From Rhodococcus ruber (lineage in GTDB: Bacteria > Actinomycetota > Actinomycetes > Mycobacteriales > Mycobacteriaceae), in contig NZ_JAPWIJ010000002.1 in the NCBI RefSeq assembly GCF_027270735.1, positions 248,001 to 312,000 on the forward strand: a stretch of DNA of 64,000 nt, read 5' to 3'. The notes beneath the pieces are model-generated. The model was not told where the DNA came from. It worked only from the letters and a program-made list of their open reading frames with translations, and searched no databases. The position numbers were made by a program, and so were the translations under genes. This document shows positions 1-64,000 of this stretch, piece by piece. Every line of letters starts with the position of its first letter. The first letter of the stretch is position 1.

Positions 1-873
1 GGCTGCGGCCGTCGTCTCGCCGACGGTGACGTAATCACCTCGTACGAGCAGGAAACCGGCCAGCAGGATCACCGACAGTCCCACGCATTCGGCACGGTTG
101 CTGCGCGAACCGAAGCGGGTGAAGAGTCGAAAGACATCCAGGCCGATGTCTCGGGCCTTGGCCGACGACCGGTCGATGTCACTCAGATGGGCAGACTCGA
201 GTCCGTACGCGCGCACCGTCTTTGCGCCCTGCATGCTGCTGACGAACGACTGCGCACGCTCGCCCATCGCGACGCGTTCGGCCGCGTACAGCGGAGCCGA
301 CCGCGGCAGATACCACCGCAGCGCCAGCACGTACATCGGCAATGCCACCAGTCCGGCGAGGCCGAGACGCCAGTCGATTCCGAGCATCGTGACCATGCTC
401 AGGCACACGAGCAGGAATGCGCCGACGAGCTGCGGGATCACTTCACCGATCGACTTGGCCATCACTGCGACGTCGTCGCCCACGCGAGAGAGCAAGTCGC
501 CCTTGCCTACTCGTTCCAACGTCGCCACCGGCAGATGCAGGGCGCGACGGACGACGGCTTCGCGCAGCGAGGCCAGGATTCCCTCGCCGAGGGTGCTGAT
601 GAGATAACCACTGAATCCGGTGACGATTCCGCCGATCACCGCGGCCACCGAGATCACCACGACGACACCGATGATCGTCGAGGTGTCGGCTCCGTCCCGG
701 ACGCGGTCGACCAGCACGCCGAGCACGTACACCGGCACCAGCGACATCCCCGCGGCAATTGCGCCGAGGAGCAGCGTCACTGCCGTTCGTGCCCGTCGTA
801 GTTTCAGCTGTTCGAGCAGCCACTTGCCGGACCGTGCCCCGGTGGCGATCGGAAGTAGTTCGGGGGTCGTCAT
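1..873 (-). CDS. ABC exporter half-transporter, membrane domain (partial, cut by window edge)
   Basis: An open frame starts at the ATG at 871-873 and runs off the left end of the window (291 codons, begins MTTPELLPIATG). It covers the transmembrane domain of a type IV (MsbA/LmrA-like) ABC exporter: several hydrophobic helices, for example around residues 30-55 and 75-95, with the charged coupling regions typical of these domains. The nucleotide-binding domain lies outside the window. Its ATG overlaps the TGA of the upstream ABC gene (870-872), so the two are translationally coupled and probably form one heterodimeric exporter. The substrate cannot be told from sequence. Because the upstream partner has a degenerate nucleotide site, this subunit would be expected to carry the intact Walker motifs, but that part is not visible. 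Confidence 0.85.
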   Translation of the reverse strand, partial: MTTPELLPIATGARSGKWLLEQLKLRRARTAVTLLLGAIAAGMSLVPVYVLGVLVDRVRDGADTSTIIGVVVVISVAAVIGGIVTGFSGYLISTLGEGILASLREAVVRRALHLPVATLERVGKGDLLSRVGDDVAVMAKSIGEVIPQLVGAFLLVCLSMVTMLGIDWRLGLAGLVALPMYVLALRWYLPRSAPLYAAERVAMGERAQSFVSSMQGAKTVRAYGLESAHLSDIDRSSAKARDIGLDVFRLFTRFGSRSNRAECVGLSVILLAGFLLVRGDYVTVGETTAAA

Positions 874-2618
874 CGCAGCACCGTGTCCTTGTACTGCGCG
901 TCCGAGGACGCGAGATCGTGGTGCGTTCCCTCGGCGACGACGCATCCGCCGTCGACGACGAGAACGCGATGGGTCACCGACAGCAGCGCAGGGCTGGTGG
1001 TGATGAGGATCGTCGTCTGCGCCGTGCTCCCTGCATGTCGCAGTTCGGCGACACCGCGGGCTATGGCGTGTTCGGTGACGGCGTCGACGGCCGTCGTGGG
1101 GTCGTGCAGCACCAGCACCGGGGCATCGACCGACAGCGCCCTGGCCAAGGCGACTCGTTGACGTTGCCCGCCGGACAGGCTCGCTCCGCGGTCGGTGACG
1201 GCGTGGTCGAGGCCGGCTTCGTGCAGTTCCACGACGTCGGTGGCCGCGGATGCCTGCAGTACTCGGTCGAGTTCGGCCTTGGGCCGCTCACGCCCGGCGG
1301 TGACGTTGCTACGGACGGTGCCGGCGAAGAGGTCGGTCAGGTGCGGCTCGACGAGAACGGTCTCGCGAGCGCGTCGGAGATCGATCTGCCCCGCCGGGAT
1401 GCCGCCGATGCGAACCGATCCGGTGTAATCGGACTCGGAGATCTGGCCGGACAGCAGTGCGGCGATCGCTTCGCCGTCCTGCGGCCGGTAGGCCACCACT
1501 CCGATCAACTCACCCGGTGCTGCCCGGAAGGCGAGGCCGTCGAGCGATCGGAACCGAACGTCGTCGACGGTCAGTTCGGTACCGACCGGAACCGCGGACT
1601 CGGACTGCGGTAGAACGTGTTCCGCGCCGAGCACGAGGGCAAGCCGATCGGCCGATCCACGCACCATGGCCACCACACCGGGGATCTTCGACAACCCGGT
1701 GAGAGGTTCGATGACGAATTGCGACAATCCGATGACGGTGATCAACTCACCCACCGAAATCCGGCCTTGCAACGCGAACCAGCCTGCGGTTCCGGCAATT
1801 CCGACGGCGAGCAGTGCGTTGACCGCCGCGGCGAGGCCCTGATAGACGTTGTTTGCGCGGGCCAGTTTCAGCGTCGCTGCCAATGCCGTTCGGCTCGACG
1901 TCACGAACCGCTGCGTTGCAGCGTTCTCGGCACCGATACCGCGCAGGGGCCGCACTCCGCTGACCAGATCGGTGGCCATTCCCGATACCCCGGCGATCTC
2001 GGCCTGCTGAGCGGTGGCCGCACGAGTGAGCAATGGGGCGAGTCGCTGGAGCGCAATCAGAATCACCGGAGTACCGATCACGACGGCCAGACCGAGAGGA
2101 ATGTCGATGATCAGCAATGCCACCGCCGACGCCACCACCGCCACGGCCGATGCGAAGACCCGGGCGATCAGATCGAGGATCCACGACTCCTTCTCGGCAT
2201 CCGAGGTCGACACCGTGAGCAGCTCCCCCGCCGACAGCTCGGTCCGCAGTCCCCGGGGATCGAGGACGCGTCCGGCCACCTCGACGCGCACCAGGTGCGC
2301 CTCACGCTCGATCGCGACGACGATGATGCGAGCTCCGATGCGCCACGCGTACGACAGGGTGACGAACAGGGCCGCCAGCCCGATCAGCGAGACGATCATC
2401 GCCGTGACGTCGCCGGTGTCGATGGCCCGCGAGACGATGAGACCGATGGCCACCGGGACCATCGTTTCGCACAGTTGATGTACCCCGAACAGCATCGACG
2501 AGCCGATCAAGCGAGCGCGATGGCGTCGAACGGTGCGGCGCAGAATTGCGGAGCCGGTGGCCGGAGGAGGGCCCTCCACCACCGTTCGAGCAGGGCGGAG
2601 CGGTACAGAATCGGTCAT
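870..2618 (-). CDS. ABC exporter half-transporter with degenerate nucleotide-binding site
   Basis: 582 residues from the ATG at 2616-2618 (MTDSVPLRP); a longer frame reaches 2663 but adds an unlikely N-terminus. The N-terminal half is a six-helix ABC exporter membrane domain and the C-terminal third is an ABC ATPase domain. The signature motif is intact (SLSGGQRQRVALARAL), but the Walker A position reads VAYRPQDGEAI without GKS/T, the catalytic Glu after Walker B is replaced (LVLHDPTTAVD), and the switch His is absent (LITTSPALL). This pattern is known from asymmetric heterodimeric exporters, where one composite site is inactive. It overlaps the next ABC gene by 4 bases and would be the non-catalytic partner. 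Substrate unknown. Confidence 0.88.
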   Translation of the reverse strand: MTDSVPLRPARTVVEGPPPATGSAILRRTVRRHRARLIGSSMLFGVHQLCETMVPVAIGLIVSRAIDTGDVTAMIVSLIGLAALFVTLSYAWRIGARIIVVAIEREAHLVRVEVAGRVLDPRGLRTELSAGELLTVSTSDAEKESWILDLIARVFASAVAVVASAVALLIIDIPLGLAVVIGTPVILIALQRLAPLLTRAATAQQAEIAGVSGMATDLVSGVRPLRGIGAENAATQRFVTSSRTALAATLKLARANNVYQGLAAAVNALLAVGIAGTAGWFALQGRISVGELITVIGLSQFVIEPLTGLSKIPGVVAMVRGSADRLALVLGAEHVLPQSESAVPVGTELTVDDVRFRSLDGLAFRAAPGELIGVVAYRPQDGEAIAALLSGQISESDYTGSVRIGGIPAGQIDLRRARETVLVEPHLTDLFAGTVRSNVTAGRERPKAELDRVLQASAATDVVELHEAGLDHAVTDRGASLSGGQRQRVALARALSVDAPVLVLHDPTTAVDAVTEHAIARGVAELRHAGSTAQTTILITTSPALLSVTHRVLVVDGGCVVAEGTHHDLASSDAQYKDTVLR

Positions 2619-2722
2619 TTGCTGCAGCCTAAGGCATCGGGAACTGGCGATGGGGTGCCACATTTACATAGAGTCGTGGCCAGGAACACCACGTAAGTCC
2701 AGTAGAGAGTTCGGAGAACACC

Positions 2723-2896
2723 ATGCCTGCCAAGACATCGACCGACAACGACATCGCCGACGAAGACATCGTCCCACTCGAGTACGAGACGGCCAGCCAG
2801 GCTCAGCGTGTCGTCGCTGCCTACGCGACCGATGCAGACGAATGCCGCATGTTGTTGTCGATGCTGGGTATAGACCCCGTAGCGAAGACCGACTGA
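2723..2896 (+). CDS. small acidic hypothetical protein (57 aa)
   Basis: A 57-codon frame ([20 protein letters not shown]..., ending GIDPVAKTD) lies between the divergent ABC gene and otsA, with a GGAGA ribosome-binding site 6 bases before the ATG. It is acidic at the N-terminus and has a short helix-forming C-terminal half with one Cys. No family is recognised. It is read in the same direction as otsA and ends 52 bp before it, so it may share that transcript. Support comes from the ribosome-binding site and codon pattern only. Confidence 0.6.
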
Positions 2897-2948
2897 CAGG
2901 TTTTCGCAGGGCTGTTTTCCCAGGGATCTACAAGCGGATTGGACAGTT

Positions 2949-4400
2949 GTGGCTGACGCCTCGCAGGGTTCGGATTTTGTCGTCGTAGCCAACAGGTTGC
3001 CCGTCGATCTGGAAAAGCTTCCGGACGGAAGCACGCGATGGAAGCGAAGCCCCGGCGGGTTGGTCACCGCCCTCGAACCGATCCTGCGCGCCAACAAGGG
3101 TGCCTGGGTGGGATGGGTCGGCGTGTCCGACGTCGACGTCGAGCCGTTCGTCGAGGACGACCTGCAGCTGCGACCGGTGCCGATCAGCGAGAAGGAATAC
3201 ACCCAGTACTACGAGGGGTTCTCCAACGCGACCCTGTGGCCGCTCTACCACGACGTCATCGTCAAACCGGAGTACGACCGCGACTGGTGGAACGCCTACG
3301 TCGAAGTCAATCGCCGCTTTGCCGAGAAGACATCCGAGGCGGCGGCACAGGGCGCGACGGTCTGGATCCAGGACTACCAGCTCCAGCTCGTCCCGAAGAT
3401 GCTGCGCATGCTGCGCCCCGATCTGACCATCGGGTTCTTCCTGCACATCCCGTTTCCGCCGATCGAGCTGTTCATGCAGATGCCGTGGCGAACCGAGATC
3501 GTCGAAGGACTGCTCGGTGCCGACCTCATCGGCTTCCACCTCTCCGGCGGCGCACAGAACTTCCTCTACCTTGCCCGACGCCTCGCCGGGGGAACCACAT
3601 CTCGCGGAACCGTCGGAGTGCGGTCCAAGCTCGGCGTCGTGCAGGTCGGCTTCCGGACCGTGCGCGTCGGAGCCTTCCCCATCTCCATCGACTCGGGCGA
3701 CCTCGACACCAAGTCTCGCTCCAAGGCCGTCCGCGATCGCGCGAAGCAACTCCGCAAGGACCTGGGCAACCCGAAGCGCATCATGCTCGGAGTCGATCGA
3801 CTCGATTACACCAAAGGAATCGACGTCCGGCTCAACGCTTTCCGTGAATTGCTCGAAGAGGGCCGCGTCGACCCCGCCGAGAACGTCATCGTGCAGTTGG
3901 CCACGCCCAGCCGGGAACGCGTCGAAAGTTACGTAGCGATGCGCGGCGAGATCGAGCAGCAGGTGGGCCGCATCAACGGCGAGTACGGCCAGGTGGGTCA
4001 TCCGGTGGTGCATTACCTGCACCGGCCGATCCCCCGCGACGACCTGCTGGCCTACTTCGTCGCCGCGGACGTCATGCTGGTCACCCCGTTGCGCGACGGT
4101 ATGAACCTCGTCGCCAAGGAGTACGTGGCCTGCCGCAGCGACCTCGGCGGTGCGTTGGTACTCAGTGAATTCACCGGTGCCGCAGCAGAACTGCGCCAGG
4201 CGTACCTGTGCAATCCACACGACCTGGACAGCGTGAAGGACGCCATCATCGGCGCGCTCGAGCAGGAACCCGAGGCAGGAAAACGCCACATGCGTGCCAT
4301 GCGCCGGCAGGTGCTCGCGCACGACGTCGACCGCTGGGCCCGCTCCTTCCTGACCGCGCTCGCACAACCTGCGGAGGGCTCGAACCCCACGCAGCGTTAA
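2949..4400 (+). CDS. otsA: alpha,alpha-trehalose-6-phosphate synthase
   Basis: 483 residues starting at a GTG. This GT20 retaining glycosyltransferase joins UDP/ADP-glucose and glucose-6-phosphate into trehalose-6-phosphate in the cytosol. Visible family motifs are the N-terminal NRLP segment, GGLVTAL in the donor loop, [33 protein letters not shown] near residue 283 (phosphate/donor binding Arg and Lys) and [14 protein letters not shown] near residue 380. Length is normal for actinobacterial OtsA. It is followed by a strong terminator and so forms a one- or two-gene transcript. No otsB is next to it. Trehalose is a precursor of mycolate carriers in this family of bacteria, which is of interest next to the iniBAC region and the GH13 enzyme at 14050. 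Confidence 0.97.
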
Positions 4401-4416
4401 ATCGCTTTCCTTCCGA

Positions 4417-4455
4417 CCGTCGACGGCTGTAACTTTGCCGTCGACGGTTTCTTTT
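4417..4455 (+). terminator. intrinsic terminator of otsA
   Basis: Perfect 11-bp inverted repeat CCGTCGACGGC / GCCGTCGACGG (4417-4427 and 4437-4447) with a 9-base loop, followed by TTTCTTTT. It starts 17 bases after the otsA stop codon. This is the best U-tract terminator in the window. Confidence 0.9.
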
Positions 4456-4557
4456 CATGTATCGAGTTCATGCGCTTTCACGTGAGGAGGTGGGCATCGT
4501 GGCCACCTGGACAACAACACCCCCGAGCCCTCGTTCCTCCTCCCCGAAGGATCTCGC

Positions 4558-5574
4558 ATGTCTCCACTCGACCACTACGGTCTCGATCAGCACTGGCTGA
4601 CCGAATTCGAAAAGCTTTCTCAGAAAACAATTCTCGCCCGCGTCGTTCGCGTCGACCGCGGTGAGTTCGACGCCGTCACCGACAGCGGCATCGTCCGATG
4701 CACCGGTAACAACATATGCACCGGGGATTGGGTGACACTGGACGAGCACTCGTTGCGGCTGAGCGCCATCCTGCCCCGCCGGACAGCCATCGAACGCGCC
4801 TCCGCCGGATCGACATCCGAGACACAGGTTCTCGGAGCCAACGTCGATACCGTCGTGGTCACCGTTGCGTCGGACACGGCTCTCGACCTCGGTCGCGTCG
4901 AGCGCTACATCACCCTCGCCTGGGGCAGCGGCGGCGTTCCCGTTCTCGCGATCACCAAGAACGACAGCGGTAGCGTCGACGAGGAGCGAATACTGGCAGC
5001 CGCACCGGGTGTCGCCGTATGCAGCACGAGTGCTGTGTCGAACGGCGGAATCGACTCACTGACAGAACATCTGCGGGGCACGGTCGCACTGATCGGGCCG
5101 TCGGGATCCGGAAAGTCGACGCTCGGCAATGCTCTTCTGGGTGGCCCGGCTTTCACGACCGGCGCCACCCGCGACGCCGACGGCAAGGGCAGGCACACGA
5201 CAGTGCATCGGGAGTTGGTGCCGATTCCGTCGTCCGGCCTCGTTCTGCTGGATACACCCGGTCTGCGGTCGGTGGGTGTCCAGGGATCGGAAGATGCTGT
5301 GGCGAGCGCCTTTTCCGACATCGAAGAACTGGCCGCACAGTGCCGGTTCGGTGACTGTGCGCACGAACGCGAGCCCGGATGCGCAGTGCTTGCCGCCGTC
5401 GAAGCGGGCGAGCTCACCGAACGCAGACTCGGCAACTATCGAAAGCTGCTGCGGGAGAACGCGTGGGCCACCTCGAGGCACGACGCCCGAGCCCGCAGCG
5501 AAAAGCTACGCGAGTACAAGCAGATCTCGAAATCACTGCGCCGGAAATACGCAGCCGACGGCAAGGTGCGGTAG
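4558..5574 (+). CDS. rsgA: ribosome small subunit-dependent GTPase A (RsgA-type)
   Basis: 338 residues. RsgA GTPases assist late maturation of the 30S subunit. Domain order is an N-terminal OB-fold (about 25-95), a circularly permuted GTPase domain with G4 TKND (133-136) before G1 GPSGSGKST (180-188) and G3 DTPG (232-235), and a C-terminal zinc knuckle with Cys262, Cys267, His269 and Cys275 in the canonical C-x4-C-x-H-x5-C spacing. GAAGGA precedes the ATG. The N-terminus (YGLDQHW) resembles the stand-alone, second RsgA type rather than the form usually found next to aroA in actinobacteria, so the genome may carry two. It converges on the next gene with one base between the stop codons. Confidence 0.93.
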   Translation: MSPLDHYGLDQHWLTEFEKLSQKTILARVVRVDRGEFDAVTDSGIVRCTGNNICTGDWVTLDEHSLRLSAILPRRTAIERASAGSTSETQVLGANVDTVVVTVASDTALDLGRVERYITLAWGSGGVPVLAITKNDSGSVDEERILAAAPGVAVCSTSAVSNGGIDSLTEHLRGTVALIGPSGSGKSTLGNALLGGPAFTTGATRDADGKGRHTTVHRELVPIPSSGLVLLDTPGLRSVGVQGSEDAVASAFSDIEELAAQCRFGDCAHEREPGCAVLAAVEAGELTERRLGNYRKLLRENAWATSRHDARARSEKLREYKQISKSLRRKYAADGKVR

Positions 5575-5575
5575 G

Positions 5576-5806
5576 TCAGCTCTCGTCGAACAGCGAGGGG
5601 CTCTCGCTCTCCGCCTCGGCCTGCGGACTCGAACCCCCGTTGTTCGATGCCTTGCGTACCACCTCGACCGTGGTGGTGCGCACCGACAACCGATGCCCGT
5701 CGTGATGTTCGAGCAACGCCAAACCCTGACGAATCTCGAGCACCTTCCACGGGCCGGCGTGCCCGGACGCCTGAACCAGGTCGCCTGGTGCGATCTCGGA
5801 AGCCAC
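5576..5806 (-). CDS. small hypothetical protein, SH3-like beta fold suspected
   Basis: 76 residues from a GTG at 5804-5806, chosen because GGAGAA lies 8 bases upstream; a longer frame to 5857 has no such site. The first 50 residues (VASEIAPGDLVQASGHAGPW..., LALLEHHDGHRLSVRTTTVE) look like a short beta-barrel similar to small DUF1918-like actinobacterial proteins. The last 25 residues are Ser/Glu-rich and probably disordered. The function is unknown. It converges with rsgA. Confidence 0.65.
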   Translation of the reverse strand: MASEIAPGDLVQASGHAGPWKVLEIRQGLALLEHHDGHRLSVRTTTVEVVRKASNNGGSSPQAEAESESPSLFDES

Positions 5807-5912
5807 TGTTGTTCTCCATTCGGCGAGCGATCGGGTTCGAGCAAGTCTGTGACACACACCCTATCGGGCACCCGCCGACGCGCACTCACTTGCTCGGCGA
5901 ACAATTTAGGAG

Positions 5913-5943
5913 TACTCATGTAATAGTTATAGACATACAAGTA
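5913..5943 (+). promoter_or_regulatory. candidate MarR operator/promoter of the efflux operon
   Basis: An unusually AT-rich stretch upstream of the MFS gene holds facing half-sites TACTCATGTA (5913-5922) and TACAAGTA (5936-5943), the second being the reverse complement of TACTTGTA. A TATAGA -10-like box lies between them. MarR-family repressors commonly bind such imperfect palindromes over their own promoters, and a MarR gene is the second gene of this operon. The assignment is by pattern only. Confidence 0.4.
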
Positions 5944-5960
5944 ATCGCGTGGAGGTGGAC

Positions 5961-7376
5961 GTGGCCGAGCTGACTCGACGACACCGGTATCTCGTACTCG
6001 GCATCTGCTGCCTGAGCCTGTTTCTCGTCAGCACCGACAACACGATCGTCAACGTGGCACTTCCGTCGATGCGCACCGATCTGAACGCGTCGGTATCGGG
6101 ACTGCAGTGGATCATCGACGCATACACGCTGGTTGTCGCCTCGCTGCTGATGCTCGGCGGCTCGATGGCCGACAAGTTCGGGCGCAAACGTTTCTTCCTG
6201 ATCGGCACCGGAACTTTTGTGTTCGGGTCACTGCTGTGCAGCATTGCACCGTCACTGGGTTGGCTCGTCGCCTTCCGAATGCTGCAGGCCGTCGGCGGCT
6301 CGATGATGAATCCCGTCGCGATGTCGATCATCACCAATACCTTCACCGACCCGAAAGAGCGTGCCGGGGCCATCGGAATGTGGGGTGCTGTCGTCGGGAT
6401 CTCGATGTCGGCGGGCCCCGCGCTCGGCGGCATCCTCGTCACCGGTGCCGGCTGGCAATCGATCTTCTGGATCAACGTCCCTGTCGGCATCTTCGCACTG
6501 GCGATGACGGTGAAGTTCGTCCCCGAATCCAAAGCCGAGCACGCGAGAAAGTTCGACCCGGCCGGTCAATTCCTCATCTTCGCGTTTCTCGCCTCGCTGG
6601 TGTTCACCATCATCGAAGGCCCAGCGAAGGGCTGGGGATCGCCGCTCATCGTGCTCACCGGTGCCATTGCAGTGGGTTCCCTCGTGGGCCTGCTGGTGGT
6701 CGAGTCGCGGATCGAGGAACCGCTGATCCAGCTGAAGTTCTTCCGCAGCGCACCGTTCAGCGGAGCGACGGTGATCGCCGTGTGCGCGTTCGCTTCCCTG
6801 GGCGGATTTCTGTTCCTCAACACCCTGTACCTGCAGGACGTGCGTGGGTACTCGCCGCTGCATGCCGGTCTCTACACTCTGCCGATGGCCTTGATGACGC
6901 TGATCTTCGCGCCGATCTCGGGCCGTATCGTCGGCACCCTCGGAGCGCGCATTCCGCTGCTCGTCGCGGGAATCGGATTCGTGACCTCGGCGCTGATGCT
7001 CACCCGACTGACTCCGACAACGTCGTTCGCGTGGCTGGCGGTCGCATACGTGATCTTCGGAATATCCTTCGGCATGGTCAACGCCCCGATCACCAACACC
7101 GCGGTGTCCGGAATGCCGCGCAGCCAGGCCGGAGTGGCGTCCGCCATCGCGTCGACCAGCCGGCAGGTGGGTCAGTCGCTCGGTGTGGCCGTCGTCGGCT
7201 CCATCGTGACCGCGAGCATCGTCGGTGAGATCTCCGACGGTTTCACCGCCGCTGCCGTGCCCGCGTGGTTCGTCATCGCAGGCGCAGGCGTGGTCGTCAC
7301 CGTGCTCGCAGTGGTCACCACCGGCCGGTGGGCCCGCTCGACCGCCGAGAACATCGGCCGTCCGGTGCTCGTATGA
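5961..7376 (+). CDS. MFS multidrug efflux transporter, DHA2 (EmrB/QacA) type
   Basis: 471 residues from the GTG at 5961, preferred because GGAGG sits 5 bases upstream; GTGs at 5949 and 5955 are alternatives. It is a 14-helix drug:H+ antiporter of the DHA2 family. Helix 1 carries DNTIVNVALPSM (the family motif with the membrane-embedded Asp), the loop after helix 2 has GGSMADKFGRKR (motif A), and helix 5 has the antiporter motif C (GPALGG). It would sit in the inner membrane and expel amphipathic drugs or dyes; the substrate cannot be read. Its stop overlaps the ATG of a MarR regulator (ATGA), an arrangement typical of self-regulated efflux pumps. Confidence 0.93.
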   Translation: MAELTRRHRYLVLGICCLSLFLVSTDNTIVNVALPSMRTDLNASVSGLQWIIDAYTLVVASLLMLGGSMADKFGRKRFFLIGTGTFVFGSLLCSIAPSLGWLVAFRMLQAVGGSMMNPVAMSIITNTFTDPKERAGAIGMWGAVVGISMSAGPALGGILVTGAGWQSIFWINVPVGIFALAMTVKFVPESKAEHARKFDPAGQFLIFAFLASLVFTIIEGPAKGWGSPLIVLTGAIAVGSLVGLLVVESRIEEPLIQLKFFRSAPFSGATVIAVCAFASLGGFLFLNTLYLQDVRGYSPLHAGLYTLPMALMTLIFAPISGRIVGTLGARIPLLVAGIGFVTSALMLTRLTPTTSFAWLAVAYVIFGISFGMVNAPITNTAVSGMPRSQAGVASAIASTSRQVGQSLGVAVVGSIVTASIVGEISDGFTAAAVPAWFVIAGAGVVVTVLAVVTTGRWARSTAENIGRPVLV

Positions 7377-7777
7377 CCGATTCGGAGGCGGGCCGCGTCT
7401 GGCGGGACATGCGGGCGTTGATGCTCGAGAAACACGACACCCGACGGGCCGTCGCCGACGCCACCGGTATGAGCTTTCTGCGAGCCAAGTTGCTCACCAA
7501 ATTACTCACGGGTGATCGGACGGTGACCGAGCTGGCCGAGATTCTCGCGTCCGACGCGCCGTACGTCTCTCTCAACGTTCGCGAGCTCGAGAAGCGCGAA
7601 TTGGTGGTGCGCACCGAAGATCCCGACGATCGCCGACGCCGCATCATCGGGCTCACCGATACCGGCCGCCGCCTCGCCGAGAAAGCCAGAACGATCGCCG
7701 ACGCTCCGCCGCCGGAATTCACGACGGTCTCTGCGGCGGATCTGGCACATCTGCGACGGATTCTGCAGCTGCCCTGA
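7373..7777 (+). CDS. MarR-family transcriptional regulator
   Basis: 134 residues from the ATG overlapping the MFS stop. It has the winged helix-turn-helix plan: VTELAEILASDAPYVSLNVR as HTH with recognition helix, then the wing VVRTEDPDDRRRRIIGLTDT, with helices at both ends for dimerisation. The D-x-R-D/R-R-wing pattern is diagnostic for MarR. It is translationally coupled to the efflux pump and is probably its repressor, released by a small ligand. The candidate operator is the AT-rich palindrome at 5913-5943. Confidence 0.92.
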   Translation: MTDSEAGRVWRDMRALMLEKHDTRRAVADATGMSFLRAKLLTKLLTGDRTVTELAEILASDAPYVSLNVRELEKRELVVRTEDPDDRRRRIIGLTDTGRRLAEKARTIADAPPPEFTTVSAADLAHLRRILQLP

Positions 7778-7785
7778 TCCGGCTG

Positions 7786-8532
7786 TCAGCGGCGGATGGC
7801 CTCGACTGGGGTGCCGGTCTCTACGAGGGCGCGGACGGTCGCCGCTTCCATACCTGGGGATCCGCACACCAGAATTTGGCTGTCCAGGAATGACCCCTGC
7901 GCGGCGACGACGTCGGCCACACTGCCTTCCCAACAATGCTCGGGCTCGAAGAATGCTGTGGTGGAACCGATTTCGGCACGGATGTTCTCGTTCCATCGAT
8001 CCGGGGCCCACGGCTCGTGCAGTTGATCGACGACGGGAACGACGGTCAACCACCGCAACTGCGACGCCATCAACCACAGCATGTCCCCGGCATACAGATC
8101 GCGAGGCGATTTTCCGCCGACGAACAGCGTCACGTTGGGTGGCTGCTCCCAGCGCGTGAGATCGAGCAGAATCGCCCGCAACGGAGCAAGGCCGGTGCCG
8201 CCCGCGATCATGACGACGTCGCGACCCGAGTCGTCGACGTGCAGACCGCCTTTCGGATCACTGATCTGCCACACATCCCCTGGCCGTGTCTCGTTGACGA
8301 TCGACCCGCTCACCCACCCTGCCGGAACGGCCCGGACGTGAAATTCCAGTTTGCCGTCGAGCGAGGGAGGCAGCGCGGGTGAGTACCGCCGCGTCAGAGC
8401 AGAGTTCTGGGGAACTGTCACCGACACCGACTGGCCTGCCGCGAACGGAACCACGTCGCCTTCGAGTCTGATGACCGCGAGGTCGTTCCGAAGTCGGTGA
8501 TACTGAACGACCGTCGAACTCCACGCCTGCAT
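7786..8532 (-). CDS. FAD/NAD(P)-binding oxidoreductase (ferredoxin-NADP reductase-like)
   Basis: 248 residues. The N-terminal half is an FAD-binding beta-barrel with RRYSPA (RxYS, flavin phosphate binding) around residues 48-53. The C-terminal half is an NAD(P)-binding Rossmann domain with GGTGLAPLRA near residue 111 and VCGSPGM near residue 222. There is no 2Fe-2S domain and no globin domain, so it matches the bare reductase module of flavohemoglobins and ring-hydroxylase reductases. Its electron partner is not encoded next to it. It converges with the MarR gene. Length is normal for a two-domain reductase. Confidence 0.88.
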   Translation of the reverse strand: MQAWSSTVVQYHRLRNDLAVIRLEGDVVPFAAGQSVSVTVPQNSALTRRYSPALPPSLDGKLEFHVRAVPAGWVSGSIVNETRPGDVWQISDPKGGLHVDDSGRDVVMIAGGTGLAPLRAILLDLTRWEQPPNVTLFVGGKSPRDLYAGDMLWLMASQLRWLTVVPVVDQLHEPWAPDRWNENIRAEIGSTTAFFEPEHCWEGSVADVVAAQGSFLDSQILVCGSPGMEAATVRALVETGTPVEAIRR

Positions 8533-8570
8533 GTCGACCAGGATAGGGGTCGGTGCCGGGTGTCTCGCAA

Positions 8571-8647
8571 ACGCGCGCGCGTTTGCTGGATGCGAGCGAA
8601 ATAGCGACCGAATCTGCGCGCACCTGACAAATGCGCGCGCGTTTGCG
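8571..8647. repeat. 77-bp intergenic repeat, copy 1
   Basis: Matches 8752-8828 with one difference in 77 bases (AGCG versus AGTG). Each copy begins with a CGCGCGCG block inside a palindrome (at copy 1, GCAAACGCGCGCGCGTTTGC at 8567-8586) and ends with a second related palindrome (CAAATGCGCGCGCGTTTG). The unit lies between the oxidoreductase start and the hspR stop and does not code for anything recognisable. Confidence 0.9.
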
Positions 8648-8751
8648 AGGACGTGCGCCCAAGACCCGCGCCGCAGCTCCAGTGAACCGACTCAACCCTG
8701 GAGGCCAGCCCTGCCCGAGGTTCGCCACCGTCGCCCGGCTCGCCGGCGCAC

Positions 8752-8828
8752 ACGCGCGCGCGTTTGCTGGATGCGAGCGAAATAGTGACCGAATCTGCGC
8801 GCACCTGACAAATGCGCGCGCGTTTGCG
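8752..8828. repeat. 77-bp intergenic repeat, copy 2
   Basis: Second direct copy, offset 181 bp from copy 1. It ends 22 bp before the end of hspR. The paired CAAAYGCG palindromes about 60 bp apart suggest a REP/MITE-like or protein-binding element that occurs elsewhere in the genome. About 100 bp of unrelated sequence separates the two copies. Confidence 0.9.
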
Positions 8829-8849
8829 GGGATGTCTGCGCCGGCGAAC

Positions 8850-9266
8850 CTAGCGCTGATGCTTCGGCTTCCAGACCACCAGAGCATTGCGCTGGATCGG
8901 CACCAGGTCGCGGCGATAGCTGGCGTGCACGGTGGCCAGCTCCTGAGCGAGTTCGCTGATACGTGATTGCAAGGCCTCGACCTGATTGGTGAGCTCGATG
9001 ATGCGCTTGATGCCGGCGAGGTTGACGCCCTCGTCCTGCGAGAGTCGCTGTACTTCACGGAGAAGTGCGACGTCACGCGGTGAGTAGCGTCGCCCGCCGC
9101 CGGTGGTGCGGTGCGGGGTGACCAGTCCGAGCCTGTCGTACGTACGCAGCGTCTGCGCGTGCATACCGGCCAGCTGTGCCGCGACGGAGATCACGAAGAT
9201 CTGCGCGTCGGGATCAGCTTGTGCTCCACCGGGTTTCGGGGAACCGCCCTCGGGAGGGACCGACAT
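8850..9266 (-). CDS. hspR: heat-shock repressor HspR (MerR family)
   Basis: 138 residues from the ATG at 9264-9266, which shares one base with the dnaJ stop codon. HspR represses the dnaK operon by binding HAIR sequences and uses DnaK as co-repressor. The MerR-type winged HTH is visible: FVISVAAQLAGMHAQTLRTY, then DRLGLVTPHRTTGGGRRYSPRD (written here in two parts of the same domain), followed by the dimerisation helix ELTNQVEALQSRISELAQEL. The C-terminus is extended and basic (VVWKPKHQR), as in actinobacterial HspR. As last gene of dnaK-grpE-dnaJ-hspR it closes an autoregulatory loop with the operators at 12987-13062. Confidence 0.96.
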   Translation of the reverse strand: MSVPPEGGSPKPGGAQADPDAQIFVISVAAQLAGMHAQTLRTYDRLGLVTPHRTTGGGRRYSPRDVALLREVQRLSQDEGVNLAGIKRIIELTNQVEALQSRISELAQELATVHASYRRDLVPIQRNALVVWKPKHQR

Positions 9267-10444
9267 CACACACCTGCCCACCCGGCCCGCGGGTCGAATC
9301 CGCTGGCCTTCTCGGCTTCCAGATAGTTCTTCAGAGCGTCGGTAGCAGCATCGTCGAGTTTCTGCGGGACGGCAACTTTGACGGTCACCATCAGATCACC
9401 GGTACCGGACTTCTTCGGGATACCGCGTCCGCGCACCCGCAGCACTCGGCCGTCGACGGTTCCCGGGGGAACCTTCACGCCGACGCGTCCTTCCAGGGTT
9501 GGCACCGACAGCGTTGTACCGAGCACCAGTTCGCCGTAGCTCACCGGGACGGTCACCGTCAGATCGTCGTTGTTGCGGCCGAACACCTTGTCGGGCTTGA
9601 CCCGTACTGTCACGAACAGGTCGCCCGACGGCGCTCCGCGCAGACCCGCTTCGCCTTGACCGGCTAGCCGGACCTTCTGCCCGTCGCTGATGCCGGCCGG
9701 TACACGCACGGTGATGGTGCGGGTGCGGTTCTGCACTCCGGTTCCACGACAGTCGACGCACGGGTCGTCGATGATGGACCCGCTGCCACGGCAGTCGTCG
9801 CACGGCTCACTGAAGCCGAACGCGCCTTGGTTTCTGTTGACGACGCCTTGGCCGTTGCATTTGGGGCACACGCGCGGACTGGTGCCGGGCTTCGCGCCGC
9901 TGCCGTGGCAGGTGGTGCACGAGGACGGGCTGGTCAACTTCAAGGGGACCGTAACGCCCTGTGCCGCTTCACGGAACTGCAGCGAGGTCTCGGTCTCGAC
10001 ATCGCTGCCGCGTCGGGGCCTGTTGCTCTGAGGGCGCTGCTGCGCGCCACCGCGATTGAACAGGCCACCGAAGAGGTCACCGATTCCGCCGTCGCCGCCG
10101 CCTTGACCGAAGATGTCACCGACATCGAAGGTCTGGCCGCCACCGCCGAATCCGCCTGCGCCGGGTGAGAATCCACCGCCACCGCCGCGGCTTCCGAACC
10201 CGCCCGAGGCGAACAGCCGTCGTGCTTCGTCGTATTCCTTACGCTTGGCCGGGTCGGCGAGGACGGCATGCGCCTCACTGACCGCCTTGAACTTGTTCTC
10301 GGCCGAGGCGTTGCCGGGATTGGCGTCGGGATGGTTGTCCCGAGCCAACTTTCGATACGCCTTCTTGATTTCTTCTGCAGTCGCGCTGGAGGAAACGCCC
10401 AGCTCCTTGTAGAAGTCCTTCTCGATCCACTCCCGCTGGCTCAC
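9266..10444 (-). CDS. dnaJ: chaperone protein DnaJ
   Basis: 392 residues from a GTG at 10442-10444 preceded by GAGGAGG. It is a class A J-protein that stimulates the DnaK ATPase and delivers substrates. The J domain spans about residues 9-75 with HPD in [13 protein letters not shown] Gly/Phe-rich linker follows ([12 protein letters not shown]), then a zinc domain with four CxxCxGxG repeats ([32 protein letters not shown]) and the C-terminal substrate-binding domains. It corresponds to DnaJ1 of mycobacteria, the copy encoded with dnaK. It lies 31 bp after grpE and overlaps hspR. Confidence 0.98.
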
Positions 10445-10475
10445 CGGGCGTTTCCTCCTCTCGCGCTATTTCTTT

Positions 10476-11104
10476 TTACTGCTCGTCGGACGCAGGTGCA
10501 TCCGATTCTTGTGCTGCGCTGTCCACGACGCCGACCATCGCGGTCCGAAGAACGCGTTCGCCGAGCTTGTAGCCCGGACGCATCAGCGTCCCGACGACGG
10601 GACTGCTGCCATCGCCCTCATGGGAGACGGCCTCGTGGATGGCCGGGTCGAAGGCGTCGCCCTCGGCTCCGAAGGTGGTCAGGCCAATGTTCGAGAACAC
10701 CCCTGCCAGCTTGTCTGCCACTGCCTTGAGCGGTCCGGTTTCGAGATCGCCGTGCTGGCGAGCTCGCTCGAGGTCGTCGAGAACGGGGAGAAGCTGCGAG
10801 ACGACGGACGCCTTCGCGTTCTCCGCTCCGGTCTGCTTCTCTCGGTCGGTGCGACGCCGGTAGTTGGCGTACTCCGCCGAGACGCGCTGCAGATCGGCGG
10901 TGAGTTCGACAACCTGCGTATCGCGCGGGTCTTCGACTACGTCACCGTCGACGGTCCCTTCGTCCACCGAGTCGGGCTGGGGCGCAGCCCCGGTGCCCAC
11001 GAGGGGCTCCGGGACTGCGTCACCTTCCCGTACTTCACCGGTCTCGGGATCTATCTTTCGCTTGTCCACGAAAGTGACCGGTTCTTGCTCGGTGTTCTCC
11101 GACG

Positions 11105-11108
<4 letters not shown>
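10476..11108 (-). CDS. grpE: nucleotide exchange factor GrpE
   Basis: 210 residues from a GTG at 11106-11108 that overlaps the dnaK stop (GTGA). GrpE releases ADP from DnaK. The long N-terminal coiled coil ([20 protein letters not shown]) and the C-terminal beta domain ([35 protein letters not shown]) match the family well. The acidic first 70 residues and the Ser/Asp-rich end are poorly conserved and probably disordered. It lies between dnaK and dnaJ in the usual actinobacterial order. Confidence 0.97.
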
Positions 11109-12949
<1,841 letters not shown>

Positions 12950-12986
12950 AATGTTTCCTCCTGTTATTGCGTGGATTCAGTCCCTG

Positions 12987-13007
12987 GGTGAGCGAACTCC
13001 ACTCAAG
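12987..13007 (-). promoter_or_regulatory. HAIR operator 2 (proximal), HspR binding
   Basis: GGTGAGC-N7-ACTCAAG matches the HAIR consensus CTTGAGT-N7-ACTCAAG with an intact right arm and five of seven positions in the left arm. It lies immediately downstream of the -10-like TATGCA (minus strand, 13015-13010), where a bound repressor would block initiation. Confidence 0.75.
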
Positions 13008-13041
13008 TTTGCATAACGCGATCTGTTGCGTCAACTTCCAA

Positions 13042-13062
13042 CTTGAGCCTCATCCACTCAAG
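13042..13062 (-). promoter_or_regulatory. HAIR operator 1 (distal), HspR binding
   Basis: CTTGAGC-N7-ACTCAAG is a near-perfect HAIR element 55 bp upstream of the proximal one. It overlaps the likely -35 region of the dnaK promoter. With the proximal element it brackets the promoter, and the gene for the cognate repressor is last in the operon. Confidence 0.93.
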
Positions 13063-13110
13063 GCTGCTGACCTGCACAACGGAGGGTGCGGCGAATTTGT
13101 TCCCACAAGG

Positions 13111-13155
13111 GAGCGGCTACGCCGCATGTGCGCGAAAACTCGACCCCTGCTACGA
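13111..13155. repeat. dispersed intergenic element, copy A
   Basis: GAGCGGCTACGCCGCATGTG (13111-13130) followed by CTCGACCCCTGCTACGA (13139-13155). Both blocks recur, each with one changed base, at 50334-50353 and 50395-50411, further apart and again between genes. The first block contains a small GCGGC/GCCGC hairpin. This is a REP-like family with a variable spacer. Confidence 0.65.
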
Positions 13156-13193
13156 GCTTCTGCTCACGTGGGGCGAAGCCCTCCACAGCAGTA

Positions 13194-13225
13194 CGCCGCG
13201 ACGATCAGTGAGGATCGTCGCGGCG
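13194..13225 (-). terminator. hairpin terminator of the 13251-13754 gene
   Basis: Perfect 13-bp stem CGCCGCGACGATC / GATCGTCGCGGCG with loop AGTGAG, 26 bases after the stop codon on the minus strand. There is no strong U-tract, which is common for actinobacterial terminators. Confidence 0.75.
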
Positions 13226-13250
13226 CAGCGGGAGAAAAGTCGGAACGGAA

Positions 13251-13754
13251 CTACTCGGCAGGCTCCTCGGCCGGCGCGGGGATGCAGCTGTAGCTGAGCA
13301 GCCCAGCGGTGATGTTGTTCATGAAGTCGGCGTCGAGAGCGCTCGCGAAGGCCGCGGCACCGGCGGGACGAGCTACCCATTCACGATCGACGGAGGGCAC
13401 GGTGTACGTCGCCGACTCGCCTGCCTTGATGGTCTTCTCGTTGTTCTGGCCCTGGACACCCGGCAACGCACCGTAATTGACGTTGACGTTCGATGCGTCG
13501 TCCGCGCCGACGTTGTCGACCTTGACCTGCAGTGCGACGACGCCGCCCTCGGGGGCGTCCTTCACCGTGATGTCGCAGACGGCAGCCATGGTGACCACCA
13601 GGTCGGGGCTTTCGATGACTGCAGAGCCGAGGGGCATAGCCGGCTCGGTCACGGGCTCCTCGGCCGACGCCATGGGTACGAGGACGACCGCACCGATGCC
13701 GGCGGCCAGGGCGGCCGTCGAGGCCAGGATCGATGTGCGGGCAAGACGTCGCAT
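13251..13754 (-). CDS. secreted hypothetical protein
   Basis: 167 residues from the ATG at 13752-13754 with AGGAG 6 bases upstream. It has a clear Sec signal peptide (MRRLARTSILAS..., hydrophobic core, predicted cut after MASAEEP or ASA). The mature part has two Cys residues (VCDITVKD and SYSCIPAP) that could form a disulfide, and a beta-rich domain with KVDNVGADDASNVNVNYG, the pattern of CARDB/Ig-like extracellular domains. The C-terminus is Pro/Glu-rich. No enzyme motif is visible. It probably acts outside the cell or in the envelope; exact role unknown. It is a single-gene unit with its own terminator, pointing toward the dnaK promoter. Confidence 0.8.
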   Translation of the reverse strand: MRRLARTSILASTAALAAGIGAVVLVPMASAEEPVTEPAMPLGSAVIESPDLVVTMAAVCDITVKDAPEGGVVALQVKVDNVGADDASNVNVNYGALPGVQGQNNEKTIKAGESATYTVPSVDREWVARPAGAAAFASALDADFMNNITAGLLSYSCIPAPAEEPAE

Positions 13755-13936
13755 GGACAACTCCTGTAGCTGAGGGGATGTGACCCATGAGTCTGATGTG
13801 ACTGATGGGACAGTTGGTACTCAACTCACTATGGCCTATCCGAATCAGACATTCCACACCGGGCGGTCTCGATTCGATGACGTTCGCATATCGAAGGACA
13901 ACGGCCCGACGAATGACATCGGTGTAGTTCGGCGTA

Positions 13937-13980
13937 GGTTTCACCGGTCGGCGATCAAGGTTTCGCCCGTCGGCGATCAG
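13937..13980. repeat. tandem 22-bp repeat upstream of the GH13 gene
   Basis: Two adjacent 22-base units, GGTTTC[A/G]CC[G/C]GTCGGCGATCA[A/G], 19 of 22 identical. They end 69 bp before the GH13 start codon. The period is about two helical turns, so a dimeric or cooperative regulator could bind the same DNA face. A palindrome CCCTACGTAGGG follows at 14010-14021. Confidence 0.6.
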
Positions 13981-14049
13981 GGGAACCACAACCCTGCGGA
14001 TCGGCCGCGCCCTACGTAGGGTTGAAGAAAAGCGAGGCTACGGAGGCAC

Positions 14050-16230
14050 ATGGATCCCGAAGTGCAGCACGAACCGAGCGAGATCACCTACGACGAGAAG
14101 TTCTACCCGGCTCGGCCGAAACCACTTCGCCCCTCGGTGCGCCGCGCCAACCGGAGCAACAGTCCCACTCCCGACAGCGAGCCGGTGGCGTCGAACCCGG
14201 AGTACGTGGACTGGCTCACCGAACAGTCGATGCTGCGGGACGCCAAGCTGATCGCCGAGCAACTCTCGGGCAAGGGCAGCATGTGGCAGAACCCGTATGC
14301 CGATCCCGACCCTCGCGCCGCCGTCGAGCGCGCACCGGTGTGGTTCACCGCTTACCCCATCTCGGTGATCAACGCTCCGCAGACGAGCTTTCTGAGCACC
14401 CTCGGCGACGAGAAGCTGTGGCAGGCATTCTCCGAAATCGGCGTCACCGCAGTGCATACCGGCCCCGTCAAGGTGGCAGGCGGCATCCACGGCTGGCGTC
14501 CTACCCCCTCGGTCGACGGCCACTTCGACCGCATCGGCATGCAGATCGACCCCGCGTTCGGGTCTGAAGAAGAGTTCCGACGCCTGTGCGTGGTGGCGTC
14601 TGCGTACGACGGAATCGTCATCGACGACATCGTGCCCGGCCATACCGGCAAGGGGGCAGACTTCCGGCTCGCGGAGATGGCCGTGGCCGATTACCCCGGC
14701 ATTTACCACATGGTCGAGATCGAGCCGCAGGACTGGCACCTGCTGCCGCGAGTGCGCGCCGGTGCCGACTCCCAGAACATCGACGCCGAGGCCGAGGCCA
14801 ATCTCGCCCGCGCCGGATACATCATCGGGCAGCTGCAGCGAGTGATCTTCTACGAGCTCGGCGTGAAGGAAACCAACTGGAGCGCAACACCTCCCGTTGT
14901 CGGCATCGATGGCGTCGAGCGCCGTTGGGTGTACCTGCACTACTTCAAGGCCGGCCAGCCGTCGATCAACTGGCTCGACCCCTCTTTCGCCGGCATGCGA
15001 CTGGTGATCGGCGACGCGTGTCACTCCATCGCCGATCTGGGCGCGGGAGCATTGCGCCTGGACGCCAACGGATTTCTCGGCGTCGAGCGTCGAGCAGAGG
15101 GCCCGGGCTGGTCCGAGGGCCATCCCCTGTCCGAGGCCGCGAACCACCTGATCGCCAGCGTGGTGCGCAAGATGGGCGGGTTCACCTTCCAGGAGTTGAA
15201 CCTGACGATCGACGACATCAAGGCCATGGGTACCAACGGTGCAGACCTGTCGTACGACTTCATCAACCGCCCCGCCTATCAGCATGCGCTCGTCATGGGG
15301 AACACCGAATTCCTCAGGCTCACGATGACTCTGGCGCGCGACCACGGTGTCGATACGGCGTCGTTGGTGCATGCGCTGCAGAACCACGACGAGATGACGT
15401 TCGAGCTCATCCACTTCGCCACCCTGCATGCCGAGGACGAGTTCTCCTACGGCGGCGAGACGGTCAAGGGCTCCGACCTGGGTGATCGCATTCGCGGCGA
15501 GCTCACCGACCGGCTCACCGGACGGTGGGCACCGTACAACCGGACCTTCACGACCAATGGAATCGCTTGCACCACAGCAAGTGTCATCACCGCATCCCTC
15601 GGCATCCGCGATCTCGATCGGATGGACGAGGCAGACATCGAGACGGTCAAGCGAGCCCACCTTCTGTTGGCGATGTACAACGCCTGGCAGCCTGGCGTCT
15701 TCGCCCTGTCGGGCTGGGATCTGCTGGGCATCCTGCCCATCGATGCCGCCGAGGTCGACGATCTCATTCGGGAGGGTGACACCCGGTGGATCAACCGCGG
15801 CGCTCACGATCTCATGGGGTACTTCCCCGAGGCCGTCCGCTCGGAGTCGGGCATTCCGCGCGGACGCAGCCTCTACGGCTCGCTCCCCGAGCAGTTGGCC
15901 GACCCGCAGTCGTTCGCCCGCCAACTGGCGCGAATCATCGAGCTGCGCAAGCGGTTCGGTATCGCCACCGCCCAGCAGATCGACATTCCGACGGTCTCGC
16001 ACAAGGGCCTGCTGGTGATGGTCCACGAACTCAGCCAGGGGACCATCCAGGCCACAGTGCTGAACTTCTCGTCCGAGGAGATCAGCGCCACCATCCAGTC
16101 CAAGCACTTGGTGCCCGGCACGTGCGCCATCGACGTGTACGACGACAACGAGATCGCAACGGTGGACGAGTTGAACAGCTTCCCGATGACCCTGCGACCG
16201 TACGAGGGTGTGGCGGTGGTGCTGCGCTGA
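14050..16230 (+). CDS. GH13-family glucosidase/transglucosidase, trehalose synthase-like
   Basis: 726 residues with CGGAGG before the ATG. The four GH13 regions are visible: region [14 protein letters not shown] near 194, region [13 protein letters not shown] near 334-344 with the nucleophile Asp, region III FTFQELN near 379 with the acid/base Glu, and region IV LQNHDEM near 443. Region I lacks the usual Asn-His pair (reads PGHTGKG), which marks an unusual subfamily often annotated as maltose alpha-D-glucosyltransferase (trehalose synthase). It could interconvert maltose and trehalose or act on an alpha-glucan, in the cytosol (no signal peptide). The N-terminal 100 residues are Pro/Arg-rich and precede the barrel. 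Specificity is uncertain. Tandem 22-bp repeats upstream suggest specific regulation. Confidence 0.8.
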
Positions 16231-16256
16231 GGCGGCAGCCCGTCACCTCAGCCCGA

Positions 16257-16262
16257 TAGACT
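16257..16262 (+). promoter_or_regulatory. -10 box for leaderless transcript
   Basis: TAGACT lies 8 bases before the GTG at 16271. In actinobacteria a TANNNT box 6-8 bases before the start codon is the mark of a leaderless mRNA, and no ribosome-binding site is seen here. Confidence 0.6.
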
Positions 16263-16270
16263 GCTGCATC

Positions 16271-16831
16271 GTGGCCGAAGAAGAGATGGACCCGACCTCG
16301 CGCGGACCTCGGCCCGCGCGTCCGCAACCACCACGGCCGGACGTCGTCGTCGAGCCTCTTCGGCCACGGCAGGAGCACACGCCGTCGATTCTTCCGAGGG
16401 TGGCAACTGCGCTGTGGACGTTCACTGCGGTACTGGTTCTCGCATTGGCAGCGGTGATCGCACTGAATTGGGAATCGGTGCTCTCCGGCGTCGAAACTGC
16501 CGTCTCACAGCAGGATTCGACGGCAAGTGCGGCCGACGTTCGCAACACCGCCTCGGCCACGCTGTTGTCCAGTGGGGCTGCATCGGCGGTACTGGTTCTG
16601 CTCGGATTCGTCGCACTGAACTTGCTGCGCGGCGCGGCGACGTCGTCCAAGGTTCTGATGGGCGCAGTCGGGATCTTGACCATCGGTGCGGCCGTCACGT
16701 TCTCGACCTTCGTCTCCGACGCCCCCGCGCTGCTCGGCGGTGTTCTGCAGTGGGGACCGTTCGTGGTCGCAGCAGCGGCAGCCGCGGCGACCGTCGTCGC
16801 CCTACTCCCCCGGCGGCCCTCAGCCATGTAA
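16271..16831 (+). CDS. hypothetical membrane protein
   Basis: 186 residues from the GTG at 16271, selected because of the TAGACT box just upstream (a leaderless start); ATG at 16286 is the alternative. The Pro/Arg-rich cytosolic N-terminus (residues 6-45) is followed by four hydrophobic helices at about 48-68, 98-118, 127-147 and 155-178. No domain is recognised. It converges with iniC, 18 bp apart. The function is unknown; the layout (disordered N-terminus, helices in two pairs) is shared by many small actinobacterial envelope proteins. Confidence 0.7.
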   Translation: MAEEEMDPTSRGPRPARPQPPRPDVVVEPLRPRQEHTPSILPRVATALWTFTAVLVLALAAVIALNWESVLSGVETAVSQQDSTASAADVRNTASATLLSSGAASAVLVLLGFVALNLLRGAATSSKVLMGAVGILTIGAAVTFSTFVSDAPALLGGVLQWGPFVVAAAAAAATVVALLPRRPSAM

Positions 16832-16849
16832 GACTCGAGCCAGTAAGAC

Positions 16850-18310
16850 TCAGGCCATTGAAGCGAGTATCCCCTCGGCGCTGCGAGCGGCGAGGGCGCA
16901 CGAGCCAGAGGTGAACTGATCCAGCAGTGGGTGCTCGGACAACCCCCGCCACTTGCGCACTGCTGCCAGCGCGATCTCGCGTTGTTGGGCGAGACCGGCA
17001 TCGGGCGGCAGATTCAGGCGTTCGGTGGCGGAGATGCCGAAGCCGCCGATGACTCGCTGCAGGTCCAGCAGGGCGCCGTCCGGGAGTTTCGGTGTGGTGG
17101 AGCGTAATCGGCCGAGCAGACGCAGTTCGGCAAAGCCGTGCACGTCCGCCAGCATCCGCCCGGCCTCGGTGCGCAGGGCATGAGATTCCGGCCGGAACTC
17201 CAGAATTCGCTGCAGCGCAACCAGAGCCGAATGCAATTTCAGTTGGTCGGCGCGCTGACCGAACTGCACGTCGATCACCGAGCGTAGTTCGCTCAGGCCG
17301 CTTCGTTCGACCAGATCGGCAGCAAGCGTGGGCGAATCGCGCACCCCCAGCCGAATCAGCGTGACCGCCATCCGAATTCCGAACAAACCGAAGCGGTCGA
17401 CGATGCTGGCCCGCAGCGCGGCGTCGACGGGCAACGTGCTCTCGGGGCGCACGAAGCGATCGGCCGAGAGCATCGCCAACTGCAGATCCTCGGTCGGTAC
17501 CGTCGCCAATGTCTCGAACGCAGCGAATTCGTTCTGCCGCAGGGTTTCCGCACCGAGTGCGAGCAAACCTGCAACCGGGACCACCGCCTGACACAAACCG
17601 GTGGCCTCGAGCTCGGACGCGAACCTCGCGGCGACCTCCTTGGCCGACATCATCGCGTCCATCCGGCCCGAGCCGACCTCGTCGGCCCGCGAGACCACCC
17701 CGATCACGCCGAGGGGGCCCGAATCGCCGCCTACGTGGGCACCGATCTGACCGAGAAACGACACATCGGACGCGTTGAGCGTGCGCAGCAGATACACGAC
17801 GGCATCGGCACCCGAGGACGAGTTCTCGGGGGTGAGCATCGCGAGGGTGCGGGCCGAGACATCGCGCGAGAGCGATGACGTGCCGGGGGTGTCGATGATC
17901 GTCGTCTGCGCCAAGGTGCTGGCGGGCCATTCGACGTCCAGACGATCGACCTGCGCGGCCGTCAACGACCCAAGATCGAAGGTCAATCGGCCGTCCCGTC
18001 GCTGCACCGGAACGTTCGCAGCACGATCACCGTCGTACCAGGCCGTGACGGCGGGAGTGACGCCGTTGCGATACCACGTGACGACCTTGGTGCATTCGGT
18101 GGCGTCGGTCGGGGCAATATCCTGCCCGACAAGCGAATTGAGCAGTGTGGATTTGCCGGCCTTGAGGGATCCCGCCAATGCCACCCGCAGCGGCTCGTCC
18201 AGTCGGTACAGACATTCGTCGAGCATCCACGAGGCTTCGGCGTCCCCCGCGTAGGTCGATCGAGCAACCGAGATCAGGTCACGCGCCCGGTTCAGAGCCG
18301 TCACGCTCAT
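16850..18310 (-). CDS. iniC: IniC, dynamin-like GTPase of the iniBAC operon
   Basis: 486 residues from the ATG at 18308-18310, overlapping the iniA stop by 4 bases. A longer upstream frame reaches 18976 but lies inside iniA. The GTPase domain shows GSLKAGKSTLLNSL (P-loop, 47-54), a conserved Thr region (TECTKVV) and IIDTPGT near 131. Helical stalk-like sequence follows. Mycobacterial IniC is about the same size and lies in the same place. IniA/IniC act in cell-envelope stress and drug tolerance and the family can remodel membranes. Unlike IniA no clear membrane segment is visible, so it may work as a heteromeric partner. Confidence 0.9.
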   Translation of the reverse strand: MSVTALNRARDLISVARSTYAGDAEASWMLDECLYRLDEPLRVALAGSLKAGKSTLLNSLVGQDIAPTDATECTKVVTWYRNGVTPAVTAWYDGDRAANVPVQRRDGRLTFDLGSLTAAQVDRLDVEWPASTLAQTTIIDTPGTSSLSRDVSARTLAMLTPENSSSGADAVVYLLRTLNASDVSFLGQIGAHVGGDSGPLGVIGVVSRADEVGSGRMDAMMSAKEVAARFASELEATGLCQAVVPVAGLLALGAETLRQNEFAAFETLATVPTEDLQLAMLSADRFVRPESTLPVDAALRASIVDRFGLFGIRMAVTLIRLGVRDSPTLAADLVERSGLSELRSVIDVQFGQRADQLKLHSALVALQRILEFRPESHALRTEAGRMLADVHGFAELRLLGRLRSTTPKLPDGALLDLQRVIGGFGISATERLNLPPDAGLAQQREIALAAVRKWRGLSEHPLLDQFTSGSCALAARSAEGILASMA

Positions 18311-20115
18311 ACCGCGGTGTCCTTGACGAGAGCGCTTGCCCGAGAGTTCAAATCGGCTGCCACTCGCAAGTCCTGCTCCAGCTGAGCAATGCGAGCAGCG
18401 CGATCGGTGTTGTCGGCCGCGGCGGCTTCCTGTGCCGAGCGCAGGGACTCGTTCAGCGACCGCAGAGTCTGTTCGGCGATCGAGGTGAAGTGATCGCGCA
18501 GTACCCGCTGGATCTGCCGCAGCCGGTCCTTGGACTCCTTGCCGACCTGAAAGCTGACGTCGTCGGTGAATCGGCGGATCGCCATCTTTGCCTCCGAGCG
18601 ACGTGCCTTGACTCGGTTTTCCTTGTCTTCCTTGTAGGCCTTGGTGCCCAGCAGAACGCCCGCGCCGATCGAGATCGGGTTGAGCAGACTCAGCCCGACG
18701 AAAGTGGTGATCAGACCGAACATCAAGACGCCGCCGTAGGAGCCGCGCATTCCCACGAGAACCTTCTGCGTGATCCCCACTCGACCGGATTCCAGGTCGG
18801 CCAACGACGAGACGGGTTCGAGAACGTTGTCCAGATCGCCGAGATCGAGATTCGGCAGCGCCGCCGCTCCGGAGGACGCGAAGTGCTCGGCCACCAGCTC
18901 CGAGAGCCACAGAGCTCTCTCGTGCGCCCACACGAAATTGTCGCCGACGGATGCGGCAATCTGCTCCTCGAGCCATTCGCCGAGTTGCGGCCAGTCCTTG
19001 CCCGGATCCCCCTCGTCGACGGTCTCTTCCGCCTCCCGCGTGACACGACGCAATCGGTCTCGCAGATCGTGATCGATATCGGACGCCAGATCGGCGATGC
19101 CGTCACCGAGTGTCTGCTGCCATTGCGACGAGCGCTTGTGCAGTTCTTCGGCAGCGGATTTGGCGCGCTGCAGACCGGCGACGGCCGCGGCCGCCCGCTC
19201 CGGATCCTTCAGCGCCGCAAGCTCACTACCGAACGAGAGCGACAGGTGTTCGGTGACCGACCGAACGTCGAGTGAGACCGACGCGCGAGCCAGTACGTCC
19301 GCGCGGGCCACCACGTCGTCGCGAAGGAACGCGTAGAGCTGCTGAAAACCGGACTCGGCATTGAGTTCCTCGTCGTTCAAACGCAGTGCGTGAGAGCGCA
19401 ACAGAGACGACACCGGAAGCATCTGCACCTCGAGGCCGCCGCGATCGAGGTGCCCGCGATTGGCCTCGACGATCTGCCGCCAGTGCGGATACAGATCGAT
19501 CTTGGTGATCAGTACGGCCACGGCCGGGCACAATCCCTGCACCTGCCGCAGGAACGACAGTTCCGGCTCGGTGAATTCGCGGGAGGCGTCGGACACGACG
19601 AGTACTGCGTCGGCGGACGGGATGAGGCCCAATGTGCCTGCAGCGTGCGGATTTCCGTGACCGCCGACTCCTGGTGTGTCGACCAGAACCAGGCCGTCGG
19701 CGAGCAGTGGGCTCGGCACTCCGATGTCCAGGCGCAACACTTCGCGGCCCTGTGCTCGTGGACTCGCCGGGGTGACGGTCGTGACCTCTTCGAGCGGCAC
19801 GTCGACACGGATGGGCTCACTACCCGGATCTGCGAGAACGAGTTGTGCAGAGAAGCTCTCGGCGTTGGACACCACCGTCGGGATGGCGGTGGTCTCGTCG
19901 TCACCGACCGAGCACACCGTCAGATTGAGCAGCGAATTCACGAACTGGCTCTTGCCCTGTTTGAGCGGTCCGACCACGATGATGCGTCGGCGCGGATCGA
20001 GGACCCGCGTTCGCGCCGCCTCGACGCGATCGACCAGATCGGATCTGCCCGCCGATGTTGCCACCGCCGCAGTGCGACTCAACAGCTCGGCCAGCTCCGT
20101 AGTGTGCCCGTCCAT
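18307..20115 (-). CDS. iniA: IniA, bacterial dynamin-like GTPase
   Basis: 602 residues. GTPase motifs are GPLKQGKS (49-56), DTPGVGG (146-152) and TKID (204-207), followed by a long helical bundle with coiled-coil character and a hydrophobic membrane segment at about 458-490 (GVLMFGLITTFVGLSLL). The C-terminal helices (LRDHFTSIAEQTLRSLNESL) would fold back as in other dynamin-like proteins. The mycobacterial homologue is induced by isoniazid and ethambutol and mediates membrane fission. It is translationally coupled to iniC. A hairpin and a TAGAGT box (20180-20175) between iniB and iniA suggest iniAC can be transcribed separately from iniB. Confidence 0.93.
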   Translation of the reverse strand: MDGHTTELAELLSRTAAVATSAGRSDLVDRVEAARTRVLDPRRRIIVVGPLKQGKSQFVNSLLNLTVCSVGDDETTAIPTVVSNAESFSAQLVLADPGSEPIRVDVPLEEVTTVTPASPRAQGREVLRLDIGVPSPLLADGLVLVDTPGVGGHGNPHAAGTLGLIPSADAVLVVSDASREFTEPELSFLRQVQGLCPAVAVLITKIDLYPHWRQIVEANRGHLDRGGLEVQMLPVSSLLRSHALRLNDEELNAESGFQQLYAFLRDDVVARADVLARASVSLDVRSVTEHLSLSFGSELAALKDPERAAAAVAGLQRAKSAAEELHKRSSQWQQTLGDGIADLASDIDHDLRDRLRRVTREAEETVDEGDPGKDWPQLGEWLEEQIAASVGDNFVWAHERALWLSELVAEHFASSGAAALPNLDLGDLDNVLEPVSSLADLESGRVGITQKVLVGMRGSYGGVLMFGLITTFVGLSLLNPISIGAGVLLGTKAYKEDKENRVKARRSEAKMAIRRFTDDVSFQVGKESKDRLRQIQRVLRDHFTSIAEQTLRSLNESLRSAQEAAAADNTDRAARIAQLEQDLRVAADLNSRASALVKDTAV

Positions 20116-20187
20116 ACTCTCGCTTCACAACCCGTTCTCATCGACACCCGCAGGCTCCGCTCCCGCAAGCACAAACTCTAGCGACGA

Positions 20188-20224
20188 CACGGCCCCGAGT
20201 GTGACGAACACACTCGGGGCCGTG
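20188..20224 (-). terminator. hairpin between iniB and iniA
   Basis: Perfect 16-bp stem CACGGCCCCGAGTGTG / CACACTCGGGGCCGTG with loop ACGAA, 21 bases after the iniB stop on the minus strand. It could end most iniB transcripts or act as a partial terminator inside the operon. A TAGAGT -10-like box for iniA lies just beyond it. Confidence 0.8.
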
Positions 20225-20245
20225 CACACGGTGTCGCTGACCGAA

Positions 20246-22762
20246 TCAGGGGTGCAGCGTGTCGATGTCGTGATCGACCGTCACCGCGTGGCCGAGGGAA
20301 TCGGCCGCCGAGTCCACCGAGCCGTGCAGGCTGCCGTCGCTGAACAGGCTCGAATCGCTTTCGGCCTGTCCGAAGACGTTGGAGTCGACACTCGACCAGC
20401 CCGTGCCGGACGCGGTTGCGCTCGAATCGAACGAGCTGGAGTGCTCGAACGATCCCGACGCTGCACCGTTCGCGGCCGAGGAAAGGCTGCCGCCTGCATT
20501 CGCCAGTCCCTCTGCACCGGATTCCAGACCGCCGGTGACGCTGCCCGCTGCCTGGCCACCGATGTCGGCAGCGGAATCAAATCCGCCGGCCGCGGAAGCC
20601 GCAGCGTCCGCACCAGCATCCAAACCCGCACCCACGGTGGACGCGATTTCGCCTCCGAGCGAGGCACCGGTGTCGAGTCCCGCGCCGACGTTCGACGCGA
20701 TCTCGCCGCCCACCGAGGTTCCTGCGTCGACCGCTCCGCCTGCCGTACCTTCGAGGCCGCCGGCGACGGATCCTGCTGCATTCGCAGCTCCTTCGAGCCC
20801 GGCACCTGCAGATGCTGCTGCGTCGATTCCGGTGCTGATGCCGCCGGTCACAGTGCCTTCGAGCCCGGCCCCGGCCTGAGCTGCGGCATCGACGCCGCCG
20901 GTAACTCCGCCCGCTACTCCGCCGGCGATACCGCCACCGAGGCTGCCGAGGCCTGCGAGGCCGCCCGACAAGCCGGCTCCTGCTTCACCCAGGCCTGCGA
21001 GTCCACCGGTCAGGCCTGCACCCACGTTTCCGACGGCTGCGAGGCCACCGGTGACATCCGCACCCACGTTGCCGACGGCTCCGAGGCCACCGGTGACATC
21101 TGCACCGACCTGGCCGAGGCCGGCCAGTCCGCCGGTCAGGCCGGCGCCCACTCCGCCGAGTCCGGCGAGACCGCCGGTCAGGCCCGCACCCACGCCACCC
21201 ACTCCGGCCAGACCGCCCGACAGATCTGCGCCGACTCCGCCCACTCCGGCGAGTGCTGCGTCGACAGTTCCCGTCAGATCGGCTCCGGCGGCCACCGCCG
21301 TATCGATTGCTCCGGACAGTCCTGCGCTCAGTTCGGTTCCGGCACCGAGTACGGCCCCGAGGTCGAGTGCTGCGCTGGTGTCGAGCACCGTCTCGAGGGC
21401 GGTGCCGAGCTGGGCACCGGCGGTCCCGCCGACGCCGAATGCCGCTCCGAGGAGGCCCTCGAGGTTCCCGGCAACTCCACCGGCACCGGCAACTCCACCG
21501 GCCAGGCCGCCTGCAAGTCCGCCCGCGATGTCGCCACCGATGCCTGCACCTGCGCCGAGGACTCCTTCGACTGCGGTGTCGAGGGCAGCGGTCAGGCCGC
21601 CGATCGCGCTGGTGTCCAGGTCGAGTGCCGTTCCCAGGGCGCCGCCGACGACCGCGCCGACGTTGCCGCCCGCAGCCAACAATGCGTCGACGTCGAGGTC
21701 TGCGAGCGCACCGGCGTCGAGGACGGCTCCGAGTGCGGTTCCGATGGATCCCGCGATGGCACCGTCGGCCGCGAACAGCCCACCGAGGCTGCCGCCGACG
21801 CCACCGGCGATGTCGCCGACCAGCGCGCCACCGGCACCGAATGCTCCGTCCAGTGCTGCACCGATATCGGTCGTGAGATCGCCGCCGACGGTGCCGAGGC
21901 CTGCGAGTGCGCCGCCGATTCCTGCGGTCAGAGCGGCACCGAGGTCACCCGCGATGTCGAGTCCGGCTCCGGCACCGAGGACGGCGTCGAAGACTCCACC
22001 GAGCGCCGTGCCGAGCTCGGCTCCGACGGTTCCGCCGACTCCGAAGATCGCGCCGAGCGCGCCGCTCAGCCCGCCCTGGATGTCGGCCAGTGCGCCGAGG
22101 TCGACGGCACCGGTCGCGCCGATGGCGGCGTCGAGAGCGGCCTGCAGTTGTGCGGTGATGTCGCCGCCGATAGCTCCCCCGATGCCCGCGCCGGCTCCGA
22201 GAAGACCGGTCAACGCAGCGCCGAGACCGACGGTTCCGCCGAGCAGACCGTCGAGGTCCAGATCGAGATTGCCACCGATTCCTGCGCCTGCACCGATCAA
22301 AGCGTCGAGGGCACCACCGAATGCGGCACCGAGCTCGACACCGATCTGCCCACCGACCGCGAGCGCTGCGGCGAGTGCTGCCTGCAGGGATGCGGCGATC
22401 TCACCCGTCACGTCGATTCCGCCGGTGAGGCTGCCTCCTGCAGCGAGTCCGCCGCCGGCGACTGCGCCTGCGGCCAGCCCGAGTCCGGCAGACAATCCGC
22501 CGCCGAGGCTCGCTCCTCCGGCGAGTGCGCCCTCGAGGCCTGCCGATCCGCCTGCACCCAAGATGGCCGACAGCTGACTGCCCGCTCCGGCGAACAGGCC
22601 CGACTCGGCGACCAGGGGTGCCACGGCGACGATGTCCGCGTGGGTCACGTCGCCGAGGCCGGCGGCGGCCAGCGTCGTCTCGGGGTTGGCGCAGTAGGCC
22701 GCTGCAGCCTGGTCGTCGCGCAGCAGGCTGAGAATGAAATCGAGTACGGCGTTGGTAGCCAT
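20246..22762 (-). CDS. iniB: IniB, Gly/Ala-rich repeat protein
   Basis: 838 residues from the ATG at 22760-22762 with AAGGAGA upstream; a longer frame to 22909 runs through the promoter and is rejected. The first 55 residues (ATNAVLDFILSLLRDDQAAA, then YCANPETTLAAAGLGDVTHA) match the conserved IniB N-terminal domain of mycobacteria. The rest is low-complexity Gly/Ala/Leu/Val sequence. At about 505-620 it forms regular 16-residue units of the form GGVGAGLTGGLAGLG. The last 60 residues are polar (SADSLGHAVTVDHDIDTLHP). There is no signal peptide. The repeat resembles amphipathic, surface-associating proteins. It is about twice as long as M. tuberculosis IniB. Function of IniB is unproven; co-transcription with dynamin-like proteins suggests an envelope-associated partner. 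Confidence 0.9.
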   Translation of the reverse strand: MATNAVLDFILSLLRDDQAAAAYCANPETTLAAAGLGDVTHADIVAVAPLVAESGLFAGAGSQLSAILGAGGSAGLEGALAGGASLGGGLSAGLGLAAGAVAGGGLAAGGSLTGGIDVTGEIAASLQAALAAALAVGGQIGVELGAAFGGALDALIGAGAGIGGNLDLDLDGLLGGTVGLGAALTGLLGAGAGIGGAIGGDITAQLQAALDAAIGATGAVDLGALADIQGGLSGALGAIFGVGGTVGAELGTALGGVFDAVLGAGAGLDIAGDLGAALTAGIGGALAGLGTVGGDLTTDIGAALDGAFGAGGALVGDIAGGVGGSLGGLFAADGAIAGSIGTALGAVLDAGALADLDVDALLAAGGNVGAVVGGALGTALDLDTSAIGGLTAALDTAVEGVLGAGAGIGGDIAGGLAGGLAGGVAGAGGVAGNLEGLLGAAFGVGGTAGAQLGTALETVLDTSAALDLGAVLGAGTELSAGLSGAIDTAVAAGADLTGTVDAALAGVGGVGADLSGGLAGVGGVGAGLTGGLAGLGGVGAGLTGGLAGLGQVGADVTGGLGAVGNVGADVTGGLAAVGNVGAGLTGGLAGLGEAGAGLSGGLAGLGSLGGGIAGGVAGGVTGGVDAAAQAGAGLEGTVTGGISTGIDAAASAGAGLEGAANAAGSVAGGLEGTAGGAVDAGTSVGGEIASNVGAGLDTGASLGGEIASTVGAGLDAGADAAASAAGGFDSAADIGGQAAGSVTGGLESGAEGLANAGGSLSSAANGAASGSFEHSSSFDSSATASGTGWSSVDSNVFGQAESDSSLFSDGSLHGSVDSAADSLGHAVTVDHDIDTLHP

Positions 22763-22877
22763 CTGGGTCTCCTTGACGAGTGGTACTTCGTGGTTGATCA
22801 CAAAGCTATGCACCGGAGAGCCCCCGCCCAACGGGGCCGATCCCCCTACTACCCCGGGGGTCGCCAGGGGGCTTTCA

Positions 22878-22904
22878 TTAGGGGATCTGAGCGCTTTAGG
22901 GGAT
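22878..22904 (+). promoter_or_regulatory. direct repeats in the iniB/hsp70-like divergent promoter
   Basis: TTAGGGGAT occurs twice (22878-22886 and 22896-22904), 18 bp apart, in the 261-bp gap between iniB and the divergent Hsp70-like gene. GC-rich GGGG/CCCC blocks lie next to it. The repeats resemble the MalT box (GGGGATGAGG), and LuxR/STAND regulators of the MalT type are encoded nearby. The rest of this gap shows no gene; a TAGCTT box on the minus strand near 22807 may serve iniB. Confidence 0.5.
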
Positions 22905-23023
22905 TTCACTCGTTTCGCGCTCTAACCTGCTGTGAGACGTAACGAACAACGAACGCGATCCGACAGTGCGAGTGACGGCAGTACCACTGACGGCTGGGGC
23001 GAGATGAAGGCGGCGACACCACT

Positions 23024-24802
23024 ATGAACGGCAAGAGTGCAGCCTGCGGAATGACAGGGACAGGGCTCGGCATACGTATCGGTTCGGTGACAGCTGCCGC
23101 TGCGCTCGACAACGACCCCGTGACCTCGGTGGTCAAGCGTTCGGCACTCGATCTACGCCCCGGTGCGGCCCCGAGCCTGGCCGAGCTGTGGGACCGATCC
23201 ACGCGCTACCTGATCAGTGGATTCGCCGACCGAGTGGGCGACCCGGTGGAACTGATCGACGACGACGGCCGCAGTCACCGTGCCGAGGATCTGTACGCCA
23301 CCGCTGCTCGCGCACTCGTGGCCGAGGTGTCCGCCGGAGCCGATTCCGCTCCGACCGTCGTCGTCACCCATCCCACCCGCTGGACGGCGTACACGGCCGA
23401 GGTCCTCGGCGAGGCGTTGGACCGCGCAGGACTGGCAGACGTCACGCTGGTGCCCGAGTCCGTTGCCACGATGCGCTGGCTCGAGGTGACTCGCGGAGCA
23501 CAGTCCGACGGCCTCGCAGTGATCTACGACCTGGGTGCCAGCGCCCTCGACGTGACCCTGATGCGGACCGGCACCGATGTAGGCGTCGTCGGCAGCGGCG
23601 TCCATTCGCAGGAATTCGGCGGTGCGCAGTTCGATCACGCGATCATGCAGTACGTCCTCGACACCGTCTCGGGAAGTCAGTCGTTCGAGTTCGATCCGTT
23701 CGACCCCGACACCGTGGGTGCGCTGGTGGAATTGCGAGCCCGGTGCGGCCAGGCCAAGGAACAACTCTCCTACGACACGTCCACCTCGCTCACTGTCGAC
23801 CTACCCGGTCTGCACACCGAGGTTCGCCTGGTGCGCTCCGAAATCGAAGAGCTGGTACGCGCATCACTGCTGGCTTCGGTCGGGGTCGTTCGAGACGCCG
23901 TGGCCGCCGCAGGGCTCGAGGTCACCGACATCGACCAGGTGGTGCTCGTCGGTGGCAGCTCGGCCATCCCCCTCGTCGCCGAGCTCATCTCGTCCGAGCT
24001 GCGTGCGCCTGTGGTGGCAGGCCCGCGCCCGGAACTGACCGTCGCGATCGGAGCCGCGATACTCGGAAGCGACATCGCCGACGCCACCGCGGCGGACAAC
24101 GCAGCATCCCTCGCCGCGATACCCACTGCGTCCGTGGCTTCTGCCGCGCCCATGCCGCGGCCCACCCCGAGACCGGCACCGACCCCTACGGCCGTCCAAT
24201 CCGACGCGGGCATGTCCGGCCGCAAGAAGGCAGGCATCGTCGCCGGATCCGTGGTCGTCCTGGCACTTCTCGCCGGCGGAGGGTTGTCGGTGGGCACAGC
24301 ATTGACCTCCGACAACACCGCTCCGGCCGAATCCAACGCCGAGATCTCGAGTACACAAACACCGGGAACCACCGCAGCGGTGGCGGATGCATCGACGACG
24401 GCGGCCACCGGCGAGAACGGTGCTGCTGCAGTCGGATCCGAGGGCACCCCCACCACGGTCGTCAACGCCGACGGCACGGTGACGCAGATCGATCCCGCCA
24501 CCGGCGCACCGGTCGCCGGATCCCCCGCCCCCGCCGCGGCCCCCGCCGACAACGGTGCAGCAACCGTGCCGACCATCCCGTCGGTCTCGGCCCCGACGGT
24601 GCCCAACTACCAACCGCCTGCTGTGCAGGTCCCCAGCTACCAGCCACCCACGTACCAAGGCCCTACTCTCGGCGACGTCGGCCAAGGTGTGGGCCAGGGC
24701 CTCGGCGGCGTGGTCGGTGGCGTCGGTGACGGGCTCGGCGGTGCGGTCGGTGGCGTCGGCGAAGGTCTCGGCGGAGTCGTCGGCGGCCTGACCGGCCGAT
24801 AA
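23024..24802 (+). CDS. membrane-anchored Hsp70-like protein A
   Basis: 592 residues. Residues 13-360 form an Hsp70/actin-like fold: a phosphate-1 counterpart GIRIGSVTAA (Asp of GIDLGTT absent), THPTRWTAYTAEV aligning with the DnaK VPAYF segment, VPESVA aligning with NEPTAA, YDLGASALDV (168-177, phosphate-2) and VVLVGGSSAIP (316-326, adenosine motif, intact). There is no substrate-binding domain. A Pro-rich linker leads to one membrane helix (about 413-437) and an outer tail rich in Thr/Pro. The last 38 residues repeat GVGxGLGGVVGGVG, like IniB. It starts 261 bp from divergent iniB and is followed 7 bp later by a STAND/LuxR gene. Possibly a sensor rather than a folding chaperone. Confidence 0.82.
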   Translation: MNGKSAACGMTGTGLGIRIGSVTAAAALDNDPVTSVVKRSALDLRPGAAPSLAELWDRSTRYLISGFADRVGDPVELIDDDGRSHRAEDLYATAARALVAEVSAGADSAPTVVVTHPTRWTAYTAEVLGEALDRAGLADVTLVPESVATMRWLEVTRGAQSDGLAVIYDLGASALDVTLMRTGTDVGVVGSGVHSQEFGGAQFDHAIMQYVLDTVSGSQSFEFDPFDPDTVGALVELRARCGQAKEQLSYDTSTSLTVDLPGLHTEVRLVRSEIEELVRASLLASVGVVRDAVAAAGLEVTDIDQVVLVGGSSAIPLVAELISSELRAPVVAGPRPELTVAIGAAILGSDIADATAADNAASLAAIPTASVASAAPMPRPTPRPAPTPTAVQSDAGMSGRKKAGIVAGSVVVLALLAGGGLSVGTALTSDNTAPAESNAEISSTQTPGTTAAVADASTTAATGENGAAAVGSEGTPTTVVNADGTVTQIDPATGAPVAGSPAPAAAPADNGAATVPTIPSVSAPTVPNYQPPAVQVPSYQPPTYQGPTLGDVGQGVGQGLGGVVGGVGDGLGGAVGGVGEGLGGVVGGLTGR

Positions 24803-24809
24803 GTCGACC

Positions 24810-27317
24810 GTGACCAGCATCCGACCCTCCCTCGTCGGCGTCGAACGCGCCGATCGTTTCGTTCGTGATGCCCTCGACACCAAAGGTTTTCATGTTCTCG
24901 TCGGAGTGAACGGGTCCGGTCGCTCTGCGGTTCTCGACGCGATCGGAGCGTCGGTGGAGCCGTATCCCGGCAGTATCGCCGATGCACCGTCGGGCGCGAC
25001 GGTTCTCGTCGACGACGCGCATCTGCTGCCCGAGCAACGGTTGGACGAGATCGCCGCAGCGGCAACTCGATCGGATATCACGCTGATCGTGGCAACCGCG
25101 CCGCGCGAGTTCGATTCTCGCATCGAGAAGTTGATCGCGTCCGCCGGTTCCGGTCGACTGACCCTGGTTCCGCTGGACAAGACGTCGATTGCCGCACGAG
25201 CTGCCGCCACCGCGCGTCCCGTCTCTGCGGCGCTGGCCACTGCAATCGCAAAGTCCACCGGGGGAATTCTCGCCGCTGTCGACGCGGCTCTTGCCGCGCT
25301 CGGCGCAGAAATCTCCGACCCGGCACCCCTGCGAGCGGTCACCGAAGCCGTTGCGGCGCAGCATCGCCGGATGTTGCTCGACACCACCGACGACACTCGG
25401 GCGCTGCTGCTCGCAGCTCGGTTCGGCATCGCTCCCGAGCCTGCGACGGCCGCGCAGCTCGTCGCGCGGCCGAACGAGGTCGAATCTCTTGTCGACCTCG
25501 CCTCCAGCTCCGGTGTGCTCGACGCGACCGGCGCGTTGATTCCGGCCGCCGAGGCTCCTTTGACCGAGCTGATCGGCGACCGGCGCTGCCGCATCCTGCT
25601 CGATTCCGTCACCGCCGTCGCCGCCCGGGCCCGCCTGCTCGACGCCACCGCCGCGCGTGCGCTGGCGCAGCGCGGCGTCGTACATGCCGAATTGGCCGAT
25701 TTTCTCGTACAGCAGGCAGATTCGGCGTCGATCGAGACTGCGGGCGCGTTGTACGACGCGGCTGTCGACGCGGGGTTCGATCCGGCGGTGCTCGCTGCCC
25801 GGCGGTCCGAGGTCGCGGCCGCCACCGGCGACTTGGACCAGGCGGGGCGCTACGCCGATGTGGTACTCGACAGCGCCGCCGCCTGCGATTCCGCAGATCT
25901 GCGGACGGCGGTTCGGGTCTCGGCCTCGATTGCCGCGCAGCGCGGAATGCTCTCGCGCAGTGCGCAACTGTTCACTTGGCTCGGCGCGGATCGACTCGGG
26001 CCCGATGCAGTGTGGGCTGCTCTGTCCGCTGCCGCAGCCGGTGACCGCAGTGCCGCAGACCGGTCGATGACCGCCGTGTCCGCGCTTGCGCCGACGTCGA
26101 GCACCGCGTCGGGCACCTTGCTGGTGGCAGGCGTGCTTGGGTCCATCGATTCCCGCAGTGCAGCCGCATCGAGCGCTGCTGCACACTCGTTGATGCGCGC
26201 AATGTCTTTGACCGGCAACGTGTCCGATCGTTCGTGCGCCACCGATACCGCCGCGGCCGTCGCGGCCCTCCATGCACTGCACTGCGGCGACCTCGCCCGC
26301 GTCGATTCCATCCTGGCGCGGGCTCTGCCCGAACGGCGTCCGGGATCCGAGGCACATACCCGACTGATCCTCGTCGGGGCCTGGGCATCGATGCTGCGGG
26401 GCGATGCAGCCGAGGCGGGCTCTGCACTCGACACCCTCCGGATACCGATGTCGCACATGCGCAATCAGCTCTTCCTGCAGGCGATCCGGGTGGGTCTGGC
26501 TCGCAGATCCGGTGATGCAGGGTCGCTGATCACGGCATGGACCGGCGCACAGAACGTCATTGCCGAATACTCTGCAGATCTGTTCGCACTACTGCCCTTG
26601 GGCGAATTGCTCTTGGCTGCAACGCGACTCGGCCAGGTCGACCGCGTCGAACATCTCGTGGCGCAGGCCTCCGAGCTACTCACAGCGCTCGGAGATCCGC
26701 CCGTCTGGGCCTCGGCGCTGCACTGGTATCAGGTTCAGGCGGCCATCGTGGCCCAGACTCCCGACGCGCTGGTGCCGCACGCCAAGGCTCTCGCAGCAGC
26801 CGCGCCGACACACCCGTACAGCGCCGCCCTCGCCGCGGCCGGTCGCGCCTGGCTCGGTGTATTGCAGGGCAGGCCCGACACGACCGAAGTGGAGAACTCG
26901 GCACGTACGTTGACCGCGTTCGGACTGCCCTGGGACGGAGCCCGATTGGCGAGCGAGGCCGCGCTGACCGTCACCGATACCGCCACCGCAACCGCACTGC
27001 TGCACATCGCCAGGTCATTGCGTCAGACCGCCTCGCAGCCGCCCAGCTCGCAGCGACGCGACAGTCCTGGAACCACGCCGACTCCGACTGGTTCCCTGAG
27101 CGAACGCGAGGCCGAGGTCGCCGAATTGCTCGTGCTCGGAGTCACGTACCGCGAGCTGGGCAGCCGTCTCTACATCTCCCCGAAGACCGTCGAACATCAT
27201 GTGGCTCGAATACGGCGCAGGCTCGGAGCCGAGTCTCGTTCGGAGCTCATCTCGATGCTGCGAGCGATGGGATACGGAGGCTCCACCAGCACAGCTGTCG
27301 GCACTGTAACTGTGTGA
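24810..27317 (+). CDS. LuxR-family STAND/LAL-type transcriptional regulator (IniR-like candidate)
   Basis: 835 residues from a GTG, 7 bp after the Hsp70-like gene. The N-terminal ATPase domain has GVNGSGRSA at 32-40, a Walker A with Arg in place of Lys, and VLVDDAHLLPE as Walker B. A long helical-repeat (TPR-like) middle follows, and the C-terminus is a LuxR HTH: SEREAEVAELLVLG, SPKTVEHHVARIRRRLG. In M. tuberculosis the 832-residue Rv0339c (IniR type), which controls iniBAC, sits in the equivalent neighbourhood, so this protein is a good candidate for the iniB regulator here. The other candidate is the regulator at 40270-42864. The Lys-to-Arg change leaves ATP hydrolysis in doubt. Confidence 0.85.
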   Translation: MTSIRPSLVGVERADRFVRDALDTKGFHVLVGVNGSGRSAVLDAIGASVEPYPGSIADAPSGATVLVDDAHLLPEQRLDEIAAAATRSDITLIVATAPREFDSRIEKLIASAGSGRLTLVPLDKTSIAARAAATARPVSAALATAIAKSTGGILAAVDAALAALGAEISDPAPLRAVTEAVAAQHRRMLLDTTDDTRALLLAARFGIAPEPATAAQLVARPNEVESLVDLASSSGVLDATGALIPAAEAPLTELIGDRRCRILLDSVTAVAARARLLDATAARALAQRGVVHAELADFLVQQADSASIETAGALYDAAVDAGFDPAVLAARRSEVAAATGDLDQAGRYADVVLDSAAACDSADLRTAVRVSASIAAQRGMLSRSAQLFTWLGADRLGPDAVWAALSAAAAGDRSAADRSMTAVSALAPTSSTASGTLLVAGVLGSIDSRSAAASSAAAHSLMRAMSLTGNVSDRSCATDTAAAVAALHALHCGDLARVDSILARALPERRPGSEAHTRLILVGAWASMLRGDAAEAGSALDTLRIPMSHMRNQLFLQAIRVGLARRSGDAGSLITAWTGAQNVIAEYSADLFALLPLGELLLAATRLGQVDRVEHLVAQASELLTALGDPPVWASALHWYQVQAAIVAQTPDALVPHAKALAAAAPTHPYSAALAAAGRAWLGVLQGRPDTTEVENSARTLTAFGLPWDGARLASEAALTVTDTATATALLHIARSLRQTASQPPSSQRRDSPGTTPTPTGSLSEREAEVAELLVLGVTYRELGSRLYISPKTVEHHVARIRRRLGAESRSELISMLRAMGYGGSTSTAVGTVTV

Positions 27318-27376
27318 GGGCCCGAAGCGACATAACGACCGACCACCGGTAACCGATCAGAACAGGTAGCGCCACA

Positions 27377-27410
27377 CATGACCGAGCAGCCCGCATGACC
27401 GAGCAGCCCG
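27377..27410 (+). repeat. 17-bp tandem duplication across the start codon
   Basis: CATGACCGAGCAGCCCG occurs twice with no gap (27377-27393 and 27394-27410). Both copies contain an ATG. The upstream one opens a 6-codon frame (MTEQPA) whose TGA overlaps the second ATG. Confidence 0.95.
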
Positions 27411-28513
27411 GCGGGGCGAGTATCGGCACACCGGACGTCGGCCTCTATCTGGACGACGAACGTGCCGTCGCCGCTGTGTCGCATCCCATTTCTCCCGGAC
27501 CCTCGCTGCACCTGGCGTCGCTGCACTCCACCGTGCTCAACACTCACTCCGACGGCACCGTCTCCCTCGGTGACGCAACCGACGCCGATTCGGAGGCGTA
27601 CACGCATTTTCTCGACTCCCTCGCCGACGGAGTCGGCGTCACCGGCAGCAAGGGCACCGTCCATCCCGCCGAGCAGCTGACGTCGATGGCCCTGTTGTGC
27701 CTGCTCACCGAGGTGGCATCGTCGATCCATCTGCAACCCGGCGACCTCGCCGCGGCCGCCACCTACCCGGCCCGCTGGACGGCCGAGCAGGTCTTCGCAT
27801 TGCGCTCGGCGATGAATGCGCACGGCCTCGCGCACGTGTCGCTGGTGGCCGAAGCGGAGGCGCTCGCCGCGTGGAACGCATCGGTGCGAGCAACCCTGGA
27901 GAGCAGGGACACGGCCCTCGCCGCGGCGCGCGGAGCTGCCATTCTGGCCTCGGAATTCCCCGTCGACGCCGTCACCGAGCGCATTGCGGTACTCGCCCCG
28001 ACCCGATCCGACCGTCGCCCACTGTTCGCGGCGGCGGCGTTCGCCTCGGCGTTGACCGTCGGCGCGGCCTTGTTCGCGCTGCAACTGGGAACCTCCACCC
28101 ACACCACTGTGCCCACCATCGGTAACGCCCAGCTGACCCCGCCGACGACGTCTGCCGGGGCCGGAGCCGGTGGCCCGATCGATTTCCCCACCGTCGTCGT
28201 CGAGCCGGCAGCCGAGATCGCCCCCGTCGCTCCTCGTCCGCTGGAAACGACGGAACAGACGAGCCCGACCGAAACCACCGACAGTCCACGACGGGAACCG
28301 GACCCGACCGAGGTCGACACCCGCCCGGCGTTCGAAACACCCGAGAGCACAGACCGCGACGAACCGCGTGAGACCGTCGATCCGGTCGAACCCGAACCGG
28401 TGGTCCCGGTCGACGAACCGGGCGACGAGACCGACGAGACGACCGACCCGGATTCGGCCGAACTACAACCCGTGATCGAGTCACGCGACGCAACGACGGA
28501 GAGAACTCCATGA
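27395..28513 (+). CDS. Hsp70-like membrane protein lacking most of the nucleotide-binding core
   Basis: 372 residues from the second ATG of a duplicated start region. Residues 14-165 align with lobe I of its neighbours (AATYPARWTAEQVFALRSAM at 121-140, VAEAEALAAW in place of NEPTAA). At about 168-185 it jumps straight to the segment that normally follows the adenosine motif (DTALAAARGAAILAS, compare ELTVAIGAAILGS in Hsp70-like A). Phosphate-2, lobe II and the adenosine motif are missing. A membrane helix at about 208-228 and an acidic, Pro/Thr/Glu-rich outer tail follow. It cannot bind ATP like an Hsp70. It overlaps the next Hsp70-like gene by ATGA, so the two products are made together and could form a pair. 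Confidence 0.78.
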   Translation: MTEQPGGASIGTPDVGLYLDDERAVAAVSHPISPGPSLHLASLHSTVLNTHSDGTVSLGDATDADSEAYTHFLDSLADGVGVTGSKGTVHPAEQLTSMALLCLLTEVASSIHLQPGDLAAAATYPARWTAEQVFALRSAMNAHGLAHVSLVAEAEALAAWNASVRATLESRDTALAAARGAAILASEFPVDAVTERIAVLAPTRSDRRPLFAAAAFASALTVGAALFALQLGTSTHTTVPTIGNAQLTPPTTSAGAGAGGPIDFPTVVVEPAAEIAPVAPRPLETTEQTSPTETTDSPRREPDPTEVDTRPAFETPESTDRDEPRETVDPVEPEPVVPVDEPGDETDETTDPDSAELQPVIESRDATTERTP

Positions 28514-30141
28514 GCGGCGCGGGGCACCTCGGACTGACGGTCGGGAATACCAGGTCGGTGGCGGTACACCGCGTCCGCGCCGACGACGAGCCGACGGTCG
28601 TCGTGGTACCGACAACTCTGAGGTTCGACGAGGACGGCCGCGCACATCTCGGCGAACCCGCCGACACCGCGCCCTACACCCGGTTCGTGGACCTGGTCGG
28701 TCAGCAGGAGAACCTCGAACCCCACGCCGACGCCTACCGCGCCGAAGACCTGATGGCCAACGCGGCCAACTGCCTCGTCACGATGATGTCCGCGGCGGCC
28801 GAGTCCGTCGACAGACCCGTCACGACGATGACGTACCCGGCGCGGTGGCCACGCGAAAGCGTCGCCCTGCTGCGTGACGCCCTCGACCACACCGGCCTCG
28901 ATTCGGTCGCGCTGGTGCCCGACGCGAAAGCCGCCAGTACCTTCGCGCAGCGCAACCCCGGCACGGCCGCAACGGTGATCGACATCGGGGCCACCGGTAC
29001 CGACATCTCGACGTATCCCGGAGGCGGAACGGTTCGCACCACCGCCGTCAGCGGCGACGTGTTCACCGACGCACTGTTCGATCACGTGGTGACCGATCGC
29101 GAGCACATCGACCTGTCCGACGCCGCAGTGCTGGCCGCACTCTCCGGTGTCGTCGCCTCGTGCGAGGCAGCCAAACATGCGCTCAGCACCGACGAGCAGG
29201 CCACCATCTCGGTCGATCTGCCGGGCTTGTCGCAGACCACGACCGTGACGCGAGCCGAGTTCGCAGACCTGGTCGCGCCGTCGGTGCGCACCCTCGACGT
29301 GCCGCAGACCGGCACCGTTGTGCTCACCGGAGGCAGCGCCGCACTCGAGCCGGTGGCCGCAGAGATCGCCGAACGGACGTCGGGCCGGCTGGTCGTCGAG
29401 CCACTCGCCGCGCCCCGAGGCGCACTGCTGCTGGCCGAGGTCGACGACGTCGACGGCAACTCTCTCGTCACCGGTGCCGCACCGATCGTCACCCGCAACG
29501 ACGGCACCGATTCGCTCGATACCGACGCCATTCCTGTTGTCCCGCCGGAGAAGTCCCTTGCCTTCTCCGAGGCCATGCCGGCGGTGGCCCCGATGTTCGA
29601 GCCCTCGGAGTTCCGGTCCCATCCGGTCGAACCCGCCGAGGAGAACGCGCCGAACACCGGTGCCGCGCCGGCGGCGGCCCCAGCAGTCGCGTCGTCCGAG
29701 GGCAAGAAGGAACGCAGCGAACGCTCACGCACCATCACCACCGTCGTTGCCGGTGCTGCGGCGGGTGTGGTGATCGTTCTGGCAATCGCGGCGGTCAGTG
29801 GCGTATTCGGCAGTTCGCCGGCTCCGACGCCCCCGGCCGTCACCGATGCGGGCTCGCCGGTCGTCACCTCCACCAGCGCGCCGTCGACCACAACCGTCAC
29901 TCCCGCTCCAGCCGTCGTCGCGCCGGAGGTGGTCGACGAACCGACGTACGAGCCGTACATCCCGCCTCAACCCGCGCCGCTGCCTGCGCCGCCGCCCGCA
30001 CCGATCCCCACGCCCCCGCCCGTGGTCACCACCACGGACCCGGTGCCCACCACGACCCCGGTGACAACCACCCCGGCCGCGACGACCACGACCCCGGCTA
30101 CTACCACCACGACTCCGCCGACGACGACCCCGCCGGCATAG
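28510..30141 (+). CDS. membrane-anchored Hsp70-like protein B
   Basis: 543 residues. The Hsp70-like domain covers about 5-310: GLTVGNTRSVAVH (phosphate-1 without Asp), MTYPARWPRESVALLRDAL, VPDAKAA, VIDIGATGTDIS (156-167, phosphate-2) and VVLTGGSAAL (270-279, adenosine motif). Lobe II is short. A cytosolic linker rich in Pro/Ala and a basic stop (KKERSERSR) precede the single membrane helix (410-432). The outer tail of about 110 residues is Pro/Thr repeats (TTTPPTTTPPA at the end), typical of wall-spanning stalks. It is coupled to the lobe-deleted paralogue upstream. No downstream terminator is evident before the secreted protease 81 bp later. Confidence 0.82.
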   Translation: MSGAGHLGLTVGNTRSVAVHRVRADDEPTVVVVPTTLRFDEDGRAHLGEPADTAPYTRFVDLVGQQENLEPHADAYRAEDLMANAANCLVTMMSAAAESVDRPVTTMTYPARWPRESVALLRDALDHTGLDSVALVPDAKAASTFAQRNPGTAATVIDIGATGTDISTYPGGGTVRTTAVSGDVFTDALFDHVVTDREHIDLSDAAVLAALSGVVASCEAAKHALSTDEQATISVDLPGLSQTTTVTRAEFADLVAPSVRTLDVPQTGTVVLTGGSAALEPVAAEIAERTSGRLVVEPLAAPRGALLLAEVDDVDGNSLVTGAAPIVTRNDGTDSLDTDAIPVVPPEKSLAFSEAMPAVAPMFEPSEFRSHPVEPAEENAPNTGAAPAAAPAVASSEGKKERSERSRTITTVVAGAAAGVVIVLAIAAVSGVFGSSPAPTPPAVTDAGSPVVTSTSAPSTTTVTPAPAVVAPEVVDEPTYEPYIPPQPAPLPAPPPAPIPTPPPVVTTTDPVPTTTPVTTTPAATTTTPATTTTTPPTTTPPA

Positions 30142-30222
30142 CGCTGAACTGCGTAAACACTGGTTGTACGACTGATGCCCTAAGGTGGGGCGCTGATACC
30201 AAGCACCCGATGAAGGGATTTC

Positions 30223-31521
30223 ATGCGTAACACCGGGGCTCTGCGTACTGCAGTGCTGTGCTCGACGGCTTTCGTCCTGTTCGCTTCGTTCTCCGGAACA
30301 GCGTCCGCCGAGCCCGTCGTCCAATCTCCCGCCGATCAGCTTCCCGCAGAGCTCGTCGAGGCCGTGCAGCGCGATCTGAAGATCTCCCCGCAGGAGTATC
30401 TCGATCGAGCTGCTCGTGCGCAGGAACTGTCCGCCTACGCATCGGACTTCCGTGCCAGCCGCCCCGCCGATTTCGCCGGCGCATGGATCGGACCCGACGG
30501 CAACGCCGTCGTCGCCGTCACCTCCCCAGCCGCGGCGCAGGCAGTAGCCAAGGACGGATATGCCACCGCTCAGTCACCGGTGTCGGCGGACGGGCTGGAG
30601 AAGTCGCTGGCAGACCTCAACGGATGGATCGCCGGACTCCCCCGTGAGATCTCCGAGCAGATCAACGGAACGGCCATCGACTTCATCGACAACCAGGTCG
30701 TCATCGACCTGGTGAACAGCCCGATCGGTAGCGCGCTCAACCTCCCGACGTTGCTGGCCAATATCAAGGTCATCCTCTCCCCGGGCGGAAACAAGCCGGT
30801 CGACCCGACTCCCATGGGCGGCGACACATACGTCACCAGCACCGGGCCCATCGCCGACGCTCCGACCACCGACATCAGCATTTGTTCGTTCGGGTTCAAC
30901 GCCGTCGACAAGTCCGGCGAAGCCGTCAATTTGACTGCCGGACACTGCAATCCGAACAAGGCCACCGGAGCCGGCGGCGCACCGGTGTACCTTCCCGATC
31001 CGTCGGACATCAAGCGCAGCACTCAGATCGGCTCGTTCGATCGGTCGAGCCTGGGCGCACAGGACGGCCTCGACTGGTCGGTGATCGCCCTGAACGACAG
31101 CGGCATTGCGTCCGGCCTCGACCGTCCCACCGTCCGCGGAGCAAACGGCAGCACCGTCACGATCACCGGAACCGCAGCACCCGTGATCGGAGCGCCGGTC
31201 TGCAAGTCCGGACAGTCGTCGTCGTTCACGTGTGGCGTTGTCGCAGCCGACCGCGTCGAGACGCAGCTCTACATGGAAGACGGCACCTCCCGCACGGTCC
31301 GCGGATTCGCCAGTACCGCGTGCACTCTGGCGGGCGACAGTGGCGGTGCCATCGTGACCGGAACACTCGCGCTCGGAATCACCAGCGGATCCAACAGCGG
31401 TGGCGCACCCGATTGCAACGAGGCGAACCTGGCATTGGCGCAGTACGGCGGCACCGCGAGCCTGGGCATTCCCATCGATCAGGTCGTCGACGCAACCGAA
31501 TCCACCCTGCGAACCGAGTGA
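30223..31521 (+). CDS. secreted S1-family serine protease 1
   Basis: 432 residues, GAAGGG before the ATG. A Sec signal peptide (cut near SGTASA-EP, residue 29) is followed by a propeptide (about 30-195) of the alpha-lytic/streptogrisin type (LPAELVEAVQRDLKISPQEY), then the chymotrypsin-fold domain. Catalytic residues are His241 (LTAGHC), Asp284 (LDWSVI) and Ser373 (AGDSGGA). Cys pairs flank His and Ser (CSFGFN..., GHC; TACTLAGD...). It is probably autoprocessed outside the cell and degrades extracellular or envelope proteins. A paralogue follows 87 bp downstream. Its position just after the Hsp70-like operon raises the possibility that it works with the exposed tails of those proteins, but this is inference. 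Confidence 0.92.
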   Translation: MRNTGALRTAVLCSTAFVLFASFSGTASAEPVVQSPADQLPAELVEAVQRDLKISPQEYLDRAARAQELSAYASDFRASRPADFAGAWIGPDGNAVVAVTSPAAAQAVAKDGYATAQSPVSADGLEKSLADLNGWIAGLPREISEQINGTAIDFIDNQVVIDLVNSPIGSALNLPTLLANIKVILSPGGNKPVDPTPMGGDTYVTSTGPIADAPTTDISICSFGFNAVDKSGEAVNLTAGHCNPNKATGAGGAPVYLPDPSDIKRSTQIGSFDRSSLGAQDGLDWSVIALNDSGIASGLDRPTVRGANGSTVTITGTAAPVIGAPVCKSGQSSSFTCGVVAADRVETQLYMEDGTSRTVRGFASTACTLAGDSGGAIVTGTLALGITSGSNSGGAPDCNEANLALAQYGGTASLGIPIDQVVDATESTLRTE

Positions 31522-31549
31522 GCCGGTAGGTCGGCAGCTGCGCACCCCC

Positions 31550-31555
31550 TATAGT
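31550..31555 (+). promoter_or_regulatory. -10 box upstream of serine protease 2
   Basis: TATAGT, 53 bases before the ATG, next to a CACCCCC run and TACGGGGAG. It suggests that protease 2 has its own promoter and is not only read through from protease 1. Confidence 0.5.
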
Positions 31556-31608
31556 CGTACGGGGAGTGAACGGCATCACATCGCGGATGCCTTGGGGGAG
31601 GGGTATTC

Positions 31609-32736
31609 ATGCGTCGCCGTGCGCTGGGGTTGTCGATGGTCGCTGTGTCGTGCCTGATCACGATGGCGGTGTCTGCTCCTGTCGCCACTGCCGCGCCCAT
31701 GGTGAGCGCAGATCCGGTGCTGCCGCCCGAACTGGCCGACGCCGTTGCCCGTGATCTCGCGCTGAATCCGCAACAGTTCCTCGGCCGAGCCGACGCGGCT
31801 CGCCGATTGGCGGAGTTCGCTGCCGCGGTCGGTTCGGAGGCTGTCACGGGTACCTGGCTCGATGCGGACGGTCGGCCTGTCGTCGCGGTAGCGGACGGCC
31901 CCACCTACACCGCGGTGAGCGACGCTGCGTCGGCCAACGGGTTCGCAACAGTCGCCCCCGGGATAGAGATTCCGCAAGCAGTTCGAAGCGTCGTCGACCC
32001 ACTACTCGAGCTGCTGCCCTTCGACCTCGCGCCCACTGCCGGTCCGATTCGTGCCAGTTCCTATCTCGGGGGAGACAGCTTCCTTGCCGGGACCCCAGCC
32101 GGCCTCGGTCTGCATTGCTCACTCGGATTCAACGCCGTCGACTCGACGCGAGGATCGGTCAACATCACTGCGGGCCATTGCAACCCGAGCGCAGCCGACA
32201 CCGGTTCCGCAGTGTCGACGGGCGCATACCCGATGTACGGGAGCCTCGTCGGTTCGAAGTTCGGCTCGTTCTACCGAACCAATCAGTCGCACAACGATTA
32301 CGCCCTGATCGACATCGACGACGCCAACGTCGGCGAATTCGAGAGCAATGCGGTGAGAGTGCCCGGCTCGGGACCGCTGAACGTCACCGGAACGGTGGAT
32401 CCCATCGTGGGGGCGCCGGTCTGCAAGTCCGGTTCCAGAACCGGATTCAGTTGCGGCACAATCCTGTCCACGGGCCAGAACGTTGCCATCGGCGAAGCCG
32501 TCATGGACCGTAGCTTCTCTACCTCCATCTGCGCTCTCCGCGGCGACAGCGGTGGACCGATCGTCAGCGGCACCCTCGCCGTCGGCATCGCGAACGCATC
32601 GAATGTGGGCGATCAACCGTCCTGCGAAATCGCGACGGTGTTCAGCATGCTGCAGGGCCAGAGACCCGAACTGTTCGCCACACCCATCAACGACGTGTTG
32701 GCCGAGAACCCCGGATTGACGGTCCGCACGTCGTAG
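31609..32736 (+). CDS. secreted S1-family serine protease 2
   Basis: 375 residues with GGGGGAGGGG before the ATG. It has a signal peptide (cut near ATAAP, about residue 29), a short prodomain (PPELADAVARDLALNPQQFL) and a protease domain with His190 (ITAGHC), Asp230 (SHNDYALI) and Ser314 (RGDSGGP). Fold and prodomain match protease 1, from which it differs mainly by a shorter propeptide. Tandem duplication is the simplest origin. Ser-pocket residues differ (RGDSGGPIVSG versus AGDSGGAIVTG), so specificity may have split. A strong bidirectional terminator follows. Confidence 0.92.
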   Translation: MRRRALGLSMVAVSCLITMAVSAPVATAAPMVSADPVLPPELADAVARDLALNPQQFLGRADAARRLAEFAAAVGSEAVTGTWLDADGRPVVAVADGPTYTAVSDAASANGFATVAPGIEIPQAVRSVVDPLLELLPFDLAPTAGPIRASSYLGGDSFLAGTPAGLGLHCSLGFNAVDSTRGSVNITAGHCNPSAADTGSAVSTGAYPMYGSLVGSKFGSFYRTNQSHNDYALIDIDDANVGEFESNAVRVPGSGPLNVTGTVDPIVGAPVCKSGSRTGFSCGTILSTGQNVAIGEAVMDRSFSTSICALRGDSGGPIVSGTLAVGIANASNVGDQPSCEIATVFSMLQGQRPELFATPINDVLAENPGLTVRTS

Positions 32737-32755
32737 CCGACACGCGCTTCGAACG

Positions 32756-32794
32756 ACGCAGGGCCCGCACTCTCGACGAGTGCGGGCCCTGCGT
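32756..32794. terminator. bidirectional terminator between convergent genes
   Basis: Perfect 17-bp stem ACGCAGGGCCCGCACTC / GAGTGCGGGCCCTGCGT with loop TCGAC. It lies between serine protease 2 (plus) and the secreted protein at 32806-33465 (minus) and can serve both. Confidence 0.9.
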
Positions 32795-32805
32795 GAAGCT
32801 GAAGG

Positions 32806-33465
32806 CTACTTGGCCCACACAGTGGTGCCGGGTGCCGCATTCAGCGTGTTGATCAGGTCGATGCCTGCAACAACGAGAGTCGGTCCGCCGGCGACGATCG
32901 TGCCGACGACGCCACCGATGCCTGCACCGGTCACCACAGCCGGGATGACAGCGGGGCCGCCGATGATGCCGATGAGTCCCAGGCCCGCTCCGATGATGGT
33001 GCCGGTCAGTCCACCGACCGCGGTTGCGATTCCGAGCTGCGAGGAGAAGTTCTGCTGTGCCGCGAGGTTTTCCTCGGGCGATGCGACGGTCGTGGCACCG
33101 ATGCTGCGCGAGTTCGCCGACGCCTTCGTGAAGTCGAGGTTCGGGATCAGGCGCAGGGTCTTGCCGCTGTCATCCACGTTCTGCTCGTACGGGAAGTTCA
33201 GTCCGCCCAGGTTGAACGAGAGCGGGAGGGTCAGGAGTGTCTTGTCAGCGGCGTCGAGGACGTCGACCGTCTTGCCGTCGTCGGCAACCTTGAAGACGCC
33301 TGCATCGATGGTGGTGACGATCGTGCGGTCTTCGAGATCGACGGTGTAATTGGTGTCGACAGCGGGAGCCTGCTCACTCGGAGCCTGTGCGTATGCGGTT
33401 CCGCTGGCCAGACCCATCGCCACTGCGACGAAGGCCGAGGTGACGACCAGTTTGCTGAATTTCAT
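32806..33465 (-). CDS. secreted hypothetical protein of Nocardiaceae type
   Basis: 219 residues from the ATG at 33463-33465 (MKFSKLVVTSAFVAVAMGLA, signal peptide, cut after TAYA). The mature N-terminal domain is beta-rich (YTVDLEDRTIVTTIDAGVFK, DAADKTLLTLPLSFNLGG), a pattern frequent in secreted Rhodococcus/Nocardia proteins of unknown role. After a polar helix the C-terminal 75 residues are a Gly/Ile/Val-rich hydrophobic stretch (TGTIIGAGLGLIGIIGGPAV) that could insert into or coat a membrane. There is no catalytic motif. It is transcribed alone, from a TACACT -10 box near 33575-33570, about 100 bases upstream. Confidence 0.78.
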   Translation of the reverse strand: MKFSKLVVTSAFVAVAMGLASGTAYAQAPSEQAPAVDTNYTVDLEDRTIVTTIDAGVFKVADDGKTVDVLDAADKTLLTLPLSFNLGGLNFPYEQNVDDSGKTLRLIPNLDFTKASANSRSIGATTVASPEENLAAQQNFSSQLGIATAVGGLTGTIIGAGLGLIGIIGGPAVIPAVVTGAGIGGVVGTIVAGGPTLVVAGIDLINTLNAAPGTTVWAK

Positions 33466-34005
33466 GTGGAATTCTGTTCCGTTTCTGTGATGTGCGCGCT
33501 CGACGGGACCAGGTCCTGCCGGGCTCAAAGCCACCCCGATGACCCTTTTGCGACGTTCGGTGCGAGCGAAGTGTAACGCAGAATCGGACCGGTCGTTGTC
33601 TTTCTGTCACTACTCCGTCACCTATCGGTTACTAACTGTCACAAATATTCTCGATATCCGCAGCACAAAAGCATGTTCGGCATCACAATGCCGCCGAAAA
33701 CATCATTCGATCGGTTGAATTTCGGATAGCAGTCAGCCGAGCCCCACCTTCCTCAGGCCGGACCGGAGTCACGCATACGGCAGGTTAGGACTGCCTTCTC
33801 GACAGCACCCGGGAGGCCTACGCCTAACGTGACCTACGAGACAACCTACTGACGAGTTCCACCCGCCCGTCGGACGTCCCCGCTTCTGCACCCACCAGCA
33901 TCGCTTGCCCTGATCGATGCTAAGTTACTCGTCAGTACGGTTACTTTGCTACCGACGAGTAACTTCGACCGTCATCCTGCTCGACGTACATCGAAAGGCC
34001 GCGAC
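33466..34005. other. 540-bp intergenic region without genes
   Basis: Relatively AT-rich between 33590 and 33740. It holds the promoter of the secreted protein (minus strand, TACACT at 33575-33570) and, at the right end, the promoter and inverted-repeat operator of the Fe-S oxidoreductase. No open frame with a ribosome-binding site and no RNA gene was seen. Confidence 0.6.
33922..33965 (+). promoter_or_regulatory. inverted-repeat operator of the Fe-S oxidoreductase gene
   Basis: AAGTTACTCGTC (33922-33933) and its exact reverse complement GACGAGTAACTT (33954-33965), 20 bp apart. The left arm continues into TTACTCGTCAGTA, itself a small palindrome of the TTACTNNNNAGTAA kind bound by TetR-family repressors. 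The element is 40 bp upstream of the start codon. Confidence 0.7.
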
Positions 34006-37000
34006 ATGAATGCCGTGACTCTCTCCTTCGGCTTTGTAGGCGCTGTCATCAGCATTTACTGCTGGTACGTATTCATCCGCGGTGGATTGCGGATGTTCAA
34101 CATCGTGCGGATCGGTCAGCCGGCACCCGATCGTTGGCGACCCGTCGTTCCTCGCTTCAAGCAGATGGTCGTCGAGTTCGTAGCCCACACCAAGATGGTC
34201 AAGTTCCGCACCGTCGGCTGGGCCCACTGGCTGGTCATGTGGGGTTTCCTCGGTGGCGCTGTGGTCGCAATGGAAGCGAACATCCAGACTTTCAATCCCG
34301 AGGGTCATTGGCCGATCTTCGGCGACTGGGCGATCTACCACCTGATGGACGAAATTCTCGGTATCGCCACCGTGGTCGGAATCATCGCTCTCATCGCGAT
34401 TCGCCAGCTCAACCACCCGCGTAACCCCGACCGGCAGTCACGTTTCGCCGGATCGAATTTCAAGGCCGCTTACTTCGTCGAAGCGATCGTTCTCATCGAG
34501 GGCCTCGGCATGATCCTGGTCAAGGCAGGCAAGATCGCAACGTACGGGCACTCGAACCCGTACACCGACTTCTTCACGATGCAGGTGGCCAAGCTGCTAC
34601 CTGCCAGCCCCGAGATGGTGTCGACGTTCGCATTCGTCAAGCTCATGTCCGCCATGGTCTGGGTCTACGTAGTCGGTAGCAGAATCAACTGGGGCGTCGC
34701 ATGGCACCGCTTCACCGCATTCCCCAACATCTACTTCAAGCGCATGGACGACGGCACAGTAGCCCTCGGTCCCGCCAAGCCCATGATGTCCGGCGGCAAA
34801 GTCCTCGAAATGGAAGAGGCCGACCCCGACGTCGATGCGTTCGGTGCAGGACAGATCGAAGACTTCAGCTGGAAGGGCTGGCTCGACTTCACCACGTGCA
34901 CCGAGTGCGGTCGCTGCCAGTCACAGTGCCCCGCATGGAACACCGGCAAGCCACTCTCCCCCAAACTGCTGATCATGTCGCTGCGCGACCACGGTCAGGC
35001 CAAAGCTCCGTACCTGCTGGCCGGCGGCAAGAAGGACATGGCCGGTGACGAGATCGGCCTCGTCGACGCGGAGGGCAATGTCGACCAGAAGAAGCTCGAC
35101 GCAATTCCGCAGGCCGCTCGGGACGAGGCCGACCGCAAACTCGTCGCCGACGCCATCGAGGGCGGCATCATCGATCCCGAGGTGCTGTGGAGCTGCACCA
35201 CATGTGGTGCCTGCGTCGAGCAGTGCCCGGTGGACATCGAGCACGTCGACCACATCATCGACATGCGCCGCTACCAGGTGCTCATCGAATCGGAGTTCCC
35301 GTCCGAGCTCGCAGGTCTGTTCAAGAACCTCGAGAACAAGGGCAACCCGTGGGGCCAGAACTCCAAGGACCGTCTCAACTGGATCAACGAGATGGATTTC
35401 GACATCCCGGTCTTCGGCCAGGACGCCGACTCGTTCCAGGACTACGAGTACCTCTTCTGGGTCGGCTGTGCCGGTGCCTACGAGGACCGCGCAAAGAAGA
35501 CCACGAAGGCCGTCGCCGAGCTGCTCGCCACCGCAGGTGTGAAGTTCATGGTGCTCGGTGCCGATGAGACCTGCACCGGCGACTCCGCTCGCCGTGCGGG
35601 CAACGAGTTCCTGTTCCAGCAGCTCGCCATGCAGAACATCGAGACGCTGAACAACGTGTTCGACGGCGTCGAGCAGACCAAGCGCAAGATCGTCGTCACC
35701 TGCGCCCACTGCTTCAACGCGCTCGGCAACGAGTACCCGCAGGTCGGCGGCGACTACGACGTGGTGCACCACACGCAGCTGCTCAACCGCCTCGTGCGAC
35801 AGAAGAAGCTGATCCCGGTGGCCTCGGTCAGCCAGGACATCACGTATCACGATCCGTGCTACCTCGGCCGTCACAACAAGGTGTACGACGCTCCGCGTGA
35901 GCTCATGGCCGCGTCTGGCTCCAACCTCAAGGAGATGCCGCGTCACGGTGAGCGGTCCATGTGCTGTGGTGCCGGTGGCGCTCGCATGTGGATGGAAGAG
36001 AATATCGGCAAGCGCATCAACATCGACCGGGTCGACGAGGCACTCGCCACCAACCCCAAGAAGATCGCCACAGGTTGCCCGTTCTGCCGCGTGATGCTCA
36101 CCGACGGTGTCACTGCCCGGCAAGAAGGCGGCGCGCACGAGGGCGTCGAGGTTGTCGATGTCGCGCAGCTGATGCTCGAGTCGATCACCCGCGTCGAGTC
36201 CTCGGTGCTGGCCGAGAACATCAAGGTCATCCCGCGCGAGCGCACTCCCGAGGAGGAGCTGGCCACCGAGAACGCAGCCGAGGTCGAAGAGGCCGAGCGC
36301 ATCGCGCCCGTCGAGGAGCCTGCCGAAGCGAAGTCCGCTCCGGCAGCTCCGGCTCCGAAGGCCGGCGGCGGACTGAAGATGAAGGGTCTGGCCAAGGCGC
36401 CAGGGGCGAAGACACCCGGTTCGGCTGCCAAGGCCGACACCGCCGAGCCCGACACTGCATCGGCTGCTCCCGCCGAAGCCGCTCCGAAGCCGAAGGGTCT
36501 CGGAATGGCCGGAGGCAAGGCACCCGGCGGCAAGGGTCTGCAGATGAAGGGCAAGGCTCCCGGCGCGAAGGCGTCGGCACCTGCACCTGCACCTGCACCT
36601 GCACCTGCACCTGCAGACGCTCCCGCGTCGTCCGACGCACCCGCCACAGCCGAAGCTTCCGAGTCGACCCCCACCGTCAAGCCCAAGGGCCTGGCCGTGA
36701 AGTCGGGATTCAAGAAGCCGGGAGCCAAGGCACCGGGCAAGCCCGTCGCGGCTGCACCGGCTGCCGAAGCTGCACCGGCTGCTACAGCTGCCCCGGAGAC
36801 CTCGGGCGAATCCGCGGAATCGGGCGCTGCGGCAAGCGAATCCAAGCCGACCGTCCAGCCGAAGGGCCTGGCCGTGAAGTCCGGATTCAAGAAGCCTGGA
36901 GCCAAGACCGCGAGTGCCCCTGCGGCGAAAGCTCCGACTGCCGAGGCGCCTGCTGCTGAGGCATCGGCTTCCGAGGCACCAGCTGCTGAGGCCGCGACCT

Positions 37001-37389
37001 CGGAAGCACCCGCTGCCGCAGGGCCTGCTGCAACGAATTCCGCTGCAGCAGAATCCAAGCCGACCGTCCAGCCCAAGGGTCTGGCCGTGAAATCCGGCTT
37101 CAAGAAGCCAGGCGCGCGGACACCGGGTGCGGCCGCCGCTGCACCTGCCGCGCCGGAGAAGGCAGAGCCCCACAAGGCCGAGCCGACGCCGGAAGCCGAG
37201 GCACCGAAGGCAGAAGCAGCTGAAGCGTCGGCGACGGAAGCACCGGCCGCCGAGGCACCGAGGGCAGAGGCGTCGGACACCGAGTCCGATGCGACGTCCA
37301 CCGGTTCGGATGATCGGACTCCACCCAAGCCGAAGGCCGGTGGACTCGGATTCGCTCCGGGGGCAAAGGTTCCGGGCCGCCGGAAGTAA
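34006..37389 (+). CDS. membrane Fe-S oxidoreductase (heterodisulfide-reductase-like, Rv0338c type)
   Basis: 1127 residues from the ATG at 34006 (GAAAGG upstream). The N-terminal 240 residues hold several membrane helices resembling a NarI/DUF3483-type quinone-facing domain. Two [4Fe-4S] motifs follow: CTECGRCQSQCPAW (about 298) and CTTCGACVEQCPVD (about 397). Then come two Cys-rich CCG-type domains with CAHCFNALGNEYP (near 566) and CCGAGGARMW (near 653). From about 770 to the end is an Ala/Pro/Lys-rich tail with at least three copies of PKGLAVKSGFKKPGA and an in-frame hexamer tract (GCACCT x6, 36577-36612, encoding Ala-Pro). It probably moves electrons between the quinone pool and a soluble donor such as ETF. 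M. tuberculosis has the homologue in the same neighbourhood, about 880 residues long. Confidence 0.9.
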   Translation: MNAVTLSFGFVGAVISIYCWYVFIRGGLRMFNIVRIGQPAPDRWRPVVPRFKQMVVEFVAHTKMVKFRTVGWAHWLVMWGFLGGAVVAMEANIQTFNPEGHWPIFGDWAIYHLMDEILGIATVVGIIALIAIRQLNHPRNPDRQSRFAGSNFKAAYFVEAIVLIEGLGMILVKAGKIATYGHSNPYTDFFTMQVAKLLPASPEMVSTFAFVKLMSAMVWVYVVGSRINWGVAWHRFTAFPNIYFKRMDDGTVALGPAKPMMSGGKVLEMEEADPDVDAFGAGQIEDFSWKGWLDFTTCTECGRCQSQCPAWNTGKPLSPKLLIMSLRDHGQAKAPYLLAGGKKDMAGDEIGLVDAEGNVDQKKLDAIPQAARDEADRKLVADAIEGGIIDPEVLWSCTTCGACVEQCPVDIEHVDHIIDMRRYQVLIESEFPSELAGLFKNLENKGNPWGQNSKDRLNWINEMDFDIPVFGQDADSFQDYEYLFWVGCAGAYEDRAKKTTKAVAELLATAGVKFMVLGADETCTGDSARRAGNEFLFQQLAMQNIETLNNVFDGVEQTKRKIVVTCAHCFNALGNEYPQVGGDYDVVHHTQLLNRLVRQKKLIPVASVSQDITYHDPCYLGRHNKVYDAPRELMAASGSNLKEMPRHGERSMCCGAGGARMWMEENIGKRINIDRVDEALATNPKKIATGCPFCRVMLTDGVTARQEGGAHEGVEVVDVAQLMLESITRVESSVLAENIKVIPRERTPEEELATENAAEVEEAERIAPVEEPAEAKSAPAAPAPKAGGGLKMKGLAKAPGAKTPGSAAKADTAEPDTASAAPAEAAPKPKGLGMAGGKAPGGKGLQMKGKAPGAKASAPAPAPAPAPAPADAPASSDAPATAEASESTPTVKPKGLAVKSGFKKPGAKAPGKPVAAAPAAEAAPAATAAPETSGESAESGAAASESKPTVQPKGLAVKSGFKKPGAKTASAPAAKAPTAEAPAAEASASEAPAAEAATSEAPAAAGPAATNSAAAESKPTVQPKGLAVKSGFKKPGARTPGAAAAAPAAPEKAEPHKAEPTPEAEAPKAEAAEASATEAPAAEAPRAEASDTESDATSTGSDDRTPPKPKAGGLGFAPGAKVPGRRK

Positions 37390-37417
37390 CGCCTCGACAG
37401 TCGCACAGCCGTCGAAA

Positions 37418-37453
37418 AACTGCACCCCCGCACTCGCGTGCGGGGGTGCAGTT
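37418..37453 (+). terminator. terminator of the Fe-S oxidoreductase gene
   Basis: Perfect 16-bp stem AACTGCACCCCCGCAC / GTGCGGGGGTGCAGTT with loop TCGC, 28 bases after the stop. It can also serve the convergent GGDEF-like gene. Confidence 0.88.
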
Positions 37454-37507
37454 GTCTGATCTGGTCCACAACCGTGATGAGGACCATGCTCGCCGAACCG
37501 CCGCGCT

Positions 37508-38506
37508 CTAGCGATTGGATCCGAAGCGGCGAGCCGCCAGCCTCTTCCGTCGATACAAGTCACCGTCTGCGTCCAAAAGCAGTTGGGCAAAAGTGTCCGG
37601 AACCGGTGGGCCGGTAGCTATTCCATAACCGATCGGAGTCGAACTTCTGCCGGCGAGCTCGGCGGCCAAATGCTCTGCATCAGCACCGATACCTCGCAGT
37701 ACGGCGACGAATTCGCCTCTACTGATCCGCGCCAGCACCGCACTCGAAGGCAGGGCAGCACTCCAGACTTCGGTCAGCCGGCGAAGCGCACGATCACTCG
37801 TCACCTGTTCGTCGCCGGTGCCGGCGTGCTCGAGTTCGATCACGATAGCGGTGATCTGCTCGTCGCGCTCCTGTGCACGATCGATCAGCTCGGCTGCCGC
37901 GGCGACGGCACCGGTGCGATTCCACACCGAGGTCAGCGGGTCGCGTAGCACCCCGAAGAGAAGGGACGCCACGAGCGAGCCATAGATCTCGGCCGAGGCG
38001 AAAATGCATGCTGCCCAGAGGAAGTACCACAAGACCGGCGGGTTTGCAGGCGAGAGCGCCAGCACCAGGACGGCCGACAGTGCGATCGTCGCGCACACCA
38101 ACCGTGCAGTGAATGCCACCGAGCACACACCGCGCACATACATAGCGATGAACATCAACGGGATCAGGGTCCACAGCAACGCAACCAGATGTTCGTGGAA
38201 CAGGGCCGCACTCAACGGGGCACCGACAGCACACCCCAACGCGAAGGAATGCTGCCAAACCCGGACGCGACGCACAGACAGAGCGAATACTCCAGCTGCG
38301 CTCGCGCACATCGCAATCACGTCACCGGAGGCCGATAGCGAGTAGGAATCGAACACAACGGCTACGAACGTGGAACTGGCATAGAAGACGAACAGAACTG
38401 CAAGCAGTGGAAACAGAATGCGACGATAGCCGCTCACGAAGCTCTTGGCGCGCGTCTTGTTTCCGTATATGTTCGTCGTCCACTCCGGTCGAATACTCAC
38501 AGTCAC
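37508..38506 (-). CDS. membrane protein with degenerate GGDEF domain
   Basis: 332 residues from a GTG. About six hydrophobic helices occupy residues 28-185. The C-terminal domain starts with RDPLTSVWNRTGAVAAAAEL, the DxLTGLxNR entry motif of diguanylate cyclases. The active-site loop, however, reads RISRGEFVAVL, so GG[D/E]EF has become SRGEF: the first Gly is lost and an Arg takes the next place. Cyclase activity is therefore doubtful; it may bind GTP or c-di-GMP or be structural. It is divergent from the secreted protein at 38658 and shares the promoter region that carries the TTCACC array. Confidence 0.78.
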   Translation of the reverse strand: MTVSIRPEWTTNIYGNKTRAKSFVSGYRRILFPLLAVLFVFYASSTFVAVVFDSYSLSASGDVIAMCASAAGVFALSVRRVRVWQHSFALGCAVGAPLSAALFHEHLVALLWTLIPLMFIAMYVRGVCSVAFTARLVCATIALSAVLVLALSPANPPVLWYFLWAACIFASAEIYGSLVASLLFGVLRDPLTSVWNRTGAVAAAAELIDRAQERDEQITAIVIELEHAGTGDEQVTSDRALRRLTEVWSAALPSSAVLARISRGEFVAVLRGIGADAEHLAAELAGRSSTPIGYGIATGPPVPDTFAQLLLDADGDLYRRKRLAARRFGSNR

Positions 38507-38561
38507 CAGTGTCCCAGCCGACTACAGAGTTCTCGCTCAGCGGCGGTATGACCCCATCGGC

Positions 38562-38610
38562 TTCACCCCCTAATTCACCCCGGCAGGGTGCGTTTCACCT
38601 TCGGGTTCAC
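38562..38610 (+). promoter_or_regulatory. TTCACC direct-repeat array (promoter of 38658 gene)
   Basis: TTCACC at 38562, 38574 and 38594 and TTCAC at 38606: two pairs with 12-bp period, pairs 32 bp apart. On the other strand the first pair reads GGGGTGAATTAGGGGGTGAA, close to the MalT box. The same arrangement occurs at 42978-43026. The remaining sequence between 38507 and 38657 shows no gene. Confidence 0.65.
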
Positions 38611-38657
38611 AACGATGTTGTCACTACGCAGTGATCTGTCACTGTTCAATAAGGGGT

Positions 38658-39512
38658 ATGAGTTACTGGAGTGACAGAAGGGCCGAGCCTGATACCGCTA
38701 CCCGCTCGCCGACGCGACGCCGCGGAGTTCTGGGTACCGCAGCCGTGGGAATTACGGTGGCCGTGACGGTAGTTTTCGGCGGCATTGCGCACGCTCAGAG
38801 CACCGACCTCGCAGCCGAAATAGACGTCGCCACCGATACCTTGAGGATCAATCTTGCGCCCGGAGAACCGTGGCCGAGTCCGAGTCTGTCGATCTTGTTC
38901 TCTCCCGGCATATCTGCAGGTGACGCGTCGAGCATCTGCCTCGACGCGTGGAACGTCGAAACGGTGGCCCTGACATCCCATGACCCCGACACCGGTACGA
39001 GCGAGAGCGATCTGGAATCCCAACGGTTCACGTGCCAAGTCGATGATGCCGCGCAGAACGACTCCCTGACCATGGAGGTACCTATCGTGGTCACGGAAGC
39101 TGCCGCGCTGCGACCGATGTCCGCCACGGTGGGCATCGAGTCCGCAGCGATGCTCCTGGAGACGACCGCGTTGCCCACCACCACTTCGGAATTCGTCGAC
39201 GCGGTCTGCGACCCGAACGGGCTGACCGTGAACGGCTCCGAGGAGAAAGAAGCCAGTGACGCTCCGGCGAACGGGATTGTCGCCGGATACGTGGAACATG
39301 ATCCAGCGAGCACGGCGCAGCCGGTACAACTCGTCGGGGTCGACTCATGCAACCAATGGATTTCACGCTCGGTGGCCCCCACCGGCGACGGAATGTTCTC
39401 CTTCTCAGGGCTTTTACCCGGCAAATACGCCCTCGGAATCCGGGGCTCGAAGCTGACCACCGCGGTTTCGTTGACCAGGGACCGTGCGCGCGTCTTCGGC
39501 ATCACGCTGTGA
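38658..39512 (+). CDS. secreted protein, Tat-like signal, beta-sandwich C-terminus
   Basis: 284 residues from the ATG at 38658 with AAGGGG upstream (the frame opens at 38631 but that start has no ribosome-binding site). The N-terminus has TRRRGVLGTAAVG followed by a hydrophobic core and AHAQ, consistent with a Tat or Sec signal. The mature protein has four Cys (CLDAW, FTCQV, AVCDPNG, DSCNQW) and ends in a domain with SVAPTGDGMFSFSGLLPGKY, the pattern of carboxypeptidase-regulatory/Cna-B-type beta domains. It has no enzyme motif and may be a surface adhesin or wall protein. Its promoter carries the TTCACC array, which is shared with the LAL regulator region. Confidence 0.75.
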   Translation: MSYWSDRRAEPDTATRSPTRRRGVLGTAAVGITVAVTVVFGGIAHAQSTDLAAEIDVATDTLRINLAPGEPWPSPSLSILFSPGISAGDASSICLDAWNVETVALTSHDPDTGTSESDLESQRFTCQVDDAAQNDSLTMEVPIVVTEAAALRPMSATVGIESAAMLLETTALPTTTSEFVDAVCDPNGLTVNGSEEKEASDAPANGIVAGYVEHDPASTAQPVQLVGVDSCNQWISRSVAPTGDGMFSFSGLLPGKYALGIRGSKLTTAVSLTRDRARVFGITL

Positions 39513-39553
39513 CGCCTCGGTAATCCCGTACGTTCCTCTGCCACAATCAGATT

Positions 39554-40258
39554 GTGAGTTCCGCCATGTCTGTCACCAACACCGATCTCCCGTTCGACAT
39601 CCAACGCCGCGGGTACTCTCCCGACCAGGTGAAGGACTATCTTCATCGCTTGCACTTACGGTTCGAGCGAAACGTCGAGGCAATCGATCGTCAACAACAG
39701 CACATCGACAAGATCGAGGCCGAACTCGGCTCGGCCAGAAAGCAGTTGGCGTCGGTCAGCGAAGAACGCGATCGTGTCACAAGGAAATTCGGGGAAATGA
39801 CGGCCGCGGCTGCTGAGCACCGCCGAGCAGCGGACGCCGCGCGTGAGGGACTCGCCGCCGCGTCGGCCGTAACACCGCCCGGGGAACAGATCAGTACGCG
39901 CCTGCAACAGATTCTGGCTCTCGCCGAGGAGGAAGCGAACCGAATCACCGAGGAGGCAGGCAATGCACTGCGCCTCGCCAACATCGAGGCAGACACGATC
40001 CGACGCGAAGCGGAGCAGGCCGCGACCGACGCACGAGCCGACGCGGAAGCCGATGTGCGCGAAATCTATTCGGACAGAAACGACATCATCACGGAACTTC
40101 TGAACACCAGCGAGCGTCTGCGTGAACTACTCGACCGAGCGGACATCCCCGATTTCGAGGAAGCCGTCGATTCCGTCGAAGCCCTGGATTCCGCGAAAGC
40201 CCTCGACTCCGGGAAAGACACGACACCCGACGAGGAGGACCGACCCGCTGGCGACTGA
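39554..40258 (+). CDS. DivIVA-domain coiled-coil protein
   Basis: 234 residues from a GTG at 39554 (ATG at 39566 is an alternative). The N-terminus has FDIQRRGYSPDQVKDYLHRL, the DivIVA membrane-curvature-binding module, followed by a coiled coil from about 35 to 200 (HIDKIEAELGSARKQLASVS; ANRITEEAGNALRLANIEAD). The C-terminus is acidic, with short EALDSAKALDSGK repeats. Wag31/DivIVA proteins organise polar growth in actinobacteria; this is a shorter paralogue, similar to those that tether envelope or septum factors. It ends 11 bp from the convergent LAL regulator. Confidence 0.82.
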   Translation: MSSAMSVTNTDLPFDIQRRGYSPDQVKDYLHRLHLRFERNVEAIDRQQQHIDKIEAELGSARKQLASVSEERDRVTRKFGEMTAAAAEHRRAADAAREGLAAASAVTPPGEQISTRLQQILALAEEEANRITEEAGNALRLANIEADTIRREAEQAATDARADAEADVREIYSDRNDIITELLNTSERLRELLDRADIPDFEEAVDSVEALDSAKALDSGKDTTPDEEDRPAGD

Positions 40259-40269
40259 CGCGTGGGCGA

Positions 40270-42864
40270 TCACTCGAGTAGGCCGATCTCCCGCGCTGCG
40301 GACAACGCCTCGTCGCGAGTGTGCGCCCCCAGCTTCTTGTACGCAGAGCGCAATTGGCTTTTGACGGTGTTCGTCGACACGAACAGGTCCTTGGCGATGC
40401 GCGTGTGCCCCTGCCCGGCAGCGAGCGCCACGAGCACTATTCCCTCTCGCTCGGTCAGCTCCACGTAGCGAACCGATTCGGGGAACACCGAACCCGATCC
40501 ACTCGAACAGACCCGCCGGAAGGACGTTGAGCGACCTGGAACCAACGACGTCAGGGCTTCGACATCCCTGCTCGCCAGGTAGGTCAAGCTGCGGGGAAGC
40601 TCGAGATGATCGATCAGAGTGATCGCACGGGTCCACGCGGCCGCTGCCGTTCGGAGTTCGCCGAGGTGTAGTGCGCTCGATGCCTCGATCAAGAGCGAAT
40701 CGATCAACAGACGTGGACTGACGTCGGCCGACTGAGACAGTGAACGACTCAGCGACACCGCTTGCGAATCCCTTCCGGTCAGACTGTAGACACGAGCACG
40801 CAGGATCATCGCCCAGTCTTCGTCTCCAGCCCGCCCCGCGGCGGCGTCTGCTTGATTGCCCAGACCACACGCGAGTAGCAGTTCGATTTCGCTGGTGAGC
40901 AACAATCGTGTCGCCAAACCTGCGGGCTGTACGCTTCGGACATTGTTGGCCTTGGCACGGCGAAGCTGATCGAGGGCCAGTGCCGGTCGTGTGTTGAGGA
41001 GTTCGAATCCCGCTCGCACGTGGGCGATCACAGGCCACATCTCGGAACGCTCACTGAGCGTGTTCAGCTGCTCGACGATCCACCTGGCGTAGTCCAGATC
41101 GAGCGAATCGAGCGCCCCGAGACCCCGAGCTGCGAGACCGGCCGTACGCACGATTGGCTCCAGCCAGGAATCCGGAAGCCCCTGCTGCACTTTACGTTCC
41201 AGCCACTGATTGGCCCGCGCATGCTCCCCGATCAGCGCCCAGTTCAATGCTGAGGTGCCCGCCGAACCGCGTGCCACGAAACTCAGTTCGTCGACGCTGG
41301 ACCCGCGATATGCCACCGCAGCCTCGATGCCGGACTCTTGCAGGCTTCCAGCAAGTTGATGACTCACGCTCCACTGGTAATGCAACAGTGCCACCGAATC
41401 GATCTGGACTTCGGGGGAGGTGTCGTGCATGAATCTGCGCAGTATTGCGAGCCTCCGACACAGCTCAGCCGATCCGGTGAAGTCCCCAGCCAGGCGTATC
41501 AATACGGCATGTACGGTTCCCGCCAGCAATGCCTCGGACCCCTGCGGCGACGACGCAAGCGCGCGCAGTGCATCCATCGTGGCAGGGATCAGCGATTCGG
41601 AGGTGGTGGATGCCGAGTCGGCACCGGTCAGCAGTTGTCTCGCCGCCAGCATCGCTGGACGTGCCGAGATGCGACTGCCAGGGATTGCGACGAGCGCTGC
41701 CCTGAACATCGAGACATCCTGGCTCAGCAGCGTGATCCAGTGCGAGTCGATGATGTCGATGACCAGTGGCCATTCCTGCGCCTGCACGGCGTGTAGAAGT
41801 GCATCGCGCTGATGGCCGTGGTCACGATGCCAGCGCGCGACGAAGATCAAACGCGGAGTTGGATCGTGTCCCTCGTCGCGCTGACGTTTGAGGATGGCCT
41901 CCCGCAACGCCGGCGGGAACAGCCATCTGCCCGGCCGGGTCGTGTTTCTGTCGACCAGAAGAAGCCCATGGTCGACGAGCTCGGCAACGGCCTGGTCGGT
42001 GCCCGCCCGACCGGTCAGCGCCCGAGCTAGTTCCGAGTCCACCGACTCGGCCGCAGCGATGGCGTCGATGAACTCGTGCAGGTGTCGAATTGCGTCGTCG
42101 CGGTAGATCCGTGCTTCGACATACACGTCCAAGGATCTCGACACGGTCCTGAGGTAGTGATCGCCGCGAGGTGCCGTAGGAAGCAGATTACGAAAAGCCG
42201 CCGTCGCATATTTCATCAAGCCGGGAAGGCCCGAGGTTACCGTGCGTGCAATCTCGGCGTCCCCGTGACTGTGCGCGATGTTCCGCTCGGACAACGCCTG
42301 CTCGGCGTCCTCCGTGGTGAACAGCAGATCCTGTTCGCCGATGACCTCGTGCGAAAACCGCAGAGACGCAATCGTGTCGAGCCAACGTCTGTCCGTCGTG
42401 AGTAGCACGATGTCGACGTGCTGACAGAGGTCCAGTAGTTGCTCGACCTCGCCCTCAAGGACCCCCGTCGTACCGGCGGAATCTCCAACGTCCTCGATGA
42501 CGAGCACGATCGGCCGGTCCATTCGGTTGAGCAGTACGATCGTCGATTCGAAGGAACTGTACGTCCCGCCGGTGTCCTCGCGTGACACCCCGGCGACGAA
42601 GCCACGCATGTACAGCTGGCGGATCAGCTGGGACCACGGATCGGACCCGACGATGGAAGCGCTGCGGGACGGCACCCGCAGGGCCGTCCGAGCGCGGTCC
42701 GAATTCGATCTGGTCCAGGCATCGACCAAGGGAGACTTCCCGAAACCGACGGGAGCGCACACCAGGTGGAGCCGGACCGGGACGTCCAACCAGGAAAGCA
42801 GCTGGTGCCGCCCGTGGACGACACCATCACCTGCAGGTCGCCCCGAACTCCGAGTGGACATCAT
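40270..42864 (-). CDS. LuxR-family LAL/MalT-type STAND regulator
   Basis: 864 residues when started at the ATG at 42862-42864, which places Walker A (CAPVGFGKSPLVDAW) at residues 36-50 as in MalT; ATGs at 42924 and 42972 are possible. Walker B is VLVIEDVGDS. A winged-helix/arm region, a long TPR-like superhelix and a C-terminal LuxR HTH (LTEREGIVLVALAAGQGHTR, then VSTNTVKSQLRSAYKKLG) complete the LAL plan. Unlike the regulator at 24810, the Walker Lys is intact. In MalT-like STAND proteins ATP and an inducer trigger assembly on direct-repeat DNA boxes. Direct TTCACC arrays lie in its own divergent promoter and upstream of 38658, so these are its likely targets. Confidence 0.87.
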   Translation of the reverse strand: MMSTRSSGRPAGDGVVHGRHQLLSWLDVPVRLHLVCAPVGFGKSPLVDAWTRSNSDRARTALRVPSRSASIVGSDPWSQLIRQLYMRGFVAGVSREDTGGTYSSFESTIVLLNRMDRPIVLVIEDVGDSAGTTGVLEGEVEQLLDLCQHVDIVLLTTDRRWLDTIASLRFSHEVIGEQDLLFTTEDAEQALSERNIAHSHGDAEIARTVTSGLPGLMKYATAAFRNLLPTAPRGDHYLRTVSRSLDVYVEARIYRDDAIRHLHEFIDAIAAAESVDSELARALTGRAGTDQAVAELVDHGLLLVDRNTTRPGRWLFPPALREAILKRQRDEGHDPTPRLIFVARWHRDHGHQRDALLHAVQAQEWPLVIDIIDSHWITLLSQDVSMFRAALVAIPGSRISARPAMLAARQLLTGADSASTTSESLIPATMDALRALASSPQGSEALLAGTVHAVLIRLAGDFTGSAELCRRLAILRRFMHDTSPEVQIDSVALLHYQWSVSHQLAGSLQESGIEAAVAYRGSSVDELSFVARGSAGTSALNWALIGEHARANQWLERKVQQGLPDSWLEPIVRTAGLAARGLGALDSLDLDYARWIVEQLNTLSERSEMWPVIAHVRAGFELLNTRPALALDQLRRAKANNVRSVQPAGLATRLLLTSEIELLLACGLGNQADAAAGRAGDEDWAMILRARVYSLTGRDSQAVSLSRSLSQSADVSPRLLIDSLLIEASSALHLGELRTAAAAWTRAITLIDHLELPRSLTYLASRDVEALTSLVPGRSTSFRRVCSSGSGSVFPESVRYVELTEREGIVLVALAAGQGHTRIAKDLFVSTNTVKSQLRSAYKKLGAHTRDEALSAAREIGLLE

Positions 42865-42977
42865 GGTGTGTGGGACTGCCTTTTCAGAGTCTCGATGTGC
42901 CCGCGTAATTAAAATATCAAGCATTTCTATCCTGAAGCAGCGCGCGAACAAAGCCGGGACCACACGAGACACCCGAA

Positions 42978-43026
42978 TTCACCATCGCATTCACCCACCC
43001 CGCACGTCATCACCCCGACGTTCACC
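42978..43026 (+). promoter_or_regulatory. TTCACC direct-repeat array (LAL regulator / Hsp70-like C)
   Basis: TTCACC at 42978 and 42990, ATCACC at 43009 and TTCACC at 43021: two pairs with 12-bp period, pairs 31 bp apart. It lies in the 232-bp gap between the LAL regulator (minus) and the Hsp70-like C gene (plus). The geometry equals that of 38562-38610. An AT-rich stretch (AATTAAAATATC, 42905-42916) nearby is a likely core promoter of the regulator. Confidence 0.65.
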
Positions 43027-43096
43027 CTCGACGCTCTCCGTGAGCGCGCTCGGTCGGTGGTTGGCTTCGGACCAACCGACGGTGAAGGGCACCCCC

Positions 43097-44107
43097 ATGA
43101 AAACGTGTATCGGAATATCGACGTGCTGCGACAGTGCACTCCGAGGTGTGTTGATCGACGCAGACGTTCCCACGGCCGAACCCCTCGACAGACTGACGAT
43201 CCCACGCCACACGCCCGACGACGACACCGTCGACGCGCTCGTCGACGCGCTCGTCGACGCCCTGCACAGTCGCGCCGAGTCGGAGGGCATCGAGGTCTTG
43301 GCAGTGGCAGTGGCGTCATCAGGGTGGTCGAACCGCAGTGTGCCGAAGACGGCACGAAGCGACGGAATCGACGTCCAGTCGGTCCGCACGGGCAAAGCTC
43401 TCGCCGCCTACCTTGCAACGCACGAGCTCTTACCGCACGCGCATCACCACATCGTGGTGGAATCGAACGACACCGGGTGCACAGCGCTCCTGATCGAGTC
43501 GTCGATCTCGCTGATGCTCGGTAAGGCACGCATGCCGAGCTCGGGACCGACCGTGTCCCAGTTGAGTTCCGCGATCCGGCAACTCTGCGCTCACAGCGAC
43601 GTCGATGGTGTCGAATACATCGTGGCGTCGAACATGCCGACAGGGACAGTCCCGGTGGTGACGGCAGTGGCCGCTCGCGAGTCGTCTGAGCTGATCCTGC
43701 TCGACGACGCGATCGACGACCACCATGCAGTCGGTGCAGCGCTCTACGCAGCCACGCGTCCGCGGCACAACAACACCAGGCTCACGAAGAACATCGGCCC
43801 TGTGAACGTCGGGCCCGGAGCCGCCGAGCGCCTGTCCGGAATCGGTATGCCCCGCCGGCTTGCACTCGCGTGGGGCGCGGCCGTCGCGGCCCTGGTAGCA
43901 ATCGGTGTTGTTGCGGCACTGGCGGGTGCCCAGGGCCAACGGACGTCGGTTCGCGCTCCCGCGACGTCACCGACGTCGGAAAACTGCGTTTCGTATCGAG
44001 TCGACAGTTCAGCTATCGCGAACCGTCGATCCGATCCCGATCGGTCGCCACCCTCGACACCGGCGGTACTGCCGAGCCTCGATGTCCAATCGACCGGATC
44101 CTGCTGA
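43097..44107 (+). CDS. short Hsp70-like membrane protein C (highly diverged)
   Basis: 336 residues from the ATG at 43097 (GGTGAAGG upstream); the frame is open far upstream but that part overlaps the divergent regulator. Residues 4-222 keep the skeleton of the family: CIGISTCCDSALRGVLID (phosphate-1 counterpart), VVESNDTGCTALLIE (phosphate-2 counterpart, strongly altered) and AVGAALYAAT (end of the fold). A membrane helix spans about 253-276. Many Cys (C4, C10, C11, C128, C164) are unusual for the group. A 12-base DNA repeat codes VDALVDALVDAL. The last 45 residues have weaker codon bias than another frame that stays open to 44190, so a frameshift near 43960 is possible. Nucleotide binding is unlikely. 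Confidence 0.62.
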   Translation: MKTCIGISTCCDSALRGVLIDADVPTAEPLDRLTIPRHTPDDDTVDALVDALVDALHSRAESEGIEVLAVAVASSGWSNRSVPKTARSDGIDVQSVRTGKALAAYLATHELLPHAHHHIVVESNDTGCTALLIESSISLMLGKARMPSSGPTVSQLSSAIRQLCAHSDVDGVEYIVASNMPTGTVPVVTAVAARESSELILLDDAIDDHHAVGAALYAATRPRHNNTRLTKNIGPVNVGPGAAERLSGIGMPRRLALAWGAAVAALVAIGVVAALAGAQGQRTSVRAPATSPTSENCVSYRVDSSAIANRRSDPDRSPPSTPAVLPSLDVQSTGSC

Positions 44108-44198
44108 AGAGCGGCTACATCACTCCGCAATGCTGGACGAATCGGGCATCGTGGGTATGGTCGGAATCGCACGGCGTACCCGACGAGTAGGAGCAGGC

Positions 44199-44468
44199 AT
44201 GACCGACGACGCGGACAAGCTGTTTCACCGCTACGACGAGTGGTGGACAACGCTGTCACCCGAGGACCGAGCTCATGTCGAGAAGTGTTGCGAATCCGGC
44301 CGCACCGACGAGCGACTCTGCGCACTGATCCTCGAGAACGACGGCCCGTCGAAGGCGGCGTTCGAGGCAGGCAGCAAGTTGTCCGTAGGCAACAGCAAGT
44401 ACTGCGCCATCCCCAGCGCGCTGCTCGAGTTTCTCGAGGCGAAGCGCGCACACCCACCTCTCAGCTAG
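44199..44468 (+). CDS. small hypothetical protein (89 aa)
   Basis: 89 residues from the ATG at 44199, preceded by AGGAGCAGGC. It is predicted to be helical and charged (DDADKLFHRYDEWWTTLSPE, DERLCALILENDGPSKAAFE) with three Cys, two adjacent. No family is recognised. It follows the Hsp70-like C gene by 91 bp (or 8 bp, if that gene really ends at 44190) and overlaps the convergent peptidase gene by 8 bp at the 3' ends. It may be co-transcribed with Hsp70-like C. Confidence 0.65.
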   Translation: MTDDADKLFHRYDEWWTTLSPEDRAHVEKCCESGRTDERLCALILENDGPSKAAFEAGSKLSVGNSKYCAIPSALLEFLEAKRAHPPLS

Positions 44469-46374
44469 CGGGACGCCACAGCTCCAACTCGGGGATTCCG
44501 GGCGGTGTGAATCCCATGACCTGGCCGTAGAAGGACAGTTCGGACTCTCGTGCGTTCACCTGAGTTTCGAGTTTGCGGAATCCGTGCGACTCACCCGCGT
44601 AGGCGAGGTATGCGTGCGGAATTCCCTTCTGCACCATGGCGTCTCGGAATCGCTCGGCCTGTGACGGGGGCACGATCGGATCGTCCAGTCCTTGCAACAA
44701 CAGCACCGGGCACGAGAGTCCGTCGACGTTGTTGACCGGTGCGCGGGTGCGGTACAGATCGATGGCCTCGGGCAAGGGTCCGATGAGCCCGTCGATGTAG
44801 CGCGACTCGAAGTCGTGGGTCTCGGCGACGAACAGCTCGAGCTCGGCGACTCCGAAGTACGAAGCTCCGCAAGCGAATACGTCCGAGGACGTCAGTGCTG
44901 CCAGCACCGTCCAACCGCCTGCGGAGCCACCTTCGATGGCCAACCGGCGCGGGTCGGCAAGACCGCTGTCGGCGAGCCCCTGCACGGCCGCAATAGTGTC
45001 TTCCACATCGACGACGCCCCACTGCCCGCGCAGGCGATTTCGGTACTCGCGGCCGTACCCGCTCGACCCTCCGTAGTTCACGTCGACGACGCCGATGCCG
45101 CGGCTGGTGAAGTACGCGAACAGCGGATTCAGCGCGGGTGCCACGTGCGCCGTCGGACCGCCGTGGACAAACGCGACGTAGGGCGGGAGTTCGCCGTCGA
45201 GCCCTTCGTAGGACGGGTTGCGCGGCGCATAGGCGATGGCGTGCACCTCACGATTCGGTCCGTGGAACGTCACCTGACGTCCCTCCGGCAGATACCCAGC
45301 GTCGGGGACGGACTCGAAACCCGAACGTACAGCGGTGAGTTCACGAGTGTCGAGATCGAGAGCGAACAGTCCGCTCGCCACCTGCGCTCCGCCGCCCTTG
45401 ATCAACACGGTCGATCCTCTGCGCCCACCGAGGCCTACCGACGTCACACCGTCGAGCGCGATATCGTCCAGAGCGCCGGATACAGGGTCGAGGACTGCGA
45501 GAGTGTCGGTACCGAAGGTCCGCACGGTCAGTAGCTTTCCCTCGTCGAGCACCTCGTACGAACTAGAACCCAAGCGCCACAGCGGGGCGCCGAAATCGGC
45601 ATCGAGGGACAGCAACGGTGTGACAGCGCCATCGAGAGTCACCGAATACAGGTTCCACCAACCACTTCGGTCGCTGACGACATACAACCGTTCGTCGTCT
45701 ATCCACTCCGGCTGCATCACCGACTCCTCGGTCGAACCCAGCAGCACCGTCCAGGACGACGGATCGGCCAGCGAAGCCACGCGCAGTTCCGTTCCGTCCC
45801 AGGGCATCTGCGGATGGTTCCACGCTATCCAGGCCATGCGGGTGCCGTCGGGCGACAGCCGCGGGAACGCGAGAAAGTCCGAGCCCGCCACCAACGACCG
45901 CACCCCGCCGCCGCTCAGGTCGATCGCCACGATGTCTCTCGATACCGCGCCGGCGTCGTGCATCTCGCGGACTGCGATGACGTCGTGACCGACCACCGAC
46001 AGTTCGGCGTACCGGATGCTCGACGCCACAGCCGGTTTCGGAGTCAGCGGCACGGGTGCCCCGCCTGGGGTGAGTCGGTAGACACGTTGATCGGAGAACT
46101 CGGCGAACACCAGGTCGCCGTCTTCCGTCGCAGTCCATGCCCCACCGCCGTATTCGTGGACTCGGGTGCGGGCGTTGAATGGTGCGGGCAGAATCGGCTG
46201 CACTTCTCCGTCGACGTGGCGACAGATCGCCGTCCGCCCTTGTTCGGCAGGTCGCAATTCCGACCACCAGATCTCGTCGCCGACGTAGCGACCGCCCTCG
46301 ACGGGGTGGCCCGCGGACGACAGGTCCGCTGCAGTGATGGGCGAAGGCCAGGATCCGAAGGCGAGTGCAGTCAC
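44461..46374 (-). CDS. S9-family prolyl oligopeptidase-like peptidase
   Basis: 637 residues from a GTG at 46372-46374, selected because TAGGGT lies 7 bases upstream (leaderless start). The N-terminal two thirds form a beta-propeller (repeated SPDGTRMAWIAW-like blades). The C-terminal alpha/beta hydrolase has nucleophile Ser in GGSAGGW (near 481), Asp in GLDDPIVPPS (near 566) and His in GESHGFR (near 595). No signal peptide is seen, so it is cytosolic and would cleave short peptides. It resembles acylaminoacyl-peptidases and dipeptidyl peptidases of the S9C group. It is divergent from the 75-residue protein at 46476. Confidence 0.92.
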   Translation of the reverse strand: MTALAFGSWPSPITAADLSSAGHPVEGGRYVGDEIWWSELRPAEQGRTAICRHVDGEVQPILPAPFNARTRVHEYGGGAWTATEDGDLVFAEFSDQRVYRLTPGGAPVPLTPKPAVASSIRYAELSVVGHDVIAVREMHDAGAVSRDIVAIDLSGGGVRSLVAGSDFLAFPRLSPDGTRMAWIAWNHPQMPWDGTELRVASLADPSSWTVLLGSTEESVMQPEWIDDERLYVVSDRSGWWNLYSVTLDGAVTPLLSLDADFGAPLWRLGSSSYEVLDEGKLLTVRTFGTDTLAVLDPVSGALDDIALDGVTSVGLGGRRGSTVLIKGGGAQVASGLFALDLDTRELTAVRSGFESVPDAGYLPEGRQVTFHGPNREVHAIAYAPRNPSYEGLDGELPPYVAFVHGGPTAHVAPALNPLFAYFTSRGIGVVDVNYGGSSGYGREYRNRLRGQWGVVDVEDTIAAVQGLADSGLADPRRLAIEGGSAGGWTVLAALTSSDVFACGASYFGVAELELFVAETHDFESRYIDGLIGPLPEAIDLYRTRAPVNNVDGLSCPVLLLQGLDDPIVPPSQAERFRDAMVQKGIPHAYLAYAGESHGFRKLETQVNARESELSFYGQVMGFTPPGIPELELWRPAS

Positions 46375-46475
46375 GAGCTCCACCCTAGTGAACTGACGTG
46401 GCCGTAACGCGTTGTTCACGAGCCCTTCAACAGTGACCCGGATGATGGAGGACAAGCAGCAGTAGGGGGAACACC

Positions 46476-46703
46476 ATGCGCCGGACCACTACCCAATCGG
46501 TGGACCACGAGATTCTGACATTCGGCCGAACCTGGCAGGGATACGGCGGCGGCAGCGACGAGGACATCTACGTCGCATTCGGCGTCGACGGGCGCACCTA
46601 TTTCCAGCGCTTGCGTCGAATTCTCGATTCGCCGGTGGCCGGGGATCTGTCGCCGGACGAGCGGTCCGCGATTCTCGACATCTGCCGGACCAGACTGACC
46701 TGA
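46476..46703 (+). CDS. DUF3263-like small protein
   Basis: 75 residues with GGGGGA before the ATG. The pattern D-x-EIL-F-x-x-x-W ... VAFGVDGRTYFQRLRRILD ... SP matches DUF3263, a small actinobacterial family with an HTH-like helical fold. No DNA target is known to me. It lies in the 336-bp gap between the S9 peptidase and the SRAP gene and converges with the latter, 7 bp apart. Confidence 0.7.
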   Translation: MRRTTTQSVDHEILTFGRTWQGYGGGSDEDIYVAFGVDGRTYFQRLRRILDSPVAGDLSPDERSAILDICRTRLT

Positions 46704-46710
46704 CCCACCG

Positions 46711-47415
46711 TCACACCGGCGTCAACAGTTCCGGGCTGTTGTTCTTCACGCTGTTCACTGCGGTACTCACCTCGTAGGGCGCGAGCCGGGGTTCCGGGAT
46801 GGCAGCCAACATGTCCTGTACCGCCCCCAGATCGGTCACGGTGGGATCGAGCCAGCTCGCGCGGAGATCCGGTGGGAGCACGACCGGCGAGCGATCGTGA
46901 ATGTGGCCGAGTGCATCGGCTGCCGGCGAGGTGAGCACCGTGACCGACCAGACCCACCTGTCCTCGTCGTCGTCGGCCTTGGTTGGGTCTCGCCACAATT
47001 CGTACAGGCCTGCCATCGCGAGCACGCCTTCCGTATGCAGGAAGTACGGCACCTTGCCTCCGTCGCGCTTCTCCCACTCGTAGTACCCGTCGGCGGGCAC
47101 GATGCAGCGTCGACGGCTTGCGGCCTTCTTGAACGACGGCTTCTCGGTGATGGTCTCCGACCTGGCGTTGATCAGCCGGGAACCGATTTTCGCGTCCTTC
47201 GCCCAGGACGGGATCAGACCCCAGCGCACCGAACGCAGTTGCCGCACAGCGTCGGACTCCGGTTCGTCCTTGTGGGCGCGTTCGAGCACCGTCCGCACCG
47301 TCTGCGTCGGGGCCACGTTGTACGACGGCGGCACCTCCTCGCCCACTGTTTCGGCGATGTCGAACACCGCCTGGAGGTCGGTGTCACTCCGGGTACTGGC
47401 ATACCGTCCGCACAT
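46711..47415 (-). CDS. SRAP-domain protein (abasic-site DNA-protein crosslink sensor, YedK/HMCES type)
   Basis: 234 residues from the ATG at 47413-47415; the Met is followed by the catalytic Cys2 (MCGRYAST), which fixes the start because a longer N-terminus would block activity. Other family residues are PSYNVAPTQTV, WGLIPSWAKD, INARSETITEKPSF, RRCIVPADGYYEWE and the His in HDRSPVVLPP. SRAP proteins form a covalent link to abasic sites in single-stranded DNA and protect replication forks. Length is normal. It is divergent from the aminotransferase, 85 bp apart. Confidence 0.94.
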   Translation of the reverse strand: MCGRYASTRSDTDLQAVFDIAETVGEEVPPSYNVAPTQTVRTVLERAHKDEPESDAVRQLRSVRWGLIPSWAKDAKIGSRLINARSETITEKPSFKKAASRRRCIVPADGYYEWEKRDGGKVPYFLHTEGVLAMAGLYELWRDPTKADDDEDRWVWSVTVLTSPAADALGHIHDRSPVVLPPDLRASWLDPTVTDLGAVQDMLAAIPEPRLAPYEVSTAVNSVKNNSPELLTPV

Positions 47416-47500
47416 GAGTCGATTGTTCCACTCGCCACCGACAACCCGGCCGAAACAACCTTGTGGAAACCGAGACCGCTCGCCTGGCACGATGTGACGG

Positions 47501-48751
47501 GTGACCACTCCACAGATCAACTCCCAGCCGCGTTACCGCACGTTGCAGCAGTCGACCAAGCTGCAGAACGTGCTGTACGAGATCCGTGGACCGGTACACG
47601 CCCATGCCGCCCGACTCGAAGCCGAGGGGCATCGCATCCTCAAGCTCAACATCGGTAATCCGGCTCCGTTCGGTTTCGAAGCCCCCGATGTGATCGTGCG
47701 AGACATGATCGCCGCCCTGCCCGTCGCCCAGGGTTACTCGGAGTCGAAGGGCATTCTGTCGGCGCGACGTGCCATCGTCACGCGCTACGAGCTCGAACCG
47801 GGCTTCCCCGAGCTCGATGTCGACGACATCTACCTCGGTAACGGGGTGTCCGAGCTCATCACGATGACGATGCAGGCGTTGCTCGACGACGGCGACGAGG
47901 TGCTGATCCCGGCCCCGGACTACCCGCTGTGGACGGCGATGACGACACTGTCCGGCGGCAAGGCCGTGCACTACATCTGCGACGAGGAGAACGGGTGGAA
48001 TCCCGATCTGGCCGACATCGAGTCGAAGATCACTCCGAAGACCGTCGCGCTGCTGGTGATCAACCCCAACAACCCGACCGGCGCGGTGTACTCGAAGGAA
48101 GTTCTGCAGGGCATCGTCGATCTGGCGCGCAAGCACCAGCTGTTGTTGCTCGCGGACGAGATCTACGACCGGATTCTCTACGACGACGCCCAGCACACCT
48201 CGCTGGCCAGCCTGGCTCCCGATCTGCTGTGCCTGACCTATAACGGGCTGTCCAAGGCGTATCGCGTGGCCGGGTACCGCGCGGGGTGGCTCGCGATCAC
48301 CGGACCGAAGAAGCACGCAGCGGGGTTCATCGAAGGAATCGACCTTCTCGCGTCGACGCGACTGTGCCCCAATGTGCCTGCGCAGCATGCCATTCAGGTC
48401 GCACTCGGCGGCTATCAGAGCATCGAGGATCTGATCCTGCCCGGCGGACGCCTGCTCGAGCAGCGCGACGTCGCATGGGAGAAGCTCAACGCGATTCATG
48501 GCGTCTCGTGCGTGAAGCCTCGGGGAGCGCTGTACGCGTTTCCGCGACTCGATCCCGAAGTGCACGAAATCTACGACGACGAAAAACTGGTGCAGGATCT
48601 GCTGCTGCAGGAGAAAATCCTCGTGGTTCAGGGCACCGGTTTCAACTGGCCCGGCCACGATCACGTGCGCATCGTGACTCTGCCGTGGGCGAGAGATCTG
48701 GCCGTGGCGATCGAAAGATTCGGCAACTTTCTCGCCTCCTACAAGCAGTGA
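47501..48751 (+). CDS. alaA: alanine (glutamate-pyruvate) aminotransferase, class I
   Basis: 416 residues from a GTG. It is a fold-type I PLP enzyme. Visible motifs are NGVSELITM (cofactor phosphate region), NPNNPTGAVY, LADEIYDRI (Asp to the pyridine N) and the PLP lysine in NGLSKAYRVAGYRAGW. Sequence and size fit AlaA/AspC of actinobacteria (Rv0337c), which makes alanine from pyruvate and glutamate. Synteny with the Fe-S oxidoreductase is kept loosely (about 10 kb apart here, adjacent in M. tuberculosis). It stands about 2 kb from alanine dehydrogenase, so two alanine enzymes share this stretch. Confidence 0.93.
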   Translation: MTTPQINSQPRYRTLQQSTKLQNVLYEIRGPVHAHAARLEAEGHRILKLNIGNPAPFGFEAPDVIVRDMIAALPVAQGYSESKGILSARRAIVTRYELEPGFPELDVDDIYLGNGVSELITMTMQALLDDGDEVLIPAPDYPLWTAMTTLSGGKAVHYICDEENGWNPDLADIESKITPKTVALLVINPNNPTGAVYSKEVLQGIVDLARKHQLLLLADEIYDRILYDDAQHTSLASLAPDLLCLTYNGLSKAYRVAGYRAGWLAITGPKKHAAGFIEGIDLLASTRLCPNVPAQHAIQVALGGYQSIEDLILPGGRLLEQRDVAWEKLNAIHGVSCVKPRGALYAFPRLDPEVHEIYDDEKLVQDLLLQEKILVVQGTGFNWPGHDHVRIVTLPWARDLAVAIERFGNFLASYKQ

Positions 48752-48897
48752 CGGCGGAAGTTACGCTCGAGTAGTTGGAAGTGATGCAAAAAACTTCGGT
48801 GTGATCGCGCCCCGAGGCCGAATGATCTGTAGATTGGCGGACGGCACTTCGGTGCCCGCGAGCCCTGGTCGTCCCCTCCCCCCCGGGTCGGTCAGGT

Positions 48898-48932
48898 GGT
48901 GGCGGGGGACGCCCCCCCTGCTCCCCGCCACC
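48898..48932. repeat. GC-rich inverted repeat after alaA
   Basis: GGTGGCGGGG (48898-48907) and CCCCGCCACC (48923-48932) with a 15-base loop of mostly G and C. It could be a terminator-like structure without U-tract. The 230-bp gap 48752-48981 shows no gene otherwise. Confidence 0.45.
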
Positions 48933-48969
48933 GAGCTCCTCGCATCGGCCACCGACGTGGCCCTCGTAC

Positions 48970-48975
48970 TAGCCT
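48970..48975 (+). promoter_or_regulatory. -10 box for leaderless yibE/F-type gene
   Basis: TAGCCT lies 6 bases before the GTG at 48982, and no ribosome-binding site is present. This fits a leaderless transcript and decides the start. Confidence 0.6.
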
Positions 48976-48981
48976 TGCACC

Positions 48982-50334
48982 GTGGAACCACACGGCAATC
49001 ATCCCGACGGCACCAAGCCGGGCCTCGACTCCCATGTGGGCCACGGGCACGGACACGGGCACAGCGACACTCCGGCACCGCTGGGCCCGGTAGCGGCCAA
49101 AGTCGTCGTCGGACTGCTGCTCGCCATCGGCATCGCCGTCATCGCCGGGGCATTCGCGCTGTGGCCCAGCAAACAGAGCATCGACATTCCGCTGCCGTTC
49201 CAGACGGCCGGCGGAGGTGCGGTGTCCACCGAGGCGGGCACCATCACGTCGCAGAGCATCGGGCCCTGCGGAAGTCCCGACGCGGGCAGAGCGTTCACCG
49301 GCAATCCGACCCCCGCGGTCAACGACTCGTACGAATGTCAGCGCAGCATCGTCGACATCACCTCGGGCCAGGACGCAGGTAAGCGGACGGTACTCGAGAT
49401 CGCGCCAGGTCCCGGCCAACCGACGCTGAGCGCCGGTGAGGACATCCGACTGGTTCTGCAGTCAGATCCTGCCGGTGGAATCCGGTACTCCTTCAACGAC
49501 TATTCCCGCGGGCTACCGCTGGGGTTGATCGTCGGCGTGTTCGCCGTGGTCATCTGCGTCGTCGCCCGCTGGCGGGGATTCCGTGCTCTGGTGGGCCTGC
49601 TCATTGCGTTTGCCGTGCTGGTGGTGTTCATGCTGCCGGCTCTGCTCGACGGCGCACCCGCCATTCCGGTCGCACTCGTCGCCGGTGCGGTGATCCTCTA
49701 TGCCGTGCTGTACCTGGCGCACGGGGTGAATCTGCGCACCAGCTCGGCGCTCTTGGGCACGCTGACATCGATGGGCCTGGCCGCAGTCCTGTCCTACGTC
49801 GCAATCCGGATGACACACCTGACCGGGTTGTCGGAGGAACAGAACACCGCGGTGCAGACGTACATCGGCAACGTCAGCGTCACCGGTCTGCTGTTGGCCG
49901 GCTTCATCATCGGCTCGCTCGGAGTGTTGAACGACGTGACGATCACTCAGGCCTCGGCGGCCTTCGAGTTGGCATCGGTGGACGAGACGGCGTCGCGGCG
50001 CGAGATCTTCACCGCCGCGATGCGGGTGGGACGCGATCACATCGCCAGCACCGTCTACACCCTCGTCCTCGCCTACGCCGGTGGCGCGCTTCCGCTGCTG
50101 TTGCTGTTCAGCGTCGCCGATCGGTCGATCCAGGACGTGCTGACCGGCGACGCCGTGTCGATCGAAATAGTCAGATCCTCCGTGGGCGGTGTAGCCCTCG
50201 CACTGTCGGTGCCCCTCACCACCGCGATCGCTGTGCTGCTGGCCCGGCCGATCAACTCGTCCAAAAGAGGCGCGTCGTCGTCCCGGACGCCCAAGCCCGC
50301 TCGATCGCGGGGCTCGGGTCGCCACAGTGCGTAG
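48982..50334 (+). CDS. YibE/F-family membrane protein
   Basis: 450 residues. The cytosolic N-terminus is His/Gly-rich (HVGHGHGHGH, a possible metal-binding stretch) and is followed by a first helix at about 38-60, an outer domain of about 110 residues with two Cys (IGPCGSPD, SYECQRS), and seven or eight more helices from about 175 on. LGVLNDVTITQASAAFELAS (about 313-332) is the family signature. YibE/F proteins are poorly understood; some are encoded near metal or pH homeostasis genes. The C-terminus is a basic, Ser/Arg-rich tail (SKRGASSSRTPKPARSRGSG). Confidence 0.88.
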   Translation: MEPHGNHPDGTKPGLDSHVGHGHGHGHSDTPAPLGPVAAKVVVGLLLAIGIAVIAGAFALWPSKQSIDIPLPFQTAGGGAVSTEAGTITSQSIGPCGSPDAGRAFTGNPTPAVNDSYECQRSIVDITSGQDAGKRTVLEIAPGPGQPTLSAGEDIRLVLQSDPAGGIRYSFNDYSRGLPLGLIVGVFAVVICVVARWRGFRALVGLLIAFAVLVVFMLPALLDGAPAIPVALVAGAVILYAVLYLAHGVNLRTSSALLGTLTSMGLAAVLSYVAIRMTHLTGLSEEQNTAVQTYIGNVSVTGLLLAGFIIGSLGVLNDVTITQASAAFELASVDETASRREIFTAAMRVGRDHIASTVYTLVLAYAGGALPLLLLFSVADRSIQDVLTGDAVSIEIVRSSVGGVALALSVPLTTAIAVLLARPINSSKRGASSSRTPKPARSRGSGRHSA

Positions 50335-50411
50335 AGCGGCTTCGCCGCATGTGAACGAGGTGCCTTCGGGTCGTTCCGCAGGCTTCACTCCCGCCTCGAC
50401 CCCTGCTGCGA
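50334..50411. repeat. dispersed intergenic element, copy B
   Basis: GAGCGGCTTCGCCGCATGTG (50334-50353) and CTCGACCCCTGCTGCGA (50395-50411). These are the same two blocks as at 13111-13155, with one changed base each, but 41 rather than 8 bases apart. The first block overlaps the end of the YibE/F gene and forms a GCGGC-TTC-GCCGC hairpin. Confidence 0.65.
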
Positions 50412-50449
50412 ATTACCGCGCACGTGCGGCGGAGCCGCTCGTCAGCTCC

Positions 50450-51532
50450 TCAGGCGAATGCAGCTGCGACGGTTTCCGACAGCAGGGCCCCGTTGTGCGT
50501 GCTCAGTCCCGCCTTCAGACCCGGGTCCGCCTCACAGGCAGCTTCCCAGCCCTTGTCGGCGAGTGCGACGACGTACGGCAGCGTGGCATTGGTGAGCGCG
50601 TAGGTGGACGTGCGCGGAACGGCTCCGGGCATGTTGGCGACGCAGTAGAACACCGACTCGTGCACCTTGTACGTGGGATCGGCGTGGGTGGTGGCCACCG
50701 AATCCTCGAAGCAGCCGCCCTGGTCGATGGCGATGTCGACCAGAACCGAACCGGGCTTCATACGCTGAACCAGGCTGTTGGATATCAGTTTCGGAGCCTT
50801 GGCTCCGGGCACCAGCACTGCACCGATGACGAGATCCGCTGCGAGAACGGCCTGTTCGAGTTCGTACGCATTCGACACCAGGGTCTTGACGGCACCGCGG
50901 TACTGATCGTCGATGGCACGCAGCGCCTTCACGTCGAGATCGAGGACCGTGACGTCGGCGTGCATACCGAAAGCGATTGCGGTGGCGTTCTTTCCGGACA
51001 CACCGGCTCCGATGACGACGACGTTGGCGGGACGCACTCCGGGCACTCCGCCCATGAGAACTCCACGTCCTCCTTCGCTGGACATCAGGTGGTAGGCACC
51101 GGCCTGCGGCGCGAGCCGTCCGGCAACTTCACTCATCGGTGCGAGCAACGGCAGCGAACCGTCTGGCGCAGTGACCGTTTCGTAGGCGATGGCTGTGGTA
51201 CCCGAGTCCAGCAGCGCATCGGTGCAGGCCTTGGACGCTGCAAGATGCAGGTAGGTGAACAGCACCTGCCCCTTGCGCAGGCGTGAATACTCCTCGGCGA
51301 TAGGTTCTTTGACCTTCAGCAGCAGCTCGGCGGTTTCCCAGACCTCGGCAGCATCGGTGAGGATCTGCGCACCGGCGGCCTTGTAGTCGGTGTCGGTGAA
51401 CGACGATCCGGCTCCTGCCTCGGTCTCGATGATCACTTCGTGTCCTCGCGAGACCAGTTCGTGCACGCCTGCCGGGGTGATGGCCACCCGGTATTCGTGG
51501 TTCTTGATCTCGCGTGGAATTCCGATCTTCAT
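50450..51532 (-). CDS. ald: alanine dehydrogenase
   Basis: 360 residues. Ald reversibly converts L-alanine to pyruvate and ammonia with NAD+. Motifs include [20 protein letters not shown] at the start, LLLKVKEP (substrate-binding Lys), TYLHLAAS (His region), [20 protein letters not shown] (NAD-binding Rossmann) and [13 protein letters not shown] near 270. Length is slightly short of the usual 370 but all blocks are present. It is divergent from an Lrp/AsnC gene, as ald is from aldR in mycobacteria, so induction by alanine is expected. Confidence 0.97.
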
Positions 51533-51626
51533 GGCGGCCTCCTCGGTGGTGGGTGACGTGAAGCCGTGGCTCCATCCGTGTAGGCCAACTATGAATTATC
51601 TGCGGAATACCTGCAACGGAAGTGAA

Positions 51627-51642
51627 TATAATTCTGTAGACT
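51627..51642 (+). promoter_or_regulatory. promoter of the Lrp/AldR-type gene
   Basis: TATAAT (51627-51632) and TAGACT (51637-51642) are two candidate -10 boxes. The second lies 6 bases before the ATG and would give a leaderless mRNA. The AT-rich sequence between the divergent ald and lrp starts is the expected binding region for an Lrp-type octamer. Confidence 0.5.
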
Positions 51643-51648
51643 CCCGGA

Positions 51649-52173
51649 ATGGTGAGCAATAGTTCGTTCGAGACGGGCGGTACGGGGTCCCAGCCGAACG
51701 ATGTTCGGCCCATCCCACTGGACCGAATCGATCACATCCTGCTCGACGAGCTCCGCCGCGACGCCCGTACACCCAACAACGCACTCGCTGCTGCGGCCGG
51801 TGTCGCTCCGTCCACCGCACTGGCCCGGGTTCGCGCCCTCGTCGAACGCGGTGTCATTCGCGGCTTTCACGCCGACATCGACCCCGAAGCACTCGGCCAG
51901 GGCATCCAGGCAATGATCTCGGTGCGGCTGCAAGCAGATGCTCGACGACGGATCAGCGAATTCGGATCGAAGATCGCCTCACGAAAAGAGACGCTGAACA
52001 TCTACTTCATCGCCGGTGCCGACGACTTCCTCGTACACGTGGCAACCGTCGATACCGCCACGCTCCGCGACTTCGTCGTCGAGAATCTCAGTGCGGACCC
52101 CGCCGTCGCGGCAACCGAGACGATCTTGATCTTCGAGCACATCAGACCGCGAAACACTCACGGCGAGAAATGA
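51649..52173 (+). CDS. aldR: Lrp/AsnC-family regulator, probable AldR
   Basis: 174 residues. The N-terminal HTH (LDRIDHILLDELRRDARTPN, then AAGVAPSTALARVRALVERG) is followed by the RAM ligand-binding domain (FHADIDPEALGQGIQAMISV, ADDFLVHVATVDTATLRDFV). In mycobacteria AldR controls the divergent ald gene and senses alanine and other amino acids. Orientation, spacing and family match, so it is named by context. The N-terminal 20 residues are a non-conserved extension. It ends 6 bp before the convergent Hsp70-like D gene. Confidence 0.88.
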   Translation: MVSNSSFETGGTGSQPNDVRPIPLDRIDHILLDELRRDARTPNNALAAAAGVAPSTALARVRALVERGVIRGFHADIDPEALGQGIQAMISVRLQADARRRISEFGSKIASRKETLNIYFIAGADDFLVHVATVDTATLRDFVVENLSADPAVAATETILIFEHIRPRNTHGEK

Positions 52174-52179
52174 GTCGGG

Positions 52180-54264
52180 TCAGGGAGCAGGCGGAGCGAT
52201 CGGCGGGAAACCGGGCAGCGTGAAGTCGGGGAATCCCGGAATCAGCGGCGGCGGCTGTTGCGTCGTCGGAGGAACGGACTCGACAGGCGGCGGCGGTGCA
52301 GGCTCGGCCGTGGTCGTCGTCGGCTCCGGCGTCCACGGCTCCTGGTAGACCTCGGTCTCCGACGGCTCGGTGGTCGGTGCGACGGTGGTTTCCGGCGCGG
52401 GAGGCGGCAACACCGGAGCAGGTATCTCCGACGTCGGCGCAACGGTCGTGACGGCCGGAGTCTGAGTTTGAGTGCGGCTCACCGAGGTGTCGACCACCTG
52501 CGGCGTGTTCTGGTGGGTGAGCATGAACCCGGATACGGCTACCACTGCGGCGAGGCAGAGCGCGAGCACACCACCGGTGCGAAGCCTGCGCCGAGCACGG
52601 GTCCGATCGTCCTCGCCGTCGTCGTCGTCGTAGTCGGCATCGAGCCAGTAGATGTTCTTCAGCTGGAACGGAACCGGCTTACCGTCGTCGTCGCCCGTCG
52701 CCTCGGGGTCGATCCGCTTCTCGGGTGCCTTCGTAACACTGTGCGCTACAGCAGTTTCAGCCACGTCCGAGTCGTCGACCGCGCCCTCGACTGTGCCCTC
52801 CCCGGCATTCGTGCTCAACGCAACGACCTCCCCGTCGACCCGCGCCCCCTGCACGTGGTCGTCGAGAACATCATCCGCTACAGCCGGAGACGATTCCGGC
52901 TCGACAGCAAGAGAATTGGAAGAATCGACAACGGAATCGGTGAATCTCGAGGATTCGAACCCGCCGGCCGTACTCGTGGGGTCGACCGGAGCCTCGGCCG
53001 TCGTGGTGTCGGCCGTCGTGGTCGCGGCCGTCGAGGTCGCGGCAGCAGCCGACGCGACCCAGGGACGGGCGGGAACCGGACGGGTTGCGGTGGGTGCCGG
53101 AGAAGGTACCTGCGGTGCGGCGTGCAGCGATTCGGTGCGAGCCGGGATCGGTCGGATCGGCGCTGCAGGCGGCGGAGGAGGTTGCGGGGGCCGAGGCTGC
53201 GCTGCGCGCGACTGGGGCGGACGCGGCGGCGCAGGTCGGTGTTGCGGCGCCGGCGCGGAGGTGAGTGCCGAGTCCACGCGAGTTGCGGGGTCGACCCGCA
53301 CCGGGGGCTTCGGTTGCGTTGCATGCCTGTTCGCGTCGGACGTCGGTCGCGGTGCGGTTCGAGTGCGCGAGTGAGGTCGAGCGGCCAGCGCAGCTCCACG
53401 CGCTGCGACGGTCTCGGGCTCGGTCGGCACTATCGACGGCAGTTCCAGCAGCGGCCCGACGCGCTTCTGCACGATCGGCATGCGTGCACCTCCACCGATC
53501 AGCACGACGGCGTCGATGGGCACGTTTGCGCCGATCAACACCCCGCGCGCAAATTCGATGGCTTCGTCGAGCAGGTCGGTGATCAGCAGCTCGAAATTCT
53601 CGCGCGAGAGCAGAATCATTCCGCTCGCATCGGGCAGGCACACCGCGTCCTGTGTGGACAGGCGTTCCTTGGCGATTCGGCAGCGCTTTTCGAACAGTGC
53701 GATGTCGGGGTCCGTCGTCTTCTTGCCGAGACGCTGGAGCTGGTTGTTGCGTACGTAGGCGTCGAGCAGGTCTCCGCTGTACTCACCCGATCGCTGCGAG
53801 GCCGTGACGGTCCGCTGCACCAGATCGACGACGCTGACCGTCAGTCCGGAACTGCCGAGATCGAACAACGCGACCGATCTGTGGTCGCGGGCCTCGCCGG
53901 TGGCCGCGAGGTACTCGACAACGGCTTCCACCTCGTGCACCAGGTGGTAGTTGTGCAGGTGCGCACCGGCGAGCGCAGCATGCAGCGCATCGGCCTGTCG
54001 GGGGTCCCGGTAGGCGACACCGGTGGCGAGTTCGGGCTCGGTTTCGACGGCTGCACCGATCGACTCCGCGGCCAGATGCGGGAGGTCGCCGCCCACACTG
54101 TCGATGAGTTCGTTCCGGAAGAACAGTGGTCTCTCGATGTCGGTGACCAGGCCGGAAGCGTCGGCGACGGGAGCCTGGAACTGCTCCGCTCGGGGCTGCG
54201 CCGTGCGCACAGCCCGGGTCCCCATGGACACCCCAAGCAGCACAGTCACGGTTGTCGGCCTCAC
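52180..54264 (-). CDS. membrane-anchored Hsp70-like protein D
   Basis: 694 residues, GTG start. The Hsp70-like domain covers about 7-295: LLGVSMGTRAVR (phosphate-1 without Asp), VALFDLGSSGLTVS (131-144, phosphate-2), KERLSTQDAVCLP (the segment that links lobe II) and DAVVLIGGGARMP (241-253, adenosine motif). A cytosolic linker of about 260 residues follows, Pro/Ala-rich and then strongly acidic (DADYDDDDGEDD). One membrane helix lies at about 560-583 and an outer tail of about 110 Pro/Thr residues ends in FPDFTLPGFPPIAPPAP. It is encoded 160 bp downstream of a paralogue (E), which it follows in the same direction. Confidence 0.8.
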   Translation of the reverse strand: MRPTTVTVLLGVSMGTRAVRTAQPRAEQFQAPVADASGLVTDIERPLFFRNELIDSVGGDLPHLAAESIGAAVETEPELATGVAYRDPRQADALHAALAGAHLHNYHLVHEVEAVVEYLAATGEARDHRSVALFDLGSSGLTVSVVDLVQRTVTASQRSGEYSGDLLDAYVRNNQLQRLGKKTTDPDIALFEKRCRIAKERLSTQDAVCLPDASGMILLSRENFELLITDLLDEAIEFARGVLIGANVPIDAVVLIGGGARMPIVQKRVGPLLELPSIVPTEPETVAARGAALAARPHSRTRTAPRPTSDANRHATQPKPPVRVDPATRVDSALTSAPAPQHRPAPPRPPQSRAAQPRPPQPPPPPAAPIRPIPARTESLHAAPQVPSPAPTATRPVPARPWVASAAAATSTAATTTADTTTAEAPVDPTSTAGGFESSRFTDSVVDSSNSLAVEPESSPAVADDVLDDHVQGARVDGEVVALSTNAGEGTVEGAVDDSDVAETAVAHSVTKAPEKRIDPEATGDDDGKPVPFQLKNIYWLDADYDDDDGEDDRTRARRRLRTGGVLALCLAAVVAVSGFMLTHQNTPQVVDTSVSRTQTQTPAVTTVAPTSEIPAPVLPPPAPETTVAPTTEPSETEVYQEPWTPEPTTTTAEPAPPPPVESVPPTTQQPPPLIPGFPDFTLPGFPPIAPPAP

Positions 54265-54424
54265 TTCGTTCGGCAGTTACGGCGGACGCGGTACACCTCG
54301 TCCAGAGCGCCAGGCTACCGCCTCGCGCGAAACTGCGGGACGCTCGGCCCCGGAGGGCATCGAGGCCCGGTGCAGCAAAACACGTCACGCGACCCGGTAA
54401 AGCGAGCAATTCCCTATCTGCGGT

Positions 54425-55888
54425 CTATTCCGGCGTCTCCGAACCGAAATCCGGTTGGTACAGCTCGCCTGCGTATGTGAAAGACGGCTCGTACAGATCG
54501 GCATCGGACAGACGAATCGGCCCCAGCACGGGCGGGTCGGCCACCGGTGTCGACAAGCCGGATCCCGCATCGGGGAGCGCGGGTGCAAGTAGCGGATCGT
54601 CGTAGATCGCGGAGGCGGCGATCGGTGGGGGCGGAGGCGTGTCGCTTCTGGTGTAGATCAGGCCCCACACGATCGAGACGACCGATAGGGCGCCGACCAT
54701 CAGCGCCGCGTCGCGCACCGACCATCGGACACGGCCACGACGCGGAACCGCCGTCCGGACCTTCCGTGGAGACGGGTGGAGTCCGGGGTCGAGTGAGGGA
54801 ATGCCGAAGCCGGTTCGGTCGAGAAGTTCCGGGTCGGACATCGGGGCGTCGAACACCTCGTCGAGGTCCGGCGAGACGAGAGCCGCATCACGGGCATCGA
54901 TGTCGTCGAGTTCGATCGGCGCGTGGTCGACGGATCCGAAGACTGTCGAATCGACGGCCAAATCCTCGGCCGCGAACTGGTCGACCACCAACCCCTCGAC
55001 AACCGAGGTGTCGAGAACACCTGCATCCGACGAGGTGGATTGCGGATCGAAGAGCCCCGACGCGTCGTCGGGAACAACCAGGGCTTCGAGGTGGTCGACC
55101 TGCGGGGACACATCGAGTGCAGCACCAGCGGCTACCGTCATCACGGGCGCATCGGGTACGTGGACCGGTACGTCCCACTTGTCTTCGATGACACTGCGGA
55201 CCACGGGGATCGCTGCACCACCTCCGACGAGAAGGACCGCGTCCGGGGCCTGCTTGGACGCCCAGTCGAGGACGTCGGCAATCAGAGGCGTGACCTCCCG
55301 CTCGAACTCTTTGCGGGAGAGCAACATCGGCCCGCGGTTGGGCGCTCTGACGCCGGCCGAGGTGCTGACGAGTTCTTTCAGTTCTCGGAAGAATGCTTGA
55401 TATTCCTCGTCGCCCTCCGGACCGACGGGGGGAGGAAGAATCCCCTTGGCCATCACGATGCCGCGGACGACTTCGTCGAAGCGATCGCCGCTGATGTCGA
55501 CGGTACGTGCGGTCCACTCGACGTAGTCGCCTGCGACGTCGAGTGCGGTGGCCGACAGTCCCTTCTTGCCCAGGTCCACCACCAGCACGTAGTCCTTGTC
55601 GGCCAGTTCCGGAACCGTGCGCGCGTAGGCCATCAGGGCCTGAGATTCCTCGACCATGCGGGCCTTCGGGACCGTTCGGTCGCCCAGGGTGTCGAGCAGC
55701 GCCGTGACGGCCGCGGTGTCCCACCCGGCGAGCACGATGTCCTCGAACGGGCCGTGGTCGACCAGTTTGCCCGGCAGTAGGTCGTGTGCGCCCGCGGCGT
55801 CGATGGAGTCTTCGACGCGACGCCCGTCCGCGATGTACGCGATGCGCACGGCACCGGTACCCACGGACACCCCGCAGACTCCACTCAT
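54425..55888 (-). CDS. membrane-anchored Hsp70-like protein E
   Basis: 487 residues. Motifs are CGVSVGTGAVRIAY (phosphate-1 without Asp), VLVVDLGKKGLSA (101-113, phosphate-2 with GGT replaced by KKG), LSRKEFEREVTPLI and VLLVGGGAAIP (218-228, adenosine motif). The cytosolic linker after about 250 is acidic. A membrane helix at about 391-411 (MVGALSVVSIVWGLIY) is followed by a 75-residue tail that is less Pro-rich and ends in aromatic/acidic residues (DLYEPSFTYAGELYQPDFG). It is the first gene of the D/E pair and is divergent from the carrier-protein operon, so its promoter region overlaps that of the operon. Confidence 0.8.
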   Translation of the reverse strand: MSGVCGVSVGTGAVRIAYIADGRRVEDSIDAAGAHDLLPGKLVDHGPFEDIVLAGWDTAAVTALLDTLGDRTVPKARMVEESQALMAYARTVPELADKDYVLVVDLGKKGLSATALDVAGDYVEWTARTVDISGDRFDEVVRGIVMAKGILPPPVGPEGDEEYQAFFRELKELVSTSAGVRAPNRGPMLLSRKEFEREVTPLIADVLDWASKQAPDAVLLVGGGAAIPVVRSVIEDKWDVPVHVPDAPVMTVAAGAALDVSPQVDHLEALVVPDDASGLFDPQSTSSDAGVLDTSVVEGLVVDQFAAEDLAVDSTVFGSVDHAPIELDDIDARDAALVSPDLDEVFDAPMSDPELLDRTGFGIPSLDPGLHPSPRKVRTAVPRRGRVRWSVRDAALMVGALSVVSIVWGLIYTRSDTPPPPPIAASAIYDDPLLAPALPDAGSGLSTPVADPPVLGPIRLSDADLYEPSFTYAGELYQPDFGSETPE

Positions 55889-56010
55889 CGACCAGACAGT
55901 CCTTTACGCATTGCGATTCGGCGCCCGATCCGGCGCCCTCACGAGCCCCCGCTCCACTCGAAGTGTACGGCGGTCCAGAGGACCGATGCGGGCATCGAAC
56001 TAACGCTACT

Positions 56011-56031
56011 AAACAATCTAGGATATTGTTT
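56011..56031 (+). promoter_or_regulatory. palindromic operator over the carrier-protein operon promoter
   Basis: AAACAAT-CTAGGAT-ATTGTTT is a perfect 7-7-7 inverted repeat in the 251-bp gap between Hsp70-like E and the carrier-protein gene. TAGGAT (56019-56024) inside it is a TANNNT -10 box on the plus strand, so a bound repressor would block initiation. It contrasts with its GC-rich surroundings. Confidence 0.7.
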
Positions 56032-56139
56032 GAGCGGGTCTGGGGAGACTTTGGGTCGAATAGGCGCACAGCCAGCGGACCTGGAGACGACTACGAGGCC
56101 GTCCGGTCTCGTGATTAACGCGATCGGTGGAGGTTTTCG

Positions 56140-56397
56140 ATGCAGACGCTCAATGCTCAGGACGTGGTTCGGGTGCGAACTGTTCTGGAGAAATTCGGAA
56201 AGCTGCCGGTCCCCGTCGAGGGCATCGACGACGCCGCTGACCTGTACGACAGTGGCCTCACCTCGCACGCGAGCGTCAACGTGATGATCGCCCTCGAGGA
56301 CGAGTTCGACGTCGAGTTTCCCGACACCATGCTGCAGAAGTCGACGTTCGGCAGCATCAACGCGATCGCTGCGGCCATCGCCCAGCTGACGGACTGA
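56140..56397 (+). CDS. acyl/aminoacyl carrier protein
   Basis: 85 residues with GGTGGAGG before the ATG. It is a four-helix carrier protein with DLYDSGLTSHASVNVMIALE; Ser42 in GLTS is the likely phosphopantetheine site, in the pattern seen for carriers that partner with seryl-tRNA-synthetase-like amino acid:carrier-protein ligases, and the helix II sequence is acidic (EDEFDVEFPD). It is not a fatty-acid synthase ACP by context. It heads a seven-gene operon; the next gene begins 4 bp after its stop. Confidence 0.88.
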   Translation: MQTLNAQDVVRVRTVLEKFGKLPVPVEGIDDAADLYDSGLTSHASVNVMIALEDEFDVEFPDTMLQKSTFGSINAIAAAIAQLTD

Positions 56398-56401
56398 GGC
56401 C

Positions 56402-57556
56402 ATGACCACCGTCTACGAGAGCTCGATCGACCAGTCGATGACCGACGTGCTGGCCGTTCTGCGGACCTATGCCGACGAAGTCGATCGCGATGCCCGTTTT
56501 CCCACCGAATCGGTGGATGCGCTGCGCGACGCCGGGCTGCTCGGTGTCGGAATTCCGCGTGAGTTCGGCGGTGGCGGAGCAACCCTGACCGATATCGCCC
56601 GGATCTCGCGTGCCCTCGGCTCCGAGTGCGCATCGACGGCGATGATCTTCGTCATGCACCAGTCGCAGGTGCTCAGCATCGTCCGTCACGGCAAGTCCGA
56701 CGCCATGGCAGACCTACAGCGACGCATTGTGACCGATCGCATCCTGGTGGCCTCTGCCACTACCGAGATCAACATCGGCGGCGACGTCCGCTCCAGTAGT
56801 TGTGCGGTGGAGTACGACGGTGAGCGGATCACTCTGAGCAAGAACGCACCTGTCATCTCGTACGGCGAGTACGCACAGATCGTGCTGGCGACGGCGCGAC
56901 GCAGCGTCGACAGCCCACCGAGCGACCAGGTCCTCGTGGTGTGCGAGAAGCCCGACGTGACGCTCGAGAAGACCGGCACCTGGGACACCCTCGGATTCCG
57001 TGGAACCTGCAGCCCCGGCTTCATGCTGGCCGCGCGCACGACGACGTCGAACATACTGGGCGACAACTACGGCGACATCTCCGCGCAGACGATGCTTCCA
57101 GTGGCACACGTGCTGTGGGGATCGGCCTGGCTCGGTATCGCCGACGCCGCCGTGACCAAGGCGCGCAAGTCCGTACAGAAGGCCGCGCGCAAGACACCGG
57201 GAACGCCGCCGCCGAGCGCTCTGCGTCTGGCGGAGTTGATGGTGGTTCACGAGCAGCTGGTGGACACGGTGTTCGGTGCAGCCGCGAAGTTCGAGGCCGT
57301 CGCAGACAGTCCTGCCGAACTCGGAGCCATCGGTTTTGCGCTCAAGATCAACAACGTCAAGGTCACCGCATCGACGCTCGTCATCGACATCGTCGGCAAG
57401 GCCCTGCAGATCTGCGGCATCTCCGGCTACCGACAGGACGGCGAGCTCAGCATCGGCCGGCACCTTCGGGACGCGCACGGGTCCGCGATCATGGTCAGCA
57501 ACGAACGCATCCTGGGCCACAACTCGCAGCTCTCCCTCGTCTACAAGGGAAAATGA
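56402..57556 (+). CDS. acyl-CoA dehydrogenase-like flavoprotein
   Basis: 384 residues. It has the acyl-CoA dehydrogenase fold: N-terminal helices (DEVDRDARFPTESVDALRDA, LLGVGIPREFGGGG), a beta domain (SATTEINIGGDVRSSSCAVE, ITLSKNAPVISYGEYA) and a C-terminal helical domain with ICGISGYRQDGELSIGRHLR for FAD binding. Members beside carrier proteins and amino acid:carrier-protein ligases (as PltE/RedW with prolyl-carriers) oxidise carrier-bound aminoacyl groups rather than CoA esters, which is the likely role here. The usual catalytic Glu is hard to place. The stop codon overlaps the next start. Confidence 0.85.
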   Translation: MTTVYESSIDQSMTDVLAVLRTYADEVDRDARFPTESVDALRDAGLLGVGIPREFGGGGATLTDIARISRALGSECASTAMIFVMHQSQVLSIVRHGKSDAMADLQRRIVTDRILVASATTEINIGGDVRSSSCAVEYDGERITLSKNAPVISYGEYAQIVLATARRSVDSPPSDQVLVVCEKPDVTLEKTGTWDTLGFRGTCSPGFMLAARTTTSNILGDNYGDISAQTMLPVAHVLWGSAWLGIADAAVTKARKSVQKAARKTPGTPPPSALRLAELMVVHEQLVDTVFGAAAKFEAVADSPAELGAIGFALKINNVKVTASTLVIDIVGKALQICGISGYRQDGELSIGRHLRDAHGSAIMVSNERILGHNSQLSLVYKGK

Positions 57557-58503
57557 TGACCACCACTCACTCCGCGCCGGAGACCGAACTCAGCGAACTC
57601 GACTCTGCCCGAGCCGCTTTCCGTACCGAGCTCATCGATGCAGGACTTCTGATACCCAGCTCGATTCCCGGATTGTACGGGCGCAGCGGCGAATTCGAGG
57701 ACATCATCGAATTCGTCGATGCTCGCGTCACCGAGGCCGGGGTAGTCGAGCACGGCCGTCAGGCCACCCGGTTCAGATTCGCTCCGGTCTTCCCTCGCGA
57801 GGCCTTCGAGCGCACCGACTACATCGCCTCGTTCCCCAACCTCACCGGTGCCATCAACACCTTCGAAGGTGACAACAAGGCACATGCGGCGCTGTTGGCA
57901 GAGAGATCCGACGGCAAGGACTGGGATCACTTCCTGCATTCCGCCGGAACCATGTTGGTCTCGGCCGCCTGCCACCCGTCGTACTCGATGCTCACCGGAA
58001 CACTGCCCGCCGAGGGTGCCCTGATGGACATCTACGGCTTCTGCTTCCGCCACGAGCCCGCAGTGGATCCGGCCCGGATGCAGGCGTTTCGGATGCACGA
58101 GTTCGTCCGAGTCGGCACCCCCGACGAGGCGATCGCGCACCGTGAACGCTGGGTCCCGCGAGGCCTGCAGGTGCTGGCCGATCTGGGGCTCGAAGCCGAA
58201 GCGGTCATTGCCAACGATCCGTTCTTCGGTCGCGCCGGACGCATGCTCGCAGCGAACCAGCGCAACGAGAACCTCAAGACCGAACTGGTCGTCAAGCTCT
58301 ACGGAGATCTGGACGAGGGCACCGCGGTCGTCTCGTGCAACTGCCACCGCGACCACTTCGGCCACACCTTCGACATCGCCACCGTCGACGGCGAACCGGC
58401 TCACAGTGCGTGCGTCGGGTTCGGTATGGAACGCATCGCGCTGGCGATGCTCCGCACCCACGGACTCGATCGCTCCGCGTGGCCGGCTGCACTGCGCCCC
58501 TGA
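57556..58503 (+). CDS. amino acid:[carrier protein] ligase (seryl-tRNA synthetase-like)
   Basis: 315 residues from the second ATG of ATGATG; AAGGGA 5 bases upstream favours it. It is the class II aaRS core without a tRNA-binding coiled coil. Motif 2-like RMQAFRMHEFVRVG and motif 3 GFGMERIALAML are visible. Likely zinc ligands are Cys in SAACHPSY, Glu in MHEFV and Cys in HSACVGF, matching the Cys-Glu-Cys set of characterised enzymes. These ligases activate a small amino acid (Gly or Ala) with ATP and load it on the phosphopantetheine of a dedicated carrier protein, here the one at 56140. It is not a housekeeping SerRS. Confidence 0.9.
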   Translation: MTTTHSAPETELSELDSARAAFRTELIDAGLLIPSSIPGLYGRSGEFEDIIEFVDARVTEAGVVEHGRQATRFRFAPVFPREAFERTDYIASFPNLTGAINTFEGDNKAHAALLAERSDGKDWDHFLHSAGTMLVSAACHPSYSMLTGTLPAEGALMDIYGFCFRHEPAVDPARMQAFRMHEFVRVGTPDEAIAHRERWVPRGLQVLADLGLEAEAVIANDPFFGRAGRMLAANQRNENLKTELVVKLYGDLDEGTAVVSCNCHRDHFGHTFDIATVDGEPAHSACVGFGMERIALAMLRTHGLDRSAWPAALRP

Positions 58504-58544
58504 TCGATTCCGTTTCACCCGTGTACGTAGAAGGACCAATTGAA

Positions 58545-60317
58545 GTGAACAGTTCCCGCACCGCTCCTCGGCGCATCGGCTCCGTTCCCGCCGAGTCCTC
58601 CTCGCGTACCGCGGGTGGCAAGTACCCGACGTGGTTCGGCCCGTCCGACTCACCTCTGTTCGGCACCGTCCACGTGCCGTCCGGTGGCCGGGCTCGCGGT
58701 GGCGTCGTCCTGTGCCCGCCGCTGGGCAAGGAGCAGGTCGACTCGTACCGCGGCATGACTCTGTTGGCGCAGAAGCTATGTGCACAGGGCCTTCTCGTGT
58801 TGCGATTCGACTATCGCGGCACCGGAGATTCGTGGGGTGACCAGGATCAGCCCGGCGCAATCGGGCACTGGCAGCGCAGCATCCTCGACGCCGTCACCTA
58901 CGTCCGCGGTTGCGGGGTGGGCGAGGTCGGACTGGTCGGCCTGCGAGTCGGTGCGCTCCTGGCGAGTTCCGTCGCCGCCGAGTGCGGTCCGCTCGCTGCG
59001 TTGACGCTGTGGGATCCGGTCGTAAGAGGCCGGTCGTACCTACACGAGCAACGCGCACTGTATTCGGTCAGCGTCACCACCGATTCCGACGCCGATCGAC
59101 GAGTGTCGATCATCGGTGCTGTGCTGCACCCTGACTCGGCCGCAGACTTCGCCGCACTCGACGCCGCGAAGACGACGACCGACGCACCGGTGCTGGTCGC
59201 CACGCGCGCCGAGCGAGGTGACTCGAAGCCGGTACGCAAACTCGTCGACGCACTCGCGGCCGACGAGCACACGTTGTCCGCTCACGAGGATTTCCTCGAG
59301 CCCAGCGACTTCGAGGTCATCATCCCGGCCGCCGACATCACCCACCTCGCCGCCTGGACGGCGTCGAAGTTCCCGATGACGCCCGCCTACGATATCGACG
59401 TGCGGTGTCGACACCGCTTCGTAGTCGACGGAATTCACGAGGGCATCGAATTCCTCGGAGTGCAGCAACTTTTCGCGGTTCGTTCCTCCTCCGATCGATG
59501 CCTGCCCGGTGGTCCGACAGTGGTCTTCTACCCCACCGCGAACGAGCACCGCGTCGGTCCGGTGCGCATGTGGGTGGAATTGGCCCGGCTGCTCCCCAGG
59601 TTCGGGATCGCGACAGTGCGCTTCGATCGGCGCGGCACCGGCGAGAGTGGCGCAGTCGCAGACGACGAACTGACCAAGCTCTACAGTCCGGAGGGAAACG
59701 CAGACGCGCTCACCGCCGTCGAACACGCAGGTAGCGATCCAGCGAACATCGTGGTCACAGGAATGTGCTCGGGCTCATGGTATTCGAGCTTCGCTGCGCG
59801 CGAGAAGGGCACCAACAGCGCGATTCTGCTGAACACGCTGGACTGGACCACCCGCCGTCTCGAGTTCGTCAAGCGCTCGTCGATGACGAACACTCGACCG
59901 GACCGTACCGGTGCCGCGTTGGACCGCCTCCACGAGTGGGGCGTGAAGATCAAGGCGCGCATGCAGTCGCGGCTGCCGTACTCGGCCTGGCTGGCACTGG
60001 GGAAGCTGGGGCTCATTCAGGTCCCGGAGATCTCGCTTCGAGAGCTGGCCCGCAAGAACGTGAGCACCACGGTTCTGTTGTCTCCGTCCGATCTCGAGTG
60101 GTTCGTCGCCAACCGCGGCCCCGAGGGTATCGACAGAATGCGCAAGCGCGGAATCACCACCACCGTCAAAGCCTTCGCCGCCGGCGACCATTCCCTCTAC
60201 GGGCGTGATCTTCGCGAAAACGTTCGTGCCGACCTCATTTCGACTGTGGCGGATGCCTTCGAGCTCGACCTCGTCGCACCACCACCTCCGACCGTGGTGG
60301 ACCGAGTACTGCTGTGA
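58545..60317 (+). CDS. tandem alpha/beta-hydrolase-fold protein
   Basis: 590 residues from a GTG at 58545 with GAAGGA 9 bases upstream; GTG at 58521 is in frame. Two alpha/beta-hydrolase domains follow each other. Domain 1 (about 30-290) has LRFDYRGTGDS and a nucleophile elbow reading VGLRVGA, so Ser is replaced by Arg. Domain 2 (about 300-590) has VRFDRRGTGES and the elbow TGMCSGSW, with Cys at the nucleophile position, and HSLYG near the end. Such proteins are often found with carrier proteins and flippases in exosortase-like or capsule clusters. A thioesterase or acyltransferase role with a Cys nucleophile is possible. It overlaps the next gene by GTGA. Confidence 0.78.
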   Translation: MNSSRTAPRRIGSVPAESSSRTAGGKYPTWFGPSDSPLFGTVHVPSGGRARGGVVLCPPLGKEQVDSYRGMTLLAQKLCAQGLLVLRFDYRGTGDSWGDQDQPGAIGHWQRSILDAVTYVRGCGVGEVGLVGLRVGALLASSVAAECGPLAALTLWDPVVRGRSYLHEQRALYSVSVTTDSDADRRVSIIGAVLHPDSAADFAALDAAKTTTDAPVLVATRAERGDSKPVRKLVDALAADEHTLSAHEDFLEPSDFEVIIPAADITHLAAWTASKFPMTPAYDIDVRCRHRFVVDGIHEGIEFLGVQQLFAVRSSSDRCLPGGPTVVFYPTANEHRVGPVRMWVELARLLPRFGIATVRFDRRGTGESGAVADDELTKLYSPEGNADALTAVEHAGSDPANIVVTGMCSGSWYSSFAAREKGTNSAILLNTLDWTTRRLEFVKRSSMTNTRPDRTGAALDRLHEWGVKIKARMQSRLPYSAWLALGKLGLIQVPEISLRELARKNVSTTVLLSPSDLEWFVANRGPEGIDRMRKRGITTTVKAFAAGDHSLYGRDLRENVRADLISTVADAFELDLVAPPPPTVVDRVLL

Positions 60318-61864
60318 AGCATCGCGCACCGAAACTGCCGCCGCCGAAGCACGAGCATCTCGATCGACTTCGGTGGTACCCGGTCGAACCTGCACGATTC
60401 GATGTGGGTTTGGTACAGGCGGGCCGCCTGACCCAGGGACTGATGCACAGTCCGACGACGCCCATCTCGATCGTCACCTCGCCGGGCCCGCCCGCGTCCG
60501 ACCACGATCGGTCACCGCGTTCGGTCCCGAACCAGGACGGCGTCGGGAAGCAATCCGATCGCAACCTGGCTCTCAATTCGCTTGCGCTGATGGTCTCGAC
60601 CGCCGTGACCGGCGTGCTGGGGCTGCTGTTCTGGGCGGCCGCCGGACGCCTCTACCCCGTCTCCGAGGTCGGTAGCGCGTCGGCTGTGATCACGTCTGCG
60701 GTGATGCTCTCGACGCTGTCCAACCTGAGCTTGGGGTCGATGTACGAGCGGTTCCTTCCCATATCGGGGCATCTGGCCAAATCCCTCGTCATCCGCGGAT
60801 ACCTACTCATCACGGCGTTCGCATTGATTCTCGGATGCGGCTTTCTGGTGGTCGCTCCCGTCGACAAGATGTTCACCAACACTGCAGAAGTGGTGTCGTT
60901 TCCGATCTTCGTGGCAATCCTGGCAGTGTTCGCGCTGCAGGATCAGACTTCCTCGGGTCTCGGCGTGGCGCGCTGGGCGGCAGCAAAGAACGTGTTCCAC
61001 GCGGTCGTGAAATTCGGCTTGCTGTTGGCCCTGTTCGCGACGGAGAGAAGCACTTCGATCATTTCGGCGTGGGCGCTTCCCGCCGTGGTCGCCTCCGTCT
61101 TCGTCCTCCGAGCCATTCTGAAGAACATTCGTGAGGAACGGCGGTACGCGAACGAGCCGAACCTGCCGCCTCGTCGTGAGTTGTGGTCCTACTTCGGCTC
61201 GGCGTACGGAATCACTGCTCTCGGTTCGCTTGCGCCCCTGCTGGTCCCGATGATCGTCGTGACCACCCTCGGCACGGTCGAGAACGCATACTTCTCACTG
61301 ACCTGGTCCATCGTGAGTGCGTTGTACATTCTCATCGGCGTCTTGATCGGGCCGTACGTCGCCGAGGTGGCTGCTCATCCGGAACAGTTCCACAATCTGA
61401 CCAAGAGATTCATGACTCTCGTGTGCCTGGTTGCGCTGGGGGGCTCGTTCTTTCTCGCGTTCATCGCACCGTACGGTCTCGGAATCGTCGGGCAGGGCTA
61501 CCGCGATCAAGGCACCATCATCGTCCAACTCGCCGCGCTGACAATTCCGCTGTCGGTCATCGGTTCGCTGTACGACGGCTTGGCGCGAGTGCGAAGGCGC
61601 ATGCGTCTGGCAGTGATCGTGCAGGTGGTCGCCACCTCGATCATCATCGTCGGATCCCTTGCTCTGTCGTCGTCGCTCGGCATCGCTGCTGTCGGGTGGG
61701 CCTACCTCGCAGCAGAAGCGTTCGGGGCTGCGGTGCTGATCGTTCCGCTCGTGCGATGGATACGAGAGATGTCGAGAAACCGTCCGGCACAGCATGCGTC
61801 ACCGTTTGCCGAGCACGCCGTCGTGCCGACCCACGTTCGAGTGTCCACGGGAGGGAAGTCGTGA
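60314..61864 (+). CDS. polysaccharide/lipid flippase of the MOP superfamily
   Basis: 516 residues from a GTG that overlaps the previous stop. The N-terminal 75 residues are hydrophilic and Pro-rich, an extension not typical for the family. About 12-14 membrane helices follow (ALNSLALMVSTAVTGVLGLL at the first), with the charged loops of Wzx/MurJ-like transporters (YGITALGSLAPLLVPMIVVT; LSVIGSLYDGLARVRRRMRL). It would flip a lipid-linked or amphipathic product of this operon across the membrane. The substrate cannot be told. It couples by GTGA to the acyltransferase-like gene. Confidence 0.87.
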   Translation: MKHRAPKLPPPKHEHLDRLRWYPVEPARFDVGLVQAGRLTQGLMHSPTTPISIVTSPGPPASDHDRSPRSVPNQDGVGKQSDRNLALNSLALMVSTAVTGVLGLLFWAAAGRLYPVSEVGSASAVITSAVMLSTLSNLSLGSMYERFLPISGHLAKSLVIRGYLLITAFALILGCGFLVVAPVDKMFTNTAEVVSFPIFVAILAVFALQDQTSSGLGVARWAAAKNVFHAVVKFGLLLALFATERSTSIISAWALPAVVASVFVLRAILKNIREERRYANEPNLPPRRELWSYFGSAYGITALGSLAPLLVPMIVVTTLGTVENAYFSLTWSIVSALYILIGVLIGPYVAEVAAHPEQFHNLTKRFMTLVCLVALGGSFFLAFIAPYGLGIVGQGYRDQGTIIVQLAALTIPLSVIGSLYDGLARVRRRMRLAVIVQVVATSIIIVGSLALSSSLGIAAVGWAYLAAEAFGAAVLIVPLVRWIREMSRNRPAQHASPFAEHAVVPTHVRVSTGGKS

Positions 61865-63189
61865 ACCCACTGTTGCTCTCCACCACTGTCGACCGCGTCA
61901 GGCGCCGAGACGACAGCCACGCCAGTTCCTTGGACATGCTGCGGTCGGAGACCAGAGTCATCGTCGCGCTCGGTCCGGCAGATTTCGGCGGTATCGGCCG
62001 TGTGAAGCAGAGGCTGCGCACGCTGGCCTCACTCGGCCCCGCCGCTCGACTCGGTCTGCGCGCAACTCCTCGATCACGCCGATGGGCGTACCGACCGGAC
62101 CTGATCGACGAGGACGTGACGGAAATCCCGGCGTTCCCACTCTCCGAACTGAACCGCGTACTGACCGACCTCTCTCGCACGTGGTCGGCCGAAAACCCGT
62201 TCCGCGCTCGCCTGGCAGGCGACTACTTGCTTCTCGACATCTCGCATGGTCTCTGCGACGCGGTGCTCCCCCTCGAGATCCTGGGCTACCTTGCCGATCC
62301 GCGCCCGGATGTCCCCCTTCCGCAGTGGGCGTCGCAGACCGTGACGTCCCATCCCTTGTTGCCGACCTTGGCGTCGTGGGTCGTATCGCACCCCCGCAAG
62401 GTCCTCGACATGGTGTACGGGCGAATTCGCCCGCGTAAGGCCGGGGCCTTCGTCGCGCCTACCCCGCACGGGAACGTCGGCCCCGCACCCGAGGGCAACA
62501 CGACGCCATGGCGAAGGTCACCGACCGTGGCGGTGTCCTCGTCGACGGCGGGCTTCGTAGATCGAATTCGACAGTGGCGCAACGAGGTCGGTGAGAGCGC
62601 TTCGGTCGCGGCCATCGTGTCGACCGCCGTGGCAACCTCGTTGACCAGATCGGGAATTCGGTTGGCGAAATCGGTGACGTTTCTCTTCGACTGCCGCCGC
62701 TACCTACCGACCGATGCCGTCGTTCTCGGCAACTTCGCTGCGGGTCTCGACTTTCCGTCGACCGACCCCACGTCACGGGCCCAGCTGCAGTTCGCGTTGA
62801 CGTCGGCGATCGACAAGGGCAGACCGATCGCCGCAGCGACGCTGAGCTCGGTCAAGTATCGGCGCTCCGGGAACACACCGGGCACTGCCGTGGCAGACAG
62901 CGTCAGCACCGATCCGAGCGCCGAACTGATTTTCTCCGATCTCGGACGAGTGCAGAACCTCGAGAGAGTCTCGTGGTCCCCGGGTGAGGCGGATCGAGTC
63001 TTCTACGGTCTCAGCGAACCGGCCAGGCCGGAGTCCATCGTGATCACCACCCAGCAACTCGGCAGCGTCATGTACATTTCGGCGTCGTTCCACGACAACG
63101 TTTTCGATGCTGCAACCGTCGAAGCTGCACTCGATTCGTTCACCTCGAACCCCCTCGATCTATTGAATGCACAGGAGACCCCCTCATGA
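61861..63189 (+). CDS. HxxxD acyltransferase (condensation/PapA-like fold)
   Basis: 442 residues from a GTG overlapping the flippase stop. The catalytic HxxxD motif is seen as SHGLCDAV (about residue 125), and a second-half motif NFAAGLDFP lies in the position of the structural DFGWG-type loop. Two-lobed CoA/carrier-dependent acyltransferases of this fold (PapA, WS/DGAT, NRPS condensation domains) join an acyl or aminoacyl thioester to an alcohol or amine. Here the donor could be the carrier protein of the operon. An RND exporter partner is absent and the flippase takes that place. Confidence 0.78.
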   Translation: MNPLLLSTTVDRVRRRDDSHASSLDMLRSETRVIVALGPADFGGIGRVKQRLRTLASLGPAARLGLRATPRSRRWAYRPDLIDEDVTEIPAFPLSELNRVLTDLSRTWSAENPFRARLAGDYLLLDISHGLCDAVLPLEILGYLADPRPDVPLPQWASQTVTSHPLLPTLASWVVSHPRKVLDMVYGRIRPRKAGAFVAPTPHGNVGPAPEGNTTPWRRSPTVAVSSSTAGFVDRIRQWRNEVGESASVAAIVSTAVATSLTRSGIRLAKSVTFLFDCRRYLPTDAVVLGNFAAGLDFPSTDPTSRAQLQFALTSAIDKGRPIAAATLSSVKYRRSGNTPGTAVADSVSTDPSAELIFSDLGRVQNLERVSWSPGEADRVFYGLSEPARPESIVITTQQLGSVMYISASFHDNVFDAATVEAALDSFTSNPLDLLNAQETPS

Positions 63190-63899
63190 CCGCATCGCCC
63201 CCGGAGTCGCCGCCTCGGCCGCCACAGTTGTGGGCGCGCATCGGACGGTGGGCAGGATTGTTCGTGGTGCAGTTTCTCGTCGTCGAGTGGGTCGTCTCGG
63301 CCACCTGGCGCGGCAATTACAGCTACCGCTTCAACTACATCAGCGAACTCGGCGTGCCGTTCTGCGGACCCAACGGGTACTTGCCGTGCAGCAGTATGTA
63401 CGTGGCCGCCAACGTGTCCATCGTCGTACTCGGTGTCTCACTCGCGGTGGCGGCTGTGTCGTGGTTCGCGCTCGGTGTGCTCGATATTCGGAGCACAGCA
63501 TTCTTCGTCGTTTCCGGGATCGGCGGCGTCACCGCGGGATCGATCAGTGAGGCAGTCAATTACCAACTCCACTCGTTCGGCGCGGCAGTACTGTTCGTCA
63601 CCGCCAACGTTGCTCTCGTGTTCGCCGCGGGCGGGCGTCTGGTTCCGCGTCCACACCGGTACGCCGTGACCGCCCTCGGATCACTCGGCCTGCTTGCGTA
63701 CTTCATGTACATGGGCGGCCACCAGTTCGGAATGGGTATCGGCGCGCTCGAGCGGATCGTCGCGTACTCGGTGATCGCCGGCATGGTGATCCTCACGGCT
63801 GCACTGTTTCAGGCGACGCGGGTACCGCGGCGCCGATCCGCCCGCGTCGCGGACAACGAGCAACTGCTCGGTGCGTCCGTCACCGGGCAGATCAGTTGA
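63186..63899 (+). CDS. DUF998-family membrane protein
   Basis: 237 residues, ATG overlapping the previous stop (ATGA). Six hydrophobic helices at about 20-40, 72-95, 100-120, 130-150, 158-178 and 185-205 follow the DUF998 plan, with a conserved outer loop FNYISELGVPFCGPNG and CSSMYVAANV (two Cys). DUF998 proteins are multi-span proteins of unknown function often found in lipid or capsule gene clusters. The last 25 residues are cytosolic and charged. It is the last gene of the carrier-protein operon within the window. Nothing is recognised in the remaining 100 bp, except a weak hairpin near 63937-63951. Confidence 0.8.
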   Translation: MTASPPESPPRPPQLWARIGRWAGLFVVQFLVVEWVVSATWRGNYSYRFNYISELGVPFCGPNGYLPCSSMYVAANVSIVVLGVSLAVAAVSWFALGVLDIRSTAFFVVSGIGGVTAGSISEAVNYQLHSFGAAVLFVTANVALVFAAGGRLVPRPHRYAVTALGSLGLLAYFMYMGGHQFGMGIGALERIVAYSVIAGMVILTAALFQATRVPRRRSARVADNEQLLGASVTGQIS

Positions 63900-64000
63900 G
63901 TCAGCACAGCCGGCCTCGGCCACAGCAGAGATCCTCCTCCACGGTGGAGGTCGGCCGTATGCCCGGTACCTATGTCCAGTCGACGCCCCCGCGTCGCAGG

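Follow-up and report, generated by a model that had tools for sequence, protein, structure and literature searches.

The iniBAC operon of Rhodococcus ruber stands back to back with an operon encoding an IniR homologue and three Hsp70-like proteins (HspA, HspL and HspB) in the 64,000-nucleotide stretch of genomic DNA analysed here (the window). Judged by the sequences, the neighbourhood is very probably a real module. On balance, though by no means firmly, it is read as an IniR-controlled envelope-stress module that combines iniBAC with membrane-anchored, probably non-hydrolysing Hsp70-like proteins, HspA serving as a docking switch for the dynamins. IniR, a MalT-type STAND activator, would bind TAGGGG direct repeats and then switch on iniBAC, plus extra hsp genes with the same boxes. 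HspA would be an inner-membrane protein whose Hsp70 head faces the cytosol and whose tail reaches into the cell wall; binding ATP or ADP without DnaK-like turnover, this head would serve as a nucleotide-dependent docking switch for IniA and IniC (with IniB) at the damaged membrane. Since iniR almost always directly follows hspA, HspA may in addition signal to IniR.

Upstream of the module, the window contains dnaJ-grpE-dnaK (9266-12949) and a TreS-like gene; next come the minus-strand genes iniC, iniA and iniB, the divergent gap, the plus-strand genes hspA, iniR, hspL and hspB, and the protease genes (Table 1). Two dynamin-like GTPases (PF00350) encoded 3′ of a gene with an IniB domain (NF038175) identify the minus-strand genes as an iniBAC operon. 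Both gene sets are closely packed: iniC begins within the last bases of iniA, hspL shares 4 bp with hspB, and 7 bp separate hspA from iniR. The original prediction of iniB-iniA-iniC diverging across 261 bp from an Hsp70-like/STAND operon is borne out by gene calls and profile matches, and its lobe-deleted Hsp70-like protein corresponds to HspL, which lacks lobe II. No sigma-70-type promoters were found in positions 22700-23100, and no Rfam family scored above threshold in positions 16000-33000.

Table 1. Features of the iniBAC-hsp locus in the window
Feature	Position	Strand	Evidence and remarks
iniC, dynamin-like GTPase	16850..18310	-	PF00350 40 bits; 4-bp overlap with iniA
iniA, dynamin-like GTPase	18307..20115	-	PF00350 54 bits
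iniB, Gly/Ala-rich, IniB N-terminal domain	20246..22762	-	NF038175 79 bits, cut-off 40
Divergent intergenic region, iniB/hspA, 261 bp	22763..23023	.	
Third, inverted near-copy of the repeat, ATCCCCCTA (as read on +)	22840..22848	-	
Candidate IniR operator, direct repeat TAGGGGAT (22879-22886) and TAGGGGAT (22897-22904), 18-bp period	22879..22904	+	reads ATCCCCTAA towards iniB
hspA, Hsp70 NBD, one predicted TM helix and Pro/Gly-rich tail	23024..24802	+	alternative start 23051
HspA predicted transmembrane helix, residues 405-424	24236..24295	+	hydropathy
iniR homologue, STAND-type ATPase, C-terminal LuxR/GerE HTH	24810..27317	+	NF038181 466 bits; PF00196 residues 762-816
hspL, Hsp70 NBD without lobe II, followed by a predicted membrane helix and a Thr/Pro-rich tail	27395..28513	+	
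hspB, degenerate Hsp70 NBD, hydrophobic stretch, Pro/Thr-rich tail	28510..30141	+	PF00012 29 bits; sequence
Two trypsin-like protease genes, possible operon end	30223-31521, 31609-32736	+	NF051463 22.9 bits (cut-off 175, below) for the first; PF00089 28.5 bits for the second

The regulator, predicted as a STAND/LuxR protein, is an IniR homologue. Residues 30-820 align with NF038181, which amounts to full-length homology, a LuxR HTH is present, and the gene is divergent to iniBAC. Its score lies below the equivalog cut-off of NF038181 (466 of 750 bits), a cut-off that is passed in only nine of the 201 genomes of the family. The Walker A Lys is replaced by Arg (GVNGSGRSA). Across 173 loci, some of them counted twice, this position is Lys in 96 and Arg in 29, the pattern being unmatched in 48. 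As in the mycobacterial iniBAC/IniR system (Rv0339c; PMC5760070), iniB, iniA, iniC and a STAND/LuxR regulator share one locus; the mycobacterial arrangement is described there as iniR - iniB* - iniBAC, whereas the locus considered here has three membrane Hsp70-like genes.

Gene order is strongly conserved. An IniR profile search (E ≤ 1e-40) over the 201 genomes of the window's family gave matches in 104 genomes from 19 of 31 genera; each of the 15 genomes belonging to the window's own genus is among them. The IniB domain is found in 103 of the 201 genomes; both proteins are present in 102, IniR only in two, IniB only in one and neither in 96. In a first set of 101 of the 104 IniR loci, which comprises 18 genera and includes the window, hspA lies immediately 5′ of iniR on the same strand in 94 loci, and the order iniB<>hspA-iniR is seen in 92. 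Six of the seven loci with no hspA upstream begin less than 400 bp from a contig end, leaving L045 as a true exception; of the remaining three IniR loci, the first shows the usual order, the second begins at a contig end and the third (G031/L226) is a further exception. In both exceptions iniR has no adjacent hspA despite sufficient room, an Hsp70-like gene being located beyond iniC instead; adjacency to iniR is thus not obligatory. A second set was obtained by searching named genomes with an alignment of HspA. The best 80 of 431 relatives include 77 with divergent iniB; the original refuting condition, a lack of co-occurrence across Nocardiaceae, is thus contradicted. In this set iniR is downstream in 72, five loci are cut by contig ends and three are orphans (L198, L208 and L212), all from Mycobacterium or Mycolicibacterium. 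The two sets overlap, as 38 of the 80 share 300 identical hspA bases with a first-set locus, so that the second set contributes 42 additional loci. Its genera include Rhodococcus, Prescottella, Williamsia, Nocardia, Skermania, Mycolicibacterium and Mycobacteroides.

HspA has the fold of an Hsp70 nucleotide-binding domain and differs from DnaK/Hsp70 proteins (PF00012) in having no peptide-binding domain and no lid. The nucleotide-binding domain is followed by a linker, a hydrophobic helix and the tail, and the PF00012 match ends at profile position 372 of 599. According to hydropathy, a similar membrane helix is present in nearly all orthologues compared; the predicted topology is an inner membrane protein with a cytosolic head and an external tail. 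In an alignment of 44 sequences with the window's DnaK, from which L148 (see below) was omitted, the DnaK catalytic residues are retained in one (Asp8), none (Lys70) and four (Thr199) of the 44 HspA sequences, while Asp194 and the VGG adenosine motif are retained in all 44. HspA therefore appears to be an Hsp70 head that has lost its catalytic residues and is probably non-hydrolysing, and we infer that it still binds nucleotide. RAC structures are among its fold matches. Ssz1 of the yeast ribosome-associated complex is an Hsp70 that binds ATP without hydrolysing it, and it serves as a binding platform, not as a turnover chaperone; the use of an Hsp70 as a binding platform is what is proposed for HspA. 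Ssz1, however, is soluble and sits on the ribosome, whereas HspA is predicted to be membrane-anchored and is encoded beside dynamin genes. HspL departs further from DnaK in the absence of lobe II, and together with its relatives it suggests an apparent stepwise loss of that lobe. Besides DnaK, the host genome encodes nine proteins with PF00012 matches, HspA included. The HspA tail is Pro- or Thr-rich in several genera; its likeness to IniB, put forward originally as mimicry and as a sign of one unit, was discarded as proof and is weak evidence, since the likeness is not specific to the organism's own IniB.

The gap between iniB and hspA carries a repeat that is proposed, from its distribution, as a candidate IniR operator. 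Dereplication of 170 gaps left 100 dissimilar ones, all of which contain CCCCTA/TAGGGG, against 13.1 expected from dinucleotide shuffles. The site usually takes the form of a direct repeat, frequently TTAGGGGAT; 86 of the 100 gaps contain TAGGGG at least twice in the forward direction, and the 112 spacings between copies are dominated by 18 bp (56), 15 bp (20) and 17 bp (11). Of the 100 gaps, 69 contain strict pairs (gap 8-12), and such pairs number 90 in 29.5 kb of gap DNA versus five in the remaining 1,873 kb of locus DNA. Four of these five, from three loci (L039-L041), are just 5′ of a second hspA, and the other precedes iniB in L215; the fourth locus with a second hspA, L042, has a degenerate repeat only. 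The 5.86-Mb host genome contains one strict pair, located in the iniB/hspA gap, and three matches to the backward control. As a genome-wide marker the pattern was abandoned, since at least one match is found in 118 of the 201 family genomes and the backward control is commoner; only the position of the repeat is informative, because the pattern itself is not enriched over these genomes. No TAGGGG was found in the 350 bp 5′ of the three orphan hspA genes, and no strict pairs were seen in the loci from outside the family.

The site has the same orientation towards iniB and towards the second hspA, so it most likely drives these two genes; hspA-iniR may or may not respond to it. E. coli MalT is a STAND activator that is held by MalK and has asymmetric GGA-containing boxes. 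IniR shares its domain order (PMC5760070), and the candidate boxes are likewise asymmetric, G-rich and arranged as a direct repeat; differences are that the inducer reported for IniR is trehalose and that the TAGGGG copies are mostly 18 bp apart. A literature search on MalT together with GGGGATGAGG returned only unrelated papers. The reading based on orientation fits the reports that IniR binds directly upstream of iniBAC and that iniR itself is not raised by drug treatment (PMC5760070). The M. tuberculosis regulator is reported to control iniBAC alone (PMC5760070), which counts against the docking-switch reading, as do the frequency of the pattern across the family and the lack of strict pairs in the outside loci.

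Several arrangements link Hsp70-like genes to dynamins. An hsp gene lies 3′ of iniC on the same strand, 47-142 bp away, in 12 loci (11 distinct, L047 being identical to L200), every one from the Mycobacterium or Mycolicibacterium type. A second cluster in the host genome has the form dynamin-dynamin-Hsp70-Hsp70 (L219/L220), and its IniC-like protein is matched in 28 of 197 genomes of the class. Outside the family, 19 genomes have a match; 18 were opened, and 15 of these have an Hsp70-like gene near iniA/iniC-like genes (absent in G275, G368 and G216), against a chance expectation of about 0.6, calculated from the Hsp70 counts per genome with 20 kb each, several loci being shorter. In L258-L262, outside-family loci from one family and two genera that perhaps reflect one event, hspA is divergent to iniB and iniR is situated beyond iniC. 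The claim of one functional unit is well supported by these pairings, the conserved gene order and the common candidate operator. On the strength of the hsp genes after iniC, the second cluster, the outside-family pairs and L258-L262, a role for HspA as dynamin partner is slightly favoured over one as sensor for IniR.

The sensor role, which is the original model, is possible, if on the whole improbable. The membrane-anchored head of HspA would hold IniR inactive at the membrane, as MalK holds MalT, and release it on a rise in ATP or on wall damage felt by the tail, although the partner of MalT is an ABC ATPase and that of IniR would be an Hsp70-like protein. The adjacency of hspA to iniR fits this role at least as well as that of dynamin partner. 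The Arg in Walker A of the window's IniR would make a separate nucleotide sensor useful; IniR is MalT-like in domain order and is reported to oligomerise without trehalose (PMC5760070), and iniBAC induction is described as tracked by the ATP level, in the form of an ATP surge (PMC6104191), a report that also speaks for the docking-switch reading. The exceptions L045 and L226, the five outside-family loci that keep hspA by iniB while iniR has moved, and the hsp genes right after iniC or in dynamin-Hsp70 clusters devoid of IniR speak against it.

Support for the sensor role might also be sought in L148 (Rhodococcus sp. KRD162, from the named set), where hspA and iniR form one open frame of 1317 residues; a search of the first set, profile check included, found no Hsp70-IniR fusions. 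The L148 frame contains neither the final part of the HspA tail nor the ATPase head of IniR, and because this head is missing, a deletion or a fault in assembly is a likelier origin than a functional fusion. Were the protein functional, it would point to a direct link between HspA and IniR, or would contradict the assumed topology should the fused regulator act in the cytosol. Being one locus, it does not decide between sensor and dynamin partner and leaves their standing as it was.

Passive linkage, in which hspA would be a long-standing neighbour that slow rearrangement has left in place, with no role in the iniBAC response, is very unlikely. Vertical descent keeps neighbours together, and a true dnaK is near 16 of the 101 first-set loci; yet that dnaK may be on either side (iniC side in seven, iniR side in nine) and trypsin-like protease genes are downstream in 66 of the 101, so the flanks shuffle while hspA stays, and neither the repeat pairs 5′ of second hsp genes nor the separate second cluster of the host agrees with mere inheritance. 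A reading of HspA and its relatives as ordinary peptide-binding chaperones, with IniB or other secreted proteins as their clients, is hardly credible, given the missing substrate-binding domain, the loss of Asp8, Lys70 and Thr199 in the alignment and the absence of a whole lobe from HspL.

The docking-switch reading concerns a well-known drug response. Isoniazid and ethambutol are described as inducing the iniBAC promoter more specifically and strongly than any other (PMC5760070), IniA as a membrane-fission dynamin (PMC6715688; the word chaperone is absent from the main text of this paper) and HpoR as a repressor of iniBAC (PMC13413693). The initial statement that no Hsp70-like proteins are known in the iniBAC system has to be corrected. 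In 2017, Boot et al. noted in passing a dnaK-like gene beside iniR in M. smegmatis, the one species among their mycobacteria for which such a gene is mentioned (PMC5760070), which partly reduces the novelty of the link; this is the only paper in the open-licence literature found to tie a dnaK-like gene to iniR, and among the open-licence matches listed there is no account of the operator repeats or of a general Hsp70 link.

A wider proposal, put forward with little confidence, is that actinomycetes in general repair membranes with paired dynamin-like GTPases and membrane-spanning pseudo-Hsp70s, whose heads would act as ATP-level switches that couple the state of the cell wall to the action of the dynamins and, where iniBAC is involved, to IniR too. 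If so, HspA, and not IniR alone, would read drug-induced ATP surges. Now that a candidate operator is precisely located and a conserved partner protein that has received little study is at hand, the triggering of IniR and the joint action of IniB, IniA and IniC become testable. HspA would exemplify an Hsp70 reused as a membrane-anchored switch, and its near-constant place beside iniBAC and iniR in the IniR-bearing relatives examined suggests that a functional component of this drug response has been overlooked.

The divergent gap between iniB and hspA holds, besides the TAGGGG repeats of the candidate IniR operator, two other conserved words. GTAACGA is present in 40 of the 100 dissimilar gaps, against 1.4 expected, and CCAACGG in 45 (7.1 expected); in the window, the former lies between the repeats and hspA, the latter towards iniB.

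Only one of the 201 family genomes searched (G090) possesses iniA and an IniB domain yet has no IniR match at E ≤ 1e-40 in the whole genome. The Walker A motif of the window IniR reads GVNGSGRSA, with Arg replacing Lys; among 173 loci, some counted twice, this position is occupied by Lys in 96 and by Arg in 29, and 48 show no pattern. A second, shorter IniR-like frame lies 3′ of iniR in some Nocardia-type loci (L187, L189, L088, L092 and L097). At L148, in Rhodococcus sp. KRD162, hspA and most of iniR share a single open frame that lacks the IniR ATPase head and the end of the HspA tail; this is a deletion, an assembly fault or a fusion.

Trypsin-like protease genes are found downstream in 66 of 101 IniR-found loci; in some genera, they immediately follow iniR, hspL and hspB being absent. 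The host genome carries a second cluster, comprising two dynamin genes, two Hsp70-like genes and then a C39-type peptidase gene. An additional Hsp70-like match (56 bits) is located in the window, away from the iniBAC locus.

Coordinates of the features in the window, host genome and compared loci
Feature	Location	Position or context
TreS-like (maltose/trehalose) gene	window 14050-16230	convergent with iniC
iniB/hspA gap with GTAACGA and CCAACGG	window 22763-23023	
iniR	window 24810-27317	
Two trypsin-like protease genes	window 30223-32736	3′ of hspA-iniR operon
Additional Hsp70-like match	window 53377-54015 (G000:C21:301377-302015)	
Second dynamin/Hsp70-like cluster	L219:14549-18414 and L220:378-3876	host genome (G000), contig C1
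Second IniR-like frame	L187:6800-8100	
Second IniR-like frame	L189:13300-14600	
Joint hspA-iniR frame	L148:9959-13909	

Of the 22 nearest loci from Rhodococcus, 20 (L139-L141, L143-L146 and L148-L160) share with the window the convergent arrangement of the TreS-like gene and iniC. The reported inducer of IniR is trehalose.
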